64,000 bases of DNA from an uncultured Bacilli bacterium (GTDB lineage Bacteria; Bacillota_I; Bacilli_A; RF39; UBA660). The notes below the pieces were generated by a model, which ran no database searches, was not told the DNA's origin, and worked only from the letters and a program-made list of their open reading frames with translations. Shown piece after piece: positions 1 to 64,000 of this stretch. Numbering within the stretch: the first letter of the stretch is position 1; each line of letters starts with the position of its first letter. The position numbers and the translations under genes are program-made. Location: NCBI GenBank assembly GCA_944373145.1, contig CALWAL010000005.1, positions 1-64,000 of the forward strand, in the 5' to 3' direction.

Positions 1-1155
1 GTAACAACATACAGTAATGAATATGGAGGACCAAAAGGATTTACATTATATGTAACAGGAAAGTTAACAAATAATGGAGAAATCACGATGACTGGAAAAG
101 GAGCATATGCAGAAGGGCAAGATGTATACTTATGGCATAATGCAGATGGAACATATGAATATGTGCCAGCTGTAGGTGGATTAGGTGGAGCAGCACAAAC
201 AGCTGGCTATCTTGAGGTTTTAGCCGGTACTCCTGGAGTTGGAGGAAATAACCGTCAAACAGGAGGTGGCGGTGGAGGTGCAGCAGATTGGGCGTCAACA
301 AGCGGATCCGGAGGAACTGGAACATCATATTCAGGAGGAACTGGCGGAGGCGGAGCAGGTGGAAGATTAGCCGGAAAAAATGGATCAGAGAATGGAGGAC
401 CAGGAGGAGAAGGAGTTGGAGGAGGCTCTGGAGCTGGAAATCCAATCGGAGGAACCGGAGGATTATTAATACTATATGCAGATGAATATGATAATAATGG
501 AAGTATAACCTCTAAAGGAATTTCGGCTGCATCAGCTGGTTATAGTGGAGGATCATCTGGAGGAGGAAGTATTAATATTTTCACAAATCAAGATACTGGA
601 ATAGACCAATTAGGAGTAATAACTGCAATCGGCGGTTTAAGCGTAGGTAGTAGTGTAAAGGGTGGAGCCGGTGGCAACGGTACAGTAACCCACACCCAAA
701 TAGAGATGCCAACACAATCAGTTCAATCTACCTTAACCGTAAATGAAATAGCAGAAAATGTATCAAGTATCGTTCAATCAATACTACCTCCAAGTATTAA
801 GATAGATACAGTAGAGAATACTGCTACTAAGAAAATAGATATAACTTATGCTGAAGGATATATCAATGAATATAGTCTAGATTTAGGTAAGACATGGCAA
901 ATTCATACAGGAACAATTACTGTAGATGAACCAACAACTGTGATAACAAGAATAATAAATGGCGAAGGAGAAGTGTTATCAAGTAGTAGTTTAACAATTA
1001 CAACAATTGATAACACTGACTCTGAAGTTAGTGAAGAAGAAAGTACTGGAACAGAAACAACACAACCAGATAATACAGAAGAACAACCAGAAGTAACAGT
1101 AAATGAAGAAAGTATTACGAAAGAAGAAACAGAAGAAGGTGTCGAAAATGAATAA
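1..1155 (+). CDS. Gly-rich secreted surface protein, N-terminus outside window
   Basis: The reading frame is open from base 1, so only the C-terminal 384 codons are seen. Roughly residues 40-160 of the visible part are dense in GG, GGxGG and GGTGG runs, as in low-complexity surface adhesins. A Ser/Thr-rich stretch follows, then an Ig-like piece around 'SLDLGKTWQ' and a highly acidic Glu/Thr tail with no membrane anchor. The next gene starts inside the last codons (ATG at 1148, stop ending 1155), which implies translational coupling to an anchored partner. I do not recognise the family. An extracellular role is inferred from composition only. Confidence 0.6.
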   Translation, partial: VTTYSNEYGGPKGFTLYVTGKLTNNGEITMTGKGAYAEGQDVYLWHNADGTYEYVPAVGGLGGAAQTAGYLEVLAGTPGVGGNNRQTGGGGGGAADWASTSGSGGTGTSYSGGTGGGGAGGRLAGKNGSENGGPGGEGVGGGSGAGNPIGGTGGLLILYADEYDNNGSITSKGISAASAGYSGGSSGGGSINIFTNQDTGIDQLGVITAIGGLSVGSSVKGGAGGNGTVTHTQIEMPTQSVQSTLTVNEIAENVSSIVQSILPPSIKIDTVENTATKKIDITYAEGYINEYSLDLGKTWQIHTGTITVDEPTTVITRIINGEGEVLSSSSLTITTIDNTDSEVSEEESTGTETTQPDNTEEQPEVTVNEESITKEETEEGVENE

Positions 1156-1576
1156 GATAAAAGAAATAATGAAGAAAGAAAAGCCAAGAAATATAGTAAT
1201 AGCATTTCTAGTAGGAATAATAGGAGTGGTAGTTATCGGAACAGGAGTATCATACGGAAGTATAATGTGGTTAAAAAATAGTGAAGATACAGAATATTTA
1301 AAGGATCAAAAAGTAGGAGAAATATCATTTGAAAAAGCTCAATTAGTGTATGAAGATGGAATCACAACATTAAGTGTAGAGATGCATAATAATGGTAGTA
1401 GTGATTATAATCTAAGTTATGTAAGTATCAATGTTAAAGATGAGAATGACAATGTAAGTACTTTAATAGGATATGTTGGAGATACACTAAAAAAAGGCGA
1501 AGGAAAGATAATTACAGCTAGTATAGATAAAGATTTATCTAATTCAAAAGATATCGAGTATGTTATTAATAAGTAA
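1148..1576 (+). CDS. Membrane-anchored FxLYD-like domain protein
   Basis: This is a 142-residue protein. The start is the ATG at 1148, preceded by GAAGAAGG; the longer in-frame start at 1103 lies inside the upstream gene and would add a Lys-rich tail of no obvious use. A basic N-terminus and one hydrophobic segment (about residues 16-38) anchor it. The rest (about 50-142) reads as a small beta-sandwich with 'LSVEMHNNGSSDYNLSYVSI', which resembles FxLYD domains. It overlaps the Gly-rich gene by 8 bases and is the last gene before a terminator, so it is probably an accessory to that surface protein. Confidence 0.6.
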   Translation: MNKIKEIMKKEKPRNIVIAFLVGIIGVVVIGTGVSYGSIMWLKNSEDTEYLKDQKVGEISFEKAQLVYEDGITTLSVEMHNNGSSDYNLSYVSINVKDENDNVSTLIGYVGDTLKKGEGKIITASIDKDLSNSKDIEYVINK

Positions 1577-1579
1577 TAT

Positions 1580-1603
1580 AGGGCTAGAAATAGTCCTTTT
1601 CTT
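1580..1603 (+). terminator. Intrinsic terminator after the FxLYD-like gene
   Basis: The stem GGGCTA/TAGTCC (one G-T pair) with a GAAA loop is followed by a T-rich tract. Confidence 0.6.
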
Positions 1604-1605
1604 TA

Positions 1606-1630
1606 TGCTATAATTATTAAAAGAAAGAAG
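1606..1630 (+). promoter_or_regulatory. Extended -10 promoter and RBS of pyrH
   Basis: TGCTATAAT at 1606-1614 is a perfect extended -10 box. AGAAAGAAGG lies just upstream of the ATG at 1638. It sits directly after the preceding terminator. Confidence 0.55.
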
Positions 1631-1637
1631 GTATGTA

Positions 1638-2342
1638 ATGAGTAAATATAATCGCATTTTACTAAAACTTAGTGGTGAAGCTTTAGCAGGTTCAAAAGAA
1701 ATGGGAATTGATTTTGAACGTGTTTTAGAAATATGTTCTGAAATAAAAAATGTTATTGAGACGACTGGTGTTGAAGTTGCTATTGTAGTTGGTGGAGGCA
1801 ATTTTTGGCGAGGTCGTTCTAATAAAAATATGGATAGATGTACTTCTGATTATATTGGTATGTTAGGAACAACTATGAATGCTTTAGCACTACAAGATGC
1901 TTTTAAACAATTAGAATTTGAATCTCGAGTCCAGACTGGTATTGAGATGCGCCAAATAGCTGAGTTTTATATTAAAAATCGCGCGGATCGGCATTTGCAA
2001 AAGGGTCGTGTAGTAATATTTGGTTGTGGAACAGGAAGCCCATTCTTTTCTACTGATACTGCTGCTGCTTTAAGAGCTGCCGAAATTAATGCAGATATTG
2101 TTTTAAAAGCGACTAATGTTGACGGAATTTATACGGCTGATCCTAAAAAAGATTTAAGTGCTAGTAAAATTGATGATATTACTTATATAGATGTCCTTAA
2201 TAAAAAACTTAATGTAATGGATTCAACAGCTACTTCTCTATGTATGGATAATAAAATACCAATATTAGTTTATAATATGAATGTTAAAGGTAATTTAAAG
2301 AAAATTATCGACGGTGAAAAAGTTGGAACTCTAGTTCACTAA
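1638..2342 (+). CDS. pyrH: UMP kinase
   Basis: UMP kinase phosphorylates UMP to UDP with ATP in the cytoplasm and is the hexameric bacterial enzyme of the amino acid kinase fold. The 234-residue length matches the family. The N-terminal 'RILLKLSGEALAG' is the phosphate-binding loop, 'VVGGGNFWRGR' the glycine-rich loop, and 'DTAAALRAAEINADIVLKATNVDGIYTADP' the nucleotide-binding region with the Asp that contacts UMP. pyrH usually lies with tsf or frr, but here it stands alone between two terminators with its own promoter. Confidence 0.95.
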   Translation: MSKYNRILLKLSGEALAGSKEMGIDFERVLEICSEIKNVIETTGVEVAIVVGGGNFWRGRSNKNMDRCTSDYIGMLGTTMNALALQDAFKQLEFESRVQTGIEMRQIAEFYIKNRADRHLQKGRVVIFGCGTGSPFFSTDTAAALRAAEINADIVLKATNVDGIYTADPKKDLSASKIDDITYIDVLNKKLNVMDSTATSLCMDNKIPILVYNMNVKGNLKKIIDGEKVGTLVH

Positions 2343-2344
2343 AG

Positions 2345-2373
2345 GAATTAATTAAAAAATTAGTTCTTTTTTT
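2345..2373 (+). terminator. Intrinsic terminator after pyrH
   Basis: The stem GAATTAATT/AATTAGTTC (one G-T pair) has a short A-rich loop and is followed by seven T residues. Confidence 0.65.
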
Positions 2374-2391
2374 ATTTTTGTTAAAAAGATA

Positions 2392-2420
2392 TTGACAATT
2401 TAATTACTTTTTAATATAAT
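2392..2420 (+). promoter_or_regulatory. Consensus sigma-A promoter of the prs operon
   Basis: TTGACA (2392-2397), a 17-base spacer and TATAAT (2415-2420) match the vegetative consensus exactly. The leader to the ATG at 2496 is about 70 bases and contains a palindrome. Confidence 0.8.
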
Positions 2421-2430
2421 GTTAATAACA

Positions 2431-2452
2431 AGAACAAATTGTTCTAAATTTT
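2431..2452 (+). promoter_or_regulatory. Palindrome in the prs leader: operator or attenuator
   Basis: AGAACAA-A-TTGTTCT (2431-2445) is a perfect 7-1-7 inverted repeat about 10 bases after the -10 box. AAA and a run of T residues follow it. It could be a repressor operator or a weak attenuator hairpin. It does not match the LexA spacing (GAAC-N4-GTTC). Confidence 0.4.
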
Positions 2453-2495
2453 TTTAGATTCACATATTAACAAACTATTAAAAAGAGGTGATAAA

Positions 2496-3560
2496 ATGAA
2501 ATTAATTACTTTAGATAATTTTAAAGATGTTAGTCAAAAAGTTGATTTAGAATTACGAAAAATTAATAATAGCAATGAATCTTATTTAACGCATATTACA
2601 AATAGTCGGTTTGCAAACGGAGATGGTAAAGTTAAATTAGAAAATAGTATACGTAGTGAAGACATTTATATTTTATGTGATGTTGGTAATTATAGTATTT
2701 CTTATCAAATGCACGGTAAAGAGCATATGATGTCACCTGATGAGCATTTTCAAGATATTAAAAGAGTTATTTCAGCTACTAGTGGACGTAGTGAAAATAT
2801 AACTTTAATTATGCCTTTGCTTTATCAATCTAGGCAACATAAACGTAAAGGTCATGAATCATTAGATTGTGCTTTAGCGCTTCAAGAATTAGAAAATCTT
2901 GGAGTTGATAATATTATTACTTTTGATGCTCACGATCCAAATGTTAGTAATGCTATTCCTAATTTACCATTTGAGAATTTTTATCCAACTCATATTATTT
3001 TAGAGGAGTTTATTAAAAGAGAATGTATTGATAATTTATTAGTTGTTAGTCCAGATATGGGGGCTATGGAACGTTCAAGATATTATGCAGAAATGCTTGG
3101 TTGTGATGTTGGCGTTTTCTATAAAAGACGTGACTTAAGTAGAGTTGTGAATGGTAAAAATCCTATTGTAGAACATGTTTACATGGGGGTTGATGTTCGA
3201 GGTAAAAATATTATTGTAGTTGATGATATGATTGCTAGTGGTACTTCGATGCTTGAGGTTGCTTCCAAACTTAAGCTAATGGGAGCTGATAAAATTTATT
3301 TTATAGCAACATTTGCTCTTTTTACCGAGGGTATTGAAGCTTTTAAAGATGCATATAAAAAAGGAATATTTACTAAATTATATTCAACTAATTTATCTTA
3401 TGTTAATGCTGAAGTGAAGAAAAGTAAATGGTATGTTGATGTTGATTGTTCTATGTTTATTGCTAAAATAATTAATGCTTTACATCATAAAGATAGTTTA
3501 GAGGAACTTCATAATGGAAAGTTAGAGATACTTGAAAAAATTAAGGAGGTGTCTAAATGA
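2496..3560 (+). CDS. prs: Divergent ribose-phosphate pyrophosphokinase
   Basis: PRPP synthetase makes phosphoribosyl pyrophosphate from ribose 5-phosphate and ATP, feeding NAD, purine and pyrimidine synthesis. The PRPP-binding loop 'IIVVDDMIASGTS' lies near residue 248. 'VSPDMGAMERSRYYAEML' matches the Prs SPDxGG region, and 'YQSRQHKRKG' takes the place of the usual YARQDRK flexible loop. At 354 residues it is longer than canonical Prs (about 315) and its first 100 residues are divergent. It overlaps nadD by four bases, so PRPP is probably made for NAD synthesis here. The fold assignment is firm; whether it is the cell's main Prs is not known. Confidence 0.82.
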   Translation: MKLITLDNFKDVSQKVDLELRKINNSNESYLTHITNSRFANGDGKVKLENSIRSEDIYILCDVGNYSISYQMHGKEHMMSPDEHFQDIKRVISATSGRSENITLIMPLLYQSRQHKRKGHESLDCALALQELENLGVDNIITFDAHDPNVSNAIPNLPFENFYPTHIILEEFIKRECIDNLLVVSPDMGAMERSRYYAEMLGCDVGVFYKRRDLSRVVNGKNPIVEHVYMGVDVRGKNIIVVDDMIASGTSMLEVASKLKLMGADKIYFIATFALFTEGIEAFKDAYKKGIFTKLYSTNLSYVNAEVKKSKWYVDVDCSMFIAKIINALHHKDSLEELHNGKLEILEKIKEVSK

Positions 3561-4138
3561 GAATCGGTATTTTTGGTGGTTGCTTTAATCCCCCACATCA
3601 GATGCATACACAAATTGCGGAAGATTTGGTTAAAAAAAAGTATGTTGATAAAGTCATTTTTGTTCCAACAGGTAATTCTTATCAAAAAAAATCATTGGTT
3701 GCTTTTGAACATCGCATTAAAATGCTTAAACAAATATGTAGTGGAAAAGAATATTTAATGGTTTCTGATTATGAGTGTCGTGGTAATTTGGTATACACTT
3801 ATCAAACTTTAAACTATTTTAAAAATCTTTATCCGGAAGATGAAATATGTTTTATATGTGGAACAGATAATTTTAATGAATTAGATAGTTGGCGCGAATA
3901 TCAATATATTTTAAAGCAATTTACGTTAATAGTTTTAAAAAGAGGAGGAGATGATATTAGTAAAATTAATTTAAAATATCGAAGATATAATCCTAAAGTT
4001 ATTGTGGCAGATATTGCGGAAAATTTTATATCTTCAACTTATATTAGAGAAAAAATCAAAAAGAATAAATTAGATGAGATTAGACAATATATTGATAGTA
4101 AAGTTATTGACTATATTGTGCATAATCAGTTATATTAG
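3557..4138 (+). CDS. nadD: Nicotinate-nucleotide adenylyltransferase
   Basis: This enzyme transfers AMP from ATP to nicotinate mononucleotide to give deamido-NAD. The nucleotidyltransferase signature 'GIFGGCFNPPHQMH' is at residues 4-17 and the C-terminal 'SSTYIREKI' is the family SSTxIR motif. Its 193 residues match NadD. The ATG overlaps the prs stop (ATGA), with AGGAGG upstream, so the two genes are co-translated. The radical SAM gene begins 11 bases downstream. Confidence 0.92.
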   Translation: MRIGIFGGCFNPPHQMHTQIAEDLVKKKYVDKVIFVPTGNSYQKKSLVAFEHRIKMLKQICSGKEYLMVSDYECRGNLVYTYQTLNYFKNLYPEDEICFICGTDNFNELDSWREYQYILKQFTLIVLKRGGDDISKINLKYRRYNPKVIVADIAENFISSTYIREKIKKNKLDEIRQYIDSKVIDYIVHNQLY

Positions 4139-4149
4139 GAGGTATATTT

Positions 4150-5181
4150 ATGGAAAAAGTAAAAAATAAATTTGGGGAAGGCGATTTATATCAAATTAGT
4201 GATCTAGGTCAAAAAATTTATGCAACATCTTGTGCTTGTATGTCTGTTTGGTCAGATTTTCTATCATGGGCTAATGCTAATGAAAATAGGATGACCAAAG
4301 ATATTAATGAGGCTGATAGTATTGTGGTATTAGGTTGTCAAGTAACAGATTTATCTATTCTAAATGATATAGAAGTAGCTTGGCGCTTACATAAAGAAAC
4401 TGGTAAGGATGTTTATATGGGAGGGTGTTTAGCACAACGTATGGATATTGAATTACCTGAGTATATTAAAAGATTAGATGTTGTACGTGTGATTAATCAA
4501 GAAATAAATAATCGTACTTTAATTGATTATGAAGCTCCATTTTGGGTTAAAGATTATGAGGAAAGTGATGATGATTTAAGAGAAGGAAATTTATTTAGAA
4601 ATTATTATCCTTTAAAAATAGGGGCTGGTTGTCATGGTAAATGTAAGTATTGCACGATTAAACATACAAGAGGTATAACTTATACTACAGTAGCACATAA
4701 TCAAATTGAAGAGTTTTTACGTCATGATAATGTTGTGTTAATTTCTGATAGTCCAACTGTGGATCAAATAAAAGATTGGTGTAAGATTGCTTGTGACTAT
4801 AAAAAAGAAATTTCTATACGAAACATTGAACCACAAACATTAGTTGCTTGTGAAAAAGAAGTATTAGAATTGGCGATGAAAGGTTATCTTCATATCTTAC
4901 ACTGTCCAGTACAAAGCTTTGATGATGAGGTTTTAAAAATTATGAATCGTAGTGTACCTATGACACATAAGGCTTTAGAAATTATGCGAAAAGTACGAAG
5001 TCTTGGAACTTTAATAGCAACTAATATTATTATTGATTACACATATGATGGTCAAAATTATCCTAATTATGATCGAGAACTTTTAAAACGAGATTTTGAT
5101 TATTACTCATGGAATCCATATTTTGATGGTCATTGGGATATAGATAAAGCTAAACAAAGATTTAAAAAATATATTGGATAG
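4150..5181 (+). CDS. Shortened methylthiotransferase-like radical SAM protein
   Basis: The N-terminal domain resembles the UPF0004 domain of MiaB/RimO, with Cys residues in 'SCACMS', 'GCQVTD' and 'GGCLAQR' that could hold an auxiliary iron-sulfur cluster. 'CHGKCKYC' near residue 162 is the radical SAM CxxxCxxC motif. At 343 residues it is about 90 shorter than MiaB or RimO and ends before any TRAM RNA-binding domain. Its place between nadD and a CinA-like gene hints that its substrate may not be tRNA or ribosomal protein S12. The function is unknown. RBS AGGAGG lies just after the nadD stop. Confidence 0.72.
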   Translation: MEKVKNKFGEGDLYQISDLGQKIYATSCACMSVWSDFLSWANANENRMTKDINEADSIVVLGCQVTDLSILNDIEVAWRLHKETGKDVYMGGCLAQRMDIELPEYIKRLDVVRVINQEINNRTLIDYEAPFWVKDYEESDDDLREGNLFRNYYPLKIGAGCHGKCKYCTIKHTRGITYTTVAHNQIEEFLRHDNVVLISDSPTVDQIKDWCKIACDYKKEISIRNIEPQTLVACEKEVLELAMKGYLHILHCPVQSFDDEVLKIMNRSVPMTHKALEIMRKVRSLGTLIATNIIIDYTYDGQNYPNYDRELLKRDFDYYSWNPYFDGHWDIDKAKQRFKKYIG

Positions 5182-5191
5182 GAGAGATAAA

Positions 5192-5659
5192 ATGAAAGAA
5201 ATTGTTAAAACTTTATTGAAAAATCGTGAAACTATTTCCACAATGGAGTCTTGTACTGGTGGTGGTGTCGTGAATGCGATTACGAATGTCGTAGGTGCTA
5301 GTGAAGTTTTACTTTTTAGTGCAGTTACCTATTCTAATAAATACAAAATAAAAATGGGAGTATCTAAAGAAACAATTAATAAATACACTGTTTACAGTCT
5401 TGAAGTTGCTAAAGAAATGAGTTACAATATTGCCCAATTTACCAATTCAACTTATGGCATTGGTGTTACAGGTAAAATTAATAATGAAGATAAACAAAAT
5501 CTTAAAGGAGATATAAACACTGTTTACGTAAGCATTTATAATACTAAAGATTGTAAATATTATCTTTATAAAATTAAAGTAACGGGAAAAACAAGAGAGG
5601 AAAATAAACAAATTTTAATTGCATTCATTATAGATAAACTAAAAATAATTATTAATTAA
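5192..5659 (+). CDS. CinA C-terminal-family protein, PncC-like
   Basis: The stand-alone CinA C-terminal domain is typically an NMN deamidase (PncC), converting NMN to nicotinate mononucleotide, the substrate of the upstream NadD. 'TMESCTGGG' near the N-terminus carries the catalytic Ser region. The usual TGxAGPxGG motif is replaced by 'GVTGKINNEDKQ', so the protein is divergent and activity is uncertain. I chose the ATG at 5192 because GGAGAG (5181-5186) precedes it; an in-frame TTG at 5174 lies inside the previous gene. Its 155 residues suit the single-domain form. Confidence 0.68.
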   Translation: MKEIVKTLLKNRETISTMESCTGGGVVNAITNVVGASEVLLFSAVTYSNKYKIKMGVSKETINKYTVYSLEVAKEMSYNIAQFTNSTYGIGVTGKINNEDKQNLKGDINTVYVSIYNTKDCKYYLYKIKVTGKTREENKQILIAFIIDKLKIIIN

Positions 5660-5671
5660 GCAGGTGATGTT

Positions 5672-6139
5672 ATGAAAATAGAATTATATAATATTGTTGA
5701 TGAATTTTTAGCTAAATATACTGGCGGAACAGCTTTTTATGATGCGTTAGATGAAGAAATTCGTATTAATGATGCATGGTTACATGCGATGATTCAAAAA
5801 GTTCTTATGAATGAAGATTTTGATGCCTTTGTGGTTAGTGGTAAATTTGGTCGTCGTTTTAATGATTTTTATTTTCATAACTATGAACCAACTAAAGAAG
5901 TTTTGTTAGCTAACGGTGCTTTGCGTAAAGGAAATGATATTGGAATTGAACCACATGATTTAAAAGGAAAAAGATATATTTTTTTAGATGACAGTTTTTG
6001 GAGTGGCAAAACTAGAAATTGTATTCAAGAATTTTTAGAAGCAAATAATGGAATTTTACTTAAAAGTTATGTTTTTTACGATGGTAATAAAGAATCTAAA
6101 AATGTTGAAAGTTTTTACCGCTATTATGAATTTCATTGA
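5672..6139 (+). CDS. Phosphoribosyltransferase-like protein
   Basis: A 155-residue protein with 'YIFLDDSFWSGKT' near residue 102, which fits the PRPP-binding loop of type I phosphoribosyltransferases (hydrophobic run, two acidic residues, then a Gly/Thr turn). The acceptor base cannot be read from the sequence. It is 12 bases from the PncC-like gene in the operon that begins with PRPP synthetase, so a pyridine or other base salvage reaction is a reasonable inference. RBS AGGTGAT precedes the start. Confidence 0.6.
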   Translation: MKIELYNIVDEFLAKYTGGTAFYDALDEEIRINDAWLHAMIQKVLMNEDFDAFVVSGKFGRRFNDFYFHNYEPTKEVLLANGALRKGNDIGIEPHDLKGKRYIFLDDSFWSGKTRNCIQEFLEANNGILLKSYVFYDGNKESKNVESFYRYYEFH

Positions 6140-6164
6140 TGTATTAAAAGAACTATGTTATAAT
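6136..6164 (+). promoter_or_regulatory. Promoter of the first NrtR-like gene and nadK
   Basis: TTGATG (6136-6141), a 17-base spacer and TATAAT (6159-6164). It overlaps the stop of the upstream gene, and RBS GAGGTG follows. Confidence 0.6.
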
Positions 6165-6188
6165 TAAAATGTAAAAAAGAGGTGGCTT

Positions 6189-7010
6189 ATGTATAAGACG
6201 GAAGAAGAATTTTTAAAAGCTTATAATCCTGATGATTATGAAAAGTTATCGCTTACGACAGATATTTTAATTTGCAGTGTATCTAGTGAAGAAGAAGAAA
6301 ATTATCGCAAATTAAGTAAAAAATATTTTAGTATTCTACTAGTAAAACGCGATAACTACCCATTTAAAGACAAGTGGTGTCTACCAGGCGGTTTTGTTGG
6401 CATTGATGAGGAATTAGAAGATGCTCCTAAACGTATTTTAGCAGCTGAAACTAATTTACATGATATTTATTTAGAGCAGTTATATACTTATGGAGGAGTC
6501 AATCGTGATCCACGTATGCGAGTTATTAGTACTTCTTATATTGCTTTAGTTGATAAAAATCGTTTGAAAGATAAATTAGCTGATAATGCTTCTTGGTTTA
6601 ATGTAACAGTATTAGAAGATGAAAATGAAATTCATATTACATTAGATAATGGTAAGGAAATTATTCCTTTAGTTATTAAAAAAACTTTGAATGATCAAAC
6701 AACTGACCGTTATAAATATACAGTTGTTAAAAATGATGATTTAGCATTTGATCATGCTTTAGTAATTGCTACTGGTATTTCTCGATTAAAAAATAAAGTA
6801 GGGTATACCGATATTGTTTTTAATATGATGCCAGAATATTTTACTTTAGGCGAATTGCAACAAGTGTATGAAGTTATTTTAGGTAAAAAATTATTAGATC
6901 CAGCTTTTAGAAGAATAATTGCCAATAAAGTTGAAAAAACAAAGAAGGTAAGAAATACAGGCGGACACCGTCCTTCATACCTATTTAAGTATAAAGTTAA
7001 TAAAAAATAA
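6189..7010 (+). CDS. NrtR-type Nudix/winged-helix regulator (first copy)
   Basis: NrtR proteins sense ADP-ribose or related NAD metabolites through a Nudix domain and bind DNA through a C-terminal winged helix. Here the Nudix-like part is at about residues 20-150. Its box 'GGFVGIDEELEDAPKRILAAETNL' has lost most of the catalytic Glu residues, as expected for a sensor. The C-terminal 70 residues ('YFTLGELQQVYEVILGKKLLDPAFRR') match the NrtR winged helix. nadK starts two bases after the stop, so regulator and enzyme are coupled. At 273 residues it is longer than the second NrtR in this window. Confidence 0.78.
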   Translation: MYKTEEEFLKAYNPDDYEKLSLTTDILICSVSSEEEENYRKLSKKYFSILLVKRDNYPFKDKWCLPGGFVGIDEELEDAPKRILAAETNLHDIYLEQLYTYGGVNRDPRMRVISTSYIALVDKNRLKDKLADNASWFNVTVLEDENEIHITLDNGKEIIPLVIKKTLNDQTTDRYKYTVVKNDDLAFDHALVIATGISRLKNKVGYTDIVFNMMPEYFTLGELQQVYEVILGKKLLDPAFRRIIANKVEKTKKVRNTGGHRPSYLFKYKVNKK

Positions 7011-7011
7011 T

Positions 7012-7812
7012 ATGGAAAGAATAATTAATCGAGTAAAAATATTTGCTAATAAAAATAATGAATCATTATCTTTAAAAAATAAAGTTATTGCTTATTTGGC
7101 AAAGTATCATTTTGAAGTCGTTGAAGAAAACTACGATTTGGGAATTGCCATTGGTGGTGACGGTTCATTTTTAAGGATGTTGAAACAAACTAATTTTAAT
7201 AGTCAAGCTTATTATGTAGGCATTAATAGTGGCACTTTGGGCTTTCTTCAAGAAATAAAACCTAACGAGGTTGAGTTATTTATTGCAAGAATTAATAATA
7301 ATGATTTTAAATTAGATGAGATAAGTATCCAAGAAACAATTATTGAAACTAAAAAAGAAACATTTAAGTTAATGTCATTGAATGAGATTGTTATTCGTGA
7401 TAAAGATTTAAATACCGTTAAGTTAGAAATTACAGTTAATGATAATTTGCTTGAAAATTTTATTGGTGATGGTATATTAGTTTCAACTTCTATTGGTTCA
7501 ACTGCTTATAATTTGAGCTTTGGTGGTAGTATTGTTTATAGTCAACTACATACTTTACAAATTACACCAATTGCCCCTTTAAATAGTAAAGTTTACCGCT
7601 CATTAATCAATTCAGTTATTATTCCAGAAAATCAAAAAATAGTTATTAAATCTAATTATAATAAAAATCTTATTGTTTCAATTGATGGTACTAATCAGAT
7701 TTATAAAAATGTTAATTACATTACAACCTTAGTTGGTGATAAAAAAATTTTTTGTTTACGAATGAATGAGTATAATTATTCGAATATTATTCGTGAAAAA
7801 TTTTTACAATAG
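7012..7812 (+). CDS. nadK: NAD kinase
   Basis: NAD kinase phosphorylates NAD to NADP. 'GIAIGGDGSFLRMLK' near residue 45 holds the catalytic GGDG motif, 'GTLGFLQ' follows, and 'GDGILVSTSIGSTAYNLSFGG' is the NAD-binding core. The length of 266 residues is normal. There is no Shine-Dalgarno sequence of its own and only two bases separate it from the NrtR-like stop, so translation is probably coupled. A terminator follows directly. Confidence 0.95.
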   Translation: MERIINRVKIFANKNNESLSLKNKVIAYLAKYHFEVVEENYDLGIAIGGDGSFLRMLKQTNFNSQAYYVGINSGTLGFLQEIKPNEVELFIARINNNDFKLDEISIQETIIETKKETFKLMSLNEIVIRDKDLNTVKLEITVNDNLLENFIGDGILVSTSIGSTAYNLSFGGSIVYSQLHTLQITPIAPLNSKVYRSLINSVIIPENQKIVIKSNYNKNLIVSIDGTNQIYKNVNYITTLVGDKKIFCLRMNEYNYSNIIREKFLQ

Positions 7813-7835
7813 CATATTAAAATAATATGCTTTTT
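7811..7835 (+). terminator. Intrinsic terminator after nadK
   Basis: The hairpin AGCATATT/AATATGCT overlaps the nadK stop and is followed by TTTTT. Confidence 0.7.
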
Positions 7836-7891
7836 GTGTCTAATAATGTAAATCACTTACCATATTAAATTAAAATTACTTTAATCTATGT

Positions 7892-7897
7892 TATAAT
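7892..7897 (+). promoter_or_regulatory. -10 box of the DUF3419 gene
   Basis: TATAAT lies 19 bases upstream of the chosen GTG. No good -35 box is seen. Confidence 0.4.
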
Positions 7898-7915
7898 TGT
7901 TTTGAGGTGTGTTGT

Positions 7916-8941
7916 GTGATAACATTAGAAGAACAAAATTATGCTTATAGCGCTTATACCGAAACAATCAAAACTTTAAATAAAGGAAGATCTTTTATGC
8001 ATCCTGAATTTAGTAAAAATAGCGCCATGTATGTTTTTACAACTGAAAATTTAGGTGAGTATATAAAAAAATTAAAAGTTAATGGGAAAAAGGTTTTAAC
8101 TGTAACTGGTTCTGGAGATCAACTTATTAATTTAGCTTTAGAGGGAGTTAGAAGAGTTGATAATTTTGATATTAATCAAAATGCATATTTTATTACACAG
8201 TTAAAATTAGCTGCTTTAAAAGTCTTAAGTTATGAAGAATATTTAAACTTTTTTTGCATATCGGATGATGAAGAACTGCAAAGAGAAGGGCTTATTTATT
8301 TTCGAAAAAAGATTGGCTTAAATGAGAATGTTTTGGATTTTAAAACTTATTTGAAGGTTAAACCTTATTTACCAGAAATGTGTGCCTTTTACTGGGATTT
8401 ATTATATGAAGAATTTCAATTTGATGGAAAAAATTTAGCAATGTCATCATTATTTTATCCTGGTACTAAAAGAGGTGCTATTGAAACTAATACGTATTTG
8501 AAAAATGCTGAAAATTATGCATTAGCGCGGGATAGAATAGGGCATGTTGAAATCAATTTTATGGAACGAAATCTTTTAGAAATTCATACTTTAGAAGATA
8601 CATATGATGTTATCTTACTTTCAAATATATATGACTATTTAACCGATGAATGGTATAGTGTAATAAGTACTGATGAGTTTAATCAATACATAGAAGGGAA
8701 AATGGCTAAATGCCTAAATGATGGTGGTAAGATAGCGGTTGCTTATCAGTATAATTATCAGGTTAAAGATTATGCAAACAGCAGCTTAATTAAACGAATT
8801 TTAAAACAAAATTATAAGCTTGAGAGACGTCCTCCTCTTGAGCATATGAGAAAGATTGTGGTAACATCAACGGTAAAAGAATATGCTAAAGATGGTAATA
8901 AAGATTGTGTATATTTATATGAAAAAGGGAAAACTAAATAA
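7916..8941 (+). CDS. DUF3419 (BtaA-like) SAM-dependent transferase family protein
   Basis: DUF3419 proteins are SAM-binding enzymes; BtaA moves the aminocarboxypropyl group of SAM to diacylglycerol. 'VLTVTGSGDQLINLALEGVRRVDNFDIN' (about residues 45-72) matches the family's SAM-binding core, and 'FITQLKLAALKVLSYEEYLNFF' follows as in other members. The GTG at 7916 is preferred because TGAGGTG (7903-7909) sits six bases upstream. It is monocistronic with its own terminator inside the NAD block. The substrate cannot be told from sequence. Confidence 0.7.
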   Translation: MITLEEQNYAYSAYTETIKTLNKGRSFMHPEFSKNSAMYVFTTENLGEYIKKLKVNGKKVLTVTGSGDQLINLALEGVRRVDNFDINQNAYFITQLKLAALKVLSYEEYLNFFCISDDEELQREGLIYFRKKIGLNENVLDFKTYLKVKPYLPEMCAFYWDLLYEEFQFDGKNLAMSSLFYPGTKRGAIETNTYLKNAENYALARDRIGHVEINFMERNLLEIHTLEDTYDVILLSNIYDYLTDEWYSVISTDEFNQYIEGKMAKCLNDGGKIAVAYQYNYQVKDYANSSLIKRILKQNYKLERRPPLEHMRKIVVTSTVKEYAKDGNKDCVYLYEKGKTK

Positions 8942-8970
8942 GATTTATACAAATTTTATTTAGTTTTTTT
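8931..8970 (+). terminator. Terminator overlapping the end of the DUF3419 gene
   Basis: The stem AAACTAAATAA/TTATTTAGTTT includes the stop codon and ends in a T run. Confidence 0.65.
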
Positions 8971-8981
8971 ATAAAAAAGTA

Positions 8982-9011
8982 TTGACAAGTGTATGATAGT
9001 ACACTTATAAT
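8982..9011 (+). promoter_or_regulatory. Promoter with built-in operator, second NrtR gene
   Basis: TTGACA (8982-8987), an 18-base spacer and TATAAT (9006-9011). The spacer is filled by the perfect inverted repeat AAGTGTA-N6-TACACTT (8987-9006), which touches both boxes, an arrangement suited to autorepression. Confidence 0.75.
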
Positions 9012-9029
9012 ATAGATGTTGGTGGTAAT

Positions 9030-9704
9030 ATGGAAATAACAAATCCTAAATATCAAAATCAAGGTATTCATGTCATAAGTGCTATATTTACAGTTGATAA
9101 AGGCATAACGAAGGTATTATTAATTAGACGAAAGAATGATCCATTTAAAGATTATTGGTCTTTGGTTGGTGGTGCTCTATATAATGATGAAGAAGTTTTG
9201 CAGGGAATGAAACGTGAAGTTTTTGAAAAGACTGGTGTTAAGGATATTCATTTAGAATTATTTGATGTTTTTAGTAAAGTTAAACGTTCTCCGCTGATGC
9301 GGATGATTGCTTTAGGATATCTTGGTATTGTTGATAAGGAAAAATTTAATTTTGTTAAAGAAACATTAAAAACAACTGATGCTGATTGGTTTTCAATTGA
9401 TAGTATTCCACCACTTGCATACGATCATAATGAGATATTAGAAAAGGCATTGTATGTATTAAAGAAAAGAATTCGTAAAACAGATTTATTATCACAATTA
9501 TATCCTAATGGCTTTACGATGCCAGAAATTCAAAAAGTTTATGAAGGCATTTTAAATAAGCAATTTGACCGTCGTAATTTTCGCAAAAAATTGTTGAGTA
9601 CCGGTTTAATTAAAGAAACAGAACGAACGGAACATTTTGATGGTAGTAAACCGGCTAAAGTATATGTATTTAAAGATAAGATTGACGTAATTGATGTCTT
9701 TTAA
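9030..9704 (+). CDS. NrtR-type Nudix/winged-helix regulator (second copy)
   Basis: A 224-residue protein of typical NrtR size. The Nudix domain (about 10-140) has the box 'GGALYNDEEVLQGMKREVFEKTGV', in which one catalytic Glu of REUxEE is Lys, suggesting ligand binding without hydrolysis. The C-terminus ('GFTMPEIQKVYEGILNKQFDRRNFRKKL') is the winged helix. Its promoter and the region before the next gene carry the same 7-6-7 inverted repeat, so it probably represses itself and the downstream phosphatase/kinase operon in response to an NAD-related ligand. Confidence 0.82.
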   Translation: MEITNPKYQNQGIHVISAIFTVDKGITKVLLIRRKNDPFKDYWSLVGGALYNDEEVLQGMKREVFEKTGVKDIHLELFDVFSKVKRSPLMRMIALGYLGIVDKEKFNFVKETLKTTDADWFSIDSIPPLAYDHNEILEKALYVLKKRIRKTDLLSQLYPNGFTMPEIQKVYEGILNKQFDRRNFRKKLLSTGLIKETERTEHFDGSKPAKVYVFKDKIDVIDVF

Positions 9705-9725
9705 TACATTTTTTAATCTAATTAT

Positions 9726-9745
9726 AAGTGTAAAAATGTACACAT
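9726..9745 (+). promoter_or_regulatory. Second copy of the putative NrtR operator
   Basis: AAGTGTA-AAAATG-TACACAT repeats the 8987-9006 element with the same 6-base spacing and one mismatch. It overlaps a -10-like TATAAG (9723-9728) just before the phosphatase RBS. Confidence 0.65.
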
Positions 9746-9755
9746 GGAGGTTTAT

Positions 9756-10313
9756 ATGATTTATTTTTTACGTCACGGTTTGGACGATGAACGTTATATT
9801 GGAGGTTGGAGTGATGTTGATTTAATTGACGAGGGGTGTGAACAAGTTCGAGAAATATGCTCTTTACTTGGAACTTTGCCGATTGAAAAAATTATTTCTA
9901 GTGATATTAAAAGAGCCAAAACGACAGCGCAAATTGTTTCTCAATATTTAAATGTCCCCGTTGAATATTCTGATAAATTTCGTGAATTAAATAAGGGATT
10001 GTTAACAGGAATGGAAAGGGAAAAAGCTCAACAACTTTACCCTAAATATATGGGTAAAGTTACTATTAATGATAGTTATCCTGGCGGTGAGTCAATGATG
10101 GATATGTATGAAAGAGTAGGTGTTTTATTAAAAGAAATTGAAGATTGGGATAAAGTATTAATTGTAACTCATCGTGGTGTTATTAATATGATTTACTTTA
10201 TTTTAGAAAATCGTCTCCCTGATCTTGATAAAAAGCAGTTTGGGGTAACTCATGCATCAGTGCATCAGTATGATGTAAAGAAAAAAATGATAAAAAAAAT
10301 TGGAGGTAAATAA
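9756..10313 (+). CDS. Histidine phosphatase (phosphoglycerate mutase-like) family protein
   Basis: The protein starts 'MIYFLRHG', with the catalytic RHG near the N-terminus. 'SSDIKRAKTTAQIV' is the second Arg region, a Glu lies in 'FRELNKGLLTGME', and 'VTHRGVINMI' contains the second catalytic His. The ATG at 9756 is chosen because GGAGG (9746-9750) precedes it; the upstream ATG at 9744 overlaps that RBS. The stop and the next ATG share one base (TAATG). The substrate is unknown; its neighbours suggest a phosphorylated nucleoside or nicotinamide intermediate (inference). Confidence 0.85.
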   Translation: MIYFLRHGLDDERYIGGWSDVDLIDEGCEQVREICSLLGTLPIEKIISSDIKRAKTTAQIVSQYLNVPVEYSDKFRELNKGLLTGMEREKAQQLYPKYMGKVTINDSYPGGESMMDMYERVGVLLKEIEDWDKVLIVTHRGVINMIYFILENRLPDLDKKQFGVTHASVHQYDVKKKMIKKIGGK

Positions 10314-11434
10314 TGGGAAAATTAGTTGGAAAGATCGTTCTTACAGGAGGACCATGTGCTGGGAAAACAACAGCCTTAGCTAGAATTGAACAAGATTTAA
10401 CAGAAAAAGGATTTCATGTTTTTATTGTTGGTGAAAGTGCAACAGAACTTATCAAAGGTGGTATTAGACCATTTGGAGTTAATCCTTTTGATTTAGTTTT
10501 GTTTCAAAAATTAATTTTAAAATATCAATATGAAAAAGAGCAAATTTATGAAGAAGCAATCCAAATGTTACCAGATGGTGAAGAAGGTGTCATTTTGTTT
10601 GATCGCGGCCTAATGGATAATAAGGCTTATATTCCTGATGAAGTATTTCATCAATTAGTATTAGAAAATGGAATGCAAGAATTAGACCTTTTAGATAGTT
10701 ATGATATGATTTTGCATTTAGTGACAGCAGCTGACGGGTGTCCAGAGTATTATACTTTAGAAAACAACCAAGCACGAACAGAGACTGTTGATGAAGCAAT
10801 TGCCTTAGATAAAAAAACACAAGCAGCTTGGTTAGGCCATAGTCGTTTAGTAATTGTTGATAATTCAACAGATTTTGAGAGTAAAATTAATCGTGTTTTA
10901 GAAAATATTTATCAATTGTTACACCCAACTTATAGCATTCGTTATCAAAAAAAATACTTAATTGATTTAAATAATCAAGTTTATCAATTTTTAAAAGATA
11001 TTAAAGCTAATGCTATTGATATTGAACAGACTTATTTACAAAGTGAACAAGAACATTATGAACGCCGTTTGAGAAAGAGAACACTAAATGAGGAAAGTAC
11101 TTATTATTTGACTGTTCAGAAAAAAGTCGGTCAAGGTTTAAGTAAAATTGTAACTGATAAAAAATTAACTGAAAAAGAATATTTAAGATTGTTAGATTAT
11201 CCAATTGCTGGAGTTATTACAAAGAAAAGATATACTTTTATTTACCAAAAACAATATTTTAAATTAGATATTATTAATGATGAATTAGCTTTATTAGAAG
11301 TTAATCCAATAAGTACTAAAAGTCAAATTACTTTACCAGCAGAGCTAAACGTTATTCGTGAAGTAACGGAAGAACGTGATTATGATAATGTTACTTTAGC
11401 AAGTAAACATCACTATGAAAAAATAAAAAAATAG
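10313..11434 (+). CDS. NadR/TTD14-type AAA kinase domain fused to a CYTH-like domain
   Basis: The N-terminal half (about 1-200) is an AAA_28-type P-loop domain with Walker A 'GGPCAGKTT' and a likely Walker B Asp in 'GVILFDRG'; this group includes the ribosylnicotinamide kinase part of NadR and animal TTD14. The C-terminal half has 'IEQTYL', 'YERRLRKRT' and alternating basic and acidic strands, as in CYTH triphosphate-tunnel folds. The AAA-CYTH order is that of TTD14. It is co-translated with the phosphatase, downstream of an NrtR-like operator. Nicotinamide riboside kinase is a guess from family and context, not shown. Confidence 0.7.
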   Translation: MGKLVGKIVLTGGPCAGKTTALARIEQDLTEKGFHVFIVGESATELIKGGIRPFGVNPFDLVLFQKLILKYQYEKEQIYEEAIQMLPDGEEGVILFDRGLMDNKAYIPDEVFHQLVLENGMQELDLLDSYDMILHLVTAADGCPEYYTLENNQARTETVDEAIALDKKTQAAWLGHSRLVIVDNSTDFESKINRVLENIYQLLHPTYSIRYQKKYLIDLNNQVYQFLKDIKANAIDIEQTYLQSEQEHYERRLRKRTLNEESTYYLTVQKKVGQGLSKIVTDKKLTEKEYLRLLDYPIAGVITKKRYTFIYQKQYFKLDIINDELALLEVNPISTKSQITLPAELNVIREVTEERDYDNVTLASKHHYEKIKK

Positions 11435-11440
11435 AAAAAT

Positions 11441-11465
11441 AAAAGAAGCTTTGCTTCTTTTTGTT
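11441..11465. terminator. Bidirectional terminator
   Basis: AAAAGAAGC-TTT-GCTTCTTTT lies between two convergent genes, with A and T runs on both sides. Confidence 0.75.
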
Positions 11466-11479
11466 TATAAATTAACTTT

Positions 11480-12445
11480 TTATTTGTTTAATACATCTTT
11501 ATAAATTTTATAAAATTTTTCAATGTTGTTGTAATACAAAATAAGTTCATCAATCATTGATATTGTTTCATTAATATAATTGTTTCTTTTTAGATGATTT
11601 TTGCTAAACATGTAGATTAGCCATTGTAATTTTCCGTTAAGACAAGCAAATAGAGATTGATAAAAATCATCTTTTATTATTCCGTATTCTTTTATATATT
11701 CTTTTAAGTAATTTTTATAAAAATCATAATTAATATAATTATCATAATGTGAAAATGTAAAAGCACTTTCGCATAAACAGCAAGTTGGATTAGCTAATCC
11801 TGTAGCGTCAAAGTCTAATAAAACTGGTTTATTATTTTCCCATAAGATATTTAACAATTTATAATCATTGTGGCTGATACATAAATTCTTTTTTAAAGTT
11901 TTTATACTTTCATTACACTTGTTAATTATTTGATTTAACTGACCAATATGCTCATCTAAAACTTGATATAATGTATTATTTATATATTTAATTTTTTCTT
12001 TATGCCTAATTAAATTAAAATCTATTTTTTTATAAGTACATGGTAAATTACTTTTTATATTTAATTTATGAATTTTAGCTTGGGTATAAGCTAATTGTTT
12101 AATGTCTTCACTTTTTAATTCTTCAAATAATTTATTTTTTTGATAATAGTAGTTATAGATAAGATAATATTTTTTATTTAGCAACATAAAATATTGATTA
12201 TTATATGATTTTGGGACAATAGTATTTATTCCTTTATCCTTTAATTTTTTACTTATTTTAATTTGTTCTTTCCTTTTTTTTAAATAATAGTAATTACTAA
12301 TAGCATCTTTAGAATATTCTTTAATAACATAAGTATTTTTATCAGTAGTAACTTTATAAACATTATTTTGACTACTTGTTAAAGTTTTTATTTTGATAAC
12401 TTTGCCCAATTTATATTTATTTGCTATTTTTTCTATATTAATCAT
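11480..12445 (-). CDS. Phosphotransferase (APH/CotS-like kinase)
   Basis: A 321-residue kinase-fold protein. 'YVIKEY' carries the ATP-binding Lys, 'CISHNDYKLLNILW' the catalytic HxDxxxxN loop, and 'VLLDFDA' the metal-binding Asp. Size and motif style fit the aminoglycoside phosphotransferase superfamily, including the CotS spore-coat kinases. It is divergent from a collagen-like protein gene, which makes a coat or exosporium setting possible. The substrate cannot be deduced. It is not a good match for a resistance enzyme. Confidence 0.7.
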   Translation of the reverse strand: MINIEKIANKYKLGKVIKIKTLTSSQNNVYKVTTDKNTYVIKEYSKDAISNYYYLKKRKEQIKISKKLKDKGINTIVPKSYNNQYFMLLNKKYYLIYNYYYQKNKLFEELKSEDIKQLAYTQAKIHKLNIKSNLPCTYKKIDFNLIRHKEKIKYINNTLYQVLDEHIGQLNQIINKCNESIKTLKKNLCISHNDYKLLNILWENNKPVLLDFDATGLANPTCCLCESAFTFSHYDNYINYDFYKNYLKEYIKEYGIIKDDFYQSLFACLNGKLQWLIYMFSKNHLKRNNYINETISMIDELILYYNNIEKFYKIYKDVLNK

Positions 12446-12460
12446 CTAACCACCAATTTT

Positions 12461-12466
12461 ATTATA
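12461..12466 (-). promoter_or_regulatory. -10 box of the APH/CotS-like gene
   Basis: Read on the minus strand this is TATAAT preceded by TGC (an extended -10), 16 bases from the start codon. Confidence 0.5.
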
Positions 12467-12573
12467 GCATAAAATATTTGAAATATTTTTTTATAAATTT
12501 AATTAATTAGATCTTGAATGTAACTATAGTATTGTTGTTAGCATATACTATAAAGAAATATAATGGAGGTTTT

Positions 12574-13389
12574 ATGTATCACAGTAATAAAAAAGAGTGT
12601 GGTGTGAACTCTTGTGCTCCATTTATGGGATTTTGTCCTCTTCCAAGCCCAACGGGTCCAACAGGAGCAACTGGAAGTGTTGAAGCTAATCCATATAATT
12701 TATATGTTCAATCATCAGCTCAACCTGGTGGTGATGGAAGTCAAATGGCGCCTTTTCAAACAATTGATGAAGCGTTAGCAGTTGCTAAACCTAATAGTAC
12801 GATAAATGTTTTACCTGGAACATATCCAATTAGTAATCAAATAAATTTAAATATATCTGGATTAACCTTAAAAGGTTATGCTGGAACAAAAATTTTATTG
12901 CAAAATTCAATTATACCTTTTTTGGTTAGCGCTGATAATGTTACAATTAAAGGGTTTGATATGACTAGTGATAATCCATATCCCGTTGAGTTTATTCAAA
13001 TTGGTGGGGATAATGATCAAATTTTGGATAATCAAATTTATGGACCAGAACAACAAGGAGATTCTTCAACTTGGGTAGTAAATAGGGGCTTTGTTACACA
13101 AGTTGGAGCAACTAATTTGTTAGCTAGAAATAATATTTTTTATTCATTGAGACAACCTGCTTATTTAAATCCTAATTCTACAAGTATTATAATGGATAAT
13201 GTCGCCTTTAATACTAGAGGATATGTTGTTGATCAAGCTGTGTTTTTATTTTCTGGAAATTCTTGGGTAATACCTCAAAATGCGGTAGATATTGCTCTTT
13301 TATCTGGAACAAAAATAGGTGTGCCATATGACCCTCTTCCGGCACTAGAGGCTAGCAACAGTAGTGCTACTATAAGTGATCAGCGATGA
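12574..13389 (+). CDS. Short collagen-like plus beta-helix exported protein
   Basis: Start at the ATG at 12574, which has GGAGG (12565-12569) upstream; the longer frame from 12514 adds a hydrophobic stretch without an RBS. After a Cys-rich N-terminus ('ECGVNSCAPFMGFCPLP') comes a very short collagen-like run, 'GPTGPTGATG'. The remaining about 220 residues contain a DUF1565/pectate-lyase-like right-handed beta-helix ('DGSQMAPFQTIDEALAVAKPNSTINVLPGTY'). The N-terminal layout recalls exosporium leader plus collagen proteins, but no export signal is evident. It probably binds or coats a surface. Confidence 0.65.
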   Translation: MYHSNKKECGVNSCAPFMGFCPLPSPTGPTGATGSVEANPYNLYVQSSAQPGGDGSQMAPFQTIDEALAVAKPNSTINVLPGTYPISNQINLNISGLTLKGYAGTKILLQNSIIPFLVSADNVTIKGFDMTSDNPYPVEFIQIGGDNDQILDNQIYGPEQQGDSSTWVVNRGFVTQVGATNLLARNNIFYSLRQPAYLNPNSTSIIMDNVAFNTRGYVVDQAVFLFSGNSWVIPQNAVDIALLSGTKIGVPYDPLPALEASNSSATISDQR

Positions 13390-13450
13390 TATTATTAAAT
13401 ATAACAATATAACAACTAAGTTACATTGGTGGTTTTTATTATACATATAT

Positions 13451-13456
13451 GATATA
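13451..13456 (+). promoter_or_regulatory. -10 region of polA
   Basis: TATAAT within 'ATGATATAAT', about 28 bases before the chosen polA start. The -35 box is not clear. Confidence 0.45.
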
Positions 13457-13483
13457 ATTATTACGTAATTATTGGAGGTATAT

Positions 13484-16063
13484 ATGGAAAAGATAATTTT
13501 GGTAGATGGAAACAATTTGTTATTTAGAAGTTATTATGCCACCGCTTATAATGGTAATTTTATGAAAAATAGTAAAGGGTTTCCGACCAATGCATTGTTT
13601 GGTTTTGCCAACATGATGAATAAAATTATTGAAGAAGAGAAGCCAACACGTATTTTAGTGGCCTTCGATAAAGGGAAAACATTTAGACATGATAAATATG
13701 ATTTTTATAAAGGCGGAAGAATAGAAACACCAGAAGAGTTAAAACAACAATTTCCTATTGCTAAAGAAATGTTGAGCTATATGGGTATTAAATATTATGA
13801 AATTGATAATTATGAAGCCGATGATATTATTGGAACTTTTGCACGTTTTTGTGATGAAGATGATAACTATATTGGAACAATTATTAGTAGTGATAAAGAT
13901 CTATTACAATTATTATCAAATCAAGTTGATATCAAACTATTAAAACAGAAAGACTATATTCGATATAATCCAGAATCATTTAAAGCTGATTATGGTATAG
14001 AACCGGTTAGAATGGTGGATTTAAAAGCTTTAATGGGAGATGCATCAGATAACATACCGGGTGTTAAAGGAGTAGGCGAAAAGACTGCTTTAAAATTATT
14101 ACAACAGTATGAAACTTTAGATGGTATTTATAATAATATTGATAATATTAAAGGTGCAATTCACGATAAATTAGTTAATGATAAAGAAGCTGCCTATATG
14201 AGTTATGAAATTGCTACTATTTGCCGTGAAACGCCAATTGATATTAATATGGAAGATATTATTTATAAAGGCCCTAATTATGATAATTTAAATAAATTAT
14301 ATGAAAATTTAGAATTTTTTTCTTTTTTAAAAAAGATAAAAATAAATAAAGAACAAAGCGTATCAGAATATACGGTTTTGAAGAGTGCTGATATTTTAGA
14401 TGATATTGATGAATGTTCCATTTATTTAGCTTGCGATAATAGTTATTACCATAATACTAATGTTCTAGGAATGGGTGTGGTGTGTGATAAAGGTAAATAT
14501 TTTTTACCATACGAAGTTTTAAAAGAGAATCCGCTGTTTTTACTAAAAGCTAAAAAGAAAACGTATGATGCTAAAAAGGCAATTAATGCACTTAAATGGC
14601 ATGATATTTATATTGATAATATTATATATGATACGATGATTGCTGCATATTTATTAGAATATAATTTAAAAGAAGATATTGCATATTTAGCTAATGAATT
14701 TGGGTATAATATACCATTTAAAGAAAATTTATATCCTAAAAAAGAAAAAATTAAATTAGATAATATTATGAGTGCCAGCGTGGAGTCTGCGCGTTTTATA
14801 AATGACACATATGATGAATTGATTTCTAAATTACAAAAAGAAGAGTTATATGATTTATTTGCTAATATCGAGATGCCATTAGCTAGTGTTTTAGCGCGTA
14901 TGGAATATAATGGTATTAATGTTGATCAAAGCAAGTTAGAAGAAATGGGTGAAGAAATTAAAATTAAAATTGAACTTATCAGTAAAGATATTTATAATTA
15001 TGCTGGTTGTGAATTTAATATTTCTTCGCCAATTCAATTAGGTGATATTCTTTTTGAAAAATTAGGTTTACCACATGGTAAAAAAGGAAAAAATGGTTAT
15101 TCAACGGCTGTTGATGTTTTAGAAAAGTTAAAGGGTAAACATCCTATTATTGAACTTATTTTAGAATATCGTATGTTAACCAAACTTTATAATACTTATA
15201 TTGAAGGTTTAATTAATGCAATTGCTTCAGATCATAAAATTCATACTATTTATACACAAACGTTAACAAGAACAGGACGTTTATCTTCAATTGAACCAAA
15301 TCTTCAGAATATTCCGATTCGCCATGAATATGGGCGTTTAATTCGTAAAGCTTTTGTTCCAAGCACTGATTCTATTATTGTAAGTAGTGATTATTCGCAA
15401 ATAGAACTGCGTTTATTATCACATATTGCCAATGTTAGTTCTTTAATTGAAGCATTTAAAAATGATGCCGATATTCATACTAAAACAGCTAGTGATATTT
15501 TTGGAGTAGAGCCACAAGAAGTAACTAAAGATATGCGTAGAAATGCTAAAGCTGTTAATTTTGGAATTATTTATGGTATTAGTGGTTATGGTCTAGCTGA
15601 ACAAATTGGCGTAACGCCTAAAGAAGCAACAACATTCATTAATAATTATTTAGCAACTTATCCAGGTGTTAAAAACTATATGGATAATATTATTGCTCAA
15701 GCTCATAAAGATGGATATGTTCGTACTTTATTTAATCGTAAACGAACAATTCCGGAACTTAGTAATAAAAATTATATGATTAGAAGTGGTGGCGAACGAA
15801 TAGCACTTAATACTCCAATACAAGGAACAAGTGCTGATATAATTAAAAAGGCTATGATTGAGATTGATAATGAGTTAGTAAGACGAAATATGCAAGCTAA
15901 AATGATTGTTCAAGTTCACGATGAATTAGTTTTTGATTGCCCAAAAGGGGAGTTTGAAGATTTACAAAAAATTATTAAAGATATTATGGAAAATACATAT
16001 AAATTAAATGTACCATTAAAAGTTGATATTGAATATGGTGATGATTGGTATCAAGCAAAGTAG
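13484..16063 (+). CDS. polA: DNA polymerase I
   Basis: Gap-filling and primer-removing polymerase. The 5'-nuclease domain covers about residues 1-290 ('VDGNNLLFRSYYA', 'YEADDIIGT', 'GDASDNIPGVKGVGEKTA'). The middle domain lacks the proofreading DxE motif ('SIYLACDNSY'), so 3'-5' exonuclease activity is probably lost, as in many Bacillota. The polymerase domain has 'SSDYSQIELRLLSHI', 'RRNAKAVNFGIIYG' and 'VQVHDELVF'. The ATG at 13484 has GGAGG at 13474-13478; an in-frame TTG at 13472 overlaps that site. 859 residues is normal. Confidence 0.96.
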   Translation: MEKIILVDGNNLLFRSYYATAYNGNFMKNSKGFPTNALFGFANMMNKIIEEEKPTRILVAFDKGKTFRHDKYDFYKGGRIETPEELKQQFPIAKEMLSYMGIKYYEIDNYEADDIIGTFARFCDEDDNYIGTIISSDKDLLQLLSNQVDIKLLKQKDYIRYNPESFKADYGIEPVRMVDLKALMGDASDNIPGVKGVGEKTALKLLQQYETLDGIYNNIDNIKGAIHDKLVNDKEAAYMSYEIATICRETPIDINMEDIIYKGPNYDNLNKLYENLEFFSFLKKIKINKEQSVSEYTVLKSADILDDIDECSIYLACDNSYYHNTNVLGMGVVCDKGKYFLPYEVLKENPLFLLKAKKKTYDAKKAINALKWHDIYIDNIIYDTMIAAYLLEYNLKEDIAYLANEFGYNIPFKENLYPKKEKIKLDNIMSASVESARFINDTYDELISKLQKEELYDLFANIEMPLASVLARMEYNGINVDQSKLEEMGEEIKIKIELISKDIYNYAGCEFNISSPIQLGDILFEKLGLPHGKKGKNGYSTAVDVLEKLKGKHPIIELILEYRMLTKLYNTYIEGLINAIASDHKIHTIYTQTLTRTGRLSSIEPNLQNIPIRHEYGRLIRKAFVPSTDSIIVSSDYSQIELRLLSHIANVSSLIEAFKNDADIHTKTASDIFGVEPQEVTKDMRRNAKAVNFGIIYGISGYGLAEQIGVTPKEATTFINNYLATYPGVKNYMDNIIAQAHKDGYVRTLFNRKRTIPELSNKNYMIRSGGERIALNTPIQGTSADIIKKAMIEIDNELVRRNMQAKMIVQVHDELVFDCPKGEFEDLQKIIKDIMENTYKLNVPLKVDIEYGDDWYQAK

Positions 16064-16073
16064 GTGAATAAAA

Positions 16074-17165
16074 ATGTATTTAAAAAAATGGGCGTTAGCG
16101 CTCGCTAATTTAAATGGAAATAAGTTAAGTAATATTATTACCATTCCACGTGAGCAATTAAGATATATTACCAGTCAAATATTAGATTTTGATGGTAATG
16201 TTAAAAATATATCACAACGTCTTGTGTTGGTTGTTCCGTATCAGCAAGGTATAAATCAATATTTTTTAGTTCAACAAATTGTTCATGACTGTTTACTAAC
16301 AACTGAAAGAAAGCTTTATAAACTAAGTGGTTTGAAAAAATATATTGATGATTATTGTGGCTTTAATCCTAGATATGTATTAGATCAAAATAATCCTTAC
16401 ATTTATCAATATCTTGAAGGGCTTTCGGTAACTGGTAAAAATCATCGAGTTAATGAAGATAGCTATACTATTGTAGTCCATCCTAAAAGCGAACAATTAA
16501 AATTATTAGTTGTTGCTGATGGTATGGGAGGAATTGAAGCTGGGGAAAAAGCATCAAGACTACTTACTTCAACTTTAGCTAATATTTATTGCCATCTTGA
16601 GCCAAAATATTTAGAAGATTCTGATTGGGTTGAGCGAAATTTAGAACTTATTTTACAAAGGTGTAATCAAGTTGTTCATGATGAATTGGTTGTTAAACAG
16701 CATTTAAATACCGGAACAACTCTTGCTTGCGCATTTATTAATAGTAGAGATACGGTGGTTGCTAATGTGGGGGACTCACGTATTTGTATAGTTCAAAACG
16801 GAGTTTTAAAAATTGTTAGTATAGATGATTCACCTAATTGGAATATTAATCAAAGAATTACAGTGGATGCGTTAGAATTAATGCGAACAATGCCTAATAA
16901 CAATGTTATTACACAATATGTAGGATCTTCTCATATACGACCGCATATAGCTCGCTTATCTAATAAAGTTTATAGCGATTTATATTTGTTTAGCGATGGA
17001 GTAACGGACTGTATTTCCTATCATGAAATGAATAAAATTGCTCAAGAAGTTGATAAAAATGTATTATTTTCTTTTATCGAAGCATCTTCTTTTGGTGCTG
17101 ACGTGATGGGTGCAAAAATAAAAGCTAGTGATGATAGGACGGTAGTTCATTATGGCCGAAGGTAA
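16074..17165 (+). CDS. PP2C-family protein phosphatase with extra N-terminal domain
   Basis: The Ser/Thr phosphatase core starts near residue 115: 'NEDSY', 'VVADGMGGIEAGEKAS', 'NTGTTLACAFI', 'ANVGDSRICI', 'LFSDGVTDCI' and 'DDRTVV' supply all PPM metal-binding Asp residues. The first about 110 residues are not recognised. The gene follows polA by 10 bases and overlaps the efflux gene by 14 bases. No cognate Ser/Thr kinase is in the window, so its target is unknown. Confidence 0.88.
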   Translation: MYLKKWALALANLNGNKLSNIITIPREQLRYITSQILDFDGNVKNISQRLVLVVPYQQGINQYFLVQQIVHDCLLTTERKLYKLSGLKKYIDDYCGFNPRYVLDQNNPYIYQYLEGLSVTGKNHRVNEDSYTIVVHPKSEQLKLLVVADGMGGIEAGEKASRLLTSTLANIYCHLEPKYLEDSDWVERNLELILQRCNQVVHDELVVKQHLNTGTTLACAFINSRDTVVANVGDSRICIVQNGVLKIVSIDDSPNWNINQRITVDALELMRTMPNNNVITQYVGSSHIRPHIARLSNKVYSDLYLFSDGVTDCISYHEMNKIAQEVDKNVLFSFIEASSFGADVMGAKIKASDDRTVVHYGRR

Positions 17166-18075
17166 AAAAAACGCTGTTTCAAGAGTGATGTTTGTAAGTA
17201 TACTTACAAATATCTTTTTAGCTATTACGAAAATTATTGTAGGTGTTGTTGCTCATTCCACCGCTTTAGTTGCTGATGGAATTCATTCCTTTAGTGATTT
17301 GGCAACTGATTTTTTTGCTGTTTTAGGTAATTTTTTAGCGCTCAAACCGGCTGATAAAGAACATCCTTTTGGTCATGGTAAAATTGAGTATTTAACAAGT
17401 ATAATTATTGGAACAGTTGTTTTTGTTATTGGCTTTGGGGTAATTATTAATGCTTTTAATAGTGAAGTTATTATTCCAAGTAAAATTGTTATTATTGTAA
17501 CAATTATCACAATAATTGCTAAATTTTTATTATCAAGTTATATTATAAAAAAAGGTGAAGCTTATCACAATAACATTTTAATAGCTAGCGGTAAAGAAAG
17601 TCGAACTGATGTTATTAGTTCAGTATTCGTTTTAATTGCTTCAATTTTAATTCAATTTAGTAATCAAATATCTTTTTTAAAATATGCTGATATTGTAGCT
17701 TCTATAATTGTTGGATTATTTATTATTAAAACTGGCTTTTTCATTATTAAAGAAAATATTAGTGTCATATTAGGAGAACAAGAAAATAATAAAGAATTTT
17801 TAGGAAGATTAAAAAGTATTATTTTAAAGAATGATGAGGTTTATTCAATAAGATCAATGATTATTTTAAAATTTGGGCATATTGTCACTCTAGATTTAGT
17901 TATTATTATGAACGGTGATATAACACTTAAAGAAGCCCATGAAATTGTTGATAAAATTGAACATAATATTAAAGAATTTGATCAAAGAATAGAACATATG
18001 AATATTCATATGGAGCCAAATACAATATTGACAAATAAGAAAAAAAAGGTTAAAATACAATCAATAAATCAATGA
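17152..18075 (+). CDS. Cation diffusion facilitator family metal efflux protein
   Basis: CDF transporters exchange Zn, Mn, Fe or similar ions for protons. The TM2 signature 'HSTALVADGIHSFSDLATDF' contains the His/Asp metal site, and 'EHPFGHGKIEY' follows as in most members. About six hydrophobic segments span residues 10-205, then a cytoplasmic C-terminal domain with 'IEHMNIHMEP'. It is translationally coupled to the phosphatase gene by a 14-base overlap. The metal cannot be fixed from sequence. Confidence 0.9.
   Translation: MAEGKKNAVSRVMFVSILTNIFLAITKIIVGVVAHSTALVADGIHSFSDLATDFFAVLGNFLALKPADKEHPFGHGKIEYLTSIIIGTVVFVIGFGVIINAFNSEVIIPSKIVIIVTIITIIAKFLLSSYIIKKGEAYHNNILIASGKESRTDVISSVFVLIASILIQFSNQISFLKYADIVASIIVGLFIIKTGFFIIKENISVILGEQENNKEFLGRLKSIILKNDEVYSIRSMIILKFGHIVTLDLVIIMNGDITLKEAHEIVDKIEHNIKEFDQRIEHMNIHMEPNTILTNKKKKVKIQSINQ
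18028..18055 (+). promoter_or_regulatory. Promoter for the serine T-box transcript
   Basis: TTGACA (18028-18033), a 16-base spacer and TAAAAT (18050-18055), inside the last codons of the efflux gene. Confidence 0.6.
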
Positions 18076-18259
18076 CGAAGACTAGTAACAAAATTTAAAT
18101 TGTGTAAAGAGAACTTATGGTTGGTGTAAATAAGTGACAATATTTTGTGAATCTACTTTGAAGAGAAATGAAAACATTTCCGGTGAAAGCCGTTATCTTA
18201 ATTAAGACTAAAATAGGATGGTACCGCGTTTTGACGCTCCTAGTTTTTAGTCTTTTTTT
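18076..18259 (+). promoter_or_regulatory. Serine T-box leader
   Basis: The antiterminator T-box 'AGGATGGTACCGCG' is clear near 18215-18229. It is followed by a terminator in which GACTAAAATAGGA pairs with TCCTAGTTTTTAGTC, then seven T residues. In 'GAATCTACTTTGAAG' the specifier reads TCT (Ser) when aligned with the leucine T-box at 44327, where the same place reads CTT. Uncharged tRNA-Ser would stabilise the antiterminator and switch on the HD hydrolase and serS. Confidence 0.93.
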
Positions 18260-18275
18260 GTTATAAGGAGGATAT

Positions 18276-18776
18276 ATGTTAAAAAAATATTTTGATGAAG
18301 AAAAGTATGAAAAAATTAAGAAAAATGATAATTTAATTTTTAAAGCTTTAGAAATTGTTACTACCTTGTTTGAACATGATGTCGATAAAGGAGGATTTCC
18401 TTATATGTTACATCTTATATATGTATATAAACATGTAAATACTGAGGAAGAAAAGGTTGTTGCTCTTTTACACGATGTTGTGGAAGATAAAGATGTCTCG
18501 GAATTTGATTTAAGAGAAATTGGTTTTCCTGACAAAATTGTCGATGATGTTGTAATTCTTACAAGGGTTAAAGCAGACGATTATAAGACTTATATTGACC
18601 GTATTCTTAAATATGCCTCCAAGGAAGCTTTGCACGTTAAAGCGGCTGATTTAGAAAATAACATTGATTTAAAAAGAATAAAAAATCCTACGGTTAAAGA
18701 TTATGAGCGAGTAGAGAAAAGGTATATTCCTACTTTAGAGAAAATAGCAAATAGATTAAAGGAGATAGAAAAATGA
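18276..18776 (+). CDS. Small HD-domain hydrolase, RSH/MESH1-like
   Basis: 166 residues with 'VVALLHDVVEDKD' (HD motif) and 'HVKAADLENNIDLKRI', which align with the hydrolase half of Rel/SpoT proteins ('AALLHDVVEDT', 'VKLADRLHNM'). There is no synthetase, TGS or ACT domain. It may hydrolyse ppGpp or another nucleotide. It is the first gene under the serine T-box and overlaps serS by four bases, so it is made when serine is short. Hydrolase fold is confident; alarmone specificity is inferred. Confidence 0.75.
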   Translation: MLKKYFDEEKYEKIKKNDNLIFKALEIVTTLFEHDVDKGGFPYMLHLIYVYKHVNTEEEKVVALLHDVVEDKDVSEFDLREIGFPDKIVDDVVILTRVKADDYKTYIDRILKYASKEALHVKAADLENNIDLKRIKNPTVKDYERVEKRYIPTLEKIANRLKEIEK

Positions 18777-20062
18777 TAGATATAAAATTAATTAGAGAAA
18801 ATAGAGATTTAGTAAAAGAAAATATTAAGAAAAAATTTCAAGATCATAAATTACCGTTAGTTGATGAAATTTATGAATTAGATATCAAATATCGTGAAGC
18901 TAAACAAGAAGGAGATAATTTAAGAGCCGAAAAAAATAATAAAAGCGCTTTAATTGGTAATTTAATGCGTGAAGGTAAAAAAGAAGAAGCTAATAAAATT
19001 AAAGAAGAAATCTCTTTAGATGGCAAACGTATTGAAGAGTTAAATATTAAAGAAGAGGAATTAGCTAATGAGATAAAGAAAAAAATGATGGTAATTCCTA
19101 ATATTATTGATGATAGTGTACCAATCGGAAAAGATGATACAGAAAATGTAGAGAATGAAAGATTTGGTGAACCAGTTGTTCCTGATTTTGAAGTTCCATA
19201 TCATGCTGATATTATGGAAAATTTATGCGGACTTGATAAAGATTCTTCTGGAAGAACAAGTGGTAATGGCTTTTATTATTTGATGGGTGATGTAGCTAGA
19301 ATTCATTCAGCAATGTTAAGTTATGCTCGTGATTATATGATTGACCATGGATTTACTTATTGTATTCCACCATTCATGATTAGGAGTGATGTAGTAACTG
19401 GTGTCATGAGTTTTGAAGAAATGGATGCTATGATGTACAAAATAGAAGGTGAAGACTTGTTCCTAATTGGTACTAGTGAGCATTCGATGATTGGAAAATT
19501 TAAAGATCAATTATTAAAAAGAGAAAATTTACCATATACTTTAACAAGTTATTCTCCATGTTTTAGAAAAGAAGTAGGCGCTCATGGTATTGAAGAACGA
19601 GGTGTATATCGTGTTCATCAATTTGAAAAACAAGAAATGGTAGTTATTTGTGAACCAGAAGATTCTATGAATTGGTATAATAAAATGTGGAAATTGACGG
19701 TTGATTTCTTTCGCAGTATAGATATTCCAGTTCGAACTTTGGAATGTTGCAGTGGAGATTTAGCCGATTTAAAAGTTAAATCTTGTGATATTGAAGCTTG
19801 GAGTCCACGCCAACAAAAATATTTTGAAGTTGGTAGTTGTTCAACTTTAGGCGATGCTCAAGCAAGACGTTTAGGTATTAGGGCTAAAGGTGAAAACGGT
19901 AATTATTATCTTCATACTTTAAATAATACAGTCTTAGCAACCCCACGTGGTTTAATCGCCTTTTTAGAAAATAATGTTAATGCTGATGGTAGTGTTAATA
20001 TACCGGTAGCTTTAAGACCATATATGGGTGGAATAGAAATTGTAAAGCCTAAACAAAAATAA
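18773..20062 (+). CDS. serS: Seryl-tRNA synthetase
   Basis: Class II synthetase charging tRNA-Ser. Residues 1-110 form the Lys/Glu-rich coiled-coil arm that holds the tRNA. Catalytic motifs are present: 'GTSEHSMIG', 'CFRKEVGAHG...GVYRVHQFEKQEM' (motif 2) and 'LNNTVLATPRGLIAFLE' (motif 3). 429 residues is normal. Controlled by the upstream T-box, with the start overlapping the HD gene. Confidence 0.97.
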   Translation: MIDIKLIRENRDLVKENIKKKFQDHKLPLVDEIYELDIKYREAKQEGDNLRAEKNNKSALIGNLMREGKKEEANKIKEEISLDGKRIEELNIKEEELANEIKKKMMVIPNIIDDSVPIGKDDTENVENERFGEPVVPDFEVPYHADIMENLCGLDKDSSGRTSGNGFYYLMGDVARIHSAMLSYARDYMIDHGFTYCIPPFMIRSDVVTGVMSFEEMDAMMYKIEGEDLFLIGTSEHSMIGKFKDQLLKRENLPYTLTSYSPCFRKEVGAHGIEERGVYRVHQFEKQEMVVICEPEDSMNWYNKMWKLTVDFFRSIDIPVRTLECCSGDLADLKVKSCDIEAWSPRQQKYFEVGSCSTLGDAQARRLGIRAKGENGNYYLHTLNNTVLATPRGLIAFLENNVNADGSVNIPVALRPYMGGIEIVKPKQK

Positions 20063-20074
20063 TTAATTAAATTA

Positions 20075-20100
20075 AAATAGACATAATTGTCTATTTTTTT
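20075..20100 (+). terminator. Intrinsic terminator after serS
   Basis: AAATAGACA-TAAT-TGTCTATTT is followed by T residues. Confidence 0.8.
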
Positions 20101-20128
20101 GTGTAAGATATTTTAAATGCTATAAAAT

Positions 20129-20157
20129 TTGACAAAAATAAATTATTGTGTTAAAGT
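20129..20157 (+). promoter_or_regulatory. Promoter of the lysine riboswitch transcript
   Basis: TTGACA (20129-20134), 17 bases, TAAAGT (20152-20157). This and the riboswitch fill most of the 350-base gap between serS and the next gene. Confidence 0.7.
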
Positions 20158-20165
20158 GATTACCA

Positions 20166-20401
20166 ATCGAAAGAGGTTGCGTTACTTATGAGTAATTATC
20201 ATTTATTCAGATTATTGGTGATAATGAAAGGAAGTAATGCCGAAATAAAATAAGGTATCTGAACTTATTTTGTTGGGGCAGTTACATAATATGGACTGGA
20301 CTGTCACAAGAAAAAACTTGTGGAGCGCTTTCAAGATAACAAACTAGAGTTTTTGTGTTCTCTTTTTGTTGATTTTGTGCGCTCACGAAATCAATTTTTT
20401 T
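20166..20401 (+). promoter_or_regulatory. Lysine riboswitch (L box) with terminator
   Basis: Aptamer landmarks match the L box: 'GAAAGAGGTTGCG' at the 5' side of P1, 'TGAAAGGAAGTAATGCCGAA', 'TTGGGGCAGTTAC', 'GGACTGTCAC', and the closing 'GGAGCGCTTTC'. P1 pairs GAAAG (20169-20173) with CTTTC. A terminator follows: TTGATTTTGTG (20369-20379) pairs with CACGAAATCAA (20384-20394), then seven T residues. GAGCGC (20323-20328) can instead pair with GCGCTC (20379-20384), giving the antiterminator. Lysine should turn the downstream gene off. Confidence 0.9.
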
Positions 20402-20415
20402 AAAGGAGAATATTT

Positions 20416-21102
20416 ATGATACAAACAATTTCTTATAGTGATATTGAAGGAAAATATGATTCAGAAAACTCTAATTGGGGAAGCAGCGCTAAAGTCTTTT
20501 TCATGGTTGAAGGCGAAGATTTTAATAATATGGTATATAAAAATTATTTATGGCCTATTGCTTTAGATAGAAAAACATCGCGAAATATTACTTATTTGGA
20601 ACACTTAACCAATTTAGCTAATATAAATTCAGAAGTTTTAATGACACCCAAAGTGGCTGTTACCAATCCTTTAGCAATCGTAGGAATTGTCATGAATAAA
20701 GCGCCTGGTGAATTACTTAGCAATCAAGATATTTCTATTAGCCAGCTTGTTAATGTTCAAAATCAAATTAGAGAAGCAATTATTGATATATCAACGCAAT
20801 TTGAAATATTTGATTTAAATGCTGGTTCAATTTTTTTTAGTTTTGATGAAGGCATTACTTTAGTTGATTCAGAAAGTTATATGGAAGCTTCTGGTGATTA
20901 TTCATTTATTAATTTATACCGCTTTTATACAAAAATAGTTGAAATATTAAATTATGTGCCAGAATTAAAGGCACGAATTTGTGAGGAATTAAAGCGAGGT
21001 ATTGATTTTTGCCGTTTAGAAGCAATTTATGATGTTGTCATGCAATATTTAAAAGAACATAATTTAAAAGAAGAAGAAGCAAAAGTGTTAGTTAAAAAAT
21101 AA
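20416..21102 (+). CDS. Unrecognised kinase-like protein under lysine riboswitch control
   Basis: 228 residues, no signal peptide or membrane segment. I do not recognise the family. 'DLNAGSIFF...ITLVDSESY' near residues 138-158 resembles the catalytic loop and metal-binding Asp of protein-kinase or APH folds (DLxxxN, then DxE), but the loop Asn is Ser. The N-terminal part with 'YLEHLTNL' and 'VGIVMNKAPGELL' could be an N-lobe and hinge. It is the only gene under the riboswitch, since the next is on the other strand. It is not an obvious lysine enzyme or transporter. Confidence 0.6.
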   Translation: MIQTISYSDIEGKYDSENSNWGSSAKVFFMVEGEDFNNMVYKNYLWPIALDRKTSRNITYLEHLTNLANINSEVLMTPKVAVTNPLAIVGIVMNKAPGELLSNQDISISQLVNVQNQIREAIIDISTQFEIFDLNAGSIFFSFDEGITLVDSESYMEASGDYSFINLYRFYTKIVEILNYVPELKARICEELKRGIDFCRLEAIYDVVMQYLKEHNLKEEEAKVLVKK

Positions 21103-21136
21103 AAAAATATCTAAACTAATATAAGTTAGATATTTT
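21103..21136. terminator. Bidirectional terminator
   Basis: AAAAATATCTAA/TTAGATATTTTT sits between convergent genes. Confidence 0.7.
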
Positions 21137-22197
21137 TATTTTACTTTCTGTTTCATTTCTTTTACAAAACGTTTGTAAGGCTCTAATGTAGGAGGCGGAA
21201 CAAATTTAAATTTCTTACTAAAAAGTAGTTGGTTAAAAATTAATATTCCATTAAGATCATTTTGCTTTAACATATCTCTAATTTCAATAGCTTTTAAAAA
21301 TGAAAATAAATAACCTAAACTTTCACTAATTTCTGGATTAGTAAATTCTTCTGTTAACAGTTCTAATAATTCCTCACCATAAATACCGGTTATATCACTA
21401 AAAGTGTTTAAAAAGAGTTCATCATCTATATCAAAATCAAATTTTTCAAACACACTAAGGCAGTATACATATACTTTTAAAATTTTCAAAAAATCTTCTG
21501 TATCTTGAATGCGTTCTAAAGGGGTTGCTAAGGCTTTTTTCCCGTAACTTTTAAAAGTTTGATCAGAAAAAATTAATTCAAAATAGATGGGACCTAATTC
21601 ATGATAAAAAATGTGAGTAGGAATATCTTTTAAGTATTCAATACCGTGTTGAATTTCGTGCGTTAAAACAGACGCGTCATCTTTACTATTAATGATAATC
21701 ATTGGTAAATCTAAAAGGCTACTATAAAAGCAAAAAGATGATGAATCTGTTTTAGTATAGTGGATTAGACTAATCTTTTCACTTAAAAGAGCTTCTGCTT
21801 GAAGAAAAAAGTGAGGGGCTTGATTTCCATACAAAGTTAGTGTTTCATCCGCCATAGTATCTATACTTAATTTAAAACGTGGAATATATTGTCCATATCT
21901 AAAAATATTAGACTGTTGTAAATTTATAAGCCATTCACGAAATTCGCGATTAAATAAACGCCTATATTTTTTCATACTAGCTAAGACACTTTTTTTTATC
22001 ATTGGAAGTGATAAATGACGATAAGTACTAGTGGTTTCAAAATCTCCATTAATAAATCTTTTGAACCGAGAAATATCGCTTTTGATTTCTGCTTTTTCTT
22101 GAGAAGTTAAATCATTATGTTCTAAATAGTACTTACCAATACAAATTGTTTCCTGAAGAAGTTGTTCATTAAATTTCCATTTTCGCAATCTAACCAC
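21136..22197 (-). CDS. Putative zinc metalloprotease, HExxH type
   Basis: 353 residues, mostly helical. 'LTHEIQHGIEYL' near residue 190 is the HExxH zinc site, and 'YHELGPIYFELIF' about 22 residues later offers a third-ligand Glu, the layout of M3-like gluzincins. It is shorter than oligoendopeptidase F (about 600) and shares only the catalytic core. No signal peptide is seen, so it is cytoplasmic or a peptide-degrading enzyme. The start at 22197 follows a GGAGTGG-like RBS. Confidence 0.6.
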   Translation of the reverse strand: MVRLRKWKFNEQLLQETICIGKYYLEHNDLTSQEKAEIKSDISRFKRFINGDFETTSTYRHLSLPMIKKSVLASMKKYRRLFNREFREWLINLQQSNIFRYGQYIPRFKLSIDTMADETLTLYGNQAPHFFLQAEALLSEKISLIHYTKTDSSSFCFYSSLLDLPMIIINSKDDASVLTHEIQHGIEYLKDIPTHIFYHELGPIYFELIFSDQTFKSYGKKALATPLERIQDTEDFLKILKVYVYCLSVFEKFDFDIDDELFLNTFSDITGIYGEELLELLTEEFTNPEISESLGYLFSFLKAIEIRDMLKQNDLNGILIFNQLLFSKKFKFVPPPTLEPYKRFVKEMKQKVK

Positions 22198-22291
22198 TCC
22201 AAACTCGTTAGAGCATATTATAAATAAAACATTTTAGATAGTCAAGGGAACAGTAGTAATTTTTTAACATAGAATATACTGAGGTGTATAT

Positions 22292-23593
22292 ATGTTAAAA
22301 TGTGATTCTAGGTTAATTAAACCTGGTGATACGTTTATTGCTTTACATGGAGAAGTATATGATGGACATCAGTTTATCTTAGATGCAATCAATAAAGGTG
22401 CTAAAGAAGTTATTGCTGAATATGGGGAATATAGTGTTCCTACTCATATCGTTTTATCAACCAAAAAATATTTAAATGAGTATTTGCACAACAATTTACC
22501 TAGTATCAAAATAATAGGTGTAACAGGTACTAATGGTAAAACAACAACTTGTTATTTAATATGGCAAATTTTTAAACAGTTAAATATAAAATGTGCTTAT
22601 ATTGGTACTTTAGGTTTTTATTTAAATGAGAAAGTACGAGATTTAACCAATACAACTCCAGGTAGTATTGAATTATTTAATTTAATAAAAGAAGCTTATG
22701 AAAATGATTGTGAATATATTGTTATGGAAGTAAGTAGTCAAGCCTTAAGTCAAGGCAGAGTTGATTTTTTAAATTTTGACTTTGCTATTTTTACTAATTT
22801 AACACAGGATCATTTAGATTATCATAAAACAATGGAAAATTATGTAAAAGCCAAACAAAAGTTATTTTATTTATTAAAAGATAACGGAGTAGGCATAATA
22901 AATATAGATGATGTTTGTTCTAGTTATTTTCAAATTAATAATTATTTAACTTATGGTTATTCTGAATGTGATTATCAAATAACTGATAAAAAAGACTTTG
23001 AAATTAATGATGAAGAATATCAAATGAAATTATTAGGAAAATATAATATTTATAATATGACAGCGGCTATATGTTTGTTTTATCAATTAGGTTATAATCA
23101 CCAAGATTTATATAAATGTATTCAAAAATGTTTTCCACCAGAAGGTCGATTAGATTTAATTAGTAAAAATAATAAACAAGTTATTGTGGATTATGCGCAT
23201 ACACCGGATGCTGTTTTTAGTGTTTTAGAGTGTATTCGAAATTTAGATTATGATAAAATAATTACAGTTATTGGTTGTGGTGGTAATCGTGATAAAAAGA
23301 AAAGACCAATAATGGGAGAGATTGCTACGAAATATTCAGACTATGTAATATTTACTAGTGATAATCCAAGAGATGAAGATCCAGATGATATAATTAAAGA
23401 TATTGTTTGTAATCTTGACAATGATAATTATGAAATTGAGTCAAATCGTGAGATTGCTATTAAAAAAGGTATACAACTAATTGGAAAAAATGATATACTT
23501 ATATTGCTTGGAAAGGGACATGAAAAATATCAAATTATAAAACAAGAAAAGATATTTTTTGATGATAAATTAGTGGCACTAAATAATATGTAG
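22292..23593 (+). CDS. murE: UDP-MurNAc tripeptide ligase, DAP type
   Basis: Adds the third amino acid to UDP-MurNAc-L-Ala-D-Glu in peptidoglycan synthesis. 'GVTGTNGKTTT' near residue 78 is the ATP-binding loop, 'VMEVSSQALSQGR' and 'TNLTQDHLDYH' the Mur ligase core, and 'FTSDNPRDEDP' the DNPR motif that recognises meso-diaminopimelate. At 433 residues it is about 50 shorter than usual, mostly in the N-terminal UDP-binding domain. mraY follows after 11 bases. Confidence 0.94.
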   Translation: MLKCDSRLIKPGDTFIALHGEVYDGHQFILDAINKGAKEVIAEYGEYSVPTHIVLSTKKYLNEYLHNNLPSIKIIGVTGTNGKTTTCYLIWQIFKQLNIKCAYIGTLGFYLNEKVRDLTNTTPGSIELFNLIKEAYENDCEYIVMEVSSQALSQGRVDFLNFDFAIFTNLTQDHLDYHKTMENYVKAKQKLFYLLKDNGVGIINIDDVCSSYFQINNYLTYGYSECDYQITDKKDFEINDEEYQMKLLGKYNIYNMTAAICLFYQLGYNHQDLYKCIQKCFPPEGRLDLISKNNKQVIVDYAHTPDAVFSVLECIRNLDYDKIITVIGCGGNRDKKKRPIMGEIATKYSDYVIFTSDNPRDEDPDDIIKDIVCNLDNDNYEIESNREIAIKKGIQLIGKNDILILLGKGHEKYQIIKQEKIFFDDKLVALNNM

Positions 23594-23604
23594 GAGATGA
23601 GATA

Positions 23605-24594
23605 ATGCTTGTACTAACAAAAGCGGTATTAGCAATGATGATTGGGTTTATTATTGCAGTTGTATTTGGACTTATTGCTATTCCTTTATTAAAAAGAATT
23701 GCTAAACAAAAAGTAAGTTTATATCTAGAAAAAAAACATAGAGAAAAAGATGGGACCCCAACAATGGGTGGAATAATTTTTATTATTCCAACTATTATCA
23801 CGGTTTTAATTCTTCTGTTTATGAATAAGATTGAATTTTCTAATAATCTATTAATTGTTATTTTTGTCTTTATTGCTTATGCTTTATTAGGATTTATTGA
23901 TGATTTCTTAATCATTAAACGAAAGAATAATATTGGTTTAACCGAATTTCAAAAATTGATTGGACAGTTTTTAATAGCTCTTATCTTTTTCTATATATAT
24001 ATGAAAAGTGGTGCTGAACCAGTTTTAGACATTTATACTTTAGGTATTAGAATTGATATGGGTTGGTTCTATGGCATATTTTTACTATTTGTTCTAGTTG
24101 CAAGTAGTAATGCTGTAAATATTACAGATGGTTTGGATGGCTTAGCAGGAGGATTATCTGTAATGGCATTTTTAGCATTTGGCTTAATCAGTTGGAATAG
24201 TGGAGCAATTGCGGGAACGGAAGATATTGCTATATTCTGCTTTGTCTTAGTTGGGTCATTATTAGGATTTTTAGTGTACAACACACATCCGGCTAAAGTC
24301 TTTATGGGGGATACGGGCTCTTTATCATTAGGTGCGACTTTAGCTAGTGTTGCTATTATTTCTAAACATGAGATAACTTTAATTGTTGTAGCCGGTGTTT
24401 TTGTCTTTGAAACATTAGTATGCTTAATTCAAATATTTAGTATGGTATATCTAAAAAAGAAAGTATTTTTAATGACACCGTTTCATCATCATCTAGAGAG
24501 AAAAGGATGGGACGAAAGAGATATTGTAAAATTCTTTTGGGTTATTGGGTTATTATTAAGTATGTCGGCTATTGTATTTGGTGTATGGATTTAA
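23605..24594 (+). CDS. mraY: Phospho-MurNAc-pentapeptide translocase
   Basis: Integral membrane enzyme that makes lipid I from UDP-MurNAc-pentapeptide and undecaprenyl phosphate. About ten hydrophobic segments. 'DGTPTMGGI', 'LGFIDDFL', 'NAVNITDGLDGLA', 'FMGDTGSLSLG' and 'TPFHHHLERKGW' are all present. 329 residues is normal. Forms a two-gene wall operon with murE and ends in a strong terminator. Confidence 0.97.
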   Translation: MLVLTKAVLAMMIGFIIAVVFGLIAIPLLKRIAKQKVSLYLEKKHREKDGTPTMGGIIFIIPTIITVLILLFMNKIEFSNNLLIVIFVFIAYALLGFIDDFLIIKRKNNIGLTEFQKLIGQFLIALIFFYIYMKSGAEPVLDIYTLGIRIDMGWFYGIFLLFVLVASSNAVNITDGLDGLAGGLSVMAFLAFGLISWNSGAIAGTEDIAIFCFVLVGSLLGFLVYNTHPAKVFMGDTGSLSLGATLASVAIISKHEITLIVVAGVFVFETLVCLIQIFSMVYLKKKVFLMTPFHHHLERKGWDERDIVKFFWVIGLLLSMSAIVFGVWI

Positions 24595-24618
24595 GAAGTA
24601 GTTAATTCTACTTCTTTT
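24595..24618 (+). terminator. Intrinsic terminator after mraY
   Basis: GAAGTAG-TTAATT-CTACTTC followed by TTTTT, directly after the stop. Confidence 0.85.
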
Positions 24619-24687
24619 TGTATACAATCTTTTTATTAGGGTATTTTAATAAAAAATGTATACAAATTAAAGGAAAATAGAGTTTAG

Positions 24688-24703
24688 GGGTAATATATTA
24701 CCC
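24688..24703. promoter_or_regulatory. Perfect 16-base palindrome upstream of fibre operon 1
   Basis: GGGTAATATATTACCC is fully symmetric and ends four bases before the -35 box at 24707, a typical position for an activator or repressor site. The regulator is unknown; the Xre-type gene at 31865 is one candidate. Confidence 0.55.
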
Positions 24704-24706
24704 TTC

Positions 24707-24735
24707 TTGTCGTATAACAGTGAAAAATGTATAAT
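24707..24735 (+). promoter_or_regulatory. Promoter of fibre operon 1
   Basis: TTGTCG (24707-24712), 17 bases, TATAAT (24730-24735). Confidence 0.6.
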
Positions 24736-24754
24736 TTTACTAGGATAAGGTAGC

Positions 24755-27424
24755 GTGATTTATATGTGGAATAACATGGTAAATAAAACTAAAAATAAAG
24801 TAAAAATATTTATGCAAAATAAAAATAATAGGACTATTGTAACAATAGCCCTTATTATAGTGTGCTTTTTTGCATTTAATTTAAGTGGTTTATTAAGCAA
24901 TGTTTTTACAAGCCTAGCTAATTTATTTACTAATGTTGATGGTGAGATAAAAGAATTAGTTATTGAATCTGAAGGATACGACACTGAAGGTGGAAGTTAT
25001 AAAATTACCAAAAAAGGTAATTGGTCCAGTTCTACTGAAGTAGAGCTAGAATATGAATTAGAGTCTATAGCTGAGGATAATGGAGTTAATAAAGACGTTA
25101 TTTTAGTTCTAGATATCTCTAAGAGTATGGAAGGAACTAGGATTGATGAATTAAAATCATCAACATCGGATTTAGTAAAAACTTTATTGTCAAAAAATGA
25201 TAATAAAGTTGGTATAGTATCATTTAGTACGAGTGCTAAAGTAGAATCTAATTTGACAAATGATGAAACAGTTTTATTGAATGCTATTGAAGGGTTAACA
25301 CCGAGTGGAGACACTAGTTATTATCAAGCATTATTGAAATTGGAAGAATTATTAGTTGGTTATCAAGAAGAAGCTAATCGTGAATTAGTAGTAATATTTA
25401 TAACAGATGGATATCCAAATATTGATACATCAAATGAAAAAGCACAATATAAATTGTTAAAAGATAAGTATTCAGCGATGATAATATATGGAATTGGATT
25501 TGAAATAGATTCTTCTATGTCAGTTATTAAGAATATAAGTGACTATCAGTATTCAACAAGTAGCAATTTAAATTTAGATGAGATTTTAAAAGAAGCGGCA
25601 CTATCACCAGAGTATTATGAAACATTCCAAGTAGAAGAAACGATTAATAATGAATATTTTGATGTCAAAGAAGAAGATATTACAGTATCGATTGGTGATG
25701 CTGAAATAATAGAAGAAAATGGTGCTCAAAAAATAGTTTGGACATCTGATGGAGATGTTCGCTCAGGAAGTACGCAAAAAATGACAATAAAATTGACAGT
25801 AAAAGACGGTAAACAAAATACTGAAGGTTTGTGGAATATAAGTACATTGACAGAAGCAGATTTAATTTTATTAAATAAAGTATCACATCGTTTATCAAGT
25901 ACCGAAAGTTTAAAATTAAAATCAGGGTACAAAGTAAAATATGAAGCTAATGCCCCAGCAGGATGTAATGCTGAAATAGATTTAGAAGAAACACATTATG
26001 CATATGAAAATGTAAGACTTACGGCTCAAAATCTAGAGTGTGATGGCTATCAATTTGGTGGCTGGGAAGTAGTAGAGGAAGCATTAACTATAAATGATGA
26101 TGTATTCCAGATGCCGACATACAATGTAACAGTAAAAGGAATATGGAAACAGTTATCAATTGATAAAACAATGGATGGAGAAGTATATGAAAGATTAACA
26201 TTATATAAGGCAATTGCTAAACAAGCACAGTTAGATACCAATATTGACTTTAGTAAGGTTAATGGAACGACGAATGGAAATGGAGTATATACAGTAGAAT
26301 CAACTAAAGATGATACCAATCCAATTCATTATTTTAGAGGAAATGTAAATAACAATAATGTTATATTTGGAGGATATTGTTGGAAAATAGTGCGAACAAC
26401 GGAAACTGGTGGAATTAAAATAGTATATAATGGAACACCAGTAGGAGGCAAATGTACTAATACAACAGGAACAGCGACACAAATAGGTACATCAGCTTTT
26501 AATTCAAGTTATAATTCACCAGCATATGTAGGATATATGTATGGAACTGTATATTCGTATGGTAGAAAAACTTTTACGTCGGTTGACTCAGCAAATAATT
26601 ACTTATATGGAAATGATGTAACATATACTAATGGAGAGTATACTTTAGTAGATACAAAACAATTTTGGGATTGGTCAAATAATTATAATAAAATAAATGA
26701 TAATCATTATACGTGCTTTGCTACTGATGGAAAGTGCACGAGTGTATATTATATATATTATACAACTGATTCTTATGCACATTACATAACATTAAAAGAT
26801 GGAAAAAAAGTAGAAGATGCATTAGATGAGATGTTAAATAATAATATAACAGATTCCACAATAAAAACAGAAGTAGATAATTGGTATGCATCTAATATGA
26901 CTAGCTATACTAGTTATTTAGAAGATACAAAATGGTGTAATGATCGCTCAGTATATTATTTGGGAGGGTGGAATCCAAATGGTGGATTAACGAGTGACTA
27001 TTTAAGCTTTAACCCAAATGAACGTAGTATTAAAATATATAAACCATCATTAGAATGTAGAAATATAGATGCGTTTACATTAAATGTAGAAAGTGGTGGA
27101 ATAGCAGGATATGGAAATAATAAATTGGATTATCCAGTTGGATTATTGACTATTGATGAATTAATGTATGCAGGAGCAAGTGTCAATACTTACAATTCGA
27201 ATTATTATTTATATACTAATCAGTATTATTGGGTTATGTCGTCTTCGCATCTTGACATTAATAACGTAGGTGAATTTCTTGTATATCCTTCGGGAATTTT
27301 AAGAAACTTTGCAGTTGATTTTTTATACGGTGTACGCCCGGCAGTTTCACTAAAACCTGATACGGAATATACATCAGGAAATGGTACACCTGATAATCCA
27401 TATGTGATAAAAATAGAACAATAG
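24755..27424 (+). CDS. Membrane-anchored VWA surface protein, fibre operon 1
   Basis: 889 residues. A membrane segment at about 28-50 follows a basic N-terminus. The von Willebrand A domain (about 114-280) has a full metal-ion adhesion site: 'LDISKSM' (D120, S122, S124), the Thr in 'GDTSY', and the Asp in 'FITDGYPN'. Near 429 is an InlB_B-type 'GYQFGGW...MPTYNVTVKGIW' repeat. The C-terminal 400 residues contain Cys pairs in 'GYCWKIVRTT' and 'CRNID' and end 'RPAVSLKPD...NPYVIKIEQ'. GTG at 24755 is chosen for its AAGG spacing; ATG 24764 is possible. Likely the adhesive component of the locus. Confidence 0.75.
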   Translation: MIYMWNNMVNKTKNKVKIFMQNKNNRTIVTIALIIVCFFAFNLSGLLSNVFTSLANLFTNVDGEIKELVIESEGYDTEGGSYKITKKGNWSSSTEVELEYELESIAEDNGVNKDVILVLDISKSMEGTRIDELKSSTSDLVKTLLSKNDNKVGIVSFSTSAKVESNLTNDETVLLNAIEGLTPSGDTSYYQALLKLEELLVGYQEEANRELVVIFITDGYPNIDTSNEKAQYKLLKDKYSAMIIYGIGFEIDSSMSVIKNISDYQYSTSSNLNLDEILKEAALSPEYYETFQVEETINNEYFDVKEEDITVSIGDAEIIEENGAQKIVWTSDGDVRSGSTQKMTIKLTVKDGKQNTEGLWNISTLTEADLILLNKVSHRLSSTESLKLKSGYKVKYEANAPAGCNAEIDLEETHYAYENVRLTAQNLECDGYQFGGWEVVEEALTINDDVFQMPTYNVTVKGIWKQLSIDKTMDGEVYERLTLYKAIAKQAQLDTNIDFSKVNGTTNGNGVYTVESTKDDTNPIHYFRGNVNNNNVIFGGYCWKIVRTTETGGIKIVYNGTPVGGKCTNTTGTATQIGTSAFNSSYNSPAYVGYMYGTVYSYGRKTFTSVDSANNYLYGNDVTYTNGEYTLVDTKQFWDWSNNYNKINDNHYTCFATDGKCTSVYYIYYTTDSYAHYITLKDGKKVEDALDEMLNNNITDSTIKTEVDNWYASNMTSYTSYLEDTKWCNDRSVYYLGGWNPNGGLTSDYLSFNPNERSIKIYKPSLECRNIDAFTLNVESGGIAGYGNNKLDYPVGLLTIDELMYAGASVNTYNSNYYLYTNQYYWVMSSSHLDINNVGEFLVYPSGILRNFAVDFLYGVRPAVSLKPDTEYTSGNGTPDNPYVIKIEQ

Positions 27425-27441
27425 ACAGGAGGTAAAAGATA

Positions 27442-29418
27442 ATGAAAAAAGTAAAAATAAATAAAGTAAGAACATTAGGCCTCCTTCTTGTTGCTATATT
27501 AGTTATAACAATAACAGTAATAAGAGTAAGTGGCGTTGTAATTGAAAGTGGAACTCATGTTTTTGAGGATAGTGAGTTAACCTATTATGTTAATGTAACT
27601 TATGATGGCAAAGATGTAGAAGGTACACAGTCAAGTGATACTAAGATATCTGAAGTACAAAGTGGCTACATTTATGTTGAAGATAAGATACCGGAAGGAT
27701 TAATTTTTGAAGGTTTTGTTGAAACAGATGATGGAACAATAGGAGCTGTTGAGAGGGGTACCGGTGAGTCTTGTCAAGGACAAGTAATTGATGGTGTAGA
27801 TGGTTTAAACTATGATGAAGATACAAGAAAAGTAAGTTTTACGGTTAAAGATTTAAAAGCAGGGTGTGTATTAACCGTAGGTATTAAGACGAGAACGCCG
27901 GTCTTGGCTGCTGGTGTAAATAGAATGGATTTCTATAATACAGCAATAGCAGTAGAAGATACAGAAACAGTCCAGTCAAACACAGTTCATGCATGGATAG
28001 GATTAGAAGAATCAGAAGAAGAAACAAAATATAATGTAGTATATCAATATACAGGAACAGTACCAGATAACGCAACAACATTGCCAAGTACGAAAGAGTA
28101 TGTTGAAGGATCAACAGTAGGTATTGAAGGAAACGCTAATGCGGTTGGCTATACATTCTCTGGATGGACAACAAATGATGTAACCGTGACAAATGGATCA
28201 TTTACAATGCCAAATAAGACGGTAACATTTACTGGTTCATTTATTGAGATACCAAAATATAATGTAACATATGAAATAATTGGTGATATGCCATTTGGTT
28301 ATGTAAAACCAGATAGCAAAAATTATTCTGAAGGAATGAGAATAACAATAGACAGTTTAAAAGAAGGAGATATCATCAATGGCTATAAATTCTTAGGATG
28401 GAAAGCTAGTGATGTTACAATTGATGCCGATAATGGTTTTTCAATGCCAGCTTCTAATGTAACAATAACCGGAAGTTTTGAAGAAGTAAAATATAATGTA
28501 AGTTATGCCTTCCAGGGAGCAACTCTTCCAAGTAACGCAGAAAGCTTATTACCAGCTACAGTTAGCTATAAGCCAGGTGAAGTAGTAAAATTAGCTGAAT
28601 ATCCAGAAGTAGAAGGATATCGTTTCTTAGGTTGGTATAAAGAAGATAACTTTATAATGCCAGAAGAAGATGTTGTGATATATGGTGAATGGGCAATTAA
28701 TCCAACGTTATTTACGCCAGATGTAACATATGAGATAGAAAATAATAAAGAATCATATCGTCCAGGAGAAACGGTAAGATATAAAATAACAGTAACAAAT
28801 AATGAAACATATCCAATTAATGATGTAGTTATTCAAGGACATACAACCAAGATGAGTTTTGTTGAGGGAGAAGGATATACATTATCATCAACAAGATTAG
28901 CTAAAATAGATACAATACCAGCTAAAGAGTCAGTAACGGTATATGAAGAATATATAGTTACGGAAAGTGATAATAGTACAATAACAAGCGAAATTGAATT
29001 AATAGGAGCTTTAGCTGATGGTAATTATGCACTTGATACAGAAGTGGATTATAAACGAAATCAAACAATAACAATTGCCTCAAAATTGAATTTATGTAAT
29101 ATGGTAACAGGAAGTGAAGGACAAAAATTATTCTTATTCCATATTACAGGATTAGATTATGACTCATGGGCAATTTTAGAGAAAAATAGATGTAAAGAAA
29201 TATATCTATCACCAGGAACTTATAGTATAAGAGAAGTAGTACCACAAGATTATGCTTTAAATAGTGTAACCGGTGATATGACGAGTAATGGAGGAACATT
29301 ACAAGTTGAATTGGGAAACAATTATGAAGTAACATTTAATAACAACTATGAGAAGAAACCATTCTATCAAATGCACGGACGATTAGAGAATATCATAAGA
29401 GAAGTGAGGGGAGAATGA
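27442..29418 (+). CDS. Secreted repeat protein (DUF11-like, InlB_B, SpaA-like), operon 1
   Basis: 658 residues. A signal peptide or anchor (1-35) is followed by a DUF11-like domain (about 36-190). Three InlB_B-type repeats begin near 197, 272 and 350 ('GYTFSGWTTNDVTVTNGSFTMP' type). A second DUF11-like domain lies at about 426-530, and a C-terminal prealbumin-like domain (549-640, 'LSPGTYSIREVVPQDY') resembles pilin SpaA. There is no LPXTG and no C-terminal membrane segment; it ends in a basic stretch. From about residue 501 it is identical to the second copy. RBS AGGAGG is nine bases upstream. Confidence 0.7.
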   Translation: MKKVKINKVRTLGLLLVAILVITITVIRVSGVVIESGTHVFEDSELTYYVNVTYDGKDVEGTQSSDTKISEVQSGYIYVEDKIPEGLIFEGFVETDDGTIGAVERGTGESCQGQVIDGVDGLNYDEDTRKVSFTVKDLKAGCVLTVGIKTRTPVLAAGVNRMDFYNTAIAVEDTETVQSNTVHAWIGLEESEEETKYNVVYQYTGTVPDNATTLPSTKEYVEGSTVGIEGNANAVGYTFSGWTTNDVTVTNGSFTMPNKTVTFTGSFIEIPKYNVTYEIIGDMPFGYVKPDSKNYSEGMRITIDSLKEGDIINGYKFLGWKASDVTIDADNGFSMPASNVTITGSFEEVKYNVSYAFQGATLPSNAESLLPATVSYKPGEVVKLAEYPEVEGYRFLGWYKEDNFIMPEEDVVIYGEWAINPTLFTPDVTYEIENNKESYRPGETVRYKITVTNNETYPINDVVIQGHTTKMSFVEGEGYTLSSTRLAKIDTIPAKESVTVYEEYIVTESDNSTITSEIELIGALADGNYALDTEVDYKRNQTITIASKLNLCNMVTGSEGQKLFLFHITGLDYDSWAILEKNRCKEIYLSPGTYSIREVVPQDYALNSVTGDMTSNGGTLQVELGNNYEVTFNNNYEKKPFYQMHGRLENIIREVRGE

Positions 29419-30011
29419 TGAATAAAGAAAAGTTTCATAATGTTTTGAAAATTATGAATAAAAATAAATCACTTATCTTCCTATTTCTTCTCTTTCCAAT
29501 GATTTCTATAGGAGGAACAATAGCGTATTATAATACAACACAGAGTTTAGAAAATACATTTACGACAGCTAATTATAATACCAAAATGAGTGAATACTTT
29601 CCTATAACCGAGTGGGATGAAGATAATACTTTGGATAAACAATTAACAATCAGCAATGAAGGAAGTGGAGGAGTATTACTAAGGTTTACATATAACGAAA
29701 TGTGGTATGAAAATGGAGATGTAGTTAATAACTTATATAATGGAGAAGAGATAGTAACCAAGAATTGGACGCAAGCATTCATTAATGATTTTGAGTATCA
29801 TGAAGGATGGTATTATTATAAAAAAGTATTAAATGCAGATGAGAGTGTAACAATATTAGATAGTGTTGTAAGGAATTATGATGTATATGATGAGACAAGT
29901 GAATATCATTTAGACTTTAATTATGAAGTATTACAAGTTGATAATAATGCATCAGAATATGTATGGGGATATGAAGCGGTAATAGAAGGAAGTAATGTAA
30001 CATGGAGATAA
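29415..30011 (+). CDS. TasA/camelysin-like secreted protein (198 aa), operon 1
   Basis: The N-terminal hydrophobic segment ends in 'GGTIAYYNTTQSLENTFTTANY', the pattern cleaved by SipW-type signal peptidases and shared by TasA, camelysin and BsaP. The mature part is a beta-rich domain of about 155 residues ('TISNEGSGGVLLRFTY'). It overlaps the repeat-protein stop by four bases and the signal peptidase start by ten, so all three are co-translated. Protein and DNA are identical to the copy at 37379. It may be a fibre anchor or initiator; the next TasA-like protein looks more like the main subunit. Confidence 0.75.
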   Translation: MMNKEKFHNVLKIMNKNKSLIFLFLLFPMISIGGTIAYYNTTQSLENTFTTANYNTKMSEYFPITEWDEDNTLDKQLTISNEGSGGVLLRFTYNEMWYENGDVVNNLYNGEEIVTKNWTQAFINDFEYHEGWYYYKKVLNADESVTILDSVVRNYDVYDETSEYHLDFNYEVLQVDNNASEYVWGYEAVIEGSNVTWR

Positions 30012-30517
30012 TAAGAAAAATAGTACACATTTTGGCATCCATCTGTTATGTAGCTATCATAATATATATATTAATATTGTTACCAATGATAATAGGGTAT
30101 AGACCATTAGTAGTATTATCAGGAAGTATGGAACCAAAATATAAAGTAGGAAGTGTAATATACTTTGAGAAAGATTTAGACATTAAAGAAGATGATATAA
30201 TCGTCTTTACAATGAGAGATGCAGAATATGTAACACATAGAGTAGTTAGAATAGATAATGGAAAATATATAACCAAGGGAGATGCGAATGAGTTTACAGA
30301 TCCCGAAAAAGTAGAACTACAAGCCATAAAAGGGAAAGCATTAGATTTTAATATACCAATAATAGGCTATTATATCTATTATGTAAATACCCATTTTTGG
30401 ATAATAGTAGTAATAGTATTAATATTAGTATCAGAGTTCTTATTATCAAATATAAGAGCTGTTGATAGAGAAGATGAAGTTGCTTTAGAGGGAGGAAGAA
30501 GGAAGTATGAAAAATAA
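30002..30517 (+). CDS. sipW: ER-type signal peptidase I (SipW-like), operon 1
   Basis: Membrane serine protease that releases TasA-like proteins. 171 residues with an N-terminal membrane segment (about 13-32), catalytic 'LSGSMEP' (Ser42), 'VTHRVVRI' (His79 in place of the Lys of ordinary bacterial enzymes, hence ER/SipW type), 'TKGDAN' (Asp94), and a C-terminal membrane segment (about 134-156). It overlaps the genes on both sides, which encode its likely substrates. Identical to 37966-38481. Confidence 0.9.
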   Translation: MEIIRKIVHILASICYVAIIIYILILLPMIIGYRPLVVLSGSMEPKYKVGSVIYFEKDLDIKEDDIIVFTMRDAEYVTHRVVRIDNGKYITKGDANEFTDPEKVELQAIKGKALDFNIPIIGYYIYYVNTHFWIIVVIVLILVSEFLLSNIRAVDREDEVALEGGRRKYEK

Positions 30518-31106
30518 AAAAGCACTAGTCGCTATAGCATTAGTAGCGCTAATTGGTGTAGTTGGCGGATCATGGGCATACTATACTAGTAATACAAAAT
30601 TTACAGGAGAATTTACAACCGGAACATATTCAACAAGTATAACAGAAGAATTTGAAAGTCCAGATAACTGGACGCCAGGTACAACCACAAAAAAGAAAAT
30701 TAATGTTGCAAATAGAGGAAGCGTACCAATTGTAACACGTGCTAAATATACAGAAAAGTGGGTATCTAGCAATGGTACGCAATTATCACTTGAAAGAAAT
30801 GGAAGAAGAGTAGCGCAATTTACAGTAGGATCAAAATGGATTAAAGCTACAGATGGTTGGTATTACTATGAAGATACTTTAACCGCACCAGAAGAAAGTC
30901 AAGATTTTATTAGTTCAGTAACTTTTGATAAAAATTTTGAATTACAAGAGGGTGTAGATATTCATTGTGAAACCAATACAACAGCAACTGGTCAAGAATC
31001 TGTATGTACAAGTTTAGATACAGGTTATGCAGGAGCTACGTATACTTTAGTTGTAACTATTGAAACAATTCAAGCTGATGCTGCTTGGAAATATACAAGA
31101 GCATAA
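30507..31106 (+). CDS. TasA-like fibre subunit (199 aa), operon 1
   Basis: Starts 'MKNKKALVAIALVALIGVVGGSWAYYT', a SipW-dependent signal peptide. The mature protein ('FTGEFTTGTYSTSITEEF', 'WTPGTTTKKKINVANRGSVPIVTRAKY') has the beta-sandwich pattern of TasA/BsaP-type subunits, which polymerise by strand exchange in known members. Cys residues in 'IHCETN' and 'SVCTSL' could form a disulfide. The start lies inside the end of the signal peptidase gene. It is close to both TasA-like genes of operon 2, especially the second. Confidence 0.8.
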   Translation: MKNKKALVAIALVALIGVVGGSWAYYTSNTKFTGEFTTGTYSTSITEEFESPDNWTPGTTTKKKINVANRGSVPIVTRAKYTEKWVSSNGTQLSLERNGRRVAQFTVGSKWIKATDGWYYYEDTLTAPEESQDFISSVTFDKNFELQEGVDIHCETNTTATGQESVCTSLDTGYAGATYTLVVTIETIQADAAWKYTRA

Positions 31107-31131
31107 TAAAGAGTAATAAGGAGGATGTGTC

Positions 31132-31797
31132 ATGAAAAAATTAATTGTAACCATAGTAATGCTTAGTATGTTAATTATGAATGTTGAAGCTATTGATAAT
31201 AAATTATATTTTGATGAAGAAAAAGGTCATTTGTATTATGATATGAAAGCATTTGATGGCGATGCTTTTATGACACATGATGAAATGAGTCCAGGAAAAG
31301 TTTATACGGACGAATTGGAAATAAAAAATGAATCTCAAAATGTTTATGATTTATATTTGAGAGTTAACTTGGTTGAACAAGATTTATTATCTGAAGAATT
31401 AGTAGAAAATATGTATATGGAAATATATGTTGATGATGAATTAGTATATGAAGGAGATGCTACTGGTACTGCTTATGATGAAAATGGAGTAGCTTATCAA
31501 AAACTTATTCCACTAGGTAATTATAAAGCAGGAGAAAGTAGAGAGTTGGTTTTAAAGACAAAAATTAAAGATGAATATGCCAATACTGAAAATACAAATA
31601 TCGGATCATTAGAATGGGAATTTTTTGCCGGATATGAAAATGGTATTCAACCAATTGTAGCTAGACCAAATGGCGGCTTTCAATATAAAGTTATTATTTT
31701 AACAATTATAGCAATTGTATTAGCTCTATTAGTCGTACTTATATATCGAAAGAAATATGGAGTTAAAAAAAGTAGAATGAGAAAAGTTAATGAGTAG
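31132..31797 (+). CDS. C-terminally anchored membrane protein, operon 1
   Basis: 221 residues. Signal peptide (1-20), extracellular beta-rich domain ('SPGKVYTDELEIKNESQNVYDLYLRV'), then a membrane segment (about 185-207) and a basic tail 'YRKKYGVKKSRMRK'. 'RPNGG' lies just before the membrane segment but is not a proper sortase motif. The domain resembles TasA-like and WxL-type modules that cap or anchor polymers, so it may hold the fibre to the membrane. RBS AAGGAGG precedes it. Confidence 0.65.
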   Translation: MKKLIVTIVMLSMLIMNVEAIDNKLYFDEEKGHLYYDMKAFDGDAFMTHDEMSPGKVYTDELEIKNESQNVYDLYLRVNLVEQDLLSEELVENMYMEIYVDDELVYEGDATGTAYDENGVAYQKLIPLGNYKAGESRELVLKTKIKDEYANTENTNIGSLEWEFFAGYENGIQPIVARPNGGFQYKVIILTIIAIVLALLVVLIYRKKYGVKKSRMRKVNE

Positions 31798-31812
31798 TCA
31801 TTAACTTTTTTA
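31780..31812 (+). terminator. Terminator of fibre operon 1
   Basis: AAAGTTAATGA-GTAG-TCATTAACTTT overlaps the stop and runs into T residues. The same arrangement ends operon 2. Confidence 0.75.
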
Positions 31813-31823
31813 TTAATTTAATG

Positions 31824-31855
31824 AAAAAAGAGAATGAATTTTCATTCTCTTTTTT
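31824..31855. terminator. Bidirectional terminator between operon 1 and the Xre gene
   Basis: AGAGAATGAA/TTCATTCTCT with A and T runs on both flanks. Confidence 0.75.
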
Positions 31856-31864
31856 GTACCTTAT

Positions 31865-32086
31865 TTAGATGTCAAAATAATCATCGTCTTTAACTAGACT
31901 AATTAGTTCTCCTGGTGTGCAATCTAATAAAGTGCAAAAGTCTTCAATATATCTAAATGAAATAGAAGTTGTTTCTCCATTTATGATGCGGTTTAAATTC
32001 CTTGATGTAATATTCATGTGCTTTTTTAGATAATATTTCGACCTTTTCCTGCTTTTCAACAGTTCCTCAATATTAATCTTAATCAT
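31865..32086 (-). CDS. Small Xre-family HTH regulator
   Basis: 73 residues, a single Cro/C1-type helix-turn-helix ('NITSRNLNRIINGETTSISFRYIEDFCTLLDCTPGELISLV'). It lies on the minus strand between the two fibre operons and its start faces the promoter of operon 2 about 110 bases away. It is a candidate regulator of one or both operons. No sensor domain is present. Confidence 0.75.
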   Translation of the reverse strand: MIKINIEELLKSRKRSKYYLKKHMNITSRNLNRIINGETTSISFRYIEDFCTLLDCTPGELISLVKDDDYFDI

Positions 32087-32138
32087 ATAATCACTTCACT
32101 AATAAGAATACATTTTATGACAAAATAAAATAAGATAC

Positions 32139-32168
32139 TTGCAAATATCCTATAAAGTGTGATATTAT
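32139..32168 (+). promoter_or_regulatory. Promoter of fibre operon 2
   Basis: TTGCAA (32139-32144), 18 bases, TATTAT (32163-32168). The palindrome found before operon 1 is absent. Confidence 0.5.
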
Positions 32169-32196
32169 CTTTATAGTAGTAAAGGGTAGTGATAAC

Positions 32197-35100
32197 ATGT
32201 TCAATAATATTTTATCCAAAATAAAAGAAAAAATACAAAAGATTAATAAAAAAGTAAACTTAAAGAATATTGCCGTAATAGCCCTTATTATAGTGTGTTT
32301 TTTTGCGTTTAATTTAGGTGGTTTACTAAGCAATGTTTTTACGAGTATTACTAATTTAACCAATGAATTAGGTGAAATGAAAAAAATTGTTTTACAATCA
32401 CCTGGATATGAAGGACAAGAAGGAGGCAGCTATCAAATAACTAAGATCGTAAATTGGACAGCAGCTGATACAGCCTCTTTAGAATTTGATATTAAAACAA
32501 TAGCTGAAACTGAAGGATTTGAAAAAGATATAGTTTTCATACTTGACACATCAGCTAGCATGGAAGGAACAAGAATTGATACGCTTAAAGAAGCACTAAA
32601 AACAACTATTCCTACCATTTTAGAAAAGAATATTAATAATAAAATAGGTCTTATTAGATTCTCTTCTGATTCTACTATTTTAAATGAATTGACAAATGAT
32701 GAAGAGTCTTTAATTAATTCTATTGACTCACTTGAAGCAATAGGTGATACTAACTATTATAGTGCTTTTGTAAATTTAAGAAGTATGCTATCTGATTATC
32801 GAGAAGTTAGCGGACGAGAATTAGTAGTAGTTTTTGTAACTGACGGTGCACCAAATGTTTCTACACCAAATCAAAAATCTGAATATGCTTTATTTAAAGT
32901 TGAACATCCATATGCAACAGTTTATGGTGTACCATATTATTCAGGAATTAATAACACTATTTCTGAATTATCAGATGTAACTGATGAAGTTATTGGATAT
33001 AATGAATATTCAAGTTTAGCGGATCGTTTGATTAAAGCCTCTTTAATGCCCGAAGATTATGAAGAATTTACAATAAGTGAATATATTGATAGTGATTATT
33101 TTAATGTAACTACTAATGATATTAAAGTATCAATGGGAAATATAAAGATAACTAATGAAACTGGTTCTCAAAAAGTTACTTGGACAATTCCATCTGGTGA
33201 ATTTAAATCCGGTGATAGCCTATCAATGACAATTAATTTAAAAGTTCAAAGTGATAAATTAAGGAAGCCAGGTTTATATACTACAAGTACAAAAACTGAA
33301 GCTAGTTTAAAACTGCCTAGTAGTGAAGCTAAAACAATAAATAGTACTGAAGTTAATTCTCTACGTTCGGGTTATAACGTTATTTATGATGCAAATTCTC
33401 CGCAAGGTTGTAATGCTTCTTTTAACTTAACAGAAGTTAAATATGCTTTTGATACTGTTACTTTATCAAGTGAACAGCCAAGTTGTTCTGGTTATGAATT
33501 TAAAGGATGGCAAGTAGTTAGTGATGTACAAATGATTAATGACGATAACTTTATAATGCCAGATAATAATATTCAAATAAAAGGAACTTGGACACAATTA
33601 GCAATTAATAAAACAATGGAAGGCGATGTCTATGAAAAACTAACATTATATAAAACAATAGAAAGACAAGCTGTTCCTGACAATATAAAAAGTGAATATG
33701 TTACTTCGGTAACAGGTATTAATTTTAAAAGAGGTGCTAGTGATACAAATGGCAAAGGAGTATATACTGTGGCATCAACTTTAAATGATACTTATCCAGT
33801 ACACTATTTTAGAGGGGATATCGACAATAATCATGTATTATTTGGTGGATTTTGTTGGCGTATTATTAGAACAACTGATACTGGTGGTGTAAAACTGATA
33901 TATGATGGTAAGCCAACTACCGATGGTGTATGTAATAATACAGGTGTTAATACAGTCATAGATACTAATGGTGATGGAATTTTGAATTATAATGATGATG
34001 TTGATTATAATGTGTCTGGAGATGCTTCATATTTAACTGAAGTTGGATATATGTATAATCCAAATGCAATGTATGAAGAGGTAAAATTTAGAAGTCGTCC
34101 AAGAAAAGATATTGATATTCCAGTTAATAGAAAAACTAGCGTTACTAGTTCAAATTACTACTATAGTACTTTAATTTTATATAGAAATGGTAAGTATTCA
34201 TTAGTCAATCCAGTTCAAATGACATGGGAAAGTAATTATGACAAATTACCAGGATATTACACTTGCTTTAGTACATCTGCAACAGGTACTTGTACGAATA
34301 TTAATTATATATTAGAAGATTCTACTAGTACACAAGCTGTATACTTCTCATTATATGGAGGTGGAGGTATAAATGGTGCTGATACATATTATACCTTAGG
34401 AAAAGGATATACTAAAAATGCAAATGGTACTTATACATTAACTGATACCCAATCTGTATATTTAGCAGATTGGTATGATACTTATGACGATTACGAAGAT
34501 ATGTATATGTGTTCTGATCATTTAAGTACAACATGTAGTGAATTGTGGTTAATTAGTAGTACATTTAGCACAGATTTTTATGCTTATTCAACAACTGATA
34601 ATATAACTATGGGTAAGAGTTATACTTATAATGCAAACACTAAAAGATATACATTAACCAATTATGTAACTGGTAATATGGTGGAAAACCCTAATGCTGG
34701 TGGGCGTGCTTATGCTTATACTTGTGGAAGTACTTCAACTACTTGTTCAACATTATATATTATGACTTCTTATAATCGAGGAGAGTTTTCTGCTTATCAA
34801 GGTGTACCACTAACAAATGGTAAAAACATAACAGACTTACTGAATGAAATGTTATGGAGTAATCAATCTAACACGAGTAATTCAAATGCCAAAACAGTAG
34901 TAGATAATTGGTATAGAAATAATATGACTAATTATACAAAGTTTATTGAAGATACAATATATTGCAATGATCGAAGTATTTGTAATTTAGGTTATTGGAG
35001 AGAAGGAAGCGTAAACGATGATGATGTTGATTTTTGTGGTTATCAAAGAGAAATTGATGGGAAACCGGACTTATCATGTTCAAGCCAATTAGATTCATTT

Positions 35101-35394
35101 ACAGTTAGTTCTAGTTTAGGAAATGGTAAGTTGACGTATCCTTCTGCTTTGTTAACACATGATGAATATATATATAGCGGAGATTCTAATTCTTTTATTC
35201 AAACTGTCAATAGTTGGCAGATGACTCCTCACTATGCTCTTAGCGGTGATTTAGTTGGCGTTTATGATGGAAGCAACTCTACATGGCTTCATTTTTCTGA
35301 ATATATTCGCCCAGTAATTTCTCTAAAAAACGATATTGAATATAGTTATGGAAATGGAACATCAGAAAATCCATATGTAATAGCAGTGGATTAG
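32197..35394 (+). CDS. Membrane-anchored VWA surface protein, fibre operon 2
   Basis: 1,065 residues; a longer relative of the 24755 gene. Membrane segment at about 28-50, VWA domain with intact metal site ('LDTSASM', D117; 'GDTNYY'; 'FVTDGAPN'), InlB_B-like repeat ('GYEFKGW...MPDNNIQIKGTW'), then a Cys-bearing C-terminal region ('GFCWRIIRTT', ending 'RPVISLKND...NPYVIAVD'). About 170 extra residues contain Cys-Thr motifs such as 'CSDHLSTTCSELW' and 'CGSTSTTCSTLY' that repeat internally. The diverged sequence suggests a different ligand from copy 1. Confidence 0.75.
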   Translation: MFNNILSKIKEKIQKINKKVNLKNIAVIALIIVCFFAFNLGGLLSNVFTSITNLTNELGEMKKIVLQSPGYEGQEGGSYQITKIVNWTAADTASLEFDIKTIAETEGFEKDIVFILDTSASMEGTRIDTLKEALKTTIPTILEKNINNKIGLIRFSSDSTILNELTNDEESLINSIDSLEAIGDTNYYSAFVNLRSMLSDYREVSGRELVVVFVTDGAPNVSTPNQKSEYALFKVEHPYATVYGVPYYSGINNTISELSDVTDEVIGYNEYSSLADRLIKASLMPEDYEEFTISEYIDSDYFNVTTNDIKVSMGNIKITNETGSQKVTWTIPSGEFKSGDSLSMTINLKVQSDKLRKPGLYTTSTKTEASLKLPSSEAKTINSTEVNSLRSGYNVIYDANSPQGCNASFNLTEVKYAFDTVTLSSEQPSCSGYEFKGWQVVSDVQMINDDNFIMPDNNIQIKGTWTQLAINKTMEGDVYEKLTLYKTIERQAVPDNIKSEYVTSVTGINFKRGASDTNGKGVYTVASTLNDTYPVHYFRGDIDNNHVLFGGFCWRIIRTTDTGGVKLIYDGKPTTDGVCNNTGVNTVIDTNGDGILNYNDDVDYNVSGDASYLTEVGYMYNPNAMYEEVKFRSRPRKDIDIPVNRKTSVTSSNYYYSTLILYRNGKYSLVNPVQMTWESNYDKLPGYYTCFSTSATGTCTNINYILEDSTSTQAVYFSLYGGGGINGADTYYTLGKGYTKNANGTYTLTDTQSVYLADWYDTYDDYEDMYMCSDHLSTTCSELWLISSTFSTDFYAYSTTDNITMGKSYTYNANTKRYTLTNYVTGNMVENPNAGGRAYAYTCGSTSTTCSTLYIMTSYNRGEFSAYQGVPLTNGKNITDLLNEMLWSNQSNTSNSNAKTVVDNWYRNNMTNYTKFIEDTIYCNDRSICNLGYWREGSVNDDDVDFCGYQREIDGKPDLSCSSQLDSFTVSSSLGNGKLTYPSALLTHDEYIYSGDSNSFIQTVNSWQMTPHYALSGDLVGVYDGSNSTWLHFSEYIRPVISLKNDIEYSYGNGTSENPYVIAVD

Positions 35395-35414
35395 GATAGG
35401 AGGTAGATGTAAAA

Positions 35415-37382
35415 GTGAGAAAAGTAAAAATAGTAAGTCTACTTCTGGTTGTAGTTCTTTTGATAACTGTAGCGCTAAATCATCCAAAAGCAGATGAATT
35501 AGAGAATAGTACACAAGTATTTGAAGGAGATAAATTAACTTATTATATTAATGTTTATTATGATGGAAAAGATTATCATGGTATTCAATCAAGTGATACA
35601 GTAACAGCTGATATTGGTAGTGGATATATTTATGTAGAAGATAAGTTACCTGCTGGTTTAATTTTTGAAAGTTTTGTTAAGACAAGTGATGGAACAATAG
35701 GTGCTGTAAGCAGAAAAGATGGAACAGCGTGCCCAGGTAGTGTTGTGGGTGGTACAGACGGCTTAAAATATGATGAAGCTACCAATACGGTTACTTTTGA
35801 AATATCTAATTTACAGGCTGGATGTATGTTAACGGTAGGAATTAATACTAAAACACCATATTTAAGTAAGGAAGATACAAGAATGGATTTTTACAATACT
35901 GCATCAGCAACAGAAGGATTAATAACCGTCTTATCTAATACCGTTCATGTGTGGATTGGAACTGATGAAGCTGAGACTGTTACATTATATGATGTAGTAT
36001 ATAAATATACTGGTAATGTACCAGATAATGCTACAACAGTACCTACAACAGGTTCATATGCGGCCGGAAGCAGTGTGGGTGTAAGTGCAGATGGTCAAGC
36101 AGTAGGATATACATTCTCTGGATGGAAGACAAATGATGTTACAGTAACAAATGGAAGCTTCACAATGCCAAATAAGACGGTAACGTTTACAGGTTCCTTT
36201 ACACCTATTCCTACTTATACAGTAAGTTATCAAATAAGTGGAGATGTGCCTGATGGATATATATTACCAAGTACAAAAGAGTACTATGAAGGAATGAGAG
36301 TAACGTTAGATAATTTAAAAGCAGGCGATATCATCAATGGTTATAAATTCTTGGGATGGAAGGCTAGTGATGTTACAATTGATGCTGATAATGGTTTTGC
36401 AATGCCAGCTTCTAATGTAACAATAACGGGAAGTTTTGAAGAGATAAAATATAATGTAAGCTATGCTTTTGAAGGAACGACATTACCTGATGATGCAGAT
36501 AGTTTATTGCCAGCAACTGTAAGTTATAAACCGGGTGAAGTGGTAACGATTGCTGCTAATCCAGTTTCAACTATAAATGGTTATCGTTTTTTAGGCTGGT
36601 ATTCAGAGCCAACGTTTATAATGCCAGAAGAAGATGTTGTAATATATGGTGAATGGGCTTTAGATCCAACAAAATTTACATTAGGATTAACATATGATAT
36701 TGAAGATAAGAAAGATACATATCGGCCAGGAGAGACGGTAAGATATAAAATTACAGTAACAAATAATGAAAACTTTGAAATTAAAAATATTGTTATTAAA
36801 GGTGATAATGCTAAATTAAGTTTTGTTGAAGGTGAAGGATACACTTTATCATCAACAAGATTAGCAACGATTTCATCACTAGCTCCAAAAACAAGTGTAA
36901 CTATATATGAAGAATATATAGTTACGGAAAGTGATAATAGTACAATAACAAGCGAAATTGAATTAATAGGAGCTTTAGCTGATGGTAATTATGCACTTGA
37001 TACAGAAGTGGATTATAAACGAAATCAAACAATAACAATTGCCTCAAAATTGAATTTATGTAATATGGTAACAGGAAGTGAAGGACAAAAATTATTCTTA
37101 TTCCATATTACAGGATTAGATTATGACTCATGGGCAATTTTAGAGAAAAATAGATGTAAAGAAATATATCTATCACCAGGAACTTATAGTATAAGAGAAG
37201 TAGTACCACAAGATTATGCTTTAAATAGTGTAACCGGTGATATGACGAGTAATGGAGGAACATTACAAGTTGAATTGGGAAACAATTATGAAGTAACATT
37301 TAATAACAACTATGAGAAGAAACCATTCTATCAAATGCACGGACGATTAGAGAATATCATAAGAGAAGTGAGGGGAGAATGA
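35415..37382 (+). CDS. Secreted repeat protein (DUF11-like, InlB_B, SpaA-like), operon 2
   Basis: 655 residues with the same domain order as the 27442 protein. Signal peptide (1-28), DUF11-like domain, three InlB_B-type repeats, second DUF11-like domain, SpaA-like C-terminus. The first about 500 residues have diverged; the last about 158 are identical to copy 1 at protein and DNA level. It starts at a GTG with AGGAGG 11 bases upstream, a longer gap than usual; no nearer in-frame start is seen. Confidence 0.7.
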   Translation: MRKVKIVSLLLVVVLLITVALNHPKADELENSTQVFEGDKLTYYINVYYDGKDYHGIQSSDTVTADIGSGYIYVEDKLPAGLIFESFVKTSDGTIGAVSRKDGTACPGSVVGGTDGLKYDEATNTVTFEISNLQAGCMLTVGINTKTPYLSKEDTRMDFYNTASATEGLITVLSNTVHVWIGTDEAETVTLYDVVYKYTGNVPDNATTVPTTGSYAAGSSVGVSADGQAVGYTFSGWKTNDVTVTNGSFTMPNKTVTFTGSFTPIPTYTVSYQISGDVPDGYILPSTKEYYEGMRVTLDNLKAGDIINGYKFLGWKASDVTIDADNGFAMPASNVTITGSFEEIKYNVSYAFEGTTLPDDADSLLPATVSYKPGEVVTIAANPVSTINGYRFLGWYSEPTFIMPEEDVVIYGEWALDPTKFTLGLTYDIEDKKDTYRPGETVRYKITVTNNENFEIKNIVIKGDNAKLSFVEGEGYTLSSTRLATISSLAPKTSVTIYEEYIVTESDNSTITSEIELIGALADGNYALDTEVDYKRNQTITIASKLNLCNMVTGSEGQKLFLFHITGLDYDSWAILEKNRCKEIYLSPGTYSIREVVPQDYALNSVTGDMTSNGGTLQVELGNNYEVTFNNNYEKKPFYQMHGRLENIIREVRGE

Positions 37383-37975
37383 TGAATAAAGAAAAGTTTC
37401 ATAATGTTTTGAAAATTATGAATAAAAATAAATCACTTATCTTCCTATTTCTTCTCTTTCCAATGATTTCTATAGGAGGAACAATAGCGTATTATAATAC
37501 AACACAGAGTTTAGAAAATACATTTACGACAGCTAATTATAATACCAAAATGAGTGAATACTTTCCTATAACCGAGTGGGATGAAGATAATACTTTGGAT
37601 AAACAATTAACAATCAGCAATGAAGGAAGTGGAGGAGTATTACTAAGGTTTACATATAACGAAATGTGGTATGAAAATGGAGATGTAGTTAATAACTTAT
37701 ATAATGGAGAAGAGATAGTAACCAAGAATTGGACGCAAGCATTCATTAATGATTTTGAGTATCATGAAGGATGGTATTATTATAAAAAAGTATTAAATGC
37801 AGATGAGAGTGTAACAATATTAGATAGTGTTGTAAGGAATTATGATGTATATGATGAGACAAGTGAATATCATTTAGACTTTAATTATGAAGTATTACAA
37901 GTTGATAATAATGCATCAGAATATGTATGGGGATATGAAGCGGTAATAGAAGGAAGTAATGTAACATGGAGATAA
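37379..37975 (+). CDS. TasA/camelysin-like secreted protein (198 aa), operon 2
   Basis: Identical in protein and DNA to 29415-30011. SipW-type signal 'GGTIAYY', beta-rich mature domain. It overlaps the upstream stop by four bases and the signal peptidase start by ten. Confidence 0.75.
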   Translation: MMNKEKFHNVLKIMNKNKSLIFLFLLFPMISIGGTIAYYNTTQSLENTFTTANYNTKMSEYFPITEWDEDNTLDKQLTISNEGSGGVLLRFTYNEMWYENGDVVNNLYNGEEIVTKNWTQAFINDFEYHEGWYYYKKVLNADESVTILDSVVRNYDVYDETSEYHLDFNYEVLQVDNNASEYVWGYEAVIEGSNVTWR

Positions 37976-38481
37976 TAAGAAAAATAGTACACATTTTGGC
38001 ATCCATCTGTTATGTAGCTATCATAATATATATATTAATATTGTTACCAATGATAATAGGGTATAGACCATTAGTAGTATTATCAGGAAGTATGGAACCA
38101 AAATATAAAGTAGGAAGTGTAATATACTTTGAGAAAGATTTAGACATTAAAGAAGATGATATAATCGTCTTTACAATGAGAGATGCAGAATATGTAACAC
38201 ATAGAGTAGTTAGAATAGATAATGGAAAATATATAACCAAGGGAGATGCGAATGAGTTTACAGATCCCGAAAAAGTAGAACTACAAGCCATAAAAGGGAA
38301 AGCATTAGATTTTAATATACCAATAATAGGCTATTATATCTATTATGTAAATACCCATTTTTGGATAATAGTAGTAATAGTATTAATATTAGTATCAGAG
38401 TTCTTATTATCAAATATAAGAGCTGTTGATAGAGAAGATGAAGTTGCTTTAGAGGGAGGAAGAAGGAAGTATGAAAAATAA
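37966..38481 (+). CDS. sipW: ER-type signal peptidase I (SipW-like), operon 2
   Basis: Identical to 30002-30517, with the same Ser42/His79/Asp94 catalytic set and two membrane segments. In this operon it has three probable substrates: the 198-residue protein and two subunits of about 200 residues. Two identical copies of an enzyme that could act in trans suggest the repeat is kept by recombination rather than by need. Confidence 0.9.
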   Translation: MEIIRKIVHILASICYVAIIIYILILLPMIIGYRPLVVLSGSMEPKYKVGSVIYFEKDLDIKEDDIIVFTMRDAEYVTHRVVRIDNGKYITKGDANEFTDPEKVELQAIKGKALDFNIPIIGYYIYYVNTHFWIIVVIVLILVSEFLLSNIRAVDREDEVALEGGRRKYEK

Positions 38482-39076
38482 AAAAGCACTAGTCGCAATA
38501 GCATTAGTAGCGCTAATTGGTGTAGTTGGCGGATCATGGGCATACTACACAAGTCAAGCGTCATTTGATAATGATTTTACAACTGGAACATATGGAACAA
38601 GTATAACAGAAGAATTTGAAAGTCCAGATAATTGGACACCAGGAACAACTACAACAAAGAAAGTAAATGTTAGAAATAATGGAAGTGTTTCAATAGTAGC
38701 AAGAGCTAAATATACAGAAACATGGACAGCTGCAGATGGTTCAACAACATTAGATGGAGTAAGAGATGGTGAAAGAGTAGCGCAATTTACAGTAGGATCA
38801 AATTGGGAAAAAGCTACAGATGGATATTATTATTATAATGATGTATTAACAACAGGAGAAACAAGTACAGATTTTATAAGTTCAGTAACATTTAATCCAG
38901 ATTTTGAATTGGAAGAAGGAACAGATATTACATGTACAGAAAGTACACAAGGAAATAGAACAGAAAAAACTTGTACAAGTTTAAATACAGGATATGCAGG
39001 AGCTACATATAAATTAGTAGTAACAGTGGAGACAATTCAATCAGATGCAGCATGGCAACATACACCAGCAGCATAA
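38471..39076 (+). CDS. TasA-like fibre subunit A (201 aa), operon 2
   Basis: SipW-dependent signal identical in residues to operon 1 ('MKNKKALVAIALVALIGVVGG'). Mature part 'ASFDNDFTTGTYGTSITEEF...WTPGTTTTKKVNVRNNGSVSIVARAKY'. C-terminal half diverges ('DITCTESTQGNRTEKTCTSL') but keeps two Cys. The start overlaps the signal peptidase gene. Subunit B follows after 33 bases. Confidence 0.8.
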   Translation: MKNKKALVAIALVALIGVVGGSWAYYTSQASFDNDFTTGTYGTSITEEFESPDNWTPGTTTTKKVNVRNNGSVSIVARAKYTETWTAADGSTTLDGVRDGERVAQFTVGSNWEKATDGYYYYNDVLTTGETSTDFISSVTFNPDFELEEGTDITCTESTQGNRTEKTCTSLNTGYAGATYKLVVTVETIQSDAAWQHTPAA

Positions 39077-39109
39077 TAGATGATTAAGTAAAGGAAGGAG
39101 TAGAAAAAG

Positions 39110-39709
39110 ATGAAAAATAAAAAAGCCTTAGTTGCGATTTTATTAGTAGCATTAGTAGGGTTAGTTGGAACAACTATTGCTTATTATACAAGTAATGCAG
39201 TATTTACTAACCAATTTACATCAGGAACATATTCAACAAGTATAACAGAAGAATTTGAAAGTCCAGATAACTGGACACCAGGAACAACTACAAAGAAAAA
39301 GGTAAATGTTACCAATAATGGTAGTGTTGCTGTAGCAGCAAGAGCAACGTATACAGAAACATGGACAGCAGCAGATGGTTCAAGATTAGATGGTGTAAGA
39401 AATGGACAAAAAGTAGCACAATTTACGGTAGGTTCAAATTGGATTAAAGCAACCGACGGTTGGTACTATTACAATAAGAGTTTAACAACTGGTGAAGCTA
39501 GTACAGATTTTATTAGTTCAGTAACATTTAATAAAAATTTTGAATTATTAGAAGGTGAAGATATTCACTGTGAGACTCAAAAAACAGCTAATGGACAAGA
39601 GTCAGTATGTACAAGTTTAGAAACTGGATATGCAGGGGCTACTTATACATTAAAAATAACTGTTGAAACAATTCAAGCTGATGCGGCTTGGTCATATACA
39701 AGAGCATAA
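39110..39709 (+). CDS. TasA-like fibre subunit B (199 aa), operon 2
   Basis: Paralog of the gene just upstream, with the signal 'LVALVGLVGTTIAYYT'. Its C-terminal half and 3' flank are closer to the single subunit gene of operon 1 ('EDIHCETQKTANGQESVCTSL') than to its neighbour. This suggests that operon 2 gained an extra subunit by duplication or that operon 1 lost one. RBS GGAAGGAG is about ten bases upstream. Confidence 0.8.
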   Translation: MKNKKALVAILLVALVGLVGTTIAYYTSNAVFTNQFTSGTYSTSITEEFESPDNWTPGTTTKKKVNVTNNGSVAVAARATYTETWTAADGSRLDGVRNGQKVAQFTVGSNWIKATDGWYYYNKSLTTGEASTDFISSVTFNKNFELLEGEDIHCETQKTANGQESVCTSLETGYAGATYTLKITVETIQADAAWSYTRA

Positions 39710-39734
39710 TAAAGAGTAATAAGGAGGATGTGTC

Positions 39735-40403
39735 ATGAAGAAATTAATTACATTATTTGTAGTTATGTTTCTATTTATTATTGAGGTAGAAGCGGCTGAG
39801 AGTCAATTATATTTTAATGAAAAAAATGGAAAGTTATATTACGATGTAGATAAATTTGAATATAATTCATTTATGGCACATGATGGAATGAGTCCTGGTA
39901 AAGTCTATACGGATGAGCTAGAAATAAAAAATGAATCTGAAAATAAATATGATTTATACCTAAGAGTTAACTTAATTAGTCAAAGTATTTTAGCTGAAGA
40001 GTTAATTAATAGTTTGGAAATGGAAATATATGTTGACGATGAGTTATTTTATAAAGGGCCAGCGCATGGTACTGCATATGATGAAAATGGTGTTGCATTT
40101 CAAAGATTGATACCGATTGGCACGTATGAAGCAGGTGAAACGAAAAAATTGGTTGTTAAGACAAATATGAGTAAAGATTACAGTAATACCGAAAATCAAG
40201 AAATAGGAACACTAGGTTGGGAATTTTTTGCTGGATATGAATATGGAATTCAACCGATTGTGCCAGAACCAAATGGTGAGACACAAAGCCGAGTAATTAT
40301 TTTAGTAGCTGTAGCATTAGTTTTAACACTAGTAATTTATTTGGTATATAGACAAAAAACAGGATTAAATAAGAAAATGAGAATGAAAAAAGTTAATGAG
40401 TAA
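39735..40403 (+). CDS. C-terminally anchored membrane protein, operon 2
   Basis: 222-residue homolog of 31132-31797. Signal peptide (1-20), 'SPGKVYTDELEIKNESENKYDLYLRV', a membrane segment near 186-206 and a Lys/Arg tail. 'EPNGE' stands where operon 1 has 'RPNGG'. The probable role is membrane attachment or capping of the fibre; this is inferred from its constant last place in both operons. Confidence 0.65.
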   Translation: MKKLITLFVVMFLFIIEVEAAESQLYFNEKNGKLYYDVDKFEYNSFMAHDGMSPGKVYTDELEIKNESENKYDLYLRVNLISQSILAEELINSLEMEIYVDDELFYKGPAHGTAYDENGVAFQRLIPIGTYEAGETKKLVVKTNMSKDYSNTENQEIGTLGWEFFAGYEYGIQPIVPEPNGETQSRVIILVAVALVLTLVIYLVYRQKTGLNKKMRMKKVNE

Positions 40404-40420
40404 TCATTATCTTTTTTTTT
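40388..40420 (+). terminator. Terminator of fibre operon 2
   Basis: AGTTAATGA-GTAA-TCATTATCT (one mismatch) followed by a long T run. Confidence 0.65.
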
Positions 40421-40434
40421 ATTTAAAAACGTAG

Positions 40435-40440
40435 TATAAT
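40435..40440 (+). promoter_or_regulatory. -10 box of pyk
   Basis: TATAAT, 18 bases before the pyk ATG. The -35 region falls in the T-rich terminator tail. Confidence 0.45.
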
Positions 40441-40458
40441 GGATAATAGGTGAATAGT

Positions 40459-41874
40459 ATGTTGAATAAGACAAAAGTCGTAGCAACCATTGGCCCATCG
40501 ACCATGGAAAGAGAACAATTAAAAAAATTGATGGATAATGGTGTTGATGTAGTTAGAATTAATATGAGTCATGCAAGTTATAATTTTTGTACGGAAGTGG
40601 TTCATAATATTAATGAACTAAATCAAGAATTAGATTTAAGTGTTGCCATTATGATTGACTTGGTGGGTCCGGAGATTAGAACAGGTAGTTTCTTAAATGG
40701 TCAAGCTTATTTTCGCAAAGGTGATAAGATTAGGATTTATATGGATGATGTAATTGGTGATTCAACTAAATTTTCCGTTACATATAGTGGTTTAATTAAA
40801 CAAGTTAAATTCAACAGTATTATTAAAGTTAAAGATGGCTTAATGTTATTTGAAGTAATTGATATTAAGGAAGATTGCTTAGTTTGTGAAGTCCTAACTG
40901 ATGGCCTTATCAATGATAATCAAACAGTTATGGTTGATGGTTTAAAAATTTCACGACCTCTTTTAACTAGAAAAGATGAAGATGATATTCTTTTTGCGCA
41001 TAAACTTAATGTTGATTTTTTAGCGCTTTCTTATGTATCTAGTCAAGAAGATGTTTTAGCTGTTAATGATATTTTAATTCGTTTAAAAAATGATCATATT
41101 GGAATCATTTCTAAAATTGAAACAGAAGAGGCTTTAGATAATCTTGATGAGATTATTAGAGTTAGTGATGGTATTATGATTGCTAGAGGCGATTTAGGAG
41201 TTTCTGTTCCGTTAGAACGAATACCAGGGATTCAGAAGAAAATCATTAATAAATGTCATGAAGCTGGCATTGTTAGTATTGTTTCAACAGAATTATTGTC
41301 ATCAATGGAAGCATCGTCACGCCCAACGCGAGCTGAAGTAAGTGATGTTGCTAATGCCGTTTTAGATGGGGCAGATGCAGTCTTATTAAGCAGTGAAACA
41401 ACTATTGGTAAATTTCCAATTGAAACGTTAAAAATGATGGAGCGCATTATTAATACAGCAGAACAAGATGTTGATTATTCTGATTTTAGTAATCGTTTAA
41501 ATGATAATAGTAATGATATTACAACTGTTTTAGCACATAATGTTTGTAATTGTGCGATTAAATTAAAATGTAGGTGTATTATTGCTCCTACTATGAGTGG
41601 TTATACAGCCAGAAAGATGAGTAGATATCGTCCTCCATGTCCGATATTAGCGGTTAGTCCAAATATTGATACAGTTAAGTCATTACAATTGCATTTTGGT
41701 GTTAACCCTGTTTTAATAGATGAATTGTCATCATTAGATAAAATTATTGAAGAATCTAAAAAAATTGTTTTTAAACTCATCTCTACTAGTCCTGGCGATA
41801 AGATTGTTATTACCGGTGGCTATCCATTTGATAAAGTTAAAAGCACAAATTTTATGAAAATAGAAGAATTGTAA
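40459..41874 (+). CDS. pyk: Pyruvate kinase
   Basis: Last step of glycolysis, phosphoenolpyruvate plus ADP to pyruvate plus ATP. 'KTKVVATIGPS', 'RINMSHA', 'MIDLVGPEIRTG', 'GIISKIETEEALDNLDEI' and 'MIARGDLGVSVPLE' are the family motifs, with the catalytic Lys in 'ISKIE'. 471 residues, so it lacks the extra PEP-utiliser-like C-terminal domain of Bacillus pyruvate kinase. The ATG at 40459 follows AGGTGA (40448-40453); the upstream GTG overlaps that RBS. Confidence 0.96.
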   Translation: MLNKTKVVATIGPSTMEREQLKKLMDNGVDVVRINMSHASYNFCTEVVHNINELNQELDLSVAIMIDLVGPEIRTGSFLNGQAYFRKGDKIRIYMDDVIGDSTKFSVTYSGLIKQVKFNSIIKVKDGLMLFEVIDIKEDCLVCEVLTDGLINDNQTVMVDGLKISRPLLTRKDEDDILFAHKLNVDFLALSYVSSQEDVLAVNDILIRLKNDHIGIISKIETEEALDNLDEIIRVSDGIMIARGDLGVSVPLERIPGIQKKIINKCHEAGIVSIVSTELLSSMEASSRPTRAEVSDVANAVLDGADAVLLSSETTIGKFPIETLKMMERIINTAEQDVDYSDFSNRLNDNSNDITTVLAHNVCNCAIKLKCRCIIAPTMSGYTARKMSRYRPPCPILAVSPNIDTVKSLQLHFGVNPVLIDELSSLDKIIEESKKIVFKLISTSPGDKIVITGGYPFDKVKSTNFMKIEEL

Positions 41875-41889
41875 AGGAAAGGTGATAAT

Positions 41890-44313
41890 ATGTATGATTT
41901 AGGAGATCAATTTGCCCTAGATTTAAGTAAAGCTAAAGCTGATCCCGCTTGCGTTTTTATGGGTGAAAAATATCGTATTACGGTTTTAACGGAACGTCTA
42001 GTTCGTCTTGAATACAGTGAAAATGGTGTTTTTGAAGATAGCCCAACGGAATTAGTAATGTGCAGAAATTTTCCCAAACCAGAATTTACTGTCACTGATA
42101 AAAAGAATGAGTTAATAATCAAAACAAAGTATTTTGCTTTAACGTATAGTAAGAATGCCCATTTCAAAGGAAATAGTATTAGTAAAACATCTAATCTCAA
42201 AGTTGAATTATTAAATACTGATAAAGTTTGGTATTATGGTCATCCAGAGGCTCGTAATTATCAAGCACCAATTTTACAATCAACAGAAAATAATGAAGAG
42301 GATGCTCGTTTTAATATGCGTGGCTTGTATTCTTTAGATGGTTTTGCTTCTATTGATGATTCTAATTCTAAAATTTTTAATGCGCGTGGTAATTGTTTGC
42401 AACGTGCCAATCCAGAAATTGATATATATTTATTTATGTATTTTACTGATTTTTCATTGTGTTTAAAAGATTATTACTTATTAACTGGTTATCCAGCTTT
42501 AATTCCACGTTTTGCTTTAGGTAATTGGTGGAGTCGTAATGATACTTATGATGAAGATAAATTACTTGAACTAGTAGATAATTTTGAACTTCATAAAATT
42601 CCCATGTCAGTTGTTATGCTTGATAAAGATTGGCATGTACGTGTTAAATCAGGTGATACACATTTAAAAACTGGTTTTACTTTTAATGGTGAATTATTTC
42701 CTGAACCGACTAAGTTAGTCAATTATCTTCATTCTAAAGGAATTCGTATTGGATTAAATGTTAATCCAATAGAGGGCTTCTATCCTGTCGATGCTTATTA
42801 TGAACAAGCTTGTAAATATTTGCAACCAGATAGTAATGGTGTTATTCCTTTTAATGTTTATGATGCTAAAACTTTAGATGTTTATTTGAAAGTATTTATT
42901 CATCCATTAGATACATTTGGTATTGATTTCTTTTGGATTGATTGGTTTAACAGAGAAAGAGTAGATGAATTATTTTTCTTAAAACATTATCATTTTTATG
43001 ATATGATGCGTGATTATAAAAGGCGCCCAATGGTTTATGGTTATAGTGCTTCGATTGCTGCTCACCGTTATCCGGTGTTATATGCTGGAAAAGCAACCGT
43101 AAGTTGGAAAACATTAAAGGCCTTACCATTTTATAATGGTAAAGCTACTAACATTGGTGTAACATGGTGGAGTCATGATATTGGTGGATATTTTTATGGA
43201 ACAGAAGATAATGAATTATATGAACGTTATATTCAATTAGGGACATTTTCACCAATTTTAAAATTAAGTGCAGATGTTGGACGATTCTATAAGCGTGAGC
43301 CTTGGCGATGGGATAAAAAAACATATGCTATTGCTCAGGATTATCTACAATTAAGACATCGTTTAATCCCATATTTATATTCCGAAGCTTATAAATACTA
43401 TAAAAATGGGATTCCATTAATTCAACCGATTTATTATCGTTACCCTGAACTTTATGATGATAGTTTATATCGTAATGAATATTATTTTGGTAGTCAATTC
43501 TTTATTTGTCCTATTACAACTAAAAAAGAATTAGTCATGAATCGTGTTATTCAAAAATTCTTTTTACCAGAAGGAATATGGTATGATTTTGTAACTGGTA
43601 AAAAATTTCCAGGTGGACACAAGTATGTATCGTTCTTTAGAGATGAAGATTATCCGGTTTTTGCAAAAGCTGGTGCTATTATTCCAATGGCTAATAATTC
43701 AAATTTAAATGATACAAATCCACCAAAAGATATGGAAATTCATATTTTCCCAGGACAAAGTAATAATTATAAATTATATGAAGATGATGGCGTTAGTGAT
43801 TTATATTTAAAAGGGTATTATTTATTAACTTTAATTGATTATAATTATTTACCAAATAATTATACGGTTATTATTAGACCATTAGAAGGAAAAAGTGGTA
43901 TCATACCGGATAAACGTAATTATAAAATTCGTTTTAGAAATACAAAGAAATCTAGTGAGGTAAGTGCTTTTATCCGTGATATTAAAGTTGAATGTGAAAC
44001 AGATGTTGAAGGGCCAGATTTTATTGTTGAAGTTAAGGATGTCCCAACAACGCAACAATTAACAATTAACTGTAAAGGTAAAGACATTGAAATCGATGCA
44101 ATCAGAATTATCTTAGAAGATATCGAAGGCATTATTAGTGACTTACCAATACCTACTAAAGTGAAAGAGCAATTATATAATGTTTTCACTAGTGATTTAC
44201 CGATAAGTCGTAAGAGAATTGTTGTTCGTAAGATGGGCAGTGGAAAAGATGGCTTAGAGACAAAATATGTTCAATTATTCATAAAACTACTTGAATATAT
44301 GGGACAAGTGTAA
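41890..44313 (+). CDS. Glycoside hydrolase family 31 protein, acid/base Asp apparently replaced
   Basis: GH31 enzymes act on alpha-glycosides. 807 residues. 'FFWIDWFN' holds the nucleophile region (D351), and 'TWWSHDIGGYFYG' is the typical strand that follows the active site. In the position where relatives have GD ('RYPxxxSGDTxxxWxxL'), this protein reads 'RYPVLYAGKATVSW', with Lys at 401. If aligned correctly the acid/base Asp is lost, so it may be inactive or work by another route. No signal peptide, so cytoplasmic. It shares an operon-like spacing with pyk (15 bases). Confidence 0.8.
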   Translation: MYDLGDQFALDLSKAKADPACVFMGEKYRITVLTERLVRLEYSENGVFEDSPTELVMCRNFPKPEFTVTDKKNELIIKTKYFALTYSKNAHFKGNSISKTSNLKVELLNTDKVWYYGHPEARNYQAPILQSTENNEEDARFNMRGLYSLDGFASIDDSNSKIFNARGNCLQRANPEIDIYLFMYFTDFSLCLKDYYLLTGYPALIPRFALGNWWSRNDTYDEDKLLELVDNFELHKIPMSVVMLDKDWHVRVKSGDTHLKTGFTFNGELFPEPTKLVNYLHSKGIRIGLNVNPIEGFYPVDAYYEQACKYLQPDSNGVIPFNVYDAKTLDVYLKVFIHPLDTFGIDFFWIDWFNRERVDELFFLKHYHFYDMMRDYKRRPMVYGYSASIAAHRYPVLYAGKATVSWKTLKALPFYNGKATNIGVTWWSHDIGGYFYGTEDNELYERYIQLGTFSPILKLSADVGRFYKREPWRWDKKTYAIAQDYLQLRHRLIPYLYSEAYKYYKNGIPLIQPIYYRYPELYDDSLYRNEYYFGSQFFICPITTKKELVMNRVIQKFFLPEGIWYDFVTGKKFPGGHKYVSFFRDEDYPVFAKAGAIIPMANNSNLNDTNPPKDMEIHIFPGQSNNYKLYEDDGVSDLYLKGYYLLTLIDYNYLPNNYTVIIRPLEGKSGIIPDKRNYKIRFRNTKKSSEVSAFIRDIKVECETDVEGPDFIVEVKDVPTTQQLTINCKGKDIEIDAIRIILEDIEGIISDLPIPTKVKEQLYNVFTSDLPISRKRIVVRKMGSGKDGLETKYVQLFIKLLEYMGQV

Positions 44314-44319
44314 TATAAT
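44291..44319 (+). promoter_or_regulatory. Promoter of the leucine T-box transcript
   Basis: TTGAAT (44291-44296), 17 bases, TATAAT (44314-44319), lying across the end of the GH31 gene. Confidence 0.65.
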
Positions 44320-44326
44320 ATTGGTC

Positions 44327-44527
44327 ATAAGGCGATGAAGAAGAGTAGTAATAATGGTGTAGGTTAAGAGAGAAAGTGGTCGGTGCAAACTTTTGCTACT
44401 AAATTATGAACTTGCTTTGGAGCTACTTGAAGTCGTATTTCTGCGTTAAAGAATAAAGTGCATAATTAAAGTATTATGAAGAAGGGTGGTACCGCGAATA
44501 TTCGTCCCTTCATTCGTAATACTTTTT
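44327..44527 (+). promoter_or_regulatory. Leucine T-box leader
   Basis: 'AAGGGTGGTACCGCG' (44482-44496) is the T-box. GAAGGG pairs with CCCTTC and AGTATTA with TAATACT to give the terminator, followed by TTTTTT. The specifier in 'GAACTTGCTTTGGAGC' reads CTT (Leu), consistent with leuS downstream. Confidence 0.93.
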
Positions 44528-44544
44528 TATTATAAGGAGGATTT

Positions 44545-44919
44545 ATGGAGTTAATCGTTTGGCTAATTATGCTAGTGGTTATTTATTTATTTTATGAATT
44601 GTTTGTAATTCGCAAAGATAAAGCTTTGGAAAATATGAAAAGAGGTACAGAATTAACTTTATTAAAGCGAAAATACAAATTAGATTTGGGACGATTGTCA
44701 GTAAAAAAATTAGTCCGTGTAATTGGTATTACTAATGCTTTTATTATATCTACTGTTGTATCAATTGTTTGTTTATTGCAAGATTTTATTGAAAGTACCT
44801 TATTATGGATGTTAGCTGTTATCGGTGTTGGTATTGTTTTATTAATACCGTTAATTTTAATTTGTTATTCATTGATAGGAAAACATTATCAGAAAGTACA
44901 GGAGGGAAAAAATGTATAA
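44545..44919 (+). CDS. Small membrane protein ahead of leuS
   Basis: 124 residues with three hydrophobic segments (about 2-20, 61-80, 88-112) and a Lys-rich cytoplasmic loop. I do not recognise the family. It is the first gene under the leucine T-box and its last eight bases overlap leuS, so it is made with LeuRS when leucine is short. A link to leucine uptake or membrane response is possible but unsupported. Confidence 0.55.
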   Translation: MELIVWLIMLVVIYLFYELFVIRKDKALENMKRGTELTLLKRKYKLDLGRLSVKKLVRVIGITNAFIISTVVSIVCLLQDFIESTLLWMLAVIGVGIVLLIPLILICYSLIGKHYQKVQEGKNV

Positions 44920-47728
44920 TTTTAAGAAAATTGAAAAAAAGTGGCAAAAACATTGGGATGAAAATCAAACTTTTTATGCACAAAATAATAGTGATAAAGA
45001 AAAATATTATATTTTAGTAGAATTTCCATATCCGTCAGGAAGTGGATTACACGTTGGACATGTGCGTAGTTATACCGCTTTAGATGCTTATGCTCGTATG
45101 ATGAGGATGAAAAACTATAATGTTTTATTTCCAATGGGATGGGATGCTTTTGGAGCACCTGCTGAACAATATGCAATTAAAAATCATATTCATCCTAAAG
45201 AAGCAGTAAAAGAAAATATCAAGACATTTAAAGGACAAATTAAAGATTTAGGTATTTCTTTTGATTGGAGTAGAGAATTTTCTACAACGGATCCAGAATA
45301 TTATAAATGGACACAATGGCAGTTTTTACAATTTTATAAGCATGGAATGGCTTATAAAGCGCGTAAAGATATTAATTGGTGTCCAAATTGTAAAACCGGG
45401 TTATCTAATGAAGATTCAAGTGGCGGCGTTTGTGAGCGCTGTGGTTCAAAAGTTGTTCAAAAGGAAAAGGAACAATGGATGTTACGCATGAGTGATTATG
45501 CTGAAGATTTATTAACCGGTTTAAATGATACGAAATTTGCTGACCGTATTAAATTAGGACAAATTAATTGGATTGGTAAAAGTACGGGTGCTGAAGTTAA
45601 ATTTAAAGTTAAAGATACTAGTGAATTATTAACGGTATATACAACAAGACCAGATACTTTATACGGTGTAACATTTATGGTTGTAGCACCGGAACATCCA
45701 ATAATAGAAACTTTAAAAGACAAGATTCAAAATATGGATGAAGTTAGAGAGTATCAAAAATTTGCTAAAAGTAAAACAGAGTTTGAACGTACTGAATTAG
45801 TTAAAGAAAAAACGGGAGTAGCTTTAAAGGGTATAAGCGCGATTAATCCAGTAAATGGTGTCGATGTACAAATTTGGATTAGTGATTATGTTATGATGAG
45901 TTATGGAACTGGTGCTATTATGGCAGTACCTGCTCATGATCAACGCGATTATGAATTTGCTCGTAAATTTGGTATTGATATTATTCAAGTTTTAGAAGAA
46001 GTAACTGGTGTTACTAATCCTAATGAAACAAAAAAAGAAAGTATTGTTGCTATTGTTTATGATGAAAAAAATGATAAATATTTAACTATTAATTGGCACG
46101 AATTAGGTGGACGCTTATTTATTGGTGGAACAAGACATAACGGTGAAGATGCTTTAACTTGTGCTTTAAGAGAAATAGCTGAGGAAACTGGTTATGATGA
46201 TTTAGAGCTTGTACGCGAAACATTTAAAATTAATCATCATTATTATGCTTATAATAAAGATAAATATTTTAATATTGAATCTACAGGGTTATTATTCAAG
46301 TTAAAATCTAATCATAAGCTTGAACAGCAGTTAGATGAAGATGAAAAATTCACGGTTGAATGGGTAGGTAAAGATGATATTGAAAAAGAAGTTAAGGATG
46401 AATTACATTTAAAAACATTTACCTATTGTTTAGAAGAAGGCGCTATGGAAGGCGATGGAACACACATTAACTCTGATATTTTAAATGGTCTAAATAAAGA
46501 AGAGGCAATCAATAAAATTATTACTTGGTTAGAAGAGAATAATTTAGGTAAGAAAAAAGTTAATTACCGTTTACAAGATTGGATTTTCTCTCGTCAAAGA
46601 TTTTGGGGTGAACCAATTCCTCTAATTTATTGTGAAGATTGTGGCTGGGTGCCAGTTCCAGAAGAAGAATTACCAGTATTGTTACCTGATGTTGCAGAAT
46701 ATGAACCAACTGATGATGGTGAGTCACCTTTGGCTAATATCGAATCTTGGGTTAATGCTCCTTGTCCACGTTGTGGAAAAATGGGAAGAAGAGAAACAGA
46801 TACAATGCCAAACTGGGCTGGGTCAAGTTGGTACTTCTTAAGATATATGGATGCTCATAATGATAAAGAATTTGTCTCACAAGAAGCTTTAAAATATTGG
46901 GGTAAAGTTAATTGGTACAATGGAGGAATGGAACATACAACTAGACATTTATTATACGCACGTTTTTGGAATCAATTTTTATATAATATTGGCTTAGTAC
47001 CAAATAAAGAACCAGTAGAAATTCGAGTATCACATGGAATGATCTTGGGCTCTAATGGTGAAAAAATGAGTAAATCAAAAGGTAATGTTATTAATCCAGA
47101 TGATATTATTAGTGAAATGGGCGCTGATGCTTTACGTACGTATGAAATGTTTATTGGTGATTACGAAAAGGATGCTTCTTGGTCAACTAATGGGTTGAAA
47201 GGATGTAAAAAATTTTTAGATCGTATTTGGCGTTTACAGGAAAAATTGAACGATAAAGATGGATATTCAAATGAAACATTAGTTCATCAAACAATAAAAA
47301 AAGTAGGTAACGATATTGCTAATATGAAGTATAATACGGCAGTATCCTCATTAATGATTATGTTAAATGAATTAGAAAAATATGATAGTATTACACGTGG
47401 TGATTTACGTATCTTAGTACATTTATTAAATCCGATCGCTCCTCATATTACCGAAGAGATTAATGAGATTAATCAATTAGGAGAACCATTATATGCTTCA
47501 GCTTGGCCTATTTATGATGAGGCAAAGACTATTGAAAGTACTTATGAGATGGTTGTTCAAGTTAATGGTAAAGTACGTGGCAAAATTGAAGTTGATGCGA
47601 ATACAAGTGAAGAAGATATGAAGACTTATGCTATGCAAATTGAAAATGTTAAAGTTTTTACTGATGGCAAAGAAATCGTTAAAGTAATTGTTGTCCCTAA
47701 AAAGCTTGTAAATATTGTTGTTAAATAG
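44912..47728 (+). CDS. leuS: Leucyl-tRNA synthetase with an inserted Nudix domain
   Basis: Class I synthetase. 'LHVGH' (about 46-50), 'TTRPDTLYG' and 'MAVPAHDQRDYEFA' of the editing domain, zinc-type Cys pairs 'CPNC' and 'CERC', and 'KMSKS' near 718 are all intact. Between 'GIDIIQVLEE' and 'EGDGTHINSDILNGL' about 140 extra residues (near 360-500) form a Nudix domain with a perfect box 'GGTRHNGEDALTCALREIAEETGY' shape (GX5EX7REUXEEXGU, residues about 406-428). Total 938 residues against about 805 normally. The insert sits in the editing domain region. Confidence 0.93.
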   Translation: MYNFKKIEKKWQKHWDENQTFYAQNNSDKEKYYILVEFPYPSGSGLHVGHVRSYTALDAYARMMRMKNYNVLFPMGWDAFGAPAEQYAIKNHIHPKEAVKENIKTFKGQIKDLGISFDWSREFSTTDPEYYKWTQWQFLQFYKHGMAYKARKDINWCPNCKTGLSNEDSSGGVCERCGSKVVQKEKEQWMLRMSDYAEDLLTGLNDTKFADRIKLGQINWIGKSTGAEVKFKVKDTSELLTVYTTRPDTLYGVTFMVVAPEHPIIETLKDKIQNMDEVREYQKFAKSKTEFERTELVKEKTGVALKGISAINPVNGVDVQIWISDYVMMSYGTGAIMAVPAHDQRDYEFARKFGIDIIQVLEEVTGVTNPNETKKESIVAIVYDEKNDKYLTINWHELGGRLFIGGTRHNGEDALTCALREIAEETGYDDLELVRETFKINHHYYAYNKDKYFNIESTGLLFKLKSNHKLEQQLDEDEKFTVEWVGKDDIEKEVKDELHLKTFTYCLEEGAMEGDGTHINSDILNGLNKEEAINKIITWLEENNLGKKKVNYRLQDWIFSRQRFWGEPIPLIYCEDCGWVPVPEEELPVLLPDVAEYEPTDDGESPLANIESWVNAPCPRCGKMGRRETDTMPNWAGSSWYFLRYMDAHNDKEFVSQEALKYWGKVNWYNGGMEHTTRHLLYARFWNQFLYNIGLVPNKEPVEIRVSHGMILGSNGEKMSKSKGNVINPDDIISEMGADALRTYEMFIGDYEKDASWSTNGLKGCKKFLDRIWRLQEKLNDKDGYSNETLVHQTIKKVGNDIANMKYNTAVSSLMIMLNELEKYDSITRGDLRILVHLLNPIAPHITEEINEINQLGEPLYASAWPIYDEAKTIESTYEMVVQVNGKVRGKIEVDANTSEEDMKTYAMQIENVKVFTDGKEIVKVIVVPKKLVNIVVK

Positions 47729-47730
47729 CA

Positions 47731-47763
47731 AAAAGGCATATCAAGTTAAGATATGCCTTTTAT
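47731..47763 (+). terminator. Intrinsic terminator after leuS
   Basis: AAAAGGCATATC/GATATGCCTTTT hairpin with a T-rich end. Confidence 0.8.
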
Positions 47764-47850
47764 ATTATTTCAAATTAAAAAAAGGAAAAAAATGTCTTTA
47801 GGGTAATTACTTTTTATAAAAAATATGATAATATAATAATAGGTGATAGT

Positions 47851-48612
47851 ATGAAAGATAGCAATAAAGACAAAATGAAAGCAATATTAGATGAGTTAGA
47901 AGATGAATTTGTTGAAGAAAAAAAAGAAAATGAAATAGATAATGAAAAAGTAATAGAAGATAAAACAGAAAATGACAAAGAAGATGATGAAGTAGTAAAA
48001 GAGACGGAAGTTGATGAAACCGTTTCGATAGATGCAGATAAAGAAAAAAACGATTTAACTGATGATAAAAAGGAAGAAGATGTTTTAATAACTGACGAAG
48101 AAAATGAAGTTAAAGAACAAGAAGATAAGGATGAGTTGTTGGAAAAATGTGAAATTAAGGTTAAAGAATCACCTATTAGTAAAGTAGGACACTATTTAAT
48201 TGAAAAATTACAAAAATATAAATTCATCATTATTTTAGATTTAGTTATTTTTCTATTTTTGTTCTTTTTGATACCGACTATTATTTTAGAAGTAAAACCA
48301 GTTATTTGGATGACATTGTTCTTAATTTTTACAATTATTCCAACTGTTGCTTTTTACCTAGGAAAATTATTTAAAAAGGTTCAAATTTTATTTAGTTTGC
48401 CATTTTTCTATTTATGTATTTTTATTATTTTAGATAGTTGCACTATTAAAGACTTATATGGTATTACTTCACACGGTGGATTAGATAGAACTCCAGCCTG
48501 GGTTGATGCTATTTTAGTAACCTTTATTATTGTATTCTTTCAATATATTGGTTTGACTGCTATTGATTTTGCACGTAAGTTATTAAATAAAAGAAAGAAA
48601 AAAGAAAACTAG
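47851..48612 (+). CDS. Membrane protein with long acidic N-terminal region
   Basis: 253 residues. The first about 110 are almost only Glu, Asp and Lys (low complexity, probably disordered or coiled). Then four hydrophobic segments (about 125-145, 150-172, 177-197, 220-240) and a Lys/Arg tail. No family recognised. It has its own terminator and lies 68 bases before the adhesin/sortase pair; an assembly role there is only a guess. Confidence 0.55.
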   Translation: MKDSNKDKMKAILDELEDEFVEEKKENEIDNEKVIEDKTENDKEDDEVVKETEVDETVSIDADKEKNDLTDDKKEEDVLITDEENEVKEQEDKDELLEKCEIKVKESPISKVGHYLIEKLQKYKFIIILDLVIFLFLFFLIPTIILEVKPVIWMTLFLIFTIIPTVAFYLGKLFKKVQILFSLPFFYLCIFIILDSCTIKDLYGITSHGGLDRTPAWVDAILVTFIIVFFQYIGLTAIDFARKLLNKRKKKEN

Positions 48613-48630
48613 TTTAAGTTTTCTTTTTTT
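48601..48630 (+). terminator. Intrinsic terminator after the acidic membrane protein
   Basis: AGAAAACT/AGTTTTCT overlapping the stop codon, then T residues. Confidence 0.7.
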
Positions 48631-48680
48631 ATTTAAAGGAAATTAGTTATTAATCAATAATAATAAAGTAGGAGGTAAAG

Positions 48681-49760
48681 ATGAAAAGAATATTATTATT
48701 ATTGATTTGTTTATTTTGTTTAAATGAAGTTCAAGCCTATGATGTAGAATCGTCTTTTTATTATGATGATGAAAAAGTGACTGGTATGTGGATAACCAAA
48801 GAGAAAGGAACCGTTTTAATGTCTGGTTTACCATTCTTTTTAAAAAGGCAAGAAGATAATCATTTCGTTTATTGTTTAGAACCATTTGTTATGATAAAAC
48901 AAGAAGTTGGGTATGAAGGTTATTATGAATTAAATAGTTTGTTTTCTGTAAGCCCAGAAGCATTAGAACGAATTAGATTGGTAAGTTATTTTGGCTTTGG
49001 ATATCCAGGCCATGAGGCAGATAAGTGGTACGGAATTACACAATTTTTGATTTGGAAAGCAATTGATCCAGAAGCTAATATTTATTTTTCTGATGAACGA
49101 TATGGACCAGAGGTAAATAATTATCGCGAAGAGATTGAAGAGATTGAATTTTTAATTACTCAATATCAAGCGTTGTTAAAATATAATAATCAAAAATATG
49201 TATTTAATGATTATGAAAGTTTTGAAAAATTTAAAGAGGAAAATATATTTTTAGAAGATGTTAAAATAGGGCAAAATGTAATTGAAATACCTTTAAACGG
49301 AAATAGTTATAAAAAAGAAATTTTCTTTTATCATGAAAGCGGTCAAGATTTATATATGCCAAGTACATCTCTTGAAAGAAAAATAACTTTTGAAGTAAAC
49401 TTAAAGCGTAATATTACATTAAAAAAGTGGTATGGTAGTGGTAAATATAAGGTTGAAGTAGGAGCTGTTTTTGATATTTATAAAGATGATCAATTTTATC
49501 AAAATGTTAAAACAAATAATTTAGGTGAAATTTATTTAGAACTTGAGTTTGGTGATTATAAATTAGTTCAAAAACAGGGAAAAGAAGGTTATAGCTTTAT
49601 TGATGATTATCTTTTTACGGTTGATGAGAATACGACTAATACAATCAATTTATACAATGAAGCTAAAATAATTGAAGTACCAGATACAATGAAAAATTCT
49701 TTTTTTATTCAAATATATATAAATATTGTGAGGTATATAAATGATTATCGAAGCTACTAA
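48681..49760 (+). CDS. Thioester-domain surface adhesin, sortase substrate
   Basis: 359 residues. After a signal peptide (1-19, 'LNEVQA') comes a TQxA/thioester-type domain: C65 in 'FVYCLEPF' and Q121 in 'WYGITQFLIWKAI' are placed to form an internal Cys-Gln thioester, which in known Gram-positive adhesins bonds covalently to host proteins. A Cna/SpaA-like domain follows (about 245-325, 'VGAVFDIYKDDQFYQNVKTNNLGEIYLEL'). The C-terminus has 'EVPDTMKN' then a short hydrophobic stretch, a likely sorting signal (333-337). AGGAGG lies just upstream. The sortase gene overlaps its end by 20 bases. Confidence 0.78.
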   Translation: MKRILLLLICLFCLNEVQAYDVESSFYYDDEKVTGMWITKEKGTVLMSGLPFFLKRQEDNHFVYCLEPFVMIKQEVGYEGYYELNSLFSVSPEALERIRLVSYFGFGYPGHEADKWYGITQFLIWKAIDPEANIYFSDERYGPEVNNYREEIEEIEFLITQYQALLKYNNQKYVFNDYESFEKFKEENIFLEDVKIGQNVIEIPLNGNSYKKEIFFYHESGQDLYMPSTSLERKITFEVNLKRNITLKKWYGSGKYKVEVGAVFDIYKDDQFYQNVKTNNLGEIYLELEFGDYKLVQKQGKEGYSFIDDYLFTVDENTTNTINLYNEAKIIEVPDTMKNSFFIQIYINIVRYINDYRSY

Positions 49761-50235
49761 ATATTTATTATCAACTATTATTTTCACTTTAAGTTGTATA
49801 GGTATTTATAACACTACCACTGAAGATTTAGAAAAATATGAAGCTTATTTAAAAATTCCTAGCTTAGCATTAGAACGACCTTTATATAATCGTCAAGATG
49901 TTCGCAGTGATATTGATAAAGAATTAATATTTATAGAAGCTAGTGATACACCATTAAAGAAAAAGGGTAATGTTATAATTGCCGGACATAGTGGCTCATC
50001 AACGGTTTCTTATTTTAAAAATTTGCACAAATTAACTGAAGGTGATTATATTTATTTAGAATATCATGGTATTATTTATAAGTATTGTGTTACCAAAAAA
50101 TATTATATAATGAAAACAGGGAAGGCGGAGATTAGAAGAGACGATACTGTAAATACATTAACTTTAATAACTTGTTTAGATGGTGATAGACAATTAATTG
50201 TAATTGCTAATATTGTAGATAAAATAAAAAAATAA
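49741..50235 (+). CDS. Sortase (class D-like)
   Basis: Membrane cysteine transpeptidase that links sorted proteins to the wall. 164 residues: N-terminal membrane segment (about 6-23), 'IIAGHSGSS' (His83), 'LTLITC' (Cys145) and 'DRQLIV' (Arg150). The short form and the TLxTC pattern fit class D more than class A. The start overlaps the adhesin gene, so this looks like a dedicated sortase for the VPDTM-type signal. Confidence 0.87.
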   Translation: MIIEATKYLLSTIIFTLSCIGIYNTTTEDLEKYEAYLKIPSLALERPLYNRQDVRSDIDKELIFIEASDTPLKKKGNVIIAGHSGSSTVSYFKNLHKLTEGDYIYLEYHGIIYKYCVTKKYYIMKTGKAEIRRDDTVNTLTLITCLDGDRQLIVIANIVDKIKK

Positions 50236-50255
50236 TCATGTTTGATTATTTTTTT
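50231..50255. terminator. Terminator between the sortase and RNase J genes
   Basis: AATAATCA/TGATTATT between convergent genes with a T run on the plus strand. Confidence 0.7.
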
Positions 50256-51916
50256 ATGTCCATAATAACAGGCAGAATAATTGGTGTTCGACCTGTTTTT
50301 TCTATTATAAATTTTGATAATTGATTAGTTATTTCACTTTTTATTTCAAGATAATTTACATGCTTTCCTATTTTAGAATTTATCGCTTTAACACTTAAAT
50401 TTTCCAAATCTTTAATTAAATCCATATTTTCTTGAATTAAAACAAAGCCACGAGTTGTAATGTTTGGTGTTCCGAGCAATTTACCATTATTAGTGTCAAT
50501 ATTCATGATAACAACAACAATACCGTCGCTAGACATTATTTTACGATCTTTCATAACTGCTGAACCAATTTCACCAATACGATTTCCATCGATATAAACA
50601 TTACCAGCTGTAACTGCTTCATCTCTTTTAATTTTTCCTTTATAAAGAGATAATACATCACCGTTGTTAAGTATGAAAGTGTTTTCTTTTGGAATGTCGC
50701 ATTCAATAGCTAAATCAGCGTGTTGCTTTAACATTCGATATTCACCGTGGAATGGCATAAAATACTTAGGTTTAAATAATCGCAACATTAATTTTAATTC
50801 TTCTTGACTACCGTGACCTGAAGTATGGACATCACTTAAAGATGTATTAGTATAGACTTTAACACCTTGTAAATATAATTTATTAATAATAGAAGCAATG
50901 CTTAATGCATTCCCTGGAATTGCTGAGGAACTTAAAACTACTAAATCATCTTGTTGTAATTTGATTTGTTTATGACTGCCACTAGCAATTCTTGATAAAG
51001 CAGCTAACGGTTCGCCTTGTGATCCAGTACATAATAAACATACTTTACTTGGATCTAGGGCATTAGCTTCTTCCGGTGTCACAAATATTTCTTTGTGTTT
51101 GATGTAACCTTCATTTAATGATATTTCAATATTATTTTCCATGCTTCGTCCAAAAATAGCAATTTTTCGATTATTTCTTTTGCACGTATCAACAATATGT
51201 TTTAAGCGATATATATTTGAAGCAAATGTTGCTATAATAATTCTTCCATGATGTTCTAAAAAGATTTCAGATAATGCTTCATCCACTTTAGATTCACTGG
51301 CGCTAAAACCTTCATTTAACGCATTAGTACTATCACTAAGTAAAAGTGTAACGCCTTTAGCACCTATCATTGCCATTTTTTGTAAATTAGCCATTGGACC
51401 AATTGGCGTTAAGTCGAATTTAAAGTCGCCGGTTGAAACGATAGTACCATTTGGTGTATAAACGACGATGCCATGTGAATCCGGAATAGAATGTGTAGTT
51501 CTAAAAAATTCAACACTCATACTTTTAAATTTAATTTTTGATTGTTCCGTATATACATATAAATTATTATAGCGAATAGATCTATCTTCTAGTTTTTTTC
51601 GAATAAGTCCTACTGCTTGATTTGGGGCATATATGGCTGGAATATTTACCGTTTGTAATAAATAGGGAATACCACCAATATGATCTTCATGCCCATGTGT
51701 TATAAATAAAGCTTTAATCTTTTTTTCATTTTTCTTTAAAAAAGTGAAATCAGGAATAATATAATCAATACCTGGAAGTTCATTGGAAGGGAAAATAATA
51801 CCAGCATCTAAAATAATAATTTCGTTGTTGGTCATTATACAATACATATTTTTTCCAACTTCACCAAGACCTCCTAAAGCGAACACTTTGGTGTCGCTAC
51901 CGTCAAAAAATTTCAA
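50246..51916 (-). CDS. rnj: Ribonuclease J
   Basis: Metallo-beta-lactamase-fold RNase with endo- and 5'-3' exonuclease activity, central to mRNA decay in Bacillota. 'FALGGLGEVGKNMY' near the N-terminus, 'ITHGHEDHIGGI' (HxHxDH zinc site), 'STGDFKFD' and 'PFHGEYRML' are all present. I chose the TTG at 51916 because GGAGAG precedes it and the resulting 556 residues match RNase J1 (about 555). The longer form from 51952 would read through that RBS. Confidence 0.93.
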   Translation of the reverse strand: MKFFDGSDTKVFALGGLGEVGKNMYCIMTNNEIIILDAGIIFPSNELPGIDYIIPDFTFLKKNEKKIKALFITHGHEDHIGGIPYLLQTVNIPAIYAPNQAVGLIRKKLEDRSIRYNNLYVYTEQSKIKFKSMSVEFFRTTHSIPDSHGIVVYTPNGTIVSTGDFKFDLTPIGPMANLQKMAMIGAKGVTLLLSDSTNALNEGFSASESKVDEALSEIFLEHHGRIIIATFASNIYRLKHIVDTCKRNNRKIAIFGRSMENNIEISLNEGYIKHKEIFVTPEEANALDPSKVCLLCTGSQGEPLAALSRIASGSHKQIKLQQDDLVVLSSSAIPGNALSIASIINKLYLQGVKVYTNTSLSDVHTSGHGSQEELKLMLRLFKPKYFMPFHGEYRMLKQHADLAIECDIPKENTFILNNGDVLSLYKGKIKRDEAVTAGNVYIDGNRIGEIGSAVMKDRKIMSSDGIVVVIMNIDTNNGKLLGTPNITTRGFVLIQENMDLIKDLENLSVKAINSKIGKHVNYLEIKSEITNQLSKFIIEKTGRTPIILPVIMDIKK

Positions 51917-51959
51917 AAAATTCTCTCCTTTCTTTTCCCGATTCAAATTCAACTATATC

Positions 51960-51988
51960 ATTATACCTTTTTTTTTAGTATTTGTCTA
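51960..51988 (-). promoter_or_regulatory. Promoter of the RNase J gene
   Basis: On the minus strand: TAGACA (51988-51983), 17 bases, TATAAT (51965-51960). Confidence 0.6.
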
Positions 51989-52243
51989 GGTGTCTTGATT
52001 TTGATATTAATTGCAGTATTATAATTTAAAATATAAAGATCATAAAATTATAAAAAATTTAGATGGTAGGTATAAAAACTATCTTATTAGTTTTTTATTT
52101 AGCACAAAATACAAATATAAAATTGCTATATCATCAATTAAATAAAGATGGTTATATTTAAAAAATAAAAGTACTAATGGCAACAAAAACCCAAAGAGGC
52201 TTAAGAAATATCAAAGAAAAGAGAATATGTCTTTTCTTTTTTT
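51989..52243 (+). other. Gene-free region between rnj and ftsY, possible small RNA
   Basis: No credible ORF is seen. TATAAT at 52020-52025 may be a -10 box (TTGATT 19 bases upstream is poorly spaced). AGATGGT/ACTATCT is a weak hairpin followed by T residues, and AAAGAAAAGA/TCTTTTCTTT (52213-52239) with a T run is terminator-like. A short RNA of about 190 bases would fit, but this is speculative. Confidence 0.25.
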
Positions 52244-52288
52244 AGTTATTTATGATAAAATGGTAATGGAACATACAAGGAGGTTTAC

Positions 52289-53263
52289 ATGGGGTTATTT
52301 GATAAATTTAAAAGTATATTTACAAACAACCAAAAAGAACAAAAAGAGGTTGAAATATACGATAAAGGTTTAGAAAAGACAAGAAAAGAGTTTGTTTCTA
52401 AAATTAGTTTATTAAGTATGAAGTATACTAAAGTTAGCCCGGAATATTTTGAAGAGTTAGAAGAAATATTAATCATGGCTGATATTGGCGTTAATACTGT
52501 AATGGACTTTATTGATAGATTAAAAAGACGTGTTAAAAAAGAAAATATTGAGAATAGTGAAGATTTAAAGGAAATTATTGTTGATGAAATGTTTATCATT
52601 TATGTTGATAATAGTATTATGGTTAATAAAATTAACTTTGCATCCTCAGGCCCGACAGTGATTTTATTCGTTGGTGTTAATGGTGTTGGCAAGACTACAA
52701 CAATAGGTAAGATTGCTCACCGTCTTCAAAAAGAAGGAAAGAAGACTTTATTAGTTGCTGGTGATACTTTTAGAGCTGGAGCGATTGAACAAATTAAAGA
52801 GTGGGGAGAACGTACTAATTCGCCTGTTGTTTATAAGGAAGATGCTGATCCAGCAAGTGTTATATATGATGGTGTGATGCGAGCTGTTCAAGAAAACTAT
52901 GATGCGGTTTTAATTGATACAGCAGGTCGTTTACAAAATAAGACTAATTTGATGAATGAATTAGAAAAGATTAATAAAGTTATTGGTAAAATATTACCAG
53001 AAGCACCACATGAGACTTTGTTAGTTGTTGATGCAACCACAGGTCAAAATGGTATTAGTCAAGCTAAAGAATTTCAAAAAATTACTAATATAACGGGAAT
53101 CGTTTTAACTAAATTAGATGGAACAGCTAAGGGGGGAATAGTTTTAGCTATTAAAGAAGCCTTGAATATCCCTGTTAAGTTTGTTGGCATGGGAGAACGT
53201 GAAGAAGATTTAAGAACTTTTGATATAGAAAAGTATATCTACGGTTTATTTAAGGATATGTGA
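52289..53263 (+). CDS. ftsY: Signal recognition particle receptor FtsY
   Basis: SRP-type GTPase that docks ribosome-SRP complexes at the membrane. N-terminal acidic/helical N domain, then the G domain: '[17 protein letters not shown]' (G1), '[12 protein letters not shown]', '[11 protein letters not shown]' (G3), '[11 protein letters not shown]' (G4) and '[14 protein letters not shown]'. 324 residues, the short Gram-positive form without a long acidic A domain. Strong RBS AAGGAGG. Confidence 0.96.
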
Positions 53264-53267
53264 TAAG

Positions 53268-53540
53268 ATGAATAATGTAAAAATTATTGAAATAAAAAAA
53301 GACTTTAAAGTTTTAGGCCTTTACTTACAATTATTTTTAATTGTTTTATTAGTAATATTTGGTATTATTACAATTTTCTTTAATAGAGAATTTTTAACAG
53401 TTGTCTATTTTATTTTAACAGCCATTATGCTTTTAATGGCTTGGAACAATCGACAAATTTATAAACATAAACATATGAGCCTTATTTATTTATTATTTGC
53501 ACTCTTGACACTTATTTCGGGAATTATGGAGCTATTATAA
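53268..53540 (+). CDS. Small two-segment membrane protein
   Basis: 90 residues with hydrophobic segments at about 16-37, 42-60 and 68-88. It lies between ftsY and ylxM, with its stop sharing a base with the ylxM start (TAATG). Family not recognised. Confidence 0.55.
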   Translation: MNNVKIIEIKKDFKVLGLYLQLFLIVLLVIFGIITIFFNREFLTVVYFILTAIMLLMAWNNRQIYKHKHMSLIYLLFALLTLISGIMELL

Positions 53541-53824
53541 TGGATAAGACAGTATATTATTGTAAACTTTATGATTATTATGGTGAGTTATTGACGGATA
53601 AGCAAAGAGAAATATTTGAAGATTATTACTTTGAAAATCTGACTTTGCAAGAAATCGCTGATAACAATGAAATAAGCAAGAATGCAGTACATAAAACAGT
53701 AAGTGCAATTATTAAAAAATTAGAAAATTATGAACATATTTTACAAATAGATATGAAATTAAATAAATTAAAAGAAATTGTTAAAGATGAACAATTACTT
53801 GAACAAATTTTAGAAATATTTTAA
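53540..53824 (+). CDS. ylxM: YlxM/p13-like HTH protein (UPF0122)
   Basis: 94 residues. 'LTDKQREIFEDYYFENLTLQEIADNNEISKNAVHKTVSAIIKKLENYE' is the sigma-70 region 4-like HTH typical of YlxM, which assists SRP function and is usually found beside ftsY or ffh. It keeps that link to ftsY here. Confidence 0.88.
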   Translation: MDKTVYYCKLYDYYGELLTDKQREIFEDYYFENLTLQEIADNNEISKNAVHKTVSAIIKKLENYEHILQIDMKLNKLKEIVKDEQLLEQILEIF

Positions 53825-53837
53825 AGGGGAGATTAAA

Positions 53838-55595
53838 ATGTTTGGAAAAATAGTGTATATTAGTGATAATGTGGCTCATGTATCAATACCTAGTGATGCA
53901 CCTGTTATTATGAATATTATGAATATGCATGTGGTATTTGAAGATGAAGATAAGAAGATTTTAGGGGAAGTAGAAGATGTTTCTTCAGAAATAATTAAAA
54001 TTCGTTTCTTAGGGGAATTAAATGGAGATAAATTTATTGGTGGTGTACTTCGTAAACCTAATTTAACAGCTACTACTAGAATTATTAATGAAGATGAATT
54101 GAAAATTATCATGGGTGAAAAAGGACATGGAAAATTAATGCTTGGAATGAGTCCGTTATATGATGATATGCCTGTGATGGTTGATATCAATGAATTATCA
54201 AGTAATCATATGGCTATTTTTGGTAATACTGGTAGTGGTAAATCTTATGGGGTAGCTAGATATTTGCAAAGTATTTTTTATAATCCAGAATTTGTTCCAT
54301 ATAAATCAAATTTTATGATTTTCGATGCTTATGGGGAATATCATAATGCCTTTCAAAAGATAAACCAAATTAACCCTAATTATAATTTTAAGTTTTATAC
54401 AACTAATAAATTACAATTAAAAGAAGGCGGAGAGATGTTACGTATTCCACTATGGCTACTAACTCTTGATGATTTTGCACTATTATTAAATGCAGAGAAG
54501 CATTCTCAGTTACCGATTATTGAGAGAATGCTTAAGTTAGTCCGGGTTTTTGCAACTGATGGCGATATTTGTACACGTTATAAAAACCATTTAATTGCTA
54601 AAGCAATTATGGATATTATGTACACTAATCAAACAGCAGCTAGCAAGCGTAATGATATTTTTTCAATTTTAGCTAGTTGTTCAACGGAACAATTTAATTT
54701 GGAAGCACCTGTTCAAGGATTAGGGTATGTGCGAAAATTTAGAGAATGTTTCTTAATTGATACAGCAGGTCAGTTTACTGAAAGTATTTTGATTACACAG
54801 TATATAACTTCCTTTATTGATGAGGAATTAGAAAAATATGAGCCAACTGCTGATCATTATTTTACTTTAGAAGATATGGAAAAAGCTTTGCAATTTACTC
54901 TTATATCAGAAGGTTTATTACGCAATGAGCGATTATATGATGAGGCGATTACTTTAAAAGTTCGTTTACATGCTATTGCGGTAGGGGAAGCAAAGGAATT
55001 CTTTAGTTACCCACAATACATTAATATGGAAAATTTTGTGGCTTCATTAGTAACTATTAATGGTCGTAAAGCTCAGATTATTAATTTTAACTTGGAAGAT
55101 GCTGATGATCGGATTGCTAAAACTATTGTTAAAATTTTCTCAAAGATATTATTTGATTTTACTAAACGTTTAAATGAAAGGGCGTCAATCCCTTTTCACA
55201 TTGTTCTAGAAGAGTCCCACCGTTATGTTCAAAACGATAGTGATAATTTCTTACTTGGATATAATATCTTTGAACGTATTGCTAAAGAAGGACGAAAATT
55301 TGGCTTATTGTTATTATTAATTTCGCAAAGACCAGTTGAATTATCTGAAACAGTTATTTCACAATGTTCAAGTTTTTTAATTTTTAAAATGACACATCCA
55401 CGTGATTTAGACTATTTGAAAAAGATGTTGCCGAATATGAGTTCTGAAATTATGGAAAAACAAAAAAGTTTACAATCAGGTACTTGTGTAGCTTTTGGAC
55501 GGGCTTTTAAAATACCAATGATTGTAAGGATGCCTTTACCAAATCCAGAACCATACAGTACAAATGCCGATGTTGTAGTTCGATGGACACATTAA
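53838..55595 (+). CDS. HerA-like (DUF87) ATPase
   Basis: 585 residues. An N-terminal barrel-like region (1-110) is followed by 'MAIFGNTGSGKSYGVARYL' (Walker A, near residue 130) and 'HIVLEESHRYV' (Walker B, near 455), with 'LISQRPVEL' behind it. This is the HerA/FtsK-like hexameric ATPase layout, often partnered with a NurA nuclease in DNA processing; no NurA gene is visible in this window. It follows ylxM by 13 bases. Confidence 0.83.
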   Translation: MFGKIVYISDNVAHVSIPSDAPVIMNIMNMHVVFEDEDKKILGEVEDVSSEIIKIRFLGELNGDKFIGGVLRKPNLTATTRIINEDELKIIMGEKGHGKLMLGMSPLYDDMPVMVDINELSSNHMAIFGNTGSGKSYGVARYLQSIFYNPEFVPYKSNFMIFDAYGEYHNAFQKINQINPNYNFKFYTTNKLQLKEGGEMLRIPLWLLTLDDFALLLNAEKHSQLPIIERMLKLVRVFATDGDICTRYKNHLIAKAIMDIMYTNQTAASKRNDIFSILASCSTEQFNLEAPVQGLGYVRKFRECFLIDTAGQFTESILITQYITSFIDEELEKYEPTADHYFTLEDMEKALQFTLISEGLLRNERLYDEAITLKVRLHAIAVGEAKEFFSYPQYINMENFVASLVTINGRKAQIINFNLEDADDRIAKTIVKIFSKILFDFTKRLNERASIPFHIVLEESHRYVQNDSDNFLLGYNIFERIAKEGRKFGLLLLLISQRPVELSETVISQCSSFLIFKMTHPRDLDYLKKMLPNMSSEIMEKQKSLQSGTCVAFGRAFKIPMIVRMPLPNPEPYSTNADVVVRWTH

Positions 55596-55620
55596 AAAAG
55601 ATATTTTTATATCTTTTTTT
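55594..55620 (+). terminator. Intrinsic terminator after the HerA-like gene
   Basis: AAAAGATA/TATCTTTT hairpin with T residues. Confidence 0.65.
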
Positions 55621-55642
55621 ATATACTTAAATAGGTGATTAT

Positions 55643-56296
55643 ATGAATTTTATCGCACATCGCGCTTTAGATAATCATTCTTATGGTGAAAATACCAAAG
55701 AAGCTGTTTTTGAAGTTTTAGATAAAACATATATTAAAGGCGTAGAATTAGATATAAGGTTAACTAAAGACCATAAATTTGTTGTTCATCACAACTCCTC
55801 ATATCGTTATTTAGGAATTAGACAATTTATAAAAAACACTACTTATCAGAATGTTATAAATGATAATTTAGGAACAAAAGATAAACCACGATACATTAGT
55901 GGTTTAGAGGATATTTTAAAAGAAATTAAGACTGATAAATTAATTGTGTTAGATATTAAAGCTTCAGATGATGAAGAAGAATTTGCTATTAAAGAAATAA
56001 AAAAGATTCTAAATAAATATCGCTATTTAAATATATTTCTATGTAGTTTTAATTACAATATAGTTAATAAAATGGCTAAATATGGAAAGTATAATGTTGG
56101 TTTAATTGTAAGTGATATTTTAAATAAAAATAAAAATATTGATGTCTTCAATTTTTTAAGTTTATCTAAAAATGCTTTCCATGACATTAAAACAGATAAA
56201 ATTAAAATGGCTTGGACTATTAATACAAGAGAAGATTTAGCTAAAGTAAAAGGTGCTAATTATATTATTACTGATAAAGCTTATTTACTAGAATAG
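55643..56296 (+). CDS. Glycerophosphodiester phosphodiesterase family protein
   Basis: Family members hydrolyse glycerophosphodiesters to glycerol 3-phosphate. 217 residues with 'AHRALDNHSYGENTKEAV', 'GVELDIRLTKDHKFVVHHN', then 'LIVLDIKAS'. The usual HD after VV is HHN here, so one Asp is Asn. No signal peptide, hence cytoplasmic. Its end overlaps the convergent UPF0316 gene by 16 bases. Confidence 0.85.
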   Translation: MNFIAHRALDNHSYGENTKEAVFEVLDKTYIKGVELDIRLTKDHKFVVHHNSSYRYLGIRQFIKNTTYQNVINDNLGTKDKPRYISGLEDILKEIKTDKLIVLDIKASDDEEEFAIKEIKKILNKYRYLNIFLCSFNYNIVNKMAKYGKYNVGLIVSDILNKNKNIDVFNFLSLSKNAFHDIKTDKIKMAWTINTREDLAKVKGANYIITDKAYLLE

Positions 56297-56778
56297 GTGT
56301 TAGCATTTTCAATGATGACTGAGGCCTTTTTATCGATTCGTTTAATGGTGTTAATTAGTCTTTTCCTAGATTTTCTTGGTGTCATAATAAATAAAATATT
56401 TTTATCATCAAAAGTGTCTTTTCCTTCAATCAAAATTACTTCATAATTTAAGGCTTCTAATTTTTTTATCATTGATTCTTTTTCTTTAGAAGTTATACAC
56501 ATGATAAGATTATTGCCGAGTGCTAGGGATTCTTCAATTAAGCAACCAACGTAAGATCCAATAAAAGAACCGACAGCAAAAGCAATTATTTTAAATATAT
56601 CTTTGTCAATATTGATTAAAACAAGGGAAGCAGAGAAAATCCAAATAAGAGAAATTAATAGATTGAGAATAGCTCCTAATAGTTTCTTATTATTGGCAAG
56701 AATAATAAGTCTAAGGGTTGCTAAAGCATTTTCTAATATTTTTAAAAAAAGAATAATTAAGTAAATTATAAATATCAC
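56281..56778 (-). CDS. UPF0316/DUF2179-like membrane protein
   Basis: About 165 residues with three N-terminal hydrophobic segments and a cytoplasmic domain ending 'VIIENANTY'. 'FLKILENALATLRLIILANNKKLLGAILNLL' matches the UPF0316 (YebE/DUF5698 plus DUF2179) pattern. Function unknown. The GTG at 56778 fits the family N-terminus; a TTG at 56817 would add 13 residues, and neither has a well-spaced RBS. Confidence 0.7.
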   Translation of the reverse strand: MIFIIYLIILFLKILENALATLRLIILANNKKLLGAILNLLISLIWIFSASLVLINIDKDIFKIIAFAVGSFIGSYVGCLIEESLALGNNLIMCITSKEKESMIKKLEALNYEVILIEGKDTFDDKNILFIMTPRKSRKRLINTIKRIDKKASVIIENANTYSSK

Positions 56779-56821
56779 CCTTATATTAGTTTGATTTAAG
56801 ATATTAAAACTATGCAAGCTA

Positions 56822-56851
56822 ATGACAAAAAAGTATGTTTCATGTTATAAT
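56822..56851 (+). promoter_or_regulatory. Promoter of ffh
   Basis: ATGACA (56822-56827), 18 bases, TATAAT (56846-56851), 20 bases before the ffh start. Confidence 0.55.
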
Positions 56852-56870
56852 ACTAACTAGGTGATTAATA

Positions 56871-58169
56871 ATGTTTGAAAGTTTAGGCGACAGATTGCAA
56901 AATGCCGTTAATAAAATCAAAGGTTATGGAAAAATAACTGAAGAAAATATTAGTGAAGTAACACGTGAAATCCGTTTAGCGCTTTTAGAAGCTGATGTTA
57001 ATTATAAAGTTGTTAAAGAGTTTATTAATAATGTTAAAGAAAAAGCGTTGGGTGAAGAAGTAGCTAAATCATTAAAACCAGGTGAAATGTTTGTTAAAAT
57101 TTTAAAAGATGAATTAGTTGAACTTTTAGGTGGCGAAAAAGCTGATATTTGTACAGCAGGTAATCCTACTGTTTTAATGTTGGTTGGTTTACAGGGGAGT
57201 GGTAAAACAACAACTATTGGTAAATTAGCTAAATTGCTTCGTAAAAAATATAAAAAAAATCCATTGTTAGTAGCATGTGATGTTTACCGTCCTGCTGCAA
57301 TTGACCAATTAAAGCAATTGGGTAAAGAATTAAATATTCCAGTTTATGAGGAAGGTAAAGGTAATCCAGTTGAAATTGCGCAAAATGCAATTAAGTATGC
57401 TAAAGAAAACTTATATAATTATGTTTTAATCGATACAGCAGGCCGTCTACATATCGATGAAGAATTAATGGATGAATTAGATAATATTCAAAAAACTGTT
57501 CATCCGGACGAAGTGATGCTTGTTGTTGATAGTATGACCGGTCAAGATGCAATTAATGTTATTGAGGGATTTAATAACCGTTTAAGTCTTACGGGGGCTA
57601 TTTTAACTAAATTAGATGGTGATACTCGTGGTGGAGCTGCTTTATCTATTCGTCATTTAACGAATGTTCCAATTAAATTTATTGGTATTAGTGAAAAGAT
57701 GGATGGTTTAGATGAATTTCATCCGGATCGAATGGCAACTCGTATTCTTGGAATGGGCGATTTGATGACGATGATTGAAAAAGCAGAAGAGGTTATCGAT
57801 CAAGATGAAGCAATGCGTTCAGCTAAAAGAATGCAAGAAGGAAAATTTGACTTAGAAGATTTTTTAAGTACTTTGAAGCAAATAAAGAAATTAGGACCAC
57901 TAGAAAATTTAATTAAAATGATTCCGGGTATTCCTAAAGAAGCACGTAATGTTAAAGTAGATCCTAAAGATATGGCTCATATTGAAGCAATCATCTTATC
58001 AATGACCCCATATGAAAGAAGACATCCAGAATGCTTAAAGGCAACACGTAAACAGAGAATTGCGGCTGGTTCGGCTCGCAGTGTTGAAGAAGTCAACCGT
58101 TTGTTGAAACAATTTGAACAAATGAAACAAATGATGAAACAGTTGAAAAAAGGGAAGATGCCGTTTTAA
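56871..58169 (+). CDS. ffh: Signal recognition particle protein Ffh
   Basis: GTPase and RNA-binding subunit of SRP. '[17 protein letters not shown]' (G1), 'DVYRPAAIDQLKQLG', '[18 protein letters not shown]' (G3), 'LTKLDGDTRGGAALS' (G4), then the Met-rich M domain from about residue 300 ending 'QMKQMMKQLKKGKMPF'. 432 residues, slightly short. The ylxM partner is near ftsY instead. Confidence 0.97.
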   Translation: MFESLGDRLQNAVNKIKGYGKITEENISEVTREIRLALLEADVNYKVVKEFINNVKEKALGEEVAKSLKPGEMFVKILKDELVELLGGEKADICTAGNPTVLMLVGLQGSGKTTTIGKLAKLLRKKYKKNPLLVACDVYRPAAIDQLKQLGKELNIPVYEEGKGNPVEIAQNAIKYAKENLYNYVLIDTAGRLHIDEELMDELDNIQKTVHPDEVMLVVDSMTGQDAINVIEGFNNRLSLTGAILTKLDGDTRGGAALSIRHLTNVPIKFIGISEKMDGLDEFHPDRMATRILGMGDLMTMIEKAEEVIDQDEAMRSAKRMQEGKFDLEDFLSTLKQIKKLGPLENLIKMIPGIPKEARNVKVDPKDMAHIEAIILSMTPYERRHPECLKATRKQRIAAGSARSVEEVNRLLKQFEQMKQMMKQLKKGKMPF

Positions 58170-58171
58170 TA

Positions 58172-58198
58172 AAAAATGATTTTAGTTAATCATTTTTT
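58172..58198 (+). terminator. Intrinsic terminator after ffh
   Basis: AAAAATGATT/AATCATTTTT followed by T residues. Confidence 0.75.
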
Positions 58199-58269
58199 TG
58201 TACAATAATGACTTGTAAGCTTTATTTTATAAGGCATAATCAATGAATAAAATATTATAAAAAATGATA

Positions 58270-58298
58270 TTGCCTTTAAATTTTTGATATGTTATAAT
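58270..58298 (+). promoter_or_regulatory. Promoter of the O-acetylation module
   Basis: TTGCCT (58270-58275), 17 bases, TATAAT (58293-58298). It shows that the longer ORF start at 58284 is upstream of the transcript. Confidence 0.65.
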
Positions 58299-58319
58299 GG
58301 TACACGGAAGGATGGTAAG

Positions 58320-58790
58320 ATGAAATTATTTAAGAGATTAGGCTTATGCACAATGATTGTTGCAGCTTTGTTTATTACAGTTGGGTGTGGTAAAGAAAAA
58401 GAAAAAAATGTTGAAGGAACTTTAGAAGAAATTATGACTAAAGTATATGCTGATCTTCCAGAAGAACAAAGACCAATGATGTTAACAAATGTAGAAGTAA
58501 CAGATGAGAATGTTGAATATTATTTAGGAACTTCTGATATTGATTATAAAGAAGCTTTGGCATCTGAATCAGCTGTTGGTTCAATTCCACATTCAGTAGT
58601 TTTAGTAAGAGTAAATGAAGGCGCTGATGTTGAAGCAATCAAAAATAAAATAAAAGATAGTGTTGATCCAAGAAAATGGATTTGTGTTGAAGCTGAAAAC
58701 GTAATTGTAAAAAGTAAAGGTGACCTAATTATTCTAATTATGACAACTGATGGTGCTGATGTATTAGAAGCAGGTTTCGACCGTTTATAG
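58320..58790 (+). CDS. DUF4358-like lipoprotein
   Basis: 156 residues. Signal peptide with lipobox 'FITVGC' (Cys near 23), then a compact domain with 'SVVLVRVNEGADVEAIKNKIKDSVDPRKWICVEAENVIV', which resembles DUF4358. Such lipoproteins often accompany MBOAT/DHHW O-acetylation genes, as here. The ATG at 58320 follows GGAAGGATGG. A terminator sits just behind it, so MBOAT may depend on read-through. Confidence 0.75.
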   Translation: MKLFKRLGLCTMIVAALFITVGCGKEKEKNVEGTLEEIMTKVYADLPEEQRPMMLTNVEVTDENVEYYLGTSDIDYKEALASESAVGSIPHSVVLVRVNEGADVEAIKNKIKDSVDPRKWICVEAENVIVKSKGDLIILIMTTDGADVLEAGFDRL

Positions 58791-58815
58791 AATCTTCAGT
58801 GAAGATTCTTTTTTT
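58789..58815 (+). terminator. Terminator or attenuator between lipoprotein and MBOAT genes
   Basis: AGAATCTTC-AGT-GAAGATTCT plus seven T residues. The MBOAT RBS starts right after it, so the lipoprotein is probably made in excess. Confidence 0.8.
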
Positions 58816-58826
58816 GAGGTGAATTT

Positions 58827-60203
58827 ATGTTATTTTCAAGTATAACTTTTATATATTATTTTTTACCAATCTTATTAATTGTTTATTTTATTGTTCCTAG
58901 TAGATATAGAAATTTAGTTTTATTAATCTTTAGTTTACTTTTTTATTTTTTAGGAGAACCAAAATATATCATTGTTTTAATTTTATCTTGTGTTATTAAT
59001 TATGTTTTTAGTAAATTAATGATAAAGAAGAAAACAAAAATATTGTTAATTTTGGCTATCATATATAATGTTGGACAATTACTAATATTTAAATATACAG
59101 ATTTCTTTATTGAAAATGTTAATAGCCTATTCGGTTTTGATATAGAATTTATGCGTATTGTAATGCCAATAGGGATTAGCTTCTTTACTTTTCAAGCTCT
59201 GGGGTATGTTATTGATGTTTATAATGAAAAACACCCACCAGCTAATAGTTTAATGGAATTTATGACTTATATAAGTTTATTTCCACAGTTAATAGCAGGG
59301 CCAATTGTTCGTTATGCTGATGTACGTGATGCCTTAAAAAATCGAACTACTAATTTTAGTAAAATGAGTGAAGGCATTAAAAGATTTATTATTGGTCTAT
59401 CTAAAAAGGTTTTATTAGCTAATATTTTAGGAGAGTTTGCAGAATTATGTGTTGAAGAAACTTTATTATCTTCATGGTTGCGTCCAATTGCTTTTACATT
59501 ACAGATTTATTTTGATTTTAGTGGTTATAGTGATATGGCAATTGGTTTAGGCTTAATGTTTGGATTTAGATTTTTAGAAAACTTTAATTATCCGTTAATT
59601 GCTAGTTCTATTACTGATTTTTGGCGTAGATGGCATATATCTTTATCAAGTTGGTTTAGAGATTATGTTTATATTCCTTTAGGCGGTAATCGTGTTAGTA
59701 AATTAAAATTTATTCGTAATATCTTTGTGGTATGGTTCTTAACAGGTTTTTGGCACGGGGCTAGTTGGAATTTTATTATATGGGGACTATATTTTGGCAT
59801 TTTATTATTAATTGAAAAGTTTTTCTTAAAAAAATTTATTGATCGAACTCATATCTTAAAATACATTTATACATCAGTAATTGTGATTATTAGTTTTATG
59901 ATTTTTAATTCATTAACATTAAATGATATTTTCCATAATTTAAGAAACATGTTTATGCTTAATGATATTCCATTAGTTGGTGTAGAAACATTATATTATT
60001 TTAGAAGTTATTTTGTTTTATTTATCTTGGCCATTATTGGAGCAACACCACTGATGAAAGTACTAATTAACAAATTAAAAACTACTAAAGTAAAATCAGT
60101 AATAAATTGTTTAGAGCCGATAACATATATAGTATTACTTACTTTATGTACAGCTTTTTTAATTGATGCTTCATTTAACCCATTTTTATATTTTAGATTT
60201 TAG
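58827..60203 (+). CDS. MBOAT O-acyltransferase (AlgI/DltB-like)
   Basis: Integral membrane enzyme that passes acetyl groups across the membrane to an extracellular polymer. 458 residues with about ten hydrophobic segments; 'LFPQLIAGPIVRYADV', 'FDFSGYSDMAIGLGLMFGF' and 'WHISLSSWFRDYVYIPLGGNR' are AlgI-like, and 'FLTGFWHGASWNFIIWGLYFG' contains the catalytic His. The partner DHHW gene starts seven bases downstream. Confidence 0.9.
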   Translation: MLFSSITFIYYFLPILLIVYFIVPSRYRNLVLLIFSLLFYFLGEPKYIIVLILSCVINYVFSKLMIKKKTKILLILAIIYNVGQLLIFKYTDFFIENVNSLFGFDIEFMRIVMPIGISFFTFQALGYVIDVYNEKHPPANSLMEFMTYISLFPQLIAGPIVRYADVRDALKNRTTNFSKMSEGIKRFIIGLSKKVLLANILGEFAELCVEETLLSSWLRPIAFTLQIYFDFSGYSDMAIGLGLMFGFRFLENFNYPLIASSITDFWRRWHISLSSWFRDYVYIPLGGNRVSKLKFIRNIFVVWFLTGFWHGASWNFIIWGLYFGILLLIEKFFLKKFIDRTHILKYIYTSVIVIISFMIFNSLTLNDIFHNLRNMFMLNDIPLVGVETLYYFRSYFVLFILAIIGATPLMKVLINKLKTTKVKSVINCLEPITYIVLLTLCTAFLIDASFNPFLYFRF

Positions 60204-60210
60204 GTGATTT

Positions 60211-61275
60211 ATGAAAGATAAAATAATTGTATTTTCGTTTTTAATATATATATTCTTTTTTACTATTGCACATATTGTAATTCCTGATGAGGATATAAGT
60301 TCAGTTGAAAGAAGATCTTTAGCACATTTCCCTAAAGTAGAATTAAATAATCAATATATTACCAAGATAGATGAATATTTACTTGATCATTTTCCCTTTA
60401 GAAATCAATTTAGAAGTATTAAAGCCAAATTTAATTATAATATTTTAAATAAATTAGATAATAATAATATTTATCTAGCTAATAATTATATTTTTAAATC
60501 AGAATACCCAACTAATAAAGATTCTATTCAAAACTTTGTAAATAAGACAGATAAGTTAATGAAATTACTTACTCCTAATAACAAGGTATATATGCTGATT
60601 GTTCCTGATAAAAATTATTATTTAAATAGTGATAATTTCTTACAAATAGACTATGATTATTTATATGATGTAATTGATAACATTGAAGTTGAACATATTG
60701 ATATTAGAGATATTATGGAGTTATCTGATTATTATGAAACAGATACTCATTGGCGCCAAGAAAAAATTGATAAAGTAATTCAGGCTTTAGATAAAAAATT
60801 AAACTTTAATTATCAACATTATGATTATGATATTAATACTTATGATAAATTTTATGGAGTTTATTATGGTGAGTCGGCTATAAATCGTAAACCCGAAACT
60901 TTATCTTATTTAACGAATAGCATTATTGAAAAGGTTGAGGTTAAATATTTAGAAAATGAATCTTTACATACTGTCTATAATCTTGATAAATTAAATGGAT
61001 ACGATGCTTATGAGGTTTATTTAGATGGTGCAAGTGCTTTTATTGAAATATATAATGACGCATGTACAAATAACCGTGAATTAGTTATTTTTAGAGATTC
61101 TTTTGGTAGTAGTATTACACCATTATTAATTCCTTTTTATTCTAAAATAACGGTTATTGATAATCGTTACATTACTAGTGATTACATATTAGATTATGTT
61201 AATTTTGATAATCAAGACGTTTTATTCTTATATAGCACTTTAATTGTTAATAATAGTGGTAGTTTAAAAGGATAA
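60211..61275 (+). CDS. DHHW/AlgX-like extracellular acetyltransferase
   Basis: 354 residues. One N-terminal membrane segment (about 5-24), then an SGNH-like domain with 'YETDTHWRQE' (Asp and His of the catalytic set) and 'IFRDSFGSSITP' (Ser). Such proteins take acetyl groups from the MBOAT partner and put them on a polysaccharide at the cell surface. The target polymer is not encoded nearby. Confidence 0.82.
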   Translation: MKDKIIVFSFLIYIFFFTIAHIVIPDEDISSVERRSLAHFPKVELNNQYITKIDEYLLDHFPFRNQFRSIKAKFNYNILNKLDNNNIYLANNYIFKSEYPTNKDSIQNFVNKTDKLMKLLTPNNKVYMLIVPDKNYYLNSDNFLQIDYDYLYDVIDNIEVEHIDIRDIMELSDYYETDTHWRQEKIDKVIQALDKKLNFNYQHYDYDINTYDKFYGVYYGESAINRKPETLSYLTNSIIEKVEVKYLENESLHTVYNLDKLNGYDAYEVYLDGASAFIEIYNDACTNNRELVIFRDSFGSSITPLLIPFYSKITVIDNRYITSDYILDYVNFDNQDVLFLYSTLIVNNSGSLKG

Positions 61276-61350
61276 AATTTAGCAATCTAGTTATAAGCAT
61301 ACCCTTAATTAGTTCTATTACATATGATAAACTAGATAAGGGGGATTAAT

Positions 61351-61479
61351 ATGTTTAACCAAGATTGCTGGAATAGAAGACAAAATGGTTGTGGCAGAGA
61401 AATAACAGAACAAGTAATTGAACCAACGATTAATAAATGCGTTCAAAAAGATTTTTATCATGAAGTACCACAAGAGTGA
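61351..61479 (+). CDS. 42-residue CotD-like spore coat protein candidate
   Basis: A small ORF of 42 residues with a very strong RBS (AAGGGGGATT). It contains three Cys and Trp near the N-terminus ('DCWNRRQNGCGRE') and 'IEPTINKCVQKDFYHEVP', which resembles the repeat of CotD-family coat proteins. It lacks the His-rich tail of longer CotD. Together with the CotS-like kinase and collagen-like protein it hints at sporulation, but no other spore gene is visible here. The remaining bases of the gap hold a terminator-like hairpin and a promoter. Confidence 0.5.
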   Translation: MFNQDCWNRRQNGCGREITEQVIEPTINKCVQKDFYHEVPQE

Positions 61480-61528
61480 TAATTTATGATAGACCAAATA
61501 AAATGAGATAAAATAAGTACAAAATAGA

Positions 61529-61557
61529 AGGCATTTTGATGAAGAATGTCTTTTTGT
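61529..61557 (+). terminator. Terminator-like hairpin after the CotD-like gene
   Basis: AAGGCATT/AATGTCTT (one G-T pair) followed by TTTTT. Confidence 0.55.
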
Positions 61558-61560
61558 GTG

Positions 61561-61566
61561 GTATAA
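61561..61566 (+). promoter_or_regulatory. -10 candidate for the DUF262 gene
   Basis: GTATAAT about 45 bases upstream of the start; a second TATAAT-like box is at 61574-61579. RBS GGGAGG precedes the ATG at 61611. Confidence 0.4.
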
Positions 61567-61610
61567 TAATTACTATAATTTAATCATTATATAATTTTTA
61601 GGGAGGTAGT

Positions 61611-63332
61611 ATGAATTTAACAGCAGTATCCAAAACAGTGAATGAAATTTTATCTCGTAATTCATTTTATGATATTCCAAGAAATCAAAGAAAATATGTT
61701 TGGGAAAAAGAGCAATTATCTCAATTGTATGAAGATATATTTATTAACGAAGATGGTGTAAATCACTTCATGGGATGTATCGTATTAGAGGAAAACAGCA
61801 CTGATAATAGGAATTACTATAACATTATTGACGGGCAACAACGTTTGACTACTTTTAATTTATTATTATTAAGTATCTCAAAAATTATGTTTGAGTGTAA
61901 TGATGATAAAAAAGCTATGTCTAATAAAAAATATATTGTTGGAGATATAGATGGAGAAGAAATTAATAAAGTTCGCATTGAAGATTCTTATTTATCTATT
62001 ATTATTGATGGTGTTTTTCTTAAATTGAGCAATGATGGAATTCAAGAAAAAATCAAGTATAGTGGGCTAAAAAATGATAAATATAATAAAAAAGTTTTAG
62101 ATGCCTATTTATTTTTTTACAATAGATTAATGCAAGATTTAGAGAATTTATCGTCTACTAATAAAATGAAAAAATTATTGGAATTAAAAAATAAAATTTT
62201 AAGTGTAAATGTTGTAGAAATAATTGCACCATATGATGATAATGCAACAGTAGGTTATAGAATATTTGAAGTGTTAAATGCAAGGGGGATACCATTAGAA
62301 CAACATGAATTGATTAAGAACTATATATTTAAATATAAGAAAAAAAAGAAAAATTCAAAAAATGATGGAGCTAAAAAGCAATGGGAAAATATAGTAAACA
62401 ATTTAGTAAATGAATATAATGATAATATGAGTAACTTTTTTTCACATTATATAATTCATAAGTATGGTATTAAATCATCAAAAAAAGGGGAATTTGAAGC
62501 AATAAAAGAAAATTGTCATAAAGGAGAAGTTGATGACCTATTATTAGATTTAGTAAAAAAATCGAATTATTACTCTGTTATTTGTGATCCATCTAAGAAT
62601 TCCACTTTGCCATTTCTTAGTAAAACTGTAATTAATGCATTAATTTTTTTTAAAGATATGAATATTAGACAGATTAGACCAGTTCTTCTTTCTTTGTTTA
62701 ATTGTGCTGATTCTGGGTTGATTAGTCAAACCGTATTAGACGATATTATAAAATATTTAGAATCATTTTATTTTATTTATGTTGTTCTTGCTAAAAATAA
62801 AACTAATAATTTAGAAAATATAATATGTAATTATGCCCATAAATTGGAAAATGAATTTAATTCTAAAGTTTATGAAGAATTTTTGAATTCGTTATCTAAA
62901 TATAAAATATCATATGACAGTTTTGAAAATTATTTTTGTGATATTGGGTATTCTAAAAAAAATGTCAAATTTAAAAATAGTTCAAATAAAAAAGTCGTTT
63001 TCTACGTTTTAAAAAAAATTGAGATATATTACAACACAGAAAATGACTATGATTTAAATAAATTTTCTATTGAACATATAAAATGTGATGATGAAGAGAA
63101 TGATGAAATAGCAAAAATTGGGAACTTATTACCATTGTCAGAAAATAGAAATAATAAAATTTCAAATGCTGATTTTGATACAAAGGTTGAGCAATATAAA
63201 AAATCTAATCTGTTAACTGTGAAAAGATTTTTAACAAATTATTCAACAAAAAAGGTTTGGGATGAATCAGATATAATTAATAGAACAAAAAAAATTGCAA
63301 AAATGTGTTATAAGAATGTTTGGCCTTTATAA
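61611..63332 (+). CDS. DUF262/DUF1524 (GmrSD-like) nuclease
   Basis: 573 residues. N-terminal DUF262 with 'IPRNQRKYVWEKEQLSQLYEDI' and 'IIDGQQRLTTFN', the nucleotide-binding ParB-like module of GmrS and related defence proteins. C-terminal DUF1524 HNH module with 'FSIEHIKC' and 'IGNLLPLSENRNNKISNADFDTKVEQYKKS'. This architecture is that of type IV modified-DNA restriction enzymes and similar anti-phage nucleases. It is followed by a DNA methylase gene, so a restriction or defence locus begins here. Confidence 0.83.
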   Translation: MNLTAVSKTVNEILSRNSFYDIPRNQRKYVWEKEQLSQLYEDIFINEDGVNHFMGCIVLEENSTDNRNYYNIIDGQQRLTTFNLLLLSISKIMFECNDDKKAMSNKKYIVGDIDGEEINKVRIEDSYLSIIIDGVFLKLSNDGIQEKIKYSGLKNDKYNKKVLDAYLFFYNRLMQDLENLSSTNKMKKLLELKNKILSVNVVEIIAPYDDNATVGYRIFEVLNARGIPLEQHELIKNYIFKYKKKKKNSKNDGAKKQWENIVNNLVNEYNDNMSNFFSHYIIHKYGIKSSKKGEFEAIKENCHKGEVDDLLLDLVKKSNYYSVICDPSKNSTLPFLSKTVINALIFFKDMNIRQIRPVLLSLFNCADSGLISQTVLDDIIKYLESFYFIYVVLAKNKTNNLENIICNYAHKLENEFNSKVYEEFLNSLSKYKISYDSFENYFCDIGYSKKNVKFKNSSNKKVVFYVLKKIEIYYNTENDYDLNKFSIEHIKCDDEENDEIAKIGNLLPLSENRNNKISNADFDTKVEQYKKSNLLTVKRFLTNYSTKKVWDESDIINRTKKIAKMCYKNVWPL

Positions 63333-63374
63333 ATAAAAAAACGTATTTTAAATATACTATAAATGGTGAGATGA

Positions 63375-63572
63375 ATGTTCAAAGTTATAGTTATTTATAA
63401 AAAGAATAAATATGAGATTAAAGTATATGATTATGAGTTTAATAGATGGTGTGCATCACATAATGGAACATTGTTTAGAACTATTGAAGATGCCAAATTT
63501 ATGAAAAGCATATTAATAAAATTAAATAATAAAAATATAAAAGATGTTATTATAGAAGATATTAGGAGGTAG
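63375..63572 (+). CDS. Small unknown protein between nuclease and methylase genes
   Basis: 65 residues, 'MFKVIVIYKKNKYEIKVYDYEFNRW...TIEDAKFMKSILIKLNNKNIKDVIIED', probably an alpha-beta fold. RBS GGTGAG is just upstream. The methylase starts four bases after its stop, with its RBS inside this gene. No family recognised; it may be an accessory factor of the neighbouring genes. Confidence 0.5.
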   Translation: MFKVIVIYKKNKYEIKVYDYEFNRWCASHNGTLFRTIEDAKFMKSILIKLNNKNIKDVIIEDIRR

Positions 63573-63576
63573 CAAA

Positions 63577-64000
63577 ATGATTAAAGGAAAACCATTTGTA
63601 AAATGGGCTGGTGGGAAAAGACAAATTATTGATAAATTAAAACAATATGTTCCTGATGAATTTAATACTTATTATGAACCATTTGTTGGTGGAGGTGCTT
63701 TGTTATTTGAATTATCTCCTAAAAATGCGGTTATTAATGATTATAATAGAGAACTTATGAATGTTTATGAATGTATTAAAGATGCTAAAAAGTTTGAATC
63801 TATGTGTAAAGAATTGAATCATCATGAAACTATGCATTCTGAGGAATATTATTATGAAATTAGAAATTTAGATAGGGATAAAAAGAAGTTTAATAAGTTA
63901 GCTGATTATAAAAGAGCTGCTAGAACAATTTATCTTAATAAGGCTTGCTTTAATGGATTATATAGAGTAAATAGTAAAAATGAATTTAATGTTCCATTTG
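63577..64000 (+). CDS. D12-class (DpnM/Dam-like) adenine-N6 DNA methylase, truncated by the window
   Basis: The first 141 codons are seen. 'KPFVKWAGGKRQIIDKLKQYVP' and 'YYEPFVGGGALLFEL' are the SAM-binding motifs of D12-class adenine methylases, often GATC-specific; 'LNKACFNGLYRVN' follows. The DPPY catalytic motif lies beyond the window end. It is probably part of a restriction-modification or defence locus with the DUF262 nuclease. RBS AGGAGG is clear. Confidence 0.88.
   Translation, partial: MIKGKPFVKWAGGKRQIIDKLKQYVPDEFNTYYEPFVGGGALLFELSPKNAVINDYNRELMNVYECIKDAKKFESMCKELNHHETMHSEEYYYEIRNLDRDKKKFNKLADYKRAARTIYLNKACFNGLYRVNSKNEFNVPF

What the first reader, a model, noticed from the sequence alone, without database searches (positions are those of the whole stretch)
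20129..21102. Lysine riboswitch in front of an unrecognised kinase-like gene
The leader has L-box landmarks and a clear terminator/antiterminator pair. Such riboswitches normally control lysine biosynthesis or transport. Here the only gene is a 228-residue protein with a degenerate kinase-like loop. It could be a new lysine- or DAP-related function, or the original target was lost.
Basis: partly seen in the sequence, partly recalled or inferred. Interest (0 to 1): 0.75.

Follow-up and report, generated by a model that had tools for sequence, protein, structure and literature searches.

The report
Lysine riboswitch controlling a kinase-like gene
A well-formed RNA sensor for the amino acid lysine sits in front of a single, previously unrecognised kinase-like gene in bacteria that seem unable to make lysine, and the pairing recurs in related species, so the cell probably switches this protein on when lysine runs low.

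Summary
Window 20163-20338 is a full-length lysine riboswitch aptamer (RF00168, 116.6 bits against a gathering score of 30). It has a promoter at 20129-20157, a 12-pair terminator at 20368-20395 and a competing antiterminator: the anatomy of a lysine-OFF transcription switch. The gene behind it (20416-21102, 228 aa) has no Pfam, NCBIfam, PHROG or PDB match above threshold. Two orthologues (58-59% identity) in another genus of the same family both lie 78-79 bases behind the same riboswitch but beside different neighbours, so 3 of 3 orthologues follow an L box. The gene is under purifying selection. 'Original target lost' is therefore unlikely. Profile comparison places the protein among divergent small protein-kinase-like proteins. 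It keeps the Lys and two Asp invariant in 25 of 25 relatives, but the invariant catalytic-loop Asn is Ser in all three orthologues. The host genome has this one L box and no detectable dapA. The riboswitch is ordinary; its only target is a new kind of target. The protein's role is inferred, not shown, and the fold could not be modelled.

The parts
20129..20157 (+). Sigma-70-type promoter, TTGACA - 17 nt - TAAAGT; kept in the orthologous leaders as TTGACA - 17 nt - TAGAAT
   Evidence: spacing in the orthologues read
20163..20338 (+). Lysine riboswitch aptamer (L box), complete
   Evidence: RF00168, 116.6 bits, model 1-182/182
20318..20388 (+). Antiterminator: long hairpin in which GTGGAGCGC (20320-20328; 3' side of P5, J5/1 and start of P1 3' strand) pairs with GCGCTCAC (20379-20386) and the segment between them closes on itself
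   Evidence: RNAfold -24.3 kcal/mol; same structure in both orthologues; coordinates
20368..20401 (+). Intrinsic terminator: 12-pair stem (20368-20395), 4-nt loop, then a T run; excludes the antiterminator
   Evidence: 12 pairs in each of 3 leaders, several changed on both sides
20402..20408 (+). Ribosome-binding site AAAGGAG, 7 nt before the ATG
   Evidence: read from sequence
20416..21102 (+). 228-aa divergent protein-kinase-fold protein; putative ATP Lys42, catalytic Asp133, metal Asp151; catalytic-loop Asn replaced by Ser138
21105..21137 (.). Inverted repeat ATATCTAAACT...AGTTAGATAT between this gene and the convergent gene; probably a shared two-way terminator
   Evidence: read from sequence; not tested by a tool

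Best explanation
A transcription-attenuating lysine riboswitch represses one gene when lysine is plentiful. With lysine bound, P1 and P5 hold the 3' strand, the antiterminator cannot form, and the terminator stops transcription before the ATG. When lysine is scarce, that strand pairs downstream, the terminator is broken and the 228-aa protein is made. (This logic is inferred from anatomy that is shown and conserved; it was not measured.) The protein is a divergent, compact protein-kinase-fold protein (supported by profile comparison; no confident model). In a cell without detectable lysine synthesis I think it most likely acts as a lysine-starvation regulator: a kinase or pseudokinase that changes the activity of proteins for lysine or peptide uptake, salvage or use. 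This last step is inference.
For: Riboswitch: 116.6 bits, full length. Mutually exclusive terminator and antiterminator in all 3 leaders, with the terminator kept at 12 pairs in 3 of 3 despite pairs changed on both sides. Association: orthologues in G192 (59%) and G372 (58%), both behind RF00168 hits; confirmed on the named contigs CANRVY010000005.1 and CATBQD010000010.1. Different surroundings: serS upstream and a convergent 353-aa ORF in the window, NfeD/SPFH-like and formate-THF-ligase-like genes in the other two, read from the ORF translations. Purifying selection: dN/dS about 0.25, 0.21 and 0.11 for the three pairs. Kinase fold: orthologue profile A1 against small-kinase profile A2, hhalign 96.8%, with an unrelated profile as control at 0.1%. 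A2 matches solved protein kinases at 5.6e-8. A separately assembled set of 18 small kinases ranks the 3 real sequences above all 6000 shuffles. A1 itself finds a 457-aa protein that passes Pfam's Pkinase cut-off (36.0 against 31.7). Lys42, Asp133 and Asp151 align with residues invariant in 25 of 25 relatives. Low-lysine role: one L box per genome and no dapA match in the three carrier genomes. The kinase-linked aptamers are nearest (73-77%) to those of G100 and G127, which precede an unknown protein plus PepD dipeptidase, against about 50% for those outside the family.
Against: The single protein gives no kinase match in Pfam, NCBIfam or PDB, and A1 alone gives none in PDB. hhalign against the family's PrkC-type kinases fails (0.3%). 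The margin over the best shuffle is small (15.7 against 14.8 bits). A2 was assembled from weak hits of the window protein, so searches are biased towards it; searches are less so. AlphaFold models are unusable (mean pLDDT 36.9 and 39.8). The catalytic-loop Asn is Ser, so catalysis is doubtful. No genomic neighbour points to a substrate. Only 3 orthologues are known, and they are patchy: 1 of 12 genomes of the window's genus, 2 of 6 of the other genus.
Confidence: 0.6

Rival explanations
1. The kinase-fold protein phosphorylates a small molecule, for example a modified lysine such as hydroxylysine or fructoselysine, and so frees or salvages lysine when lysine is short.
For: Lysine riboswitches nearly always control genes acting on lysine itself (PMC5584792, sections read). 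Kinase-fold enzymes that act on such molecules exist (fructosamine-3-kinase, hydroxylysine kinase; recalled, from no call). The carriers lack a dapA match.
Against: Nearest profiles are protein kinases and Pkinase/Bud32/PrkT-like models for the relatives, not APH or fructosamine kinase. The catalytic-loop Asn is lost.
Confidence: 0.17
2. A special case of the best explanation: the protein is a catalytically dead kinase-fold scaffold or nucleotide sensor (pseudokinase) that acts by binding a partner when lysine is low.
For: Ser at the position that is Asn in 25 of 25 relatives, Glu in place of the second Asp of the DxD motif, and a degenerate Gly-rich loop, in all three orthologues.
Against: Lys42, Asp133 and Asp151 are retained in all three; some active kinases tolerate changes at the Asn (recalled).
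Confidence: 0.3
3. Relic: the riboswitch once controlled a lysine gene such as dapA or pepD, that gene was lost, and the present gene sits there by chance.
For: Within the family the other L boxes precede dapA (3 genomes) or an unknown protein plus PepD (4 genomes). The nearest genome by serS (G008) has neither riboswitch nor gene after serS.
Against: The same riboswitch-gene unit with the same 78-79-base spacing occurs in two genera with different neighbours; terminator pairs are preserved; the gene is under purifying selection.
Confidence: 0.04
4. The protein is not a kinase fold but an unrelated orphan, and the motif match is chance.
For: No direct hit in Pfam, NCBIfam or PDB; poor models.
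Against: Several profile comparisons agree and align all the catalytic motifs in order.
Confidence: 0.12

Closest known systems
Lysine riboswitch (L box), Rfam RF00168
   Same: Full-length aptamer, position in the leader, terminator/antiterminator platform
   Different: Its only downstream gene is kinase-like; the survey read here lists biosynthesis, transport, catabolism and, in a few Mycoplasma, oligoendopeptidase F (PMC5584792)
Small protein-kinase-like proteins of this bacterial family (about 230-340 aa; related to Pfam Pkinase PF00069)
   Same: Size, VxK Lys, catalytic Asp, metal Asp, hinge pattern
   Different: Asn to Ser in the catalytic loop and DxE instead of DxD. None of the 20 other kinase-like loci scanned has a riboswitch; the window group has one in 3 of 3
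L box - unknown protein - PepD operon of the same family (G001, G100, G127, G395)
   Same: Sister aptamers for G100 and G127 (73-77% identity); L box before a non-canonical gene
   Different: Two-gene operon whose first protein is unrelated to the window protein (hhalign 0.1%)
Lysine riboswitch before oligoendopeptidase F in Mycoplasma (PMC5584792, section 12 read)
   Same: L box in a reduced relative controlling something other than synthesis or a known transporter
   Different: A peptidase, not a kinase-like protein

Membership tests
Lysine riboswitch RF00168 | Covariance-model score above the gathering threshold over the whole aptamer | tested here: met
   116.6 against 30 bits, 1-182/182
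Lysine riboswitch RF00168 | Expression platform that excludes the aptamer's P1 | tested here: met
   Antiterminator uses the P5/P1 3' strand; terminator forms when that strand is blocked; 3 of 3 leaders (computed, not measured)
Lysine riboswitch RF00168 | Binds L-lysine and changes termination | not testable with these tools
   Needs in-line probing or in vitro transcription
Lysine riboswitch RF00168 | Controls a gene of lysine synthesis, transport or breakdown (usual, not defining) | tested here: not met
   No such family in the downstream protein
Protein kinase fold (Pkinase PF00069 and relatives) | Direct family match above the curated cut-off | tested here: not met
   Pfam: none for the three orthologues; NCBIfam: none for the two scanned
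Protein kinase fold (Pkinase PF00069 and relatives) | Profile-level homology to kinases | tested here: met
   hhalign 96.8% to A2, A2 to PDB kinases 5.6e-8; all 3 above 6000 shuffles; A1 to L116, which passes the Pkinase cut-off. The PrkC-only profile failed
Protein kinase fold (Pkinase PF00069 and relatives) | ATP-binding Lys, catalytic Asp, metal-binding Asp | tested here: met
   Lys42, Asp133, Asp151 in 3 of 3; 25 of 25 relatives
Protein kinase fold (Pkinase PF00069 and relatives) | Catalytic-loop Asn | tested here: not met
   Ser138 in 3 of 3; Asn in 25 of 25 relatives
Protein kinase fold (Pkinase PF00069 and relatives) | Two-lobed kinase structure | tested here: inconclusive
   pLDDT 36.9 and 39.8
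PD-T4-6 defence kinases (PADLOC) | Profile match | tested here: not met
   0 matches for the window protein and P0001; the two relatives scanned match weakly

The most novel reading that the evidence does not exclude
A riboswitch that does not feed back on a metabolic gene but turns a small molecule's absence directly into the synthesis of a protein-kinase-fold signalling protein: a one-gene lysine-starvation pathway in lysine auxotrophs, carried as a self-contained promoter-riboswitch-kinase unit.
Probability: 0.35. Interest if true: 0.78.

Novelty: new variant of a known kind. Interest (0 to 1): 0.55.

Why it matters
Lysine riboswitches are used to assign function: what follows one is taken to make, move or break down lysine. 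Here the conserved and only target is a kinase-fold protein of unknown role in cells with no detectable dapA. Either lysine shortage is being passed to a phosphorylation-type regulator, or a new lysine-salvage enzyme exists. Both can be tested with one small soluble-looking protein and one short leader RNA. With the sister L box - PepD operon, it suggests that lysine riboswitches in these small-genome bacteria have been turned from synthesis to starvation response.

Tried and rejected
AlphaFold without an alignment and with the two orthologues gave unusable models, so no fold search was run. Direct searches of Pfam, NCBIfam, PHROGs, PADLOC and PDB with the protein found nothing above threshold. 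Whole-protein scans of genome contigs and viral contigs with the window protein alone found no relative; the three-row alignment found two. Both encode the same protein sequences as G192 and G372, so they are not counted as further orthologues.

A first reading took every locus from the genome search to be turned so that the riboswitch is on the + strand. They are in contig orientation. On that mistaken reading I thought that L018 put an L box before a choline-kinase-like gene; the corrected script shows that it precedes a lysA-like gene. That lead was dropped, and a checkpoint note still carries it.

Idea that the small kinases in general are riboswitch-controlled: rejected; 20 of 20 other kinase-like loci scanned hold no riboswitch. 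Idea that the sister operon's first protein is a relative: rejected. By eye it resembles a GNAT acetyltransferase, but no search supports that. Literature: six searches that pair 'lysine riboswitch' with kinase-like, Tenericutes, protein kinase (twice), peptidase+regulon and Rfam+uncharacterized+metagenom, and two broader ones, riboswitch with pseudokinase or with RF39, listed no paper whose title or shown abstract start describes this. Two papers were opened: PMC5584792 (abstract, outline, sections 12 and 13, passages) and PMC3766115 (passages). Subscription papers and supplements were not seen.

Full report
Observation. Window 20163-20338 (+) is a complete lysine riboswitch aptamer: RF00168, 116.6 bits, E 1.9e-30, model 1-182 of 182. 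It is the only one in the assembly, which has 1.29 Mb in 15 contigs and is 94.9% complete. A TTGACA-17-TAAAGT promoter lies at 20129-20157. The only terminator-like site found in 20050-20420 is a 12-pair stem at 20368-20395 with a T run; shuffles give 0.1 on average. ORF 20416-21102 encodes 228 aa.

How the leader works. Folded alone, the 3' part (from the 3' strand of P5 onward) makes a long antiterminator hairpin in which GUGGAGCGC pairs with GCGCUCAC (-24.3 kcal/mol). If the first 16 bases, which the lysine-bound aptamer would hold, are blocked, the terminator forms instead (-16.5). The two orthologous leaders give -26.2/-19.2 and -24.9/-17.2 with the same architecture. The terminator keeps 12 pairs in 3 of 3 leaders, although several pairs differ on both sides between genera. 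This is the standard lysine-OFF layout; binding and termination were not measured.

Orthologues. Close-relative scans with the single protein found nothing beyond the window in 96 genomes searched as relatives or in two public collections. In 386 genomes of the family, 33 (the window's own included) gave a match at E <= 0.1, but only two besides the window are full-length: G192 (59%) and G372 (58%), both of one other genus. The rest are weak, the best 1.4e-5. Both orthologues lie directly behind RF00168 hits, at a gap of 78-79 bases for the window and G192 and about the same for G372 (read). An alignment-based scan of genome contigs returned two loci that encode the same two proteins, on named contigs of an 'uncultured Tenericutes bacterium' and an 'uncultured Bacilli bacterium'. 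The riboswitches are found there too (110.2 and 114.9 bits). A search of 385 genomes of the order added no further orthologue. Within the genera the gene is patchy: 1 of 12 in the window's genus, 2 of 6 in the other.

A unit that moves or survives alone. In the window the unit lies between serS and a convergent 353-aa ORF. In the other two it lies between NfeD/SPFH-like genes and a formate-THF-ligase-like gene, both read from the ORF translations. In G008, the nearest genome by serS (90-91% identity), serS is followed by something else, and neither riboswitch nor gene was found in that genome. The leader from the TTGACA to the start codon is 221/289 identical to G192 and 219/290 to G372; the coding regions are about 66% identical with dN/dS near 0.25 and 0.21, and 0.11 between the two relatives. 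So the gene is real and selected, and the pairing is conserved.

What the protein is. Nothing matches directly. Several of the weak family hits are small proteins of about 230-250 aa with kinase motifs. Seven such proteins (A2; some are tandem neighbours of the hits) match solved protein kinases (720 distinct sequences at E <= 0.1, best 5.6e-8) and align with the orthologue profile at 96.8%. A control profile gives 0.1%. A2 finds the window protein in its own genome at 1.3e-9; because A2 was chosen through the window protein, this is biased. A set of 18 small kinases from genomes that one search had not listed ranks the three true sequences above all 6000 shuffles, though the best shuffle is close (14.8 against 15.7 bits), and hhalign gives 79%; PrkC-type kinases give 0.3%. 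The orthologue profile alone finds L116 (3.4e-5), a 457-aa protein with GNAT and Pkinase domains above their Pfam cut-offs. In a joint alignment, Lys42, Asp133 and Asp151 fall on residues invariant in 25 of 25 relatives. Ser138 falls on the Asn of 25 of 25, and Glu153 on an Asp of 21 of 25. I take it as a kinase fold, with catalysis uncertain. The predicted structures (mean pLDDT 36.9 and 39.8) say nothing.

Metabolic setting. No DHDPS (dapA, PF00701) match was found in G000, G192 or G372; of the 14 genomes searched only G395, G014, G200 and G222 have one, while all 14 control genomes do. No AA_permease_2 match was found in the three either; 2 of 11 searched match, one of them over the cut-off. 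So the carriers look like lysine auxotrophs without that class of permease. ABC and NhaC-type lysine importers were not searched, and the assemblies are incomplete.

Other L boxes. In the family, 10 of 386 genomes have one hit each. By the first ORF behind it, 3 precede the kinase-like gene, 4 an unknown ~325-aa protein followed by PepD (TIGR01893, 339.0 bits against a cut-off of 343.75, for G001), and 3 a dapA-like gene. In the wider relatives search, 20 of 57 genomes matched with 34 hits; 30 of these became loci and 4 were not examined. Read by eye, the first genes outside the family are transport, lysA, ACT-dapA or lysine-fermentation genes; none is kinase-like. The kinase-linked aptamers are 84-94% identical to each other, 73-77% to those of G100 and G127, 59-62% to G001 and at most about 51% to those outside the family. 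The aptamers of G395 and of L017 were left out of this comparison.

Literature. PMC5584792 (abstract, sections 12 and 13 and passages seen) lists lysine synthesis, transport and breakdown genes, single hypothetical genes judged to be transporters, and oligoendopeptidase F in some Mycoplasma; 'kinase' occurs only once in its main text, in a reference title. PMC3766115 (passages seen) has no occurrence of 'kinase' in its main text. My searches listed no report of a lysine riboswitch before a kinase-like gene. This covers open-licence PMC papers only.

Judgement. The riboswitch is an ordinary member of RF00168. What is unusual is a conserved, single-gene, kinase-fold target. The step from low lysine to protein made is well supported by anatomy; the step from protein to function is open, and I favour a starvation regulator over a salvage kinase.

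Noticed in passing
G001 C21 (L005, L032), G100 C33 (L074, L119), G127 C16 (L077), G395 C48 (L076): A second non-canonical lysine-riboswitch target in the same family: an unknown ~325-aa protein followed by a PepD-type dipeptidase, in four genera; the protein has no Pfam, NCBIfam or PDB match above cut-off.
   Followed up: partly
window 44912-47728: Leucyl-tRNA synthetase with a NUDIX domain (PF00293, 40.7 bits, residues 377-493) inserted next to its editing domain, behind a T-box at 44326-44512 and a small membrane-protein-like ORF.
   Followed up: partly
window 18063-18244: T-box leader before an HD-domain-like 166-aa ORF and serS; the HD-like gene is also beside serS in G008.
   Followed up: no
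window 21136-22197 (-): Convergent 353-aa ORF with an HExxH-like motif (read by eye) and no family match above cut-off; possibly a metallopeptidase.
   Followed up: no
window 22292-23593: Mur ligase with a DNPR motif, which I recall as typical of meso-DAP-adding MurE, in a genome without a detectable dapA: where would the DAP come from?
   Followed up: no
L116 1282-2655 (-): 457-aa protein in G414 that joins a GNAT acetyltransferase domain, a protein kinase domain and an apparent C-terminal membrane segment.
   Followed up: no
L089 2703-3309 (-): OLE RNA (RF01071, 396 bits) in one of these small-genome relatives, in the same 3.6-kb locus as a small kinase gene.
   Followed up: no
L055 642-2835; L059 1351-3202: Small kinase-like genes in tandem arrays of three in two genomes, which suggests a fast-evolving family.
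   Followed up: no

Follow-up and report, generated by a model that had tools for sequence, protein, structure and literature searches.

The window, a stretch of 64,000 nucleotides from the 1.29-Mb draft genome of a gut-type bacterium (15 contigs, 95% complete), carries a block of about 15.9 kb (24595-40449, assigned to neither strand) between the end of mraY at 24594 and the start of pyk at 40450. We regard this block as an island because the site between mraY and pyk is empty in two congeners, G136 and G159, where murE, mraY, pyk and GH31 are contiguous and the mraY-pyk spacing is 85 and 72 bp, respectively; a gain in the window organism and a loss in the congeners are both possible. No integrase was seen inside the island, and no BsaA-family match was found in three congeners. 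The island contains 13 genes in two paralogous operons, together with a small HTH-like gene. A first-pass annotation had recognised two tandem operons here, and its account of the gene order holds in full, all 13 operon genes being open frames where it had placed them.

Both operons are encoded on the forward strand. The order is VWA1, SPA1, T198, SipW, TAS1 and CAN1 in the first, and VWA2, SPA2, T198, SipW, TAS2, TAS3 and CAN2 in the second. The overlaps of a few bases noticed in the first pass amount, in both operons, to 4 bp between SPA and T198, 10 bp between T198 and SipW and 11 bp between SipW and TAS. A hairpin followed by a T-run (31824-31855, forward strand), found by eye and missing from the list produced by the scan, is a possible terminator of the first operon, and a 73-aa HTH-like gene (31865-32086, reverse strand), XRE-type by eye only and without a family assignment, lies between the two operons.

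The ER-type signal peptidase predicted for each operon was confirmed: SipW (30002-30517, with an identical copy at 37966-38481) belongs to the SipW/archaeal-type signal peptidases (TIGR02228, E 2e-26), and the serine and histidine of the ER type (Ser42 and His79) are invariant in the alignment. T198 (29415-30011, with an identical copy at 37379-37975), our candidate for a TasA-like adaptor, aligns with TIGR04090, the 'BsaA family SipW-dependent biofilm matrix protein', at 66 bits (cut-off 60). The subunits TAS1 (30507-31106), which has a SipW-type signal peptide, TAS2 (38471-39076) and TAS3 (39110-39709) reach 131, 138 and 122 bits with the same family and also score above the curated thresholds of PF12389 (camelysin) and TIGR04088 (SipW-dependent signal peptide). 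None is a B. subtilis TasA proper, for which NF046066 gave at most 20 bits against a curated cut-off of 450 bits. Profile searches found no relatives of TAS or T198 among PDB sequences, and the T198-SipW-TAS DNA had no match in plasmids. The first-pass annotation had named a missing TasA fold as grounds for abandoning its reading; the operons pass this test, the fold of TAS and T198 being predicted from membership of BsaA/TasA-like families, without a structure model, and that of CAN coming from a model.

CAN1 (31132-31797) and its paralogue CAN2 (39735-40403, 62% identity) have no family match in Pfam, NCBIfam or PDB sequences. An AF2 model of CAN1 built from 35 sequences (pLDDT 87.6) best matches TasA (5of2, Z 9.8, rmsd 3.2, 138 residues aligned; 5of1, Z 9.6), followed by archaeal bundling pili (7ueg, Z 6.7), unrelated beta-sandwiches (Z of 6.3 or less) and 7pnb (Z 5.8). 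According to this model, CAN adopts the TasA fold, and it has a signal peptide at its N-terminus and a membrane helix at its C-terminus. Lachnospiraceae operons encode CAN and a TasA domain as a single fused protein, which physically ties CAN to the fibre family. A search of viral contigs and a first scan of genome contigs with the CAN profile yielded nothing that could be confirmed; matches in G002, G241 and G703 were isolated and weak and were left out of the counts.

The first gene of each operon does encode a VWA protein, as had been proposed. VWA1 (24755-27424) consists of an N-terminal hydrophobic segment, a VWA domain, an InlB-like repeat and a C-terminal adhesin module, and VWA2 (32197-35394) is its paralogue (47% identity). 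Their VWA domains match PF00092/PF13519 (E 1e-12 to 4e-18), retain the MIDAS residues (DxSxS, T and D) and, by sequence, resemble that of Mfa5 (PDB 6to1). The structure model of the C-terminal module has too low a confidence for interpretation (pLDDT 44). SPA1 (27442-29418) and its paralogue SPA2 (35415-37382, start codon GTG, 74% identity) are large secreted proteins with a conserved C-terminal tail. Of the label DUF11/InlB/SpaA-like that they had been given, InlB/SHIRT repeats are found by family match, DUF11 is marginal, and the SpaA-like C-terminal domain is recognised by eye.

To place these operons in context, relatives were gathered with the CAN profile and then by a SipW scan of named genomes. 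The full set of VWA, SPA, T198, SipW, TAS and CAN occurs in five rabbit gut and rumen MAGs of other genera of the family (L132, L133, L134, L135 and L138), and SPA-T198-SipW-TAS-CAN in two more loci (L136 and L137). The recurrence of the same order in other genera indicates that it is not due to chance. In Lachnospiraceae and related Clostridia (L139-L159 and others), a surface protein of 900-2000 residues is followed by a T198-like protein, two to three TAS, SipW and usually a TasA-CAN fusion; those giant proteins that were examined contain VWA, Cna_B, FctA or SpaA domains, or none that is known. Among 80 SipW loci, TasA-like genes were present in 71, CAN in 53 and both in 52, and a large protein was encoded immediately upstream of a T198-like gene in 25. 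TAS, CAN, T198-like, VWA and SipW genes are also present, again in tandem, in another member of the Bacilli (G421), and VWA genes accompany TasA-like and SipW genes in more distant Bacilli and Lachnospiraceae. The co-occurrence of VWA and TasA-like genes, on which the first-pass annotation had staked its case, is thus met both by the full set in other genera and by the smaller combination further out. In L061, the SPA C-terminus, T198 and CAN are retained without SipW and TAS beside them, as would be expected if T198 links the cargo to the base. Lastly, TasA domains are fused to adhesin modules related to those of the VWA protein in two other genomes (G016 and G204).

At the position usual for a sorting signal, the large protein next to T198 ends in a tail with the consensus N-x-F-x4-F-F-H-x4-V-x-N, as in NEFVKKGFLHSFGNVKN (L133) and NTFEHKDYFHSDYSVGN (L158). 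The SPA tails of the window, NNNYEKKPFYQMHGRLENII, are the most degenerate among close relatives (FYQMHGRLEN vs FLHSFGxVxN). The tail pattern was present in 17 of the 25 loci with a T198-adjacent large protein and in only 1 of 447 other long ORFs, this single match coming from an operon of this type, as its second large protein. The same sequences had served both to define the pattern and to count it, and a fairer test is the transfer of a profile made from close relatives only, whose first further matches, ahead of noise, were the C-termini of T198-adjacent large proteins of Lachnospiraceae (E 1e-4 to 0.14). The pattern count and this transfer lead us to reject a chance resemblance. In L139 and L146 the VWA domain sits within the tail-bearing protein itself. 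The tail is thus a candidate docking signal of the cargo for T198, a role inferred from co-conservation in the absence of contact data.

These observations suggest a model, which we consider probable, in which the island encodes two paralogous, cell-anchored fibres of the TasA/BsaA type that display large adhesins, with fibre formation, docking and adhesion all being inferred. As its family implies, SipW would cleave T198 and TAS at their SipW-type signal peptides, and TAS subunits would then assemble extracellularly, each handing an N-terminal donor strand on to its neighbour, by analogy with B. subtilis TasA, which is known to polymerise in this way (PMC9674648), and with C. perfringens BsaA, which is SipW-dependent and forms filamentous polymers without the sortase encoded nearby (PMC7395162). 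CAN, through its C-terminal membrane helix, may serve as the base by which the fibre is attached to the cell, its fold being given by the model and its role inferred. T198 would act as a TasA-like adaptor that takes up SPA, probably via the SPA C-terminal tail; it is their co-conservation that is observed, and the contact that is inferred. SPA and the VWA protein would be the exposed cargo. As first proposed, the locus would build a fibre and present the VWA protein on it, and both points are still inferences.

It is possible, though in our view unlikely, that TAS forms a TasA-like biofilm scaffold and nothing more, with the VWA and SPA proteins being co-transcribed and self-anchored and never entering the fibre. 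TasA and BsaA are both known matrix scaffolds, and most of the SipW/TasA operons surveyed have no VWA gene nearby. VWA1 and VWA2 have an N-terminal hydrophobic segment of their own and no docking tail, and they may be held in the membrane through that segment, off the fibre. A pure matrix fibre would, however, not account for the fusion of VWA-protein adhesin modules to TasA domains in other genera, for the conserved tail that marks the T198-adjacent large protein, or for the persistence of the cargo-T198 order in the absence of TAS and SipW. We find it very improbable that a sortase encoded at another site links CAN, SPA and VWA covalently as pilins or anchors. The first-pass annotation reported no sortase and no LPXTG motif within either operon, and this is correct for both, yet the genome does have sortases, the nearest of which is encoded about 9 kb downstream (49741-50235), and the statement does not extend to the wider system: most CANs have a PKTGD-like motif (PKTGD in the consensus) ahead of the C-terminal helix, and L133/L059 carry a sortase gene that overlaps with the end of CAN. 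On the other hand, SPA, VWA and TAS lack any LPXTG-like motif, the nearby sortase follows a substrate of its own, a thioester/SpaA-like protein with a PDT-type signal at its end, and BsaA polymerises without the sortase encoded near it (PMC7395162). Neither operon meets the criteria for a sortase-assembled pilus, which would require a sortase gene within the cluster and subunits with LPXTG-type signals. The CANs of the window have PNGG and PNGE at the motif position, without the T that is cleaved, and are therefore more likely to be held by the C-terminal helix alone; in the relatives, a sortase may attach the base without building the fibre.

The name of the Pfam family, camelysin metallo-endopeptidase, could also suggest that TAS and T198 are secreted camelysin-like monomers, acting as proteases or signals without forming any fibre. 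We give this idea even less credence, since the nearest curated family is that of BsaA, a protein that polymerises, since the B. cereus camelysin, CalY, itself assembles into filaments (PMC13082335), and since a dedicated, anchored TasA-fold base would serve no purpose for monomers. A last concern is the assembly itself, as a tract of 1593 bp is 100% identical between the two operons (28940-30532 and 36904-38496, both forward strand), while identity over the flanking few hundred bp is about 65-85%. The tract runs from the SPA C-terminus, which is identical in SPA1 and SPA2, through T198 and SipW, both identical, to the start of TAS, and in a 15-contig draft it might point to a tandem arrangement that is partly an assembly artefact. 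We consider this the most remote of the alternatives. The VWA (47%) and CAN (62%) proteins clearly differ between the operons, so that two loci exist whatever the status of the tract, and tandem repetition has arisen independently in L132 and L107. Gene conversion would account for the identical tract and is its simplest and most likely explanation, although an error in the draft is not excluded. The preferred model of two displayed fibres would then include diversification of the two copies by duplication, with the 1.6 kb from the SPA C-terminus to the start of TAS held identical by gene conversion.

A further indication of what the cargo may do comes from diversity-generating retroelements (DGRs) in the relatives. 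L133, L134 and L138 each have a reverse transcriptase gene (PF00078, E 1e-18 to 2e-16) between VWA and SPA. The VWA gene carries a variable repeat at its 3' end, and a downstream copy is the corresponding template repeat. Mismatches between the two fall at a template adenine in 22 of 24, 19 of 20 and 17 of 18 cases, respectively (58 of 62 in total), and the criteria for a DGR, a reverse transcriptase next to a template/variable pair with adenine-specific differences, are met in all three. Across 11.6 kb, L133 and L134 share 99.24% identity, yet of the 88 differences between them 40 cluster where the VWA gene ends, in bases 3400-3799. G016 has a TasA-domain adhesin with a template copy (all 7 of 7 mismatches at A) and a reverse transcriptase behind it. 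In G204, the terminal segments of the TasA-domain adhesins are related to a pair of template repeats in the same genome, which adjoin reverse transcriptase genes, one of them broken. Since the DGR rewrites exactly that end in the relatives, the end of the VWA C-terminal module is likely to be a recognition surface, adhesion itself being inferred; the DGR targets would reveal a surface of the cargo that is selected to bind changing partners. An active DGR in the window was considered and rejected: its 95%-complete genome has no PF00078 match, the window contains no template-like repeat, and base composition is normal at the VWA 3' ends. The window thus represents a branch of the system that lacks a DGR, the cargo tip being a DGR target in other branches.

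A broader reading, to which we would give slightly less than even chances, is that of a general Gram-positive display platform made up of a TasA-fold anchor, a TAS shaft and a T198 adaptor, with giant adhesins recruited by their tails instead of a sortase signal and a cargo tip that, in part of the lineage, is hypermutated by a retroelement within the operon. If this were true, those bacteria would possess a self-evolving surface fibre.

The claim of the first-pass annotation that this gene set was undescribed needs qualification. Searching the literature for SipW together with VWA, Cna-B or adhesins yielded no description of this gene set, but sipW-bsaABCRSD of C. perfringens (PMC7395162) is a described relative, with SipW, BsaA-family subunits above the curated cut-off and secreted accessory genes in the operon. 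Unlike the window, no VWA/SPA cargo, T198 adaptor or TasA-fold anchor is described there; the window, for its part, has no adjacent two-component genes. The tapA-sipW-tasA operon of B. subtilis (PMC9674648) shares SipW, TasA-fold subunits and SipW-type signal peptides, and its small accessory subunit, believed to initiate and anchor the fibre, is a further likeness, but the window has no TapA family match and has instead a separate TasA-fold anchor (CAN), the T198 adaptor and large cargo. TasA-CalY-CapP of B. cereus (PMC13082335) likewise gives sortase-independent TasA-type filaments with a wall-bound accessory protein; CapP, however, is chaperone-like with a disordered C-domain, and a large adhesin cargo has not been reported. 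We assign the system to the SipW/TasA/BsaA kind, and what is new is its reading as base, adaptor and cargo. TasA/BsaA fibres are known mainly as biofilm scaffold, and here their subunits come with a putative base, adaptor and cargo in a conserved operon.

Beyond this family, TasA-like donor-strand filaments include the archaeal bundling pili (7ueg) and 0406 filaments (7pnb), which the CAN1 model matches weakly (Z 6.7 and 5.8) and which differ in being archaeal. To our knowledge, no cargo proteins of this kind are known for them. The Bacteroidales type V pili are strand-exchange fibres of anchor, stalk and tip, with VWA tip adhesins such as Mfa5 (cited in PMC12632263), and the hypermutation of the VWA protein end by a DGR in the window's relatives is a further likeness. 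They differ in their subunit family, in lipoprotein processing as opposed to SipW secretion in the window, and in the Gram-positive-type envelope and lack of a DGR in the window; no type V (FimA/Mfa) lipoprotein fimbrillin Pfam families were found in the window operons, and only the VWA domain resembles Mfa5. The tip pilins of Bacteroides type V pili are diversified by DGRs (PMC12632263), and the DGR-targeted cargo of the relatives mirrors them in an unrelated fibre. Our literature search found no paper mentioning both TasA and DGRs. Besides the uncultured small-genome Bacilli, the operon occurs in cultured gut Lachnospiraceae, including Clostridium citroniae (L140), C. clostridioforme (L142) and Hespellia, so that the idea can be tested in strains that grow.

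The homologous fibre operons at three loci from relatives of the window's organism (L133, L134 and L138) contain diversity-generating retroelements (DGRs), whose variable region is the 3' end of the VWA gene; the repeat pairs, all lying within the operon, are found at 3657-3787/4093-4222 in L133, 3425-3552/3858-3987 in L134 and 2124-2240/2530-2649 in L138.

Further DGR cassettes, whose targets are TasA-domain adhesins or proteins resembling them, were seen in two genomes of other genera: one in G016 (L035:8882-12278, contig G016:C1) and two in G204 (L230 and L232), the reverse transcriptase of L232 being split over two frames. The G016 genome also has numerous scattered genes in which a TasA-like domain is fused to differing large C-terminal modules (L036:9759-12881, and others at L037, L038, L039 and L041), as if each were a separate fibre subunit carrying its own cargo. 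A MAG of Candidatus Stoquefichus encodes SipW and a TasA-like protein together as one ORF (L203:9887-11071 and L077:6081-7265). SipW and CAN-like (anchor) genes occur at the Saccharibacteria loci L176, L180 and L198, two of which also have TasA-like genes.

The window's own genome has an additional TAS-like gene with about 50% identity to the subunits TAS1-3 (L034:8676-9257, contig G000:C3), which is solitary, with neither SipW nor an anchor gene adjoining. Downstream of the fibre operons, the window encodes a 938-aa leucyl-tRNA synthetase (44912-47728), which appears to have a Nudix-like domain (REIAEETGYDD) inserted in its editing region, and a surface protein with thioester/SpaA domains and a PDT-type sorting motif, with an adjoining sortase (48681-50235).
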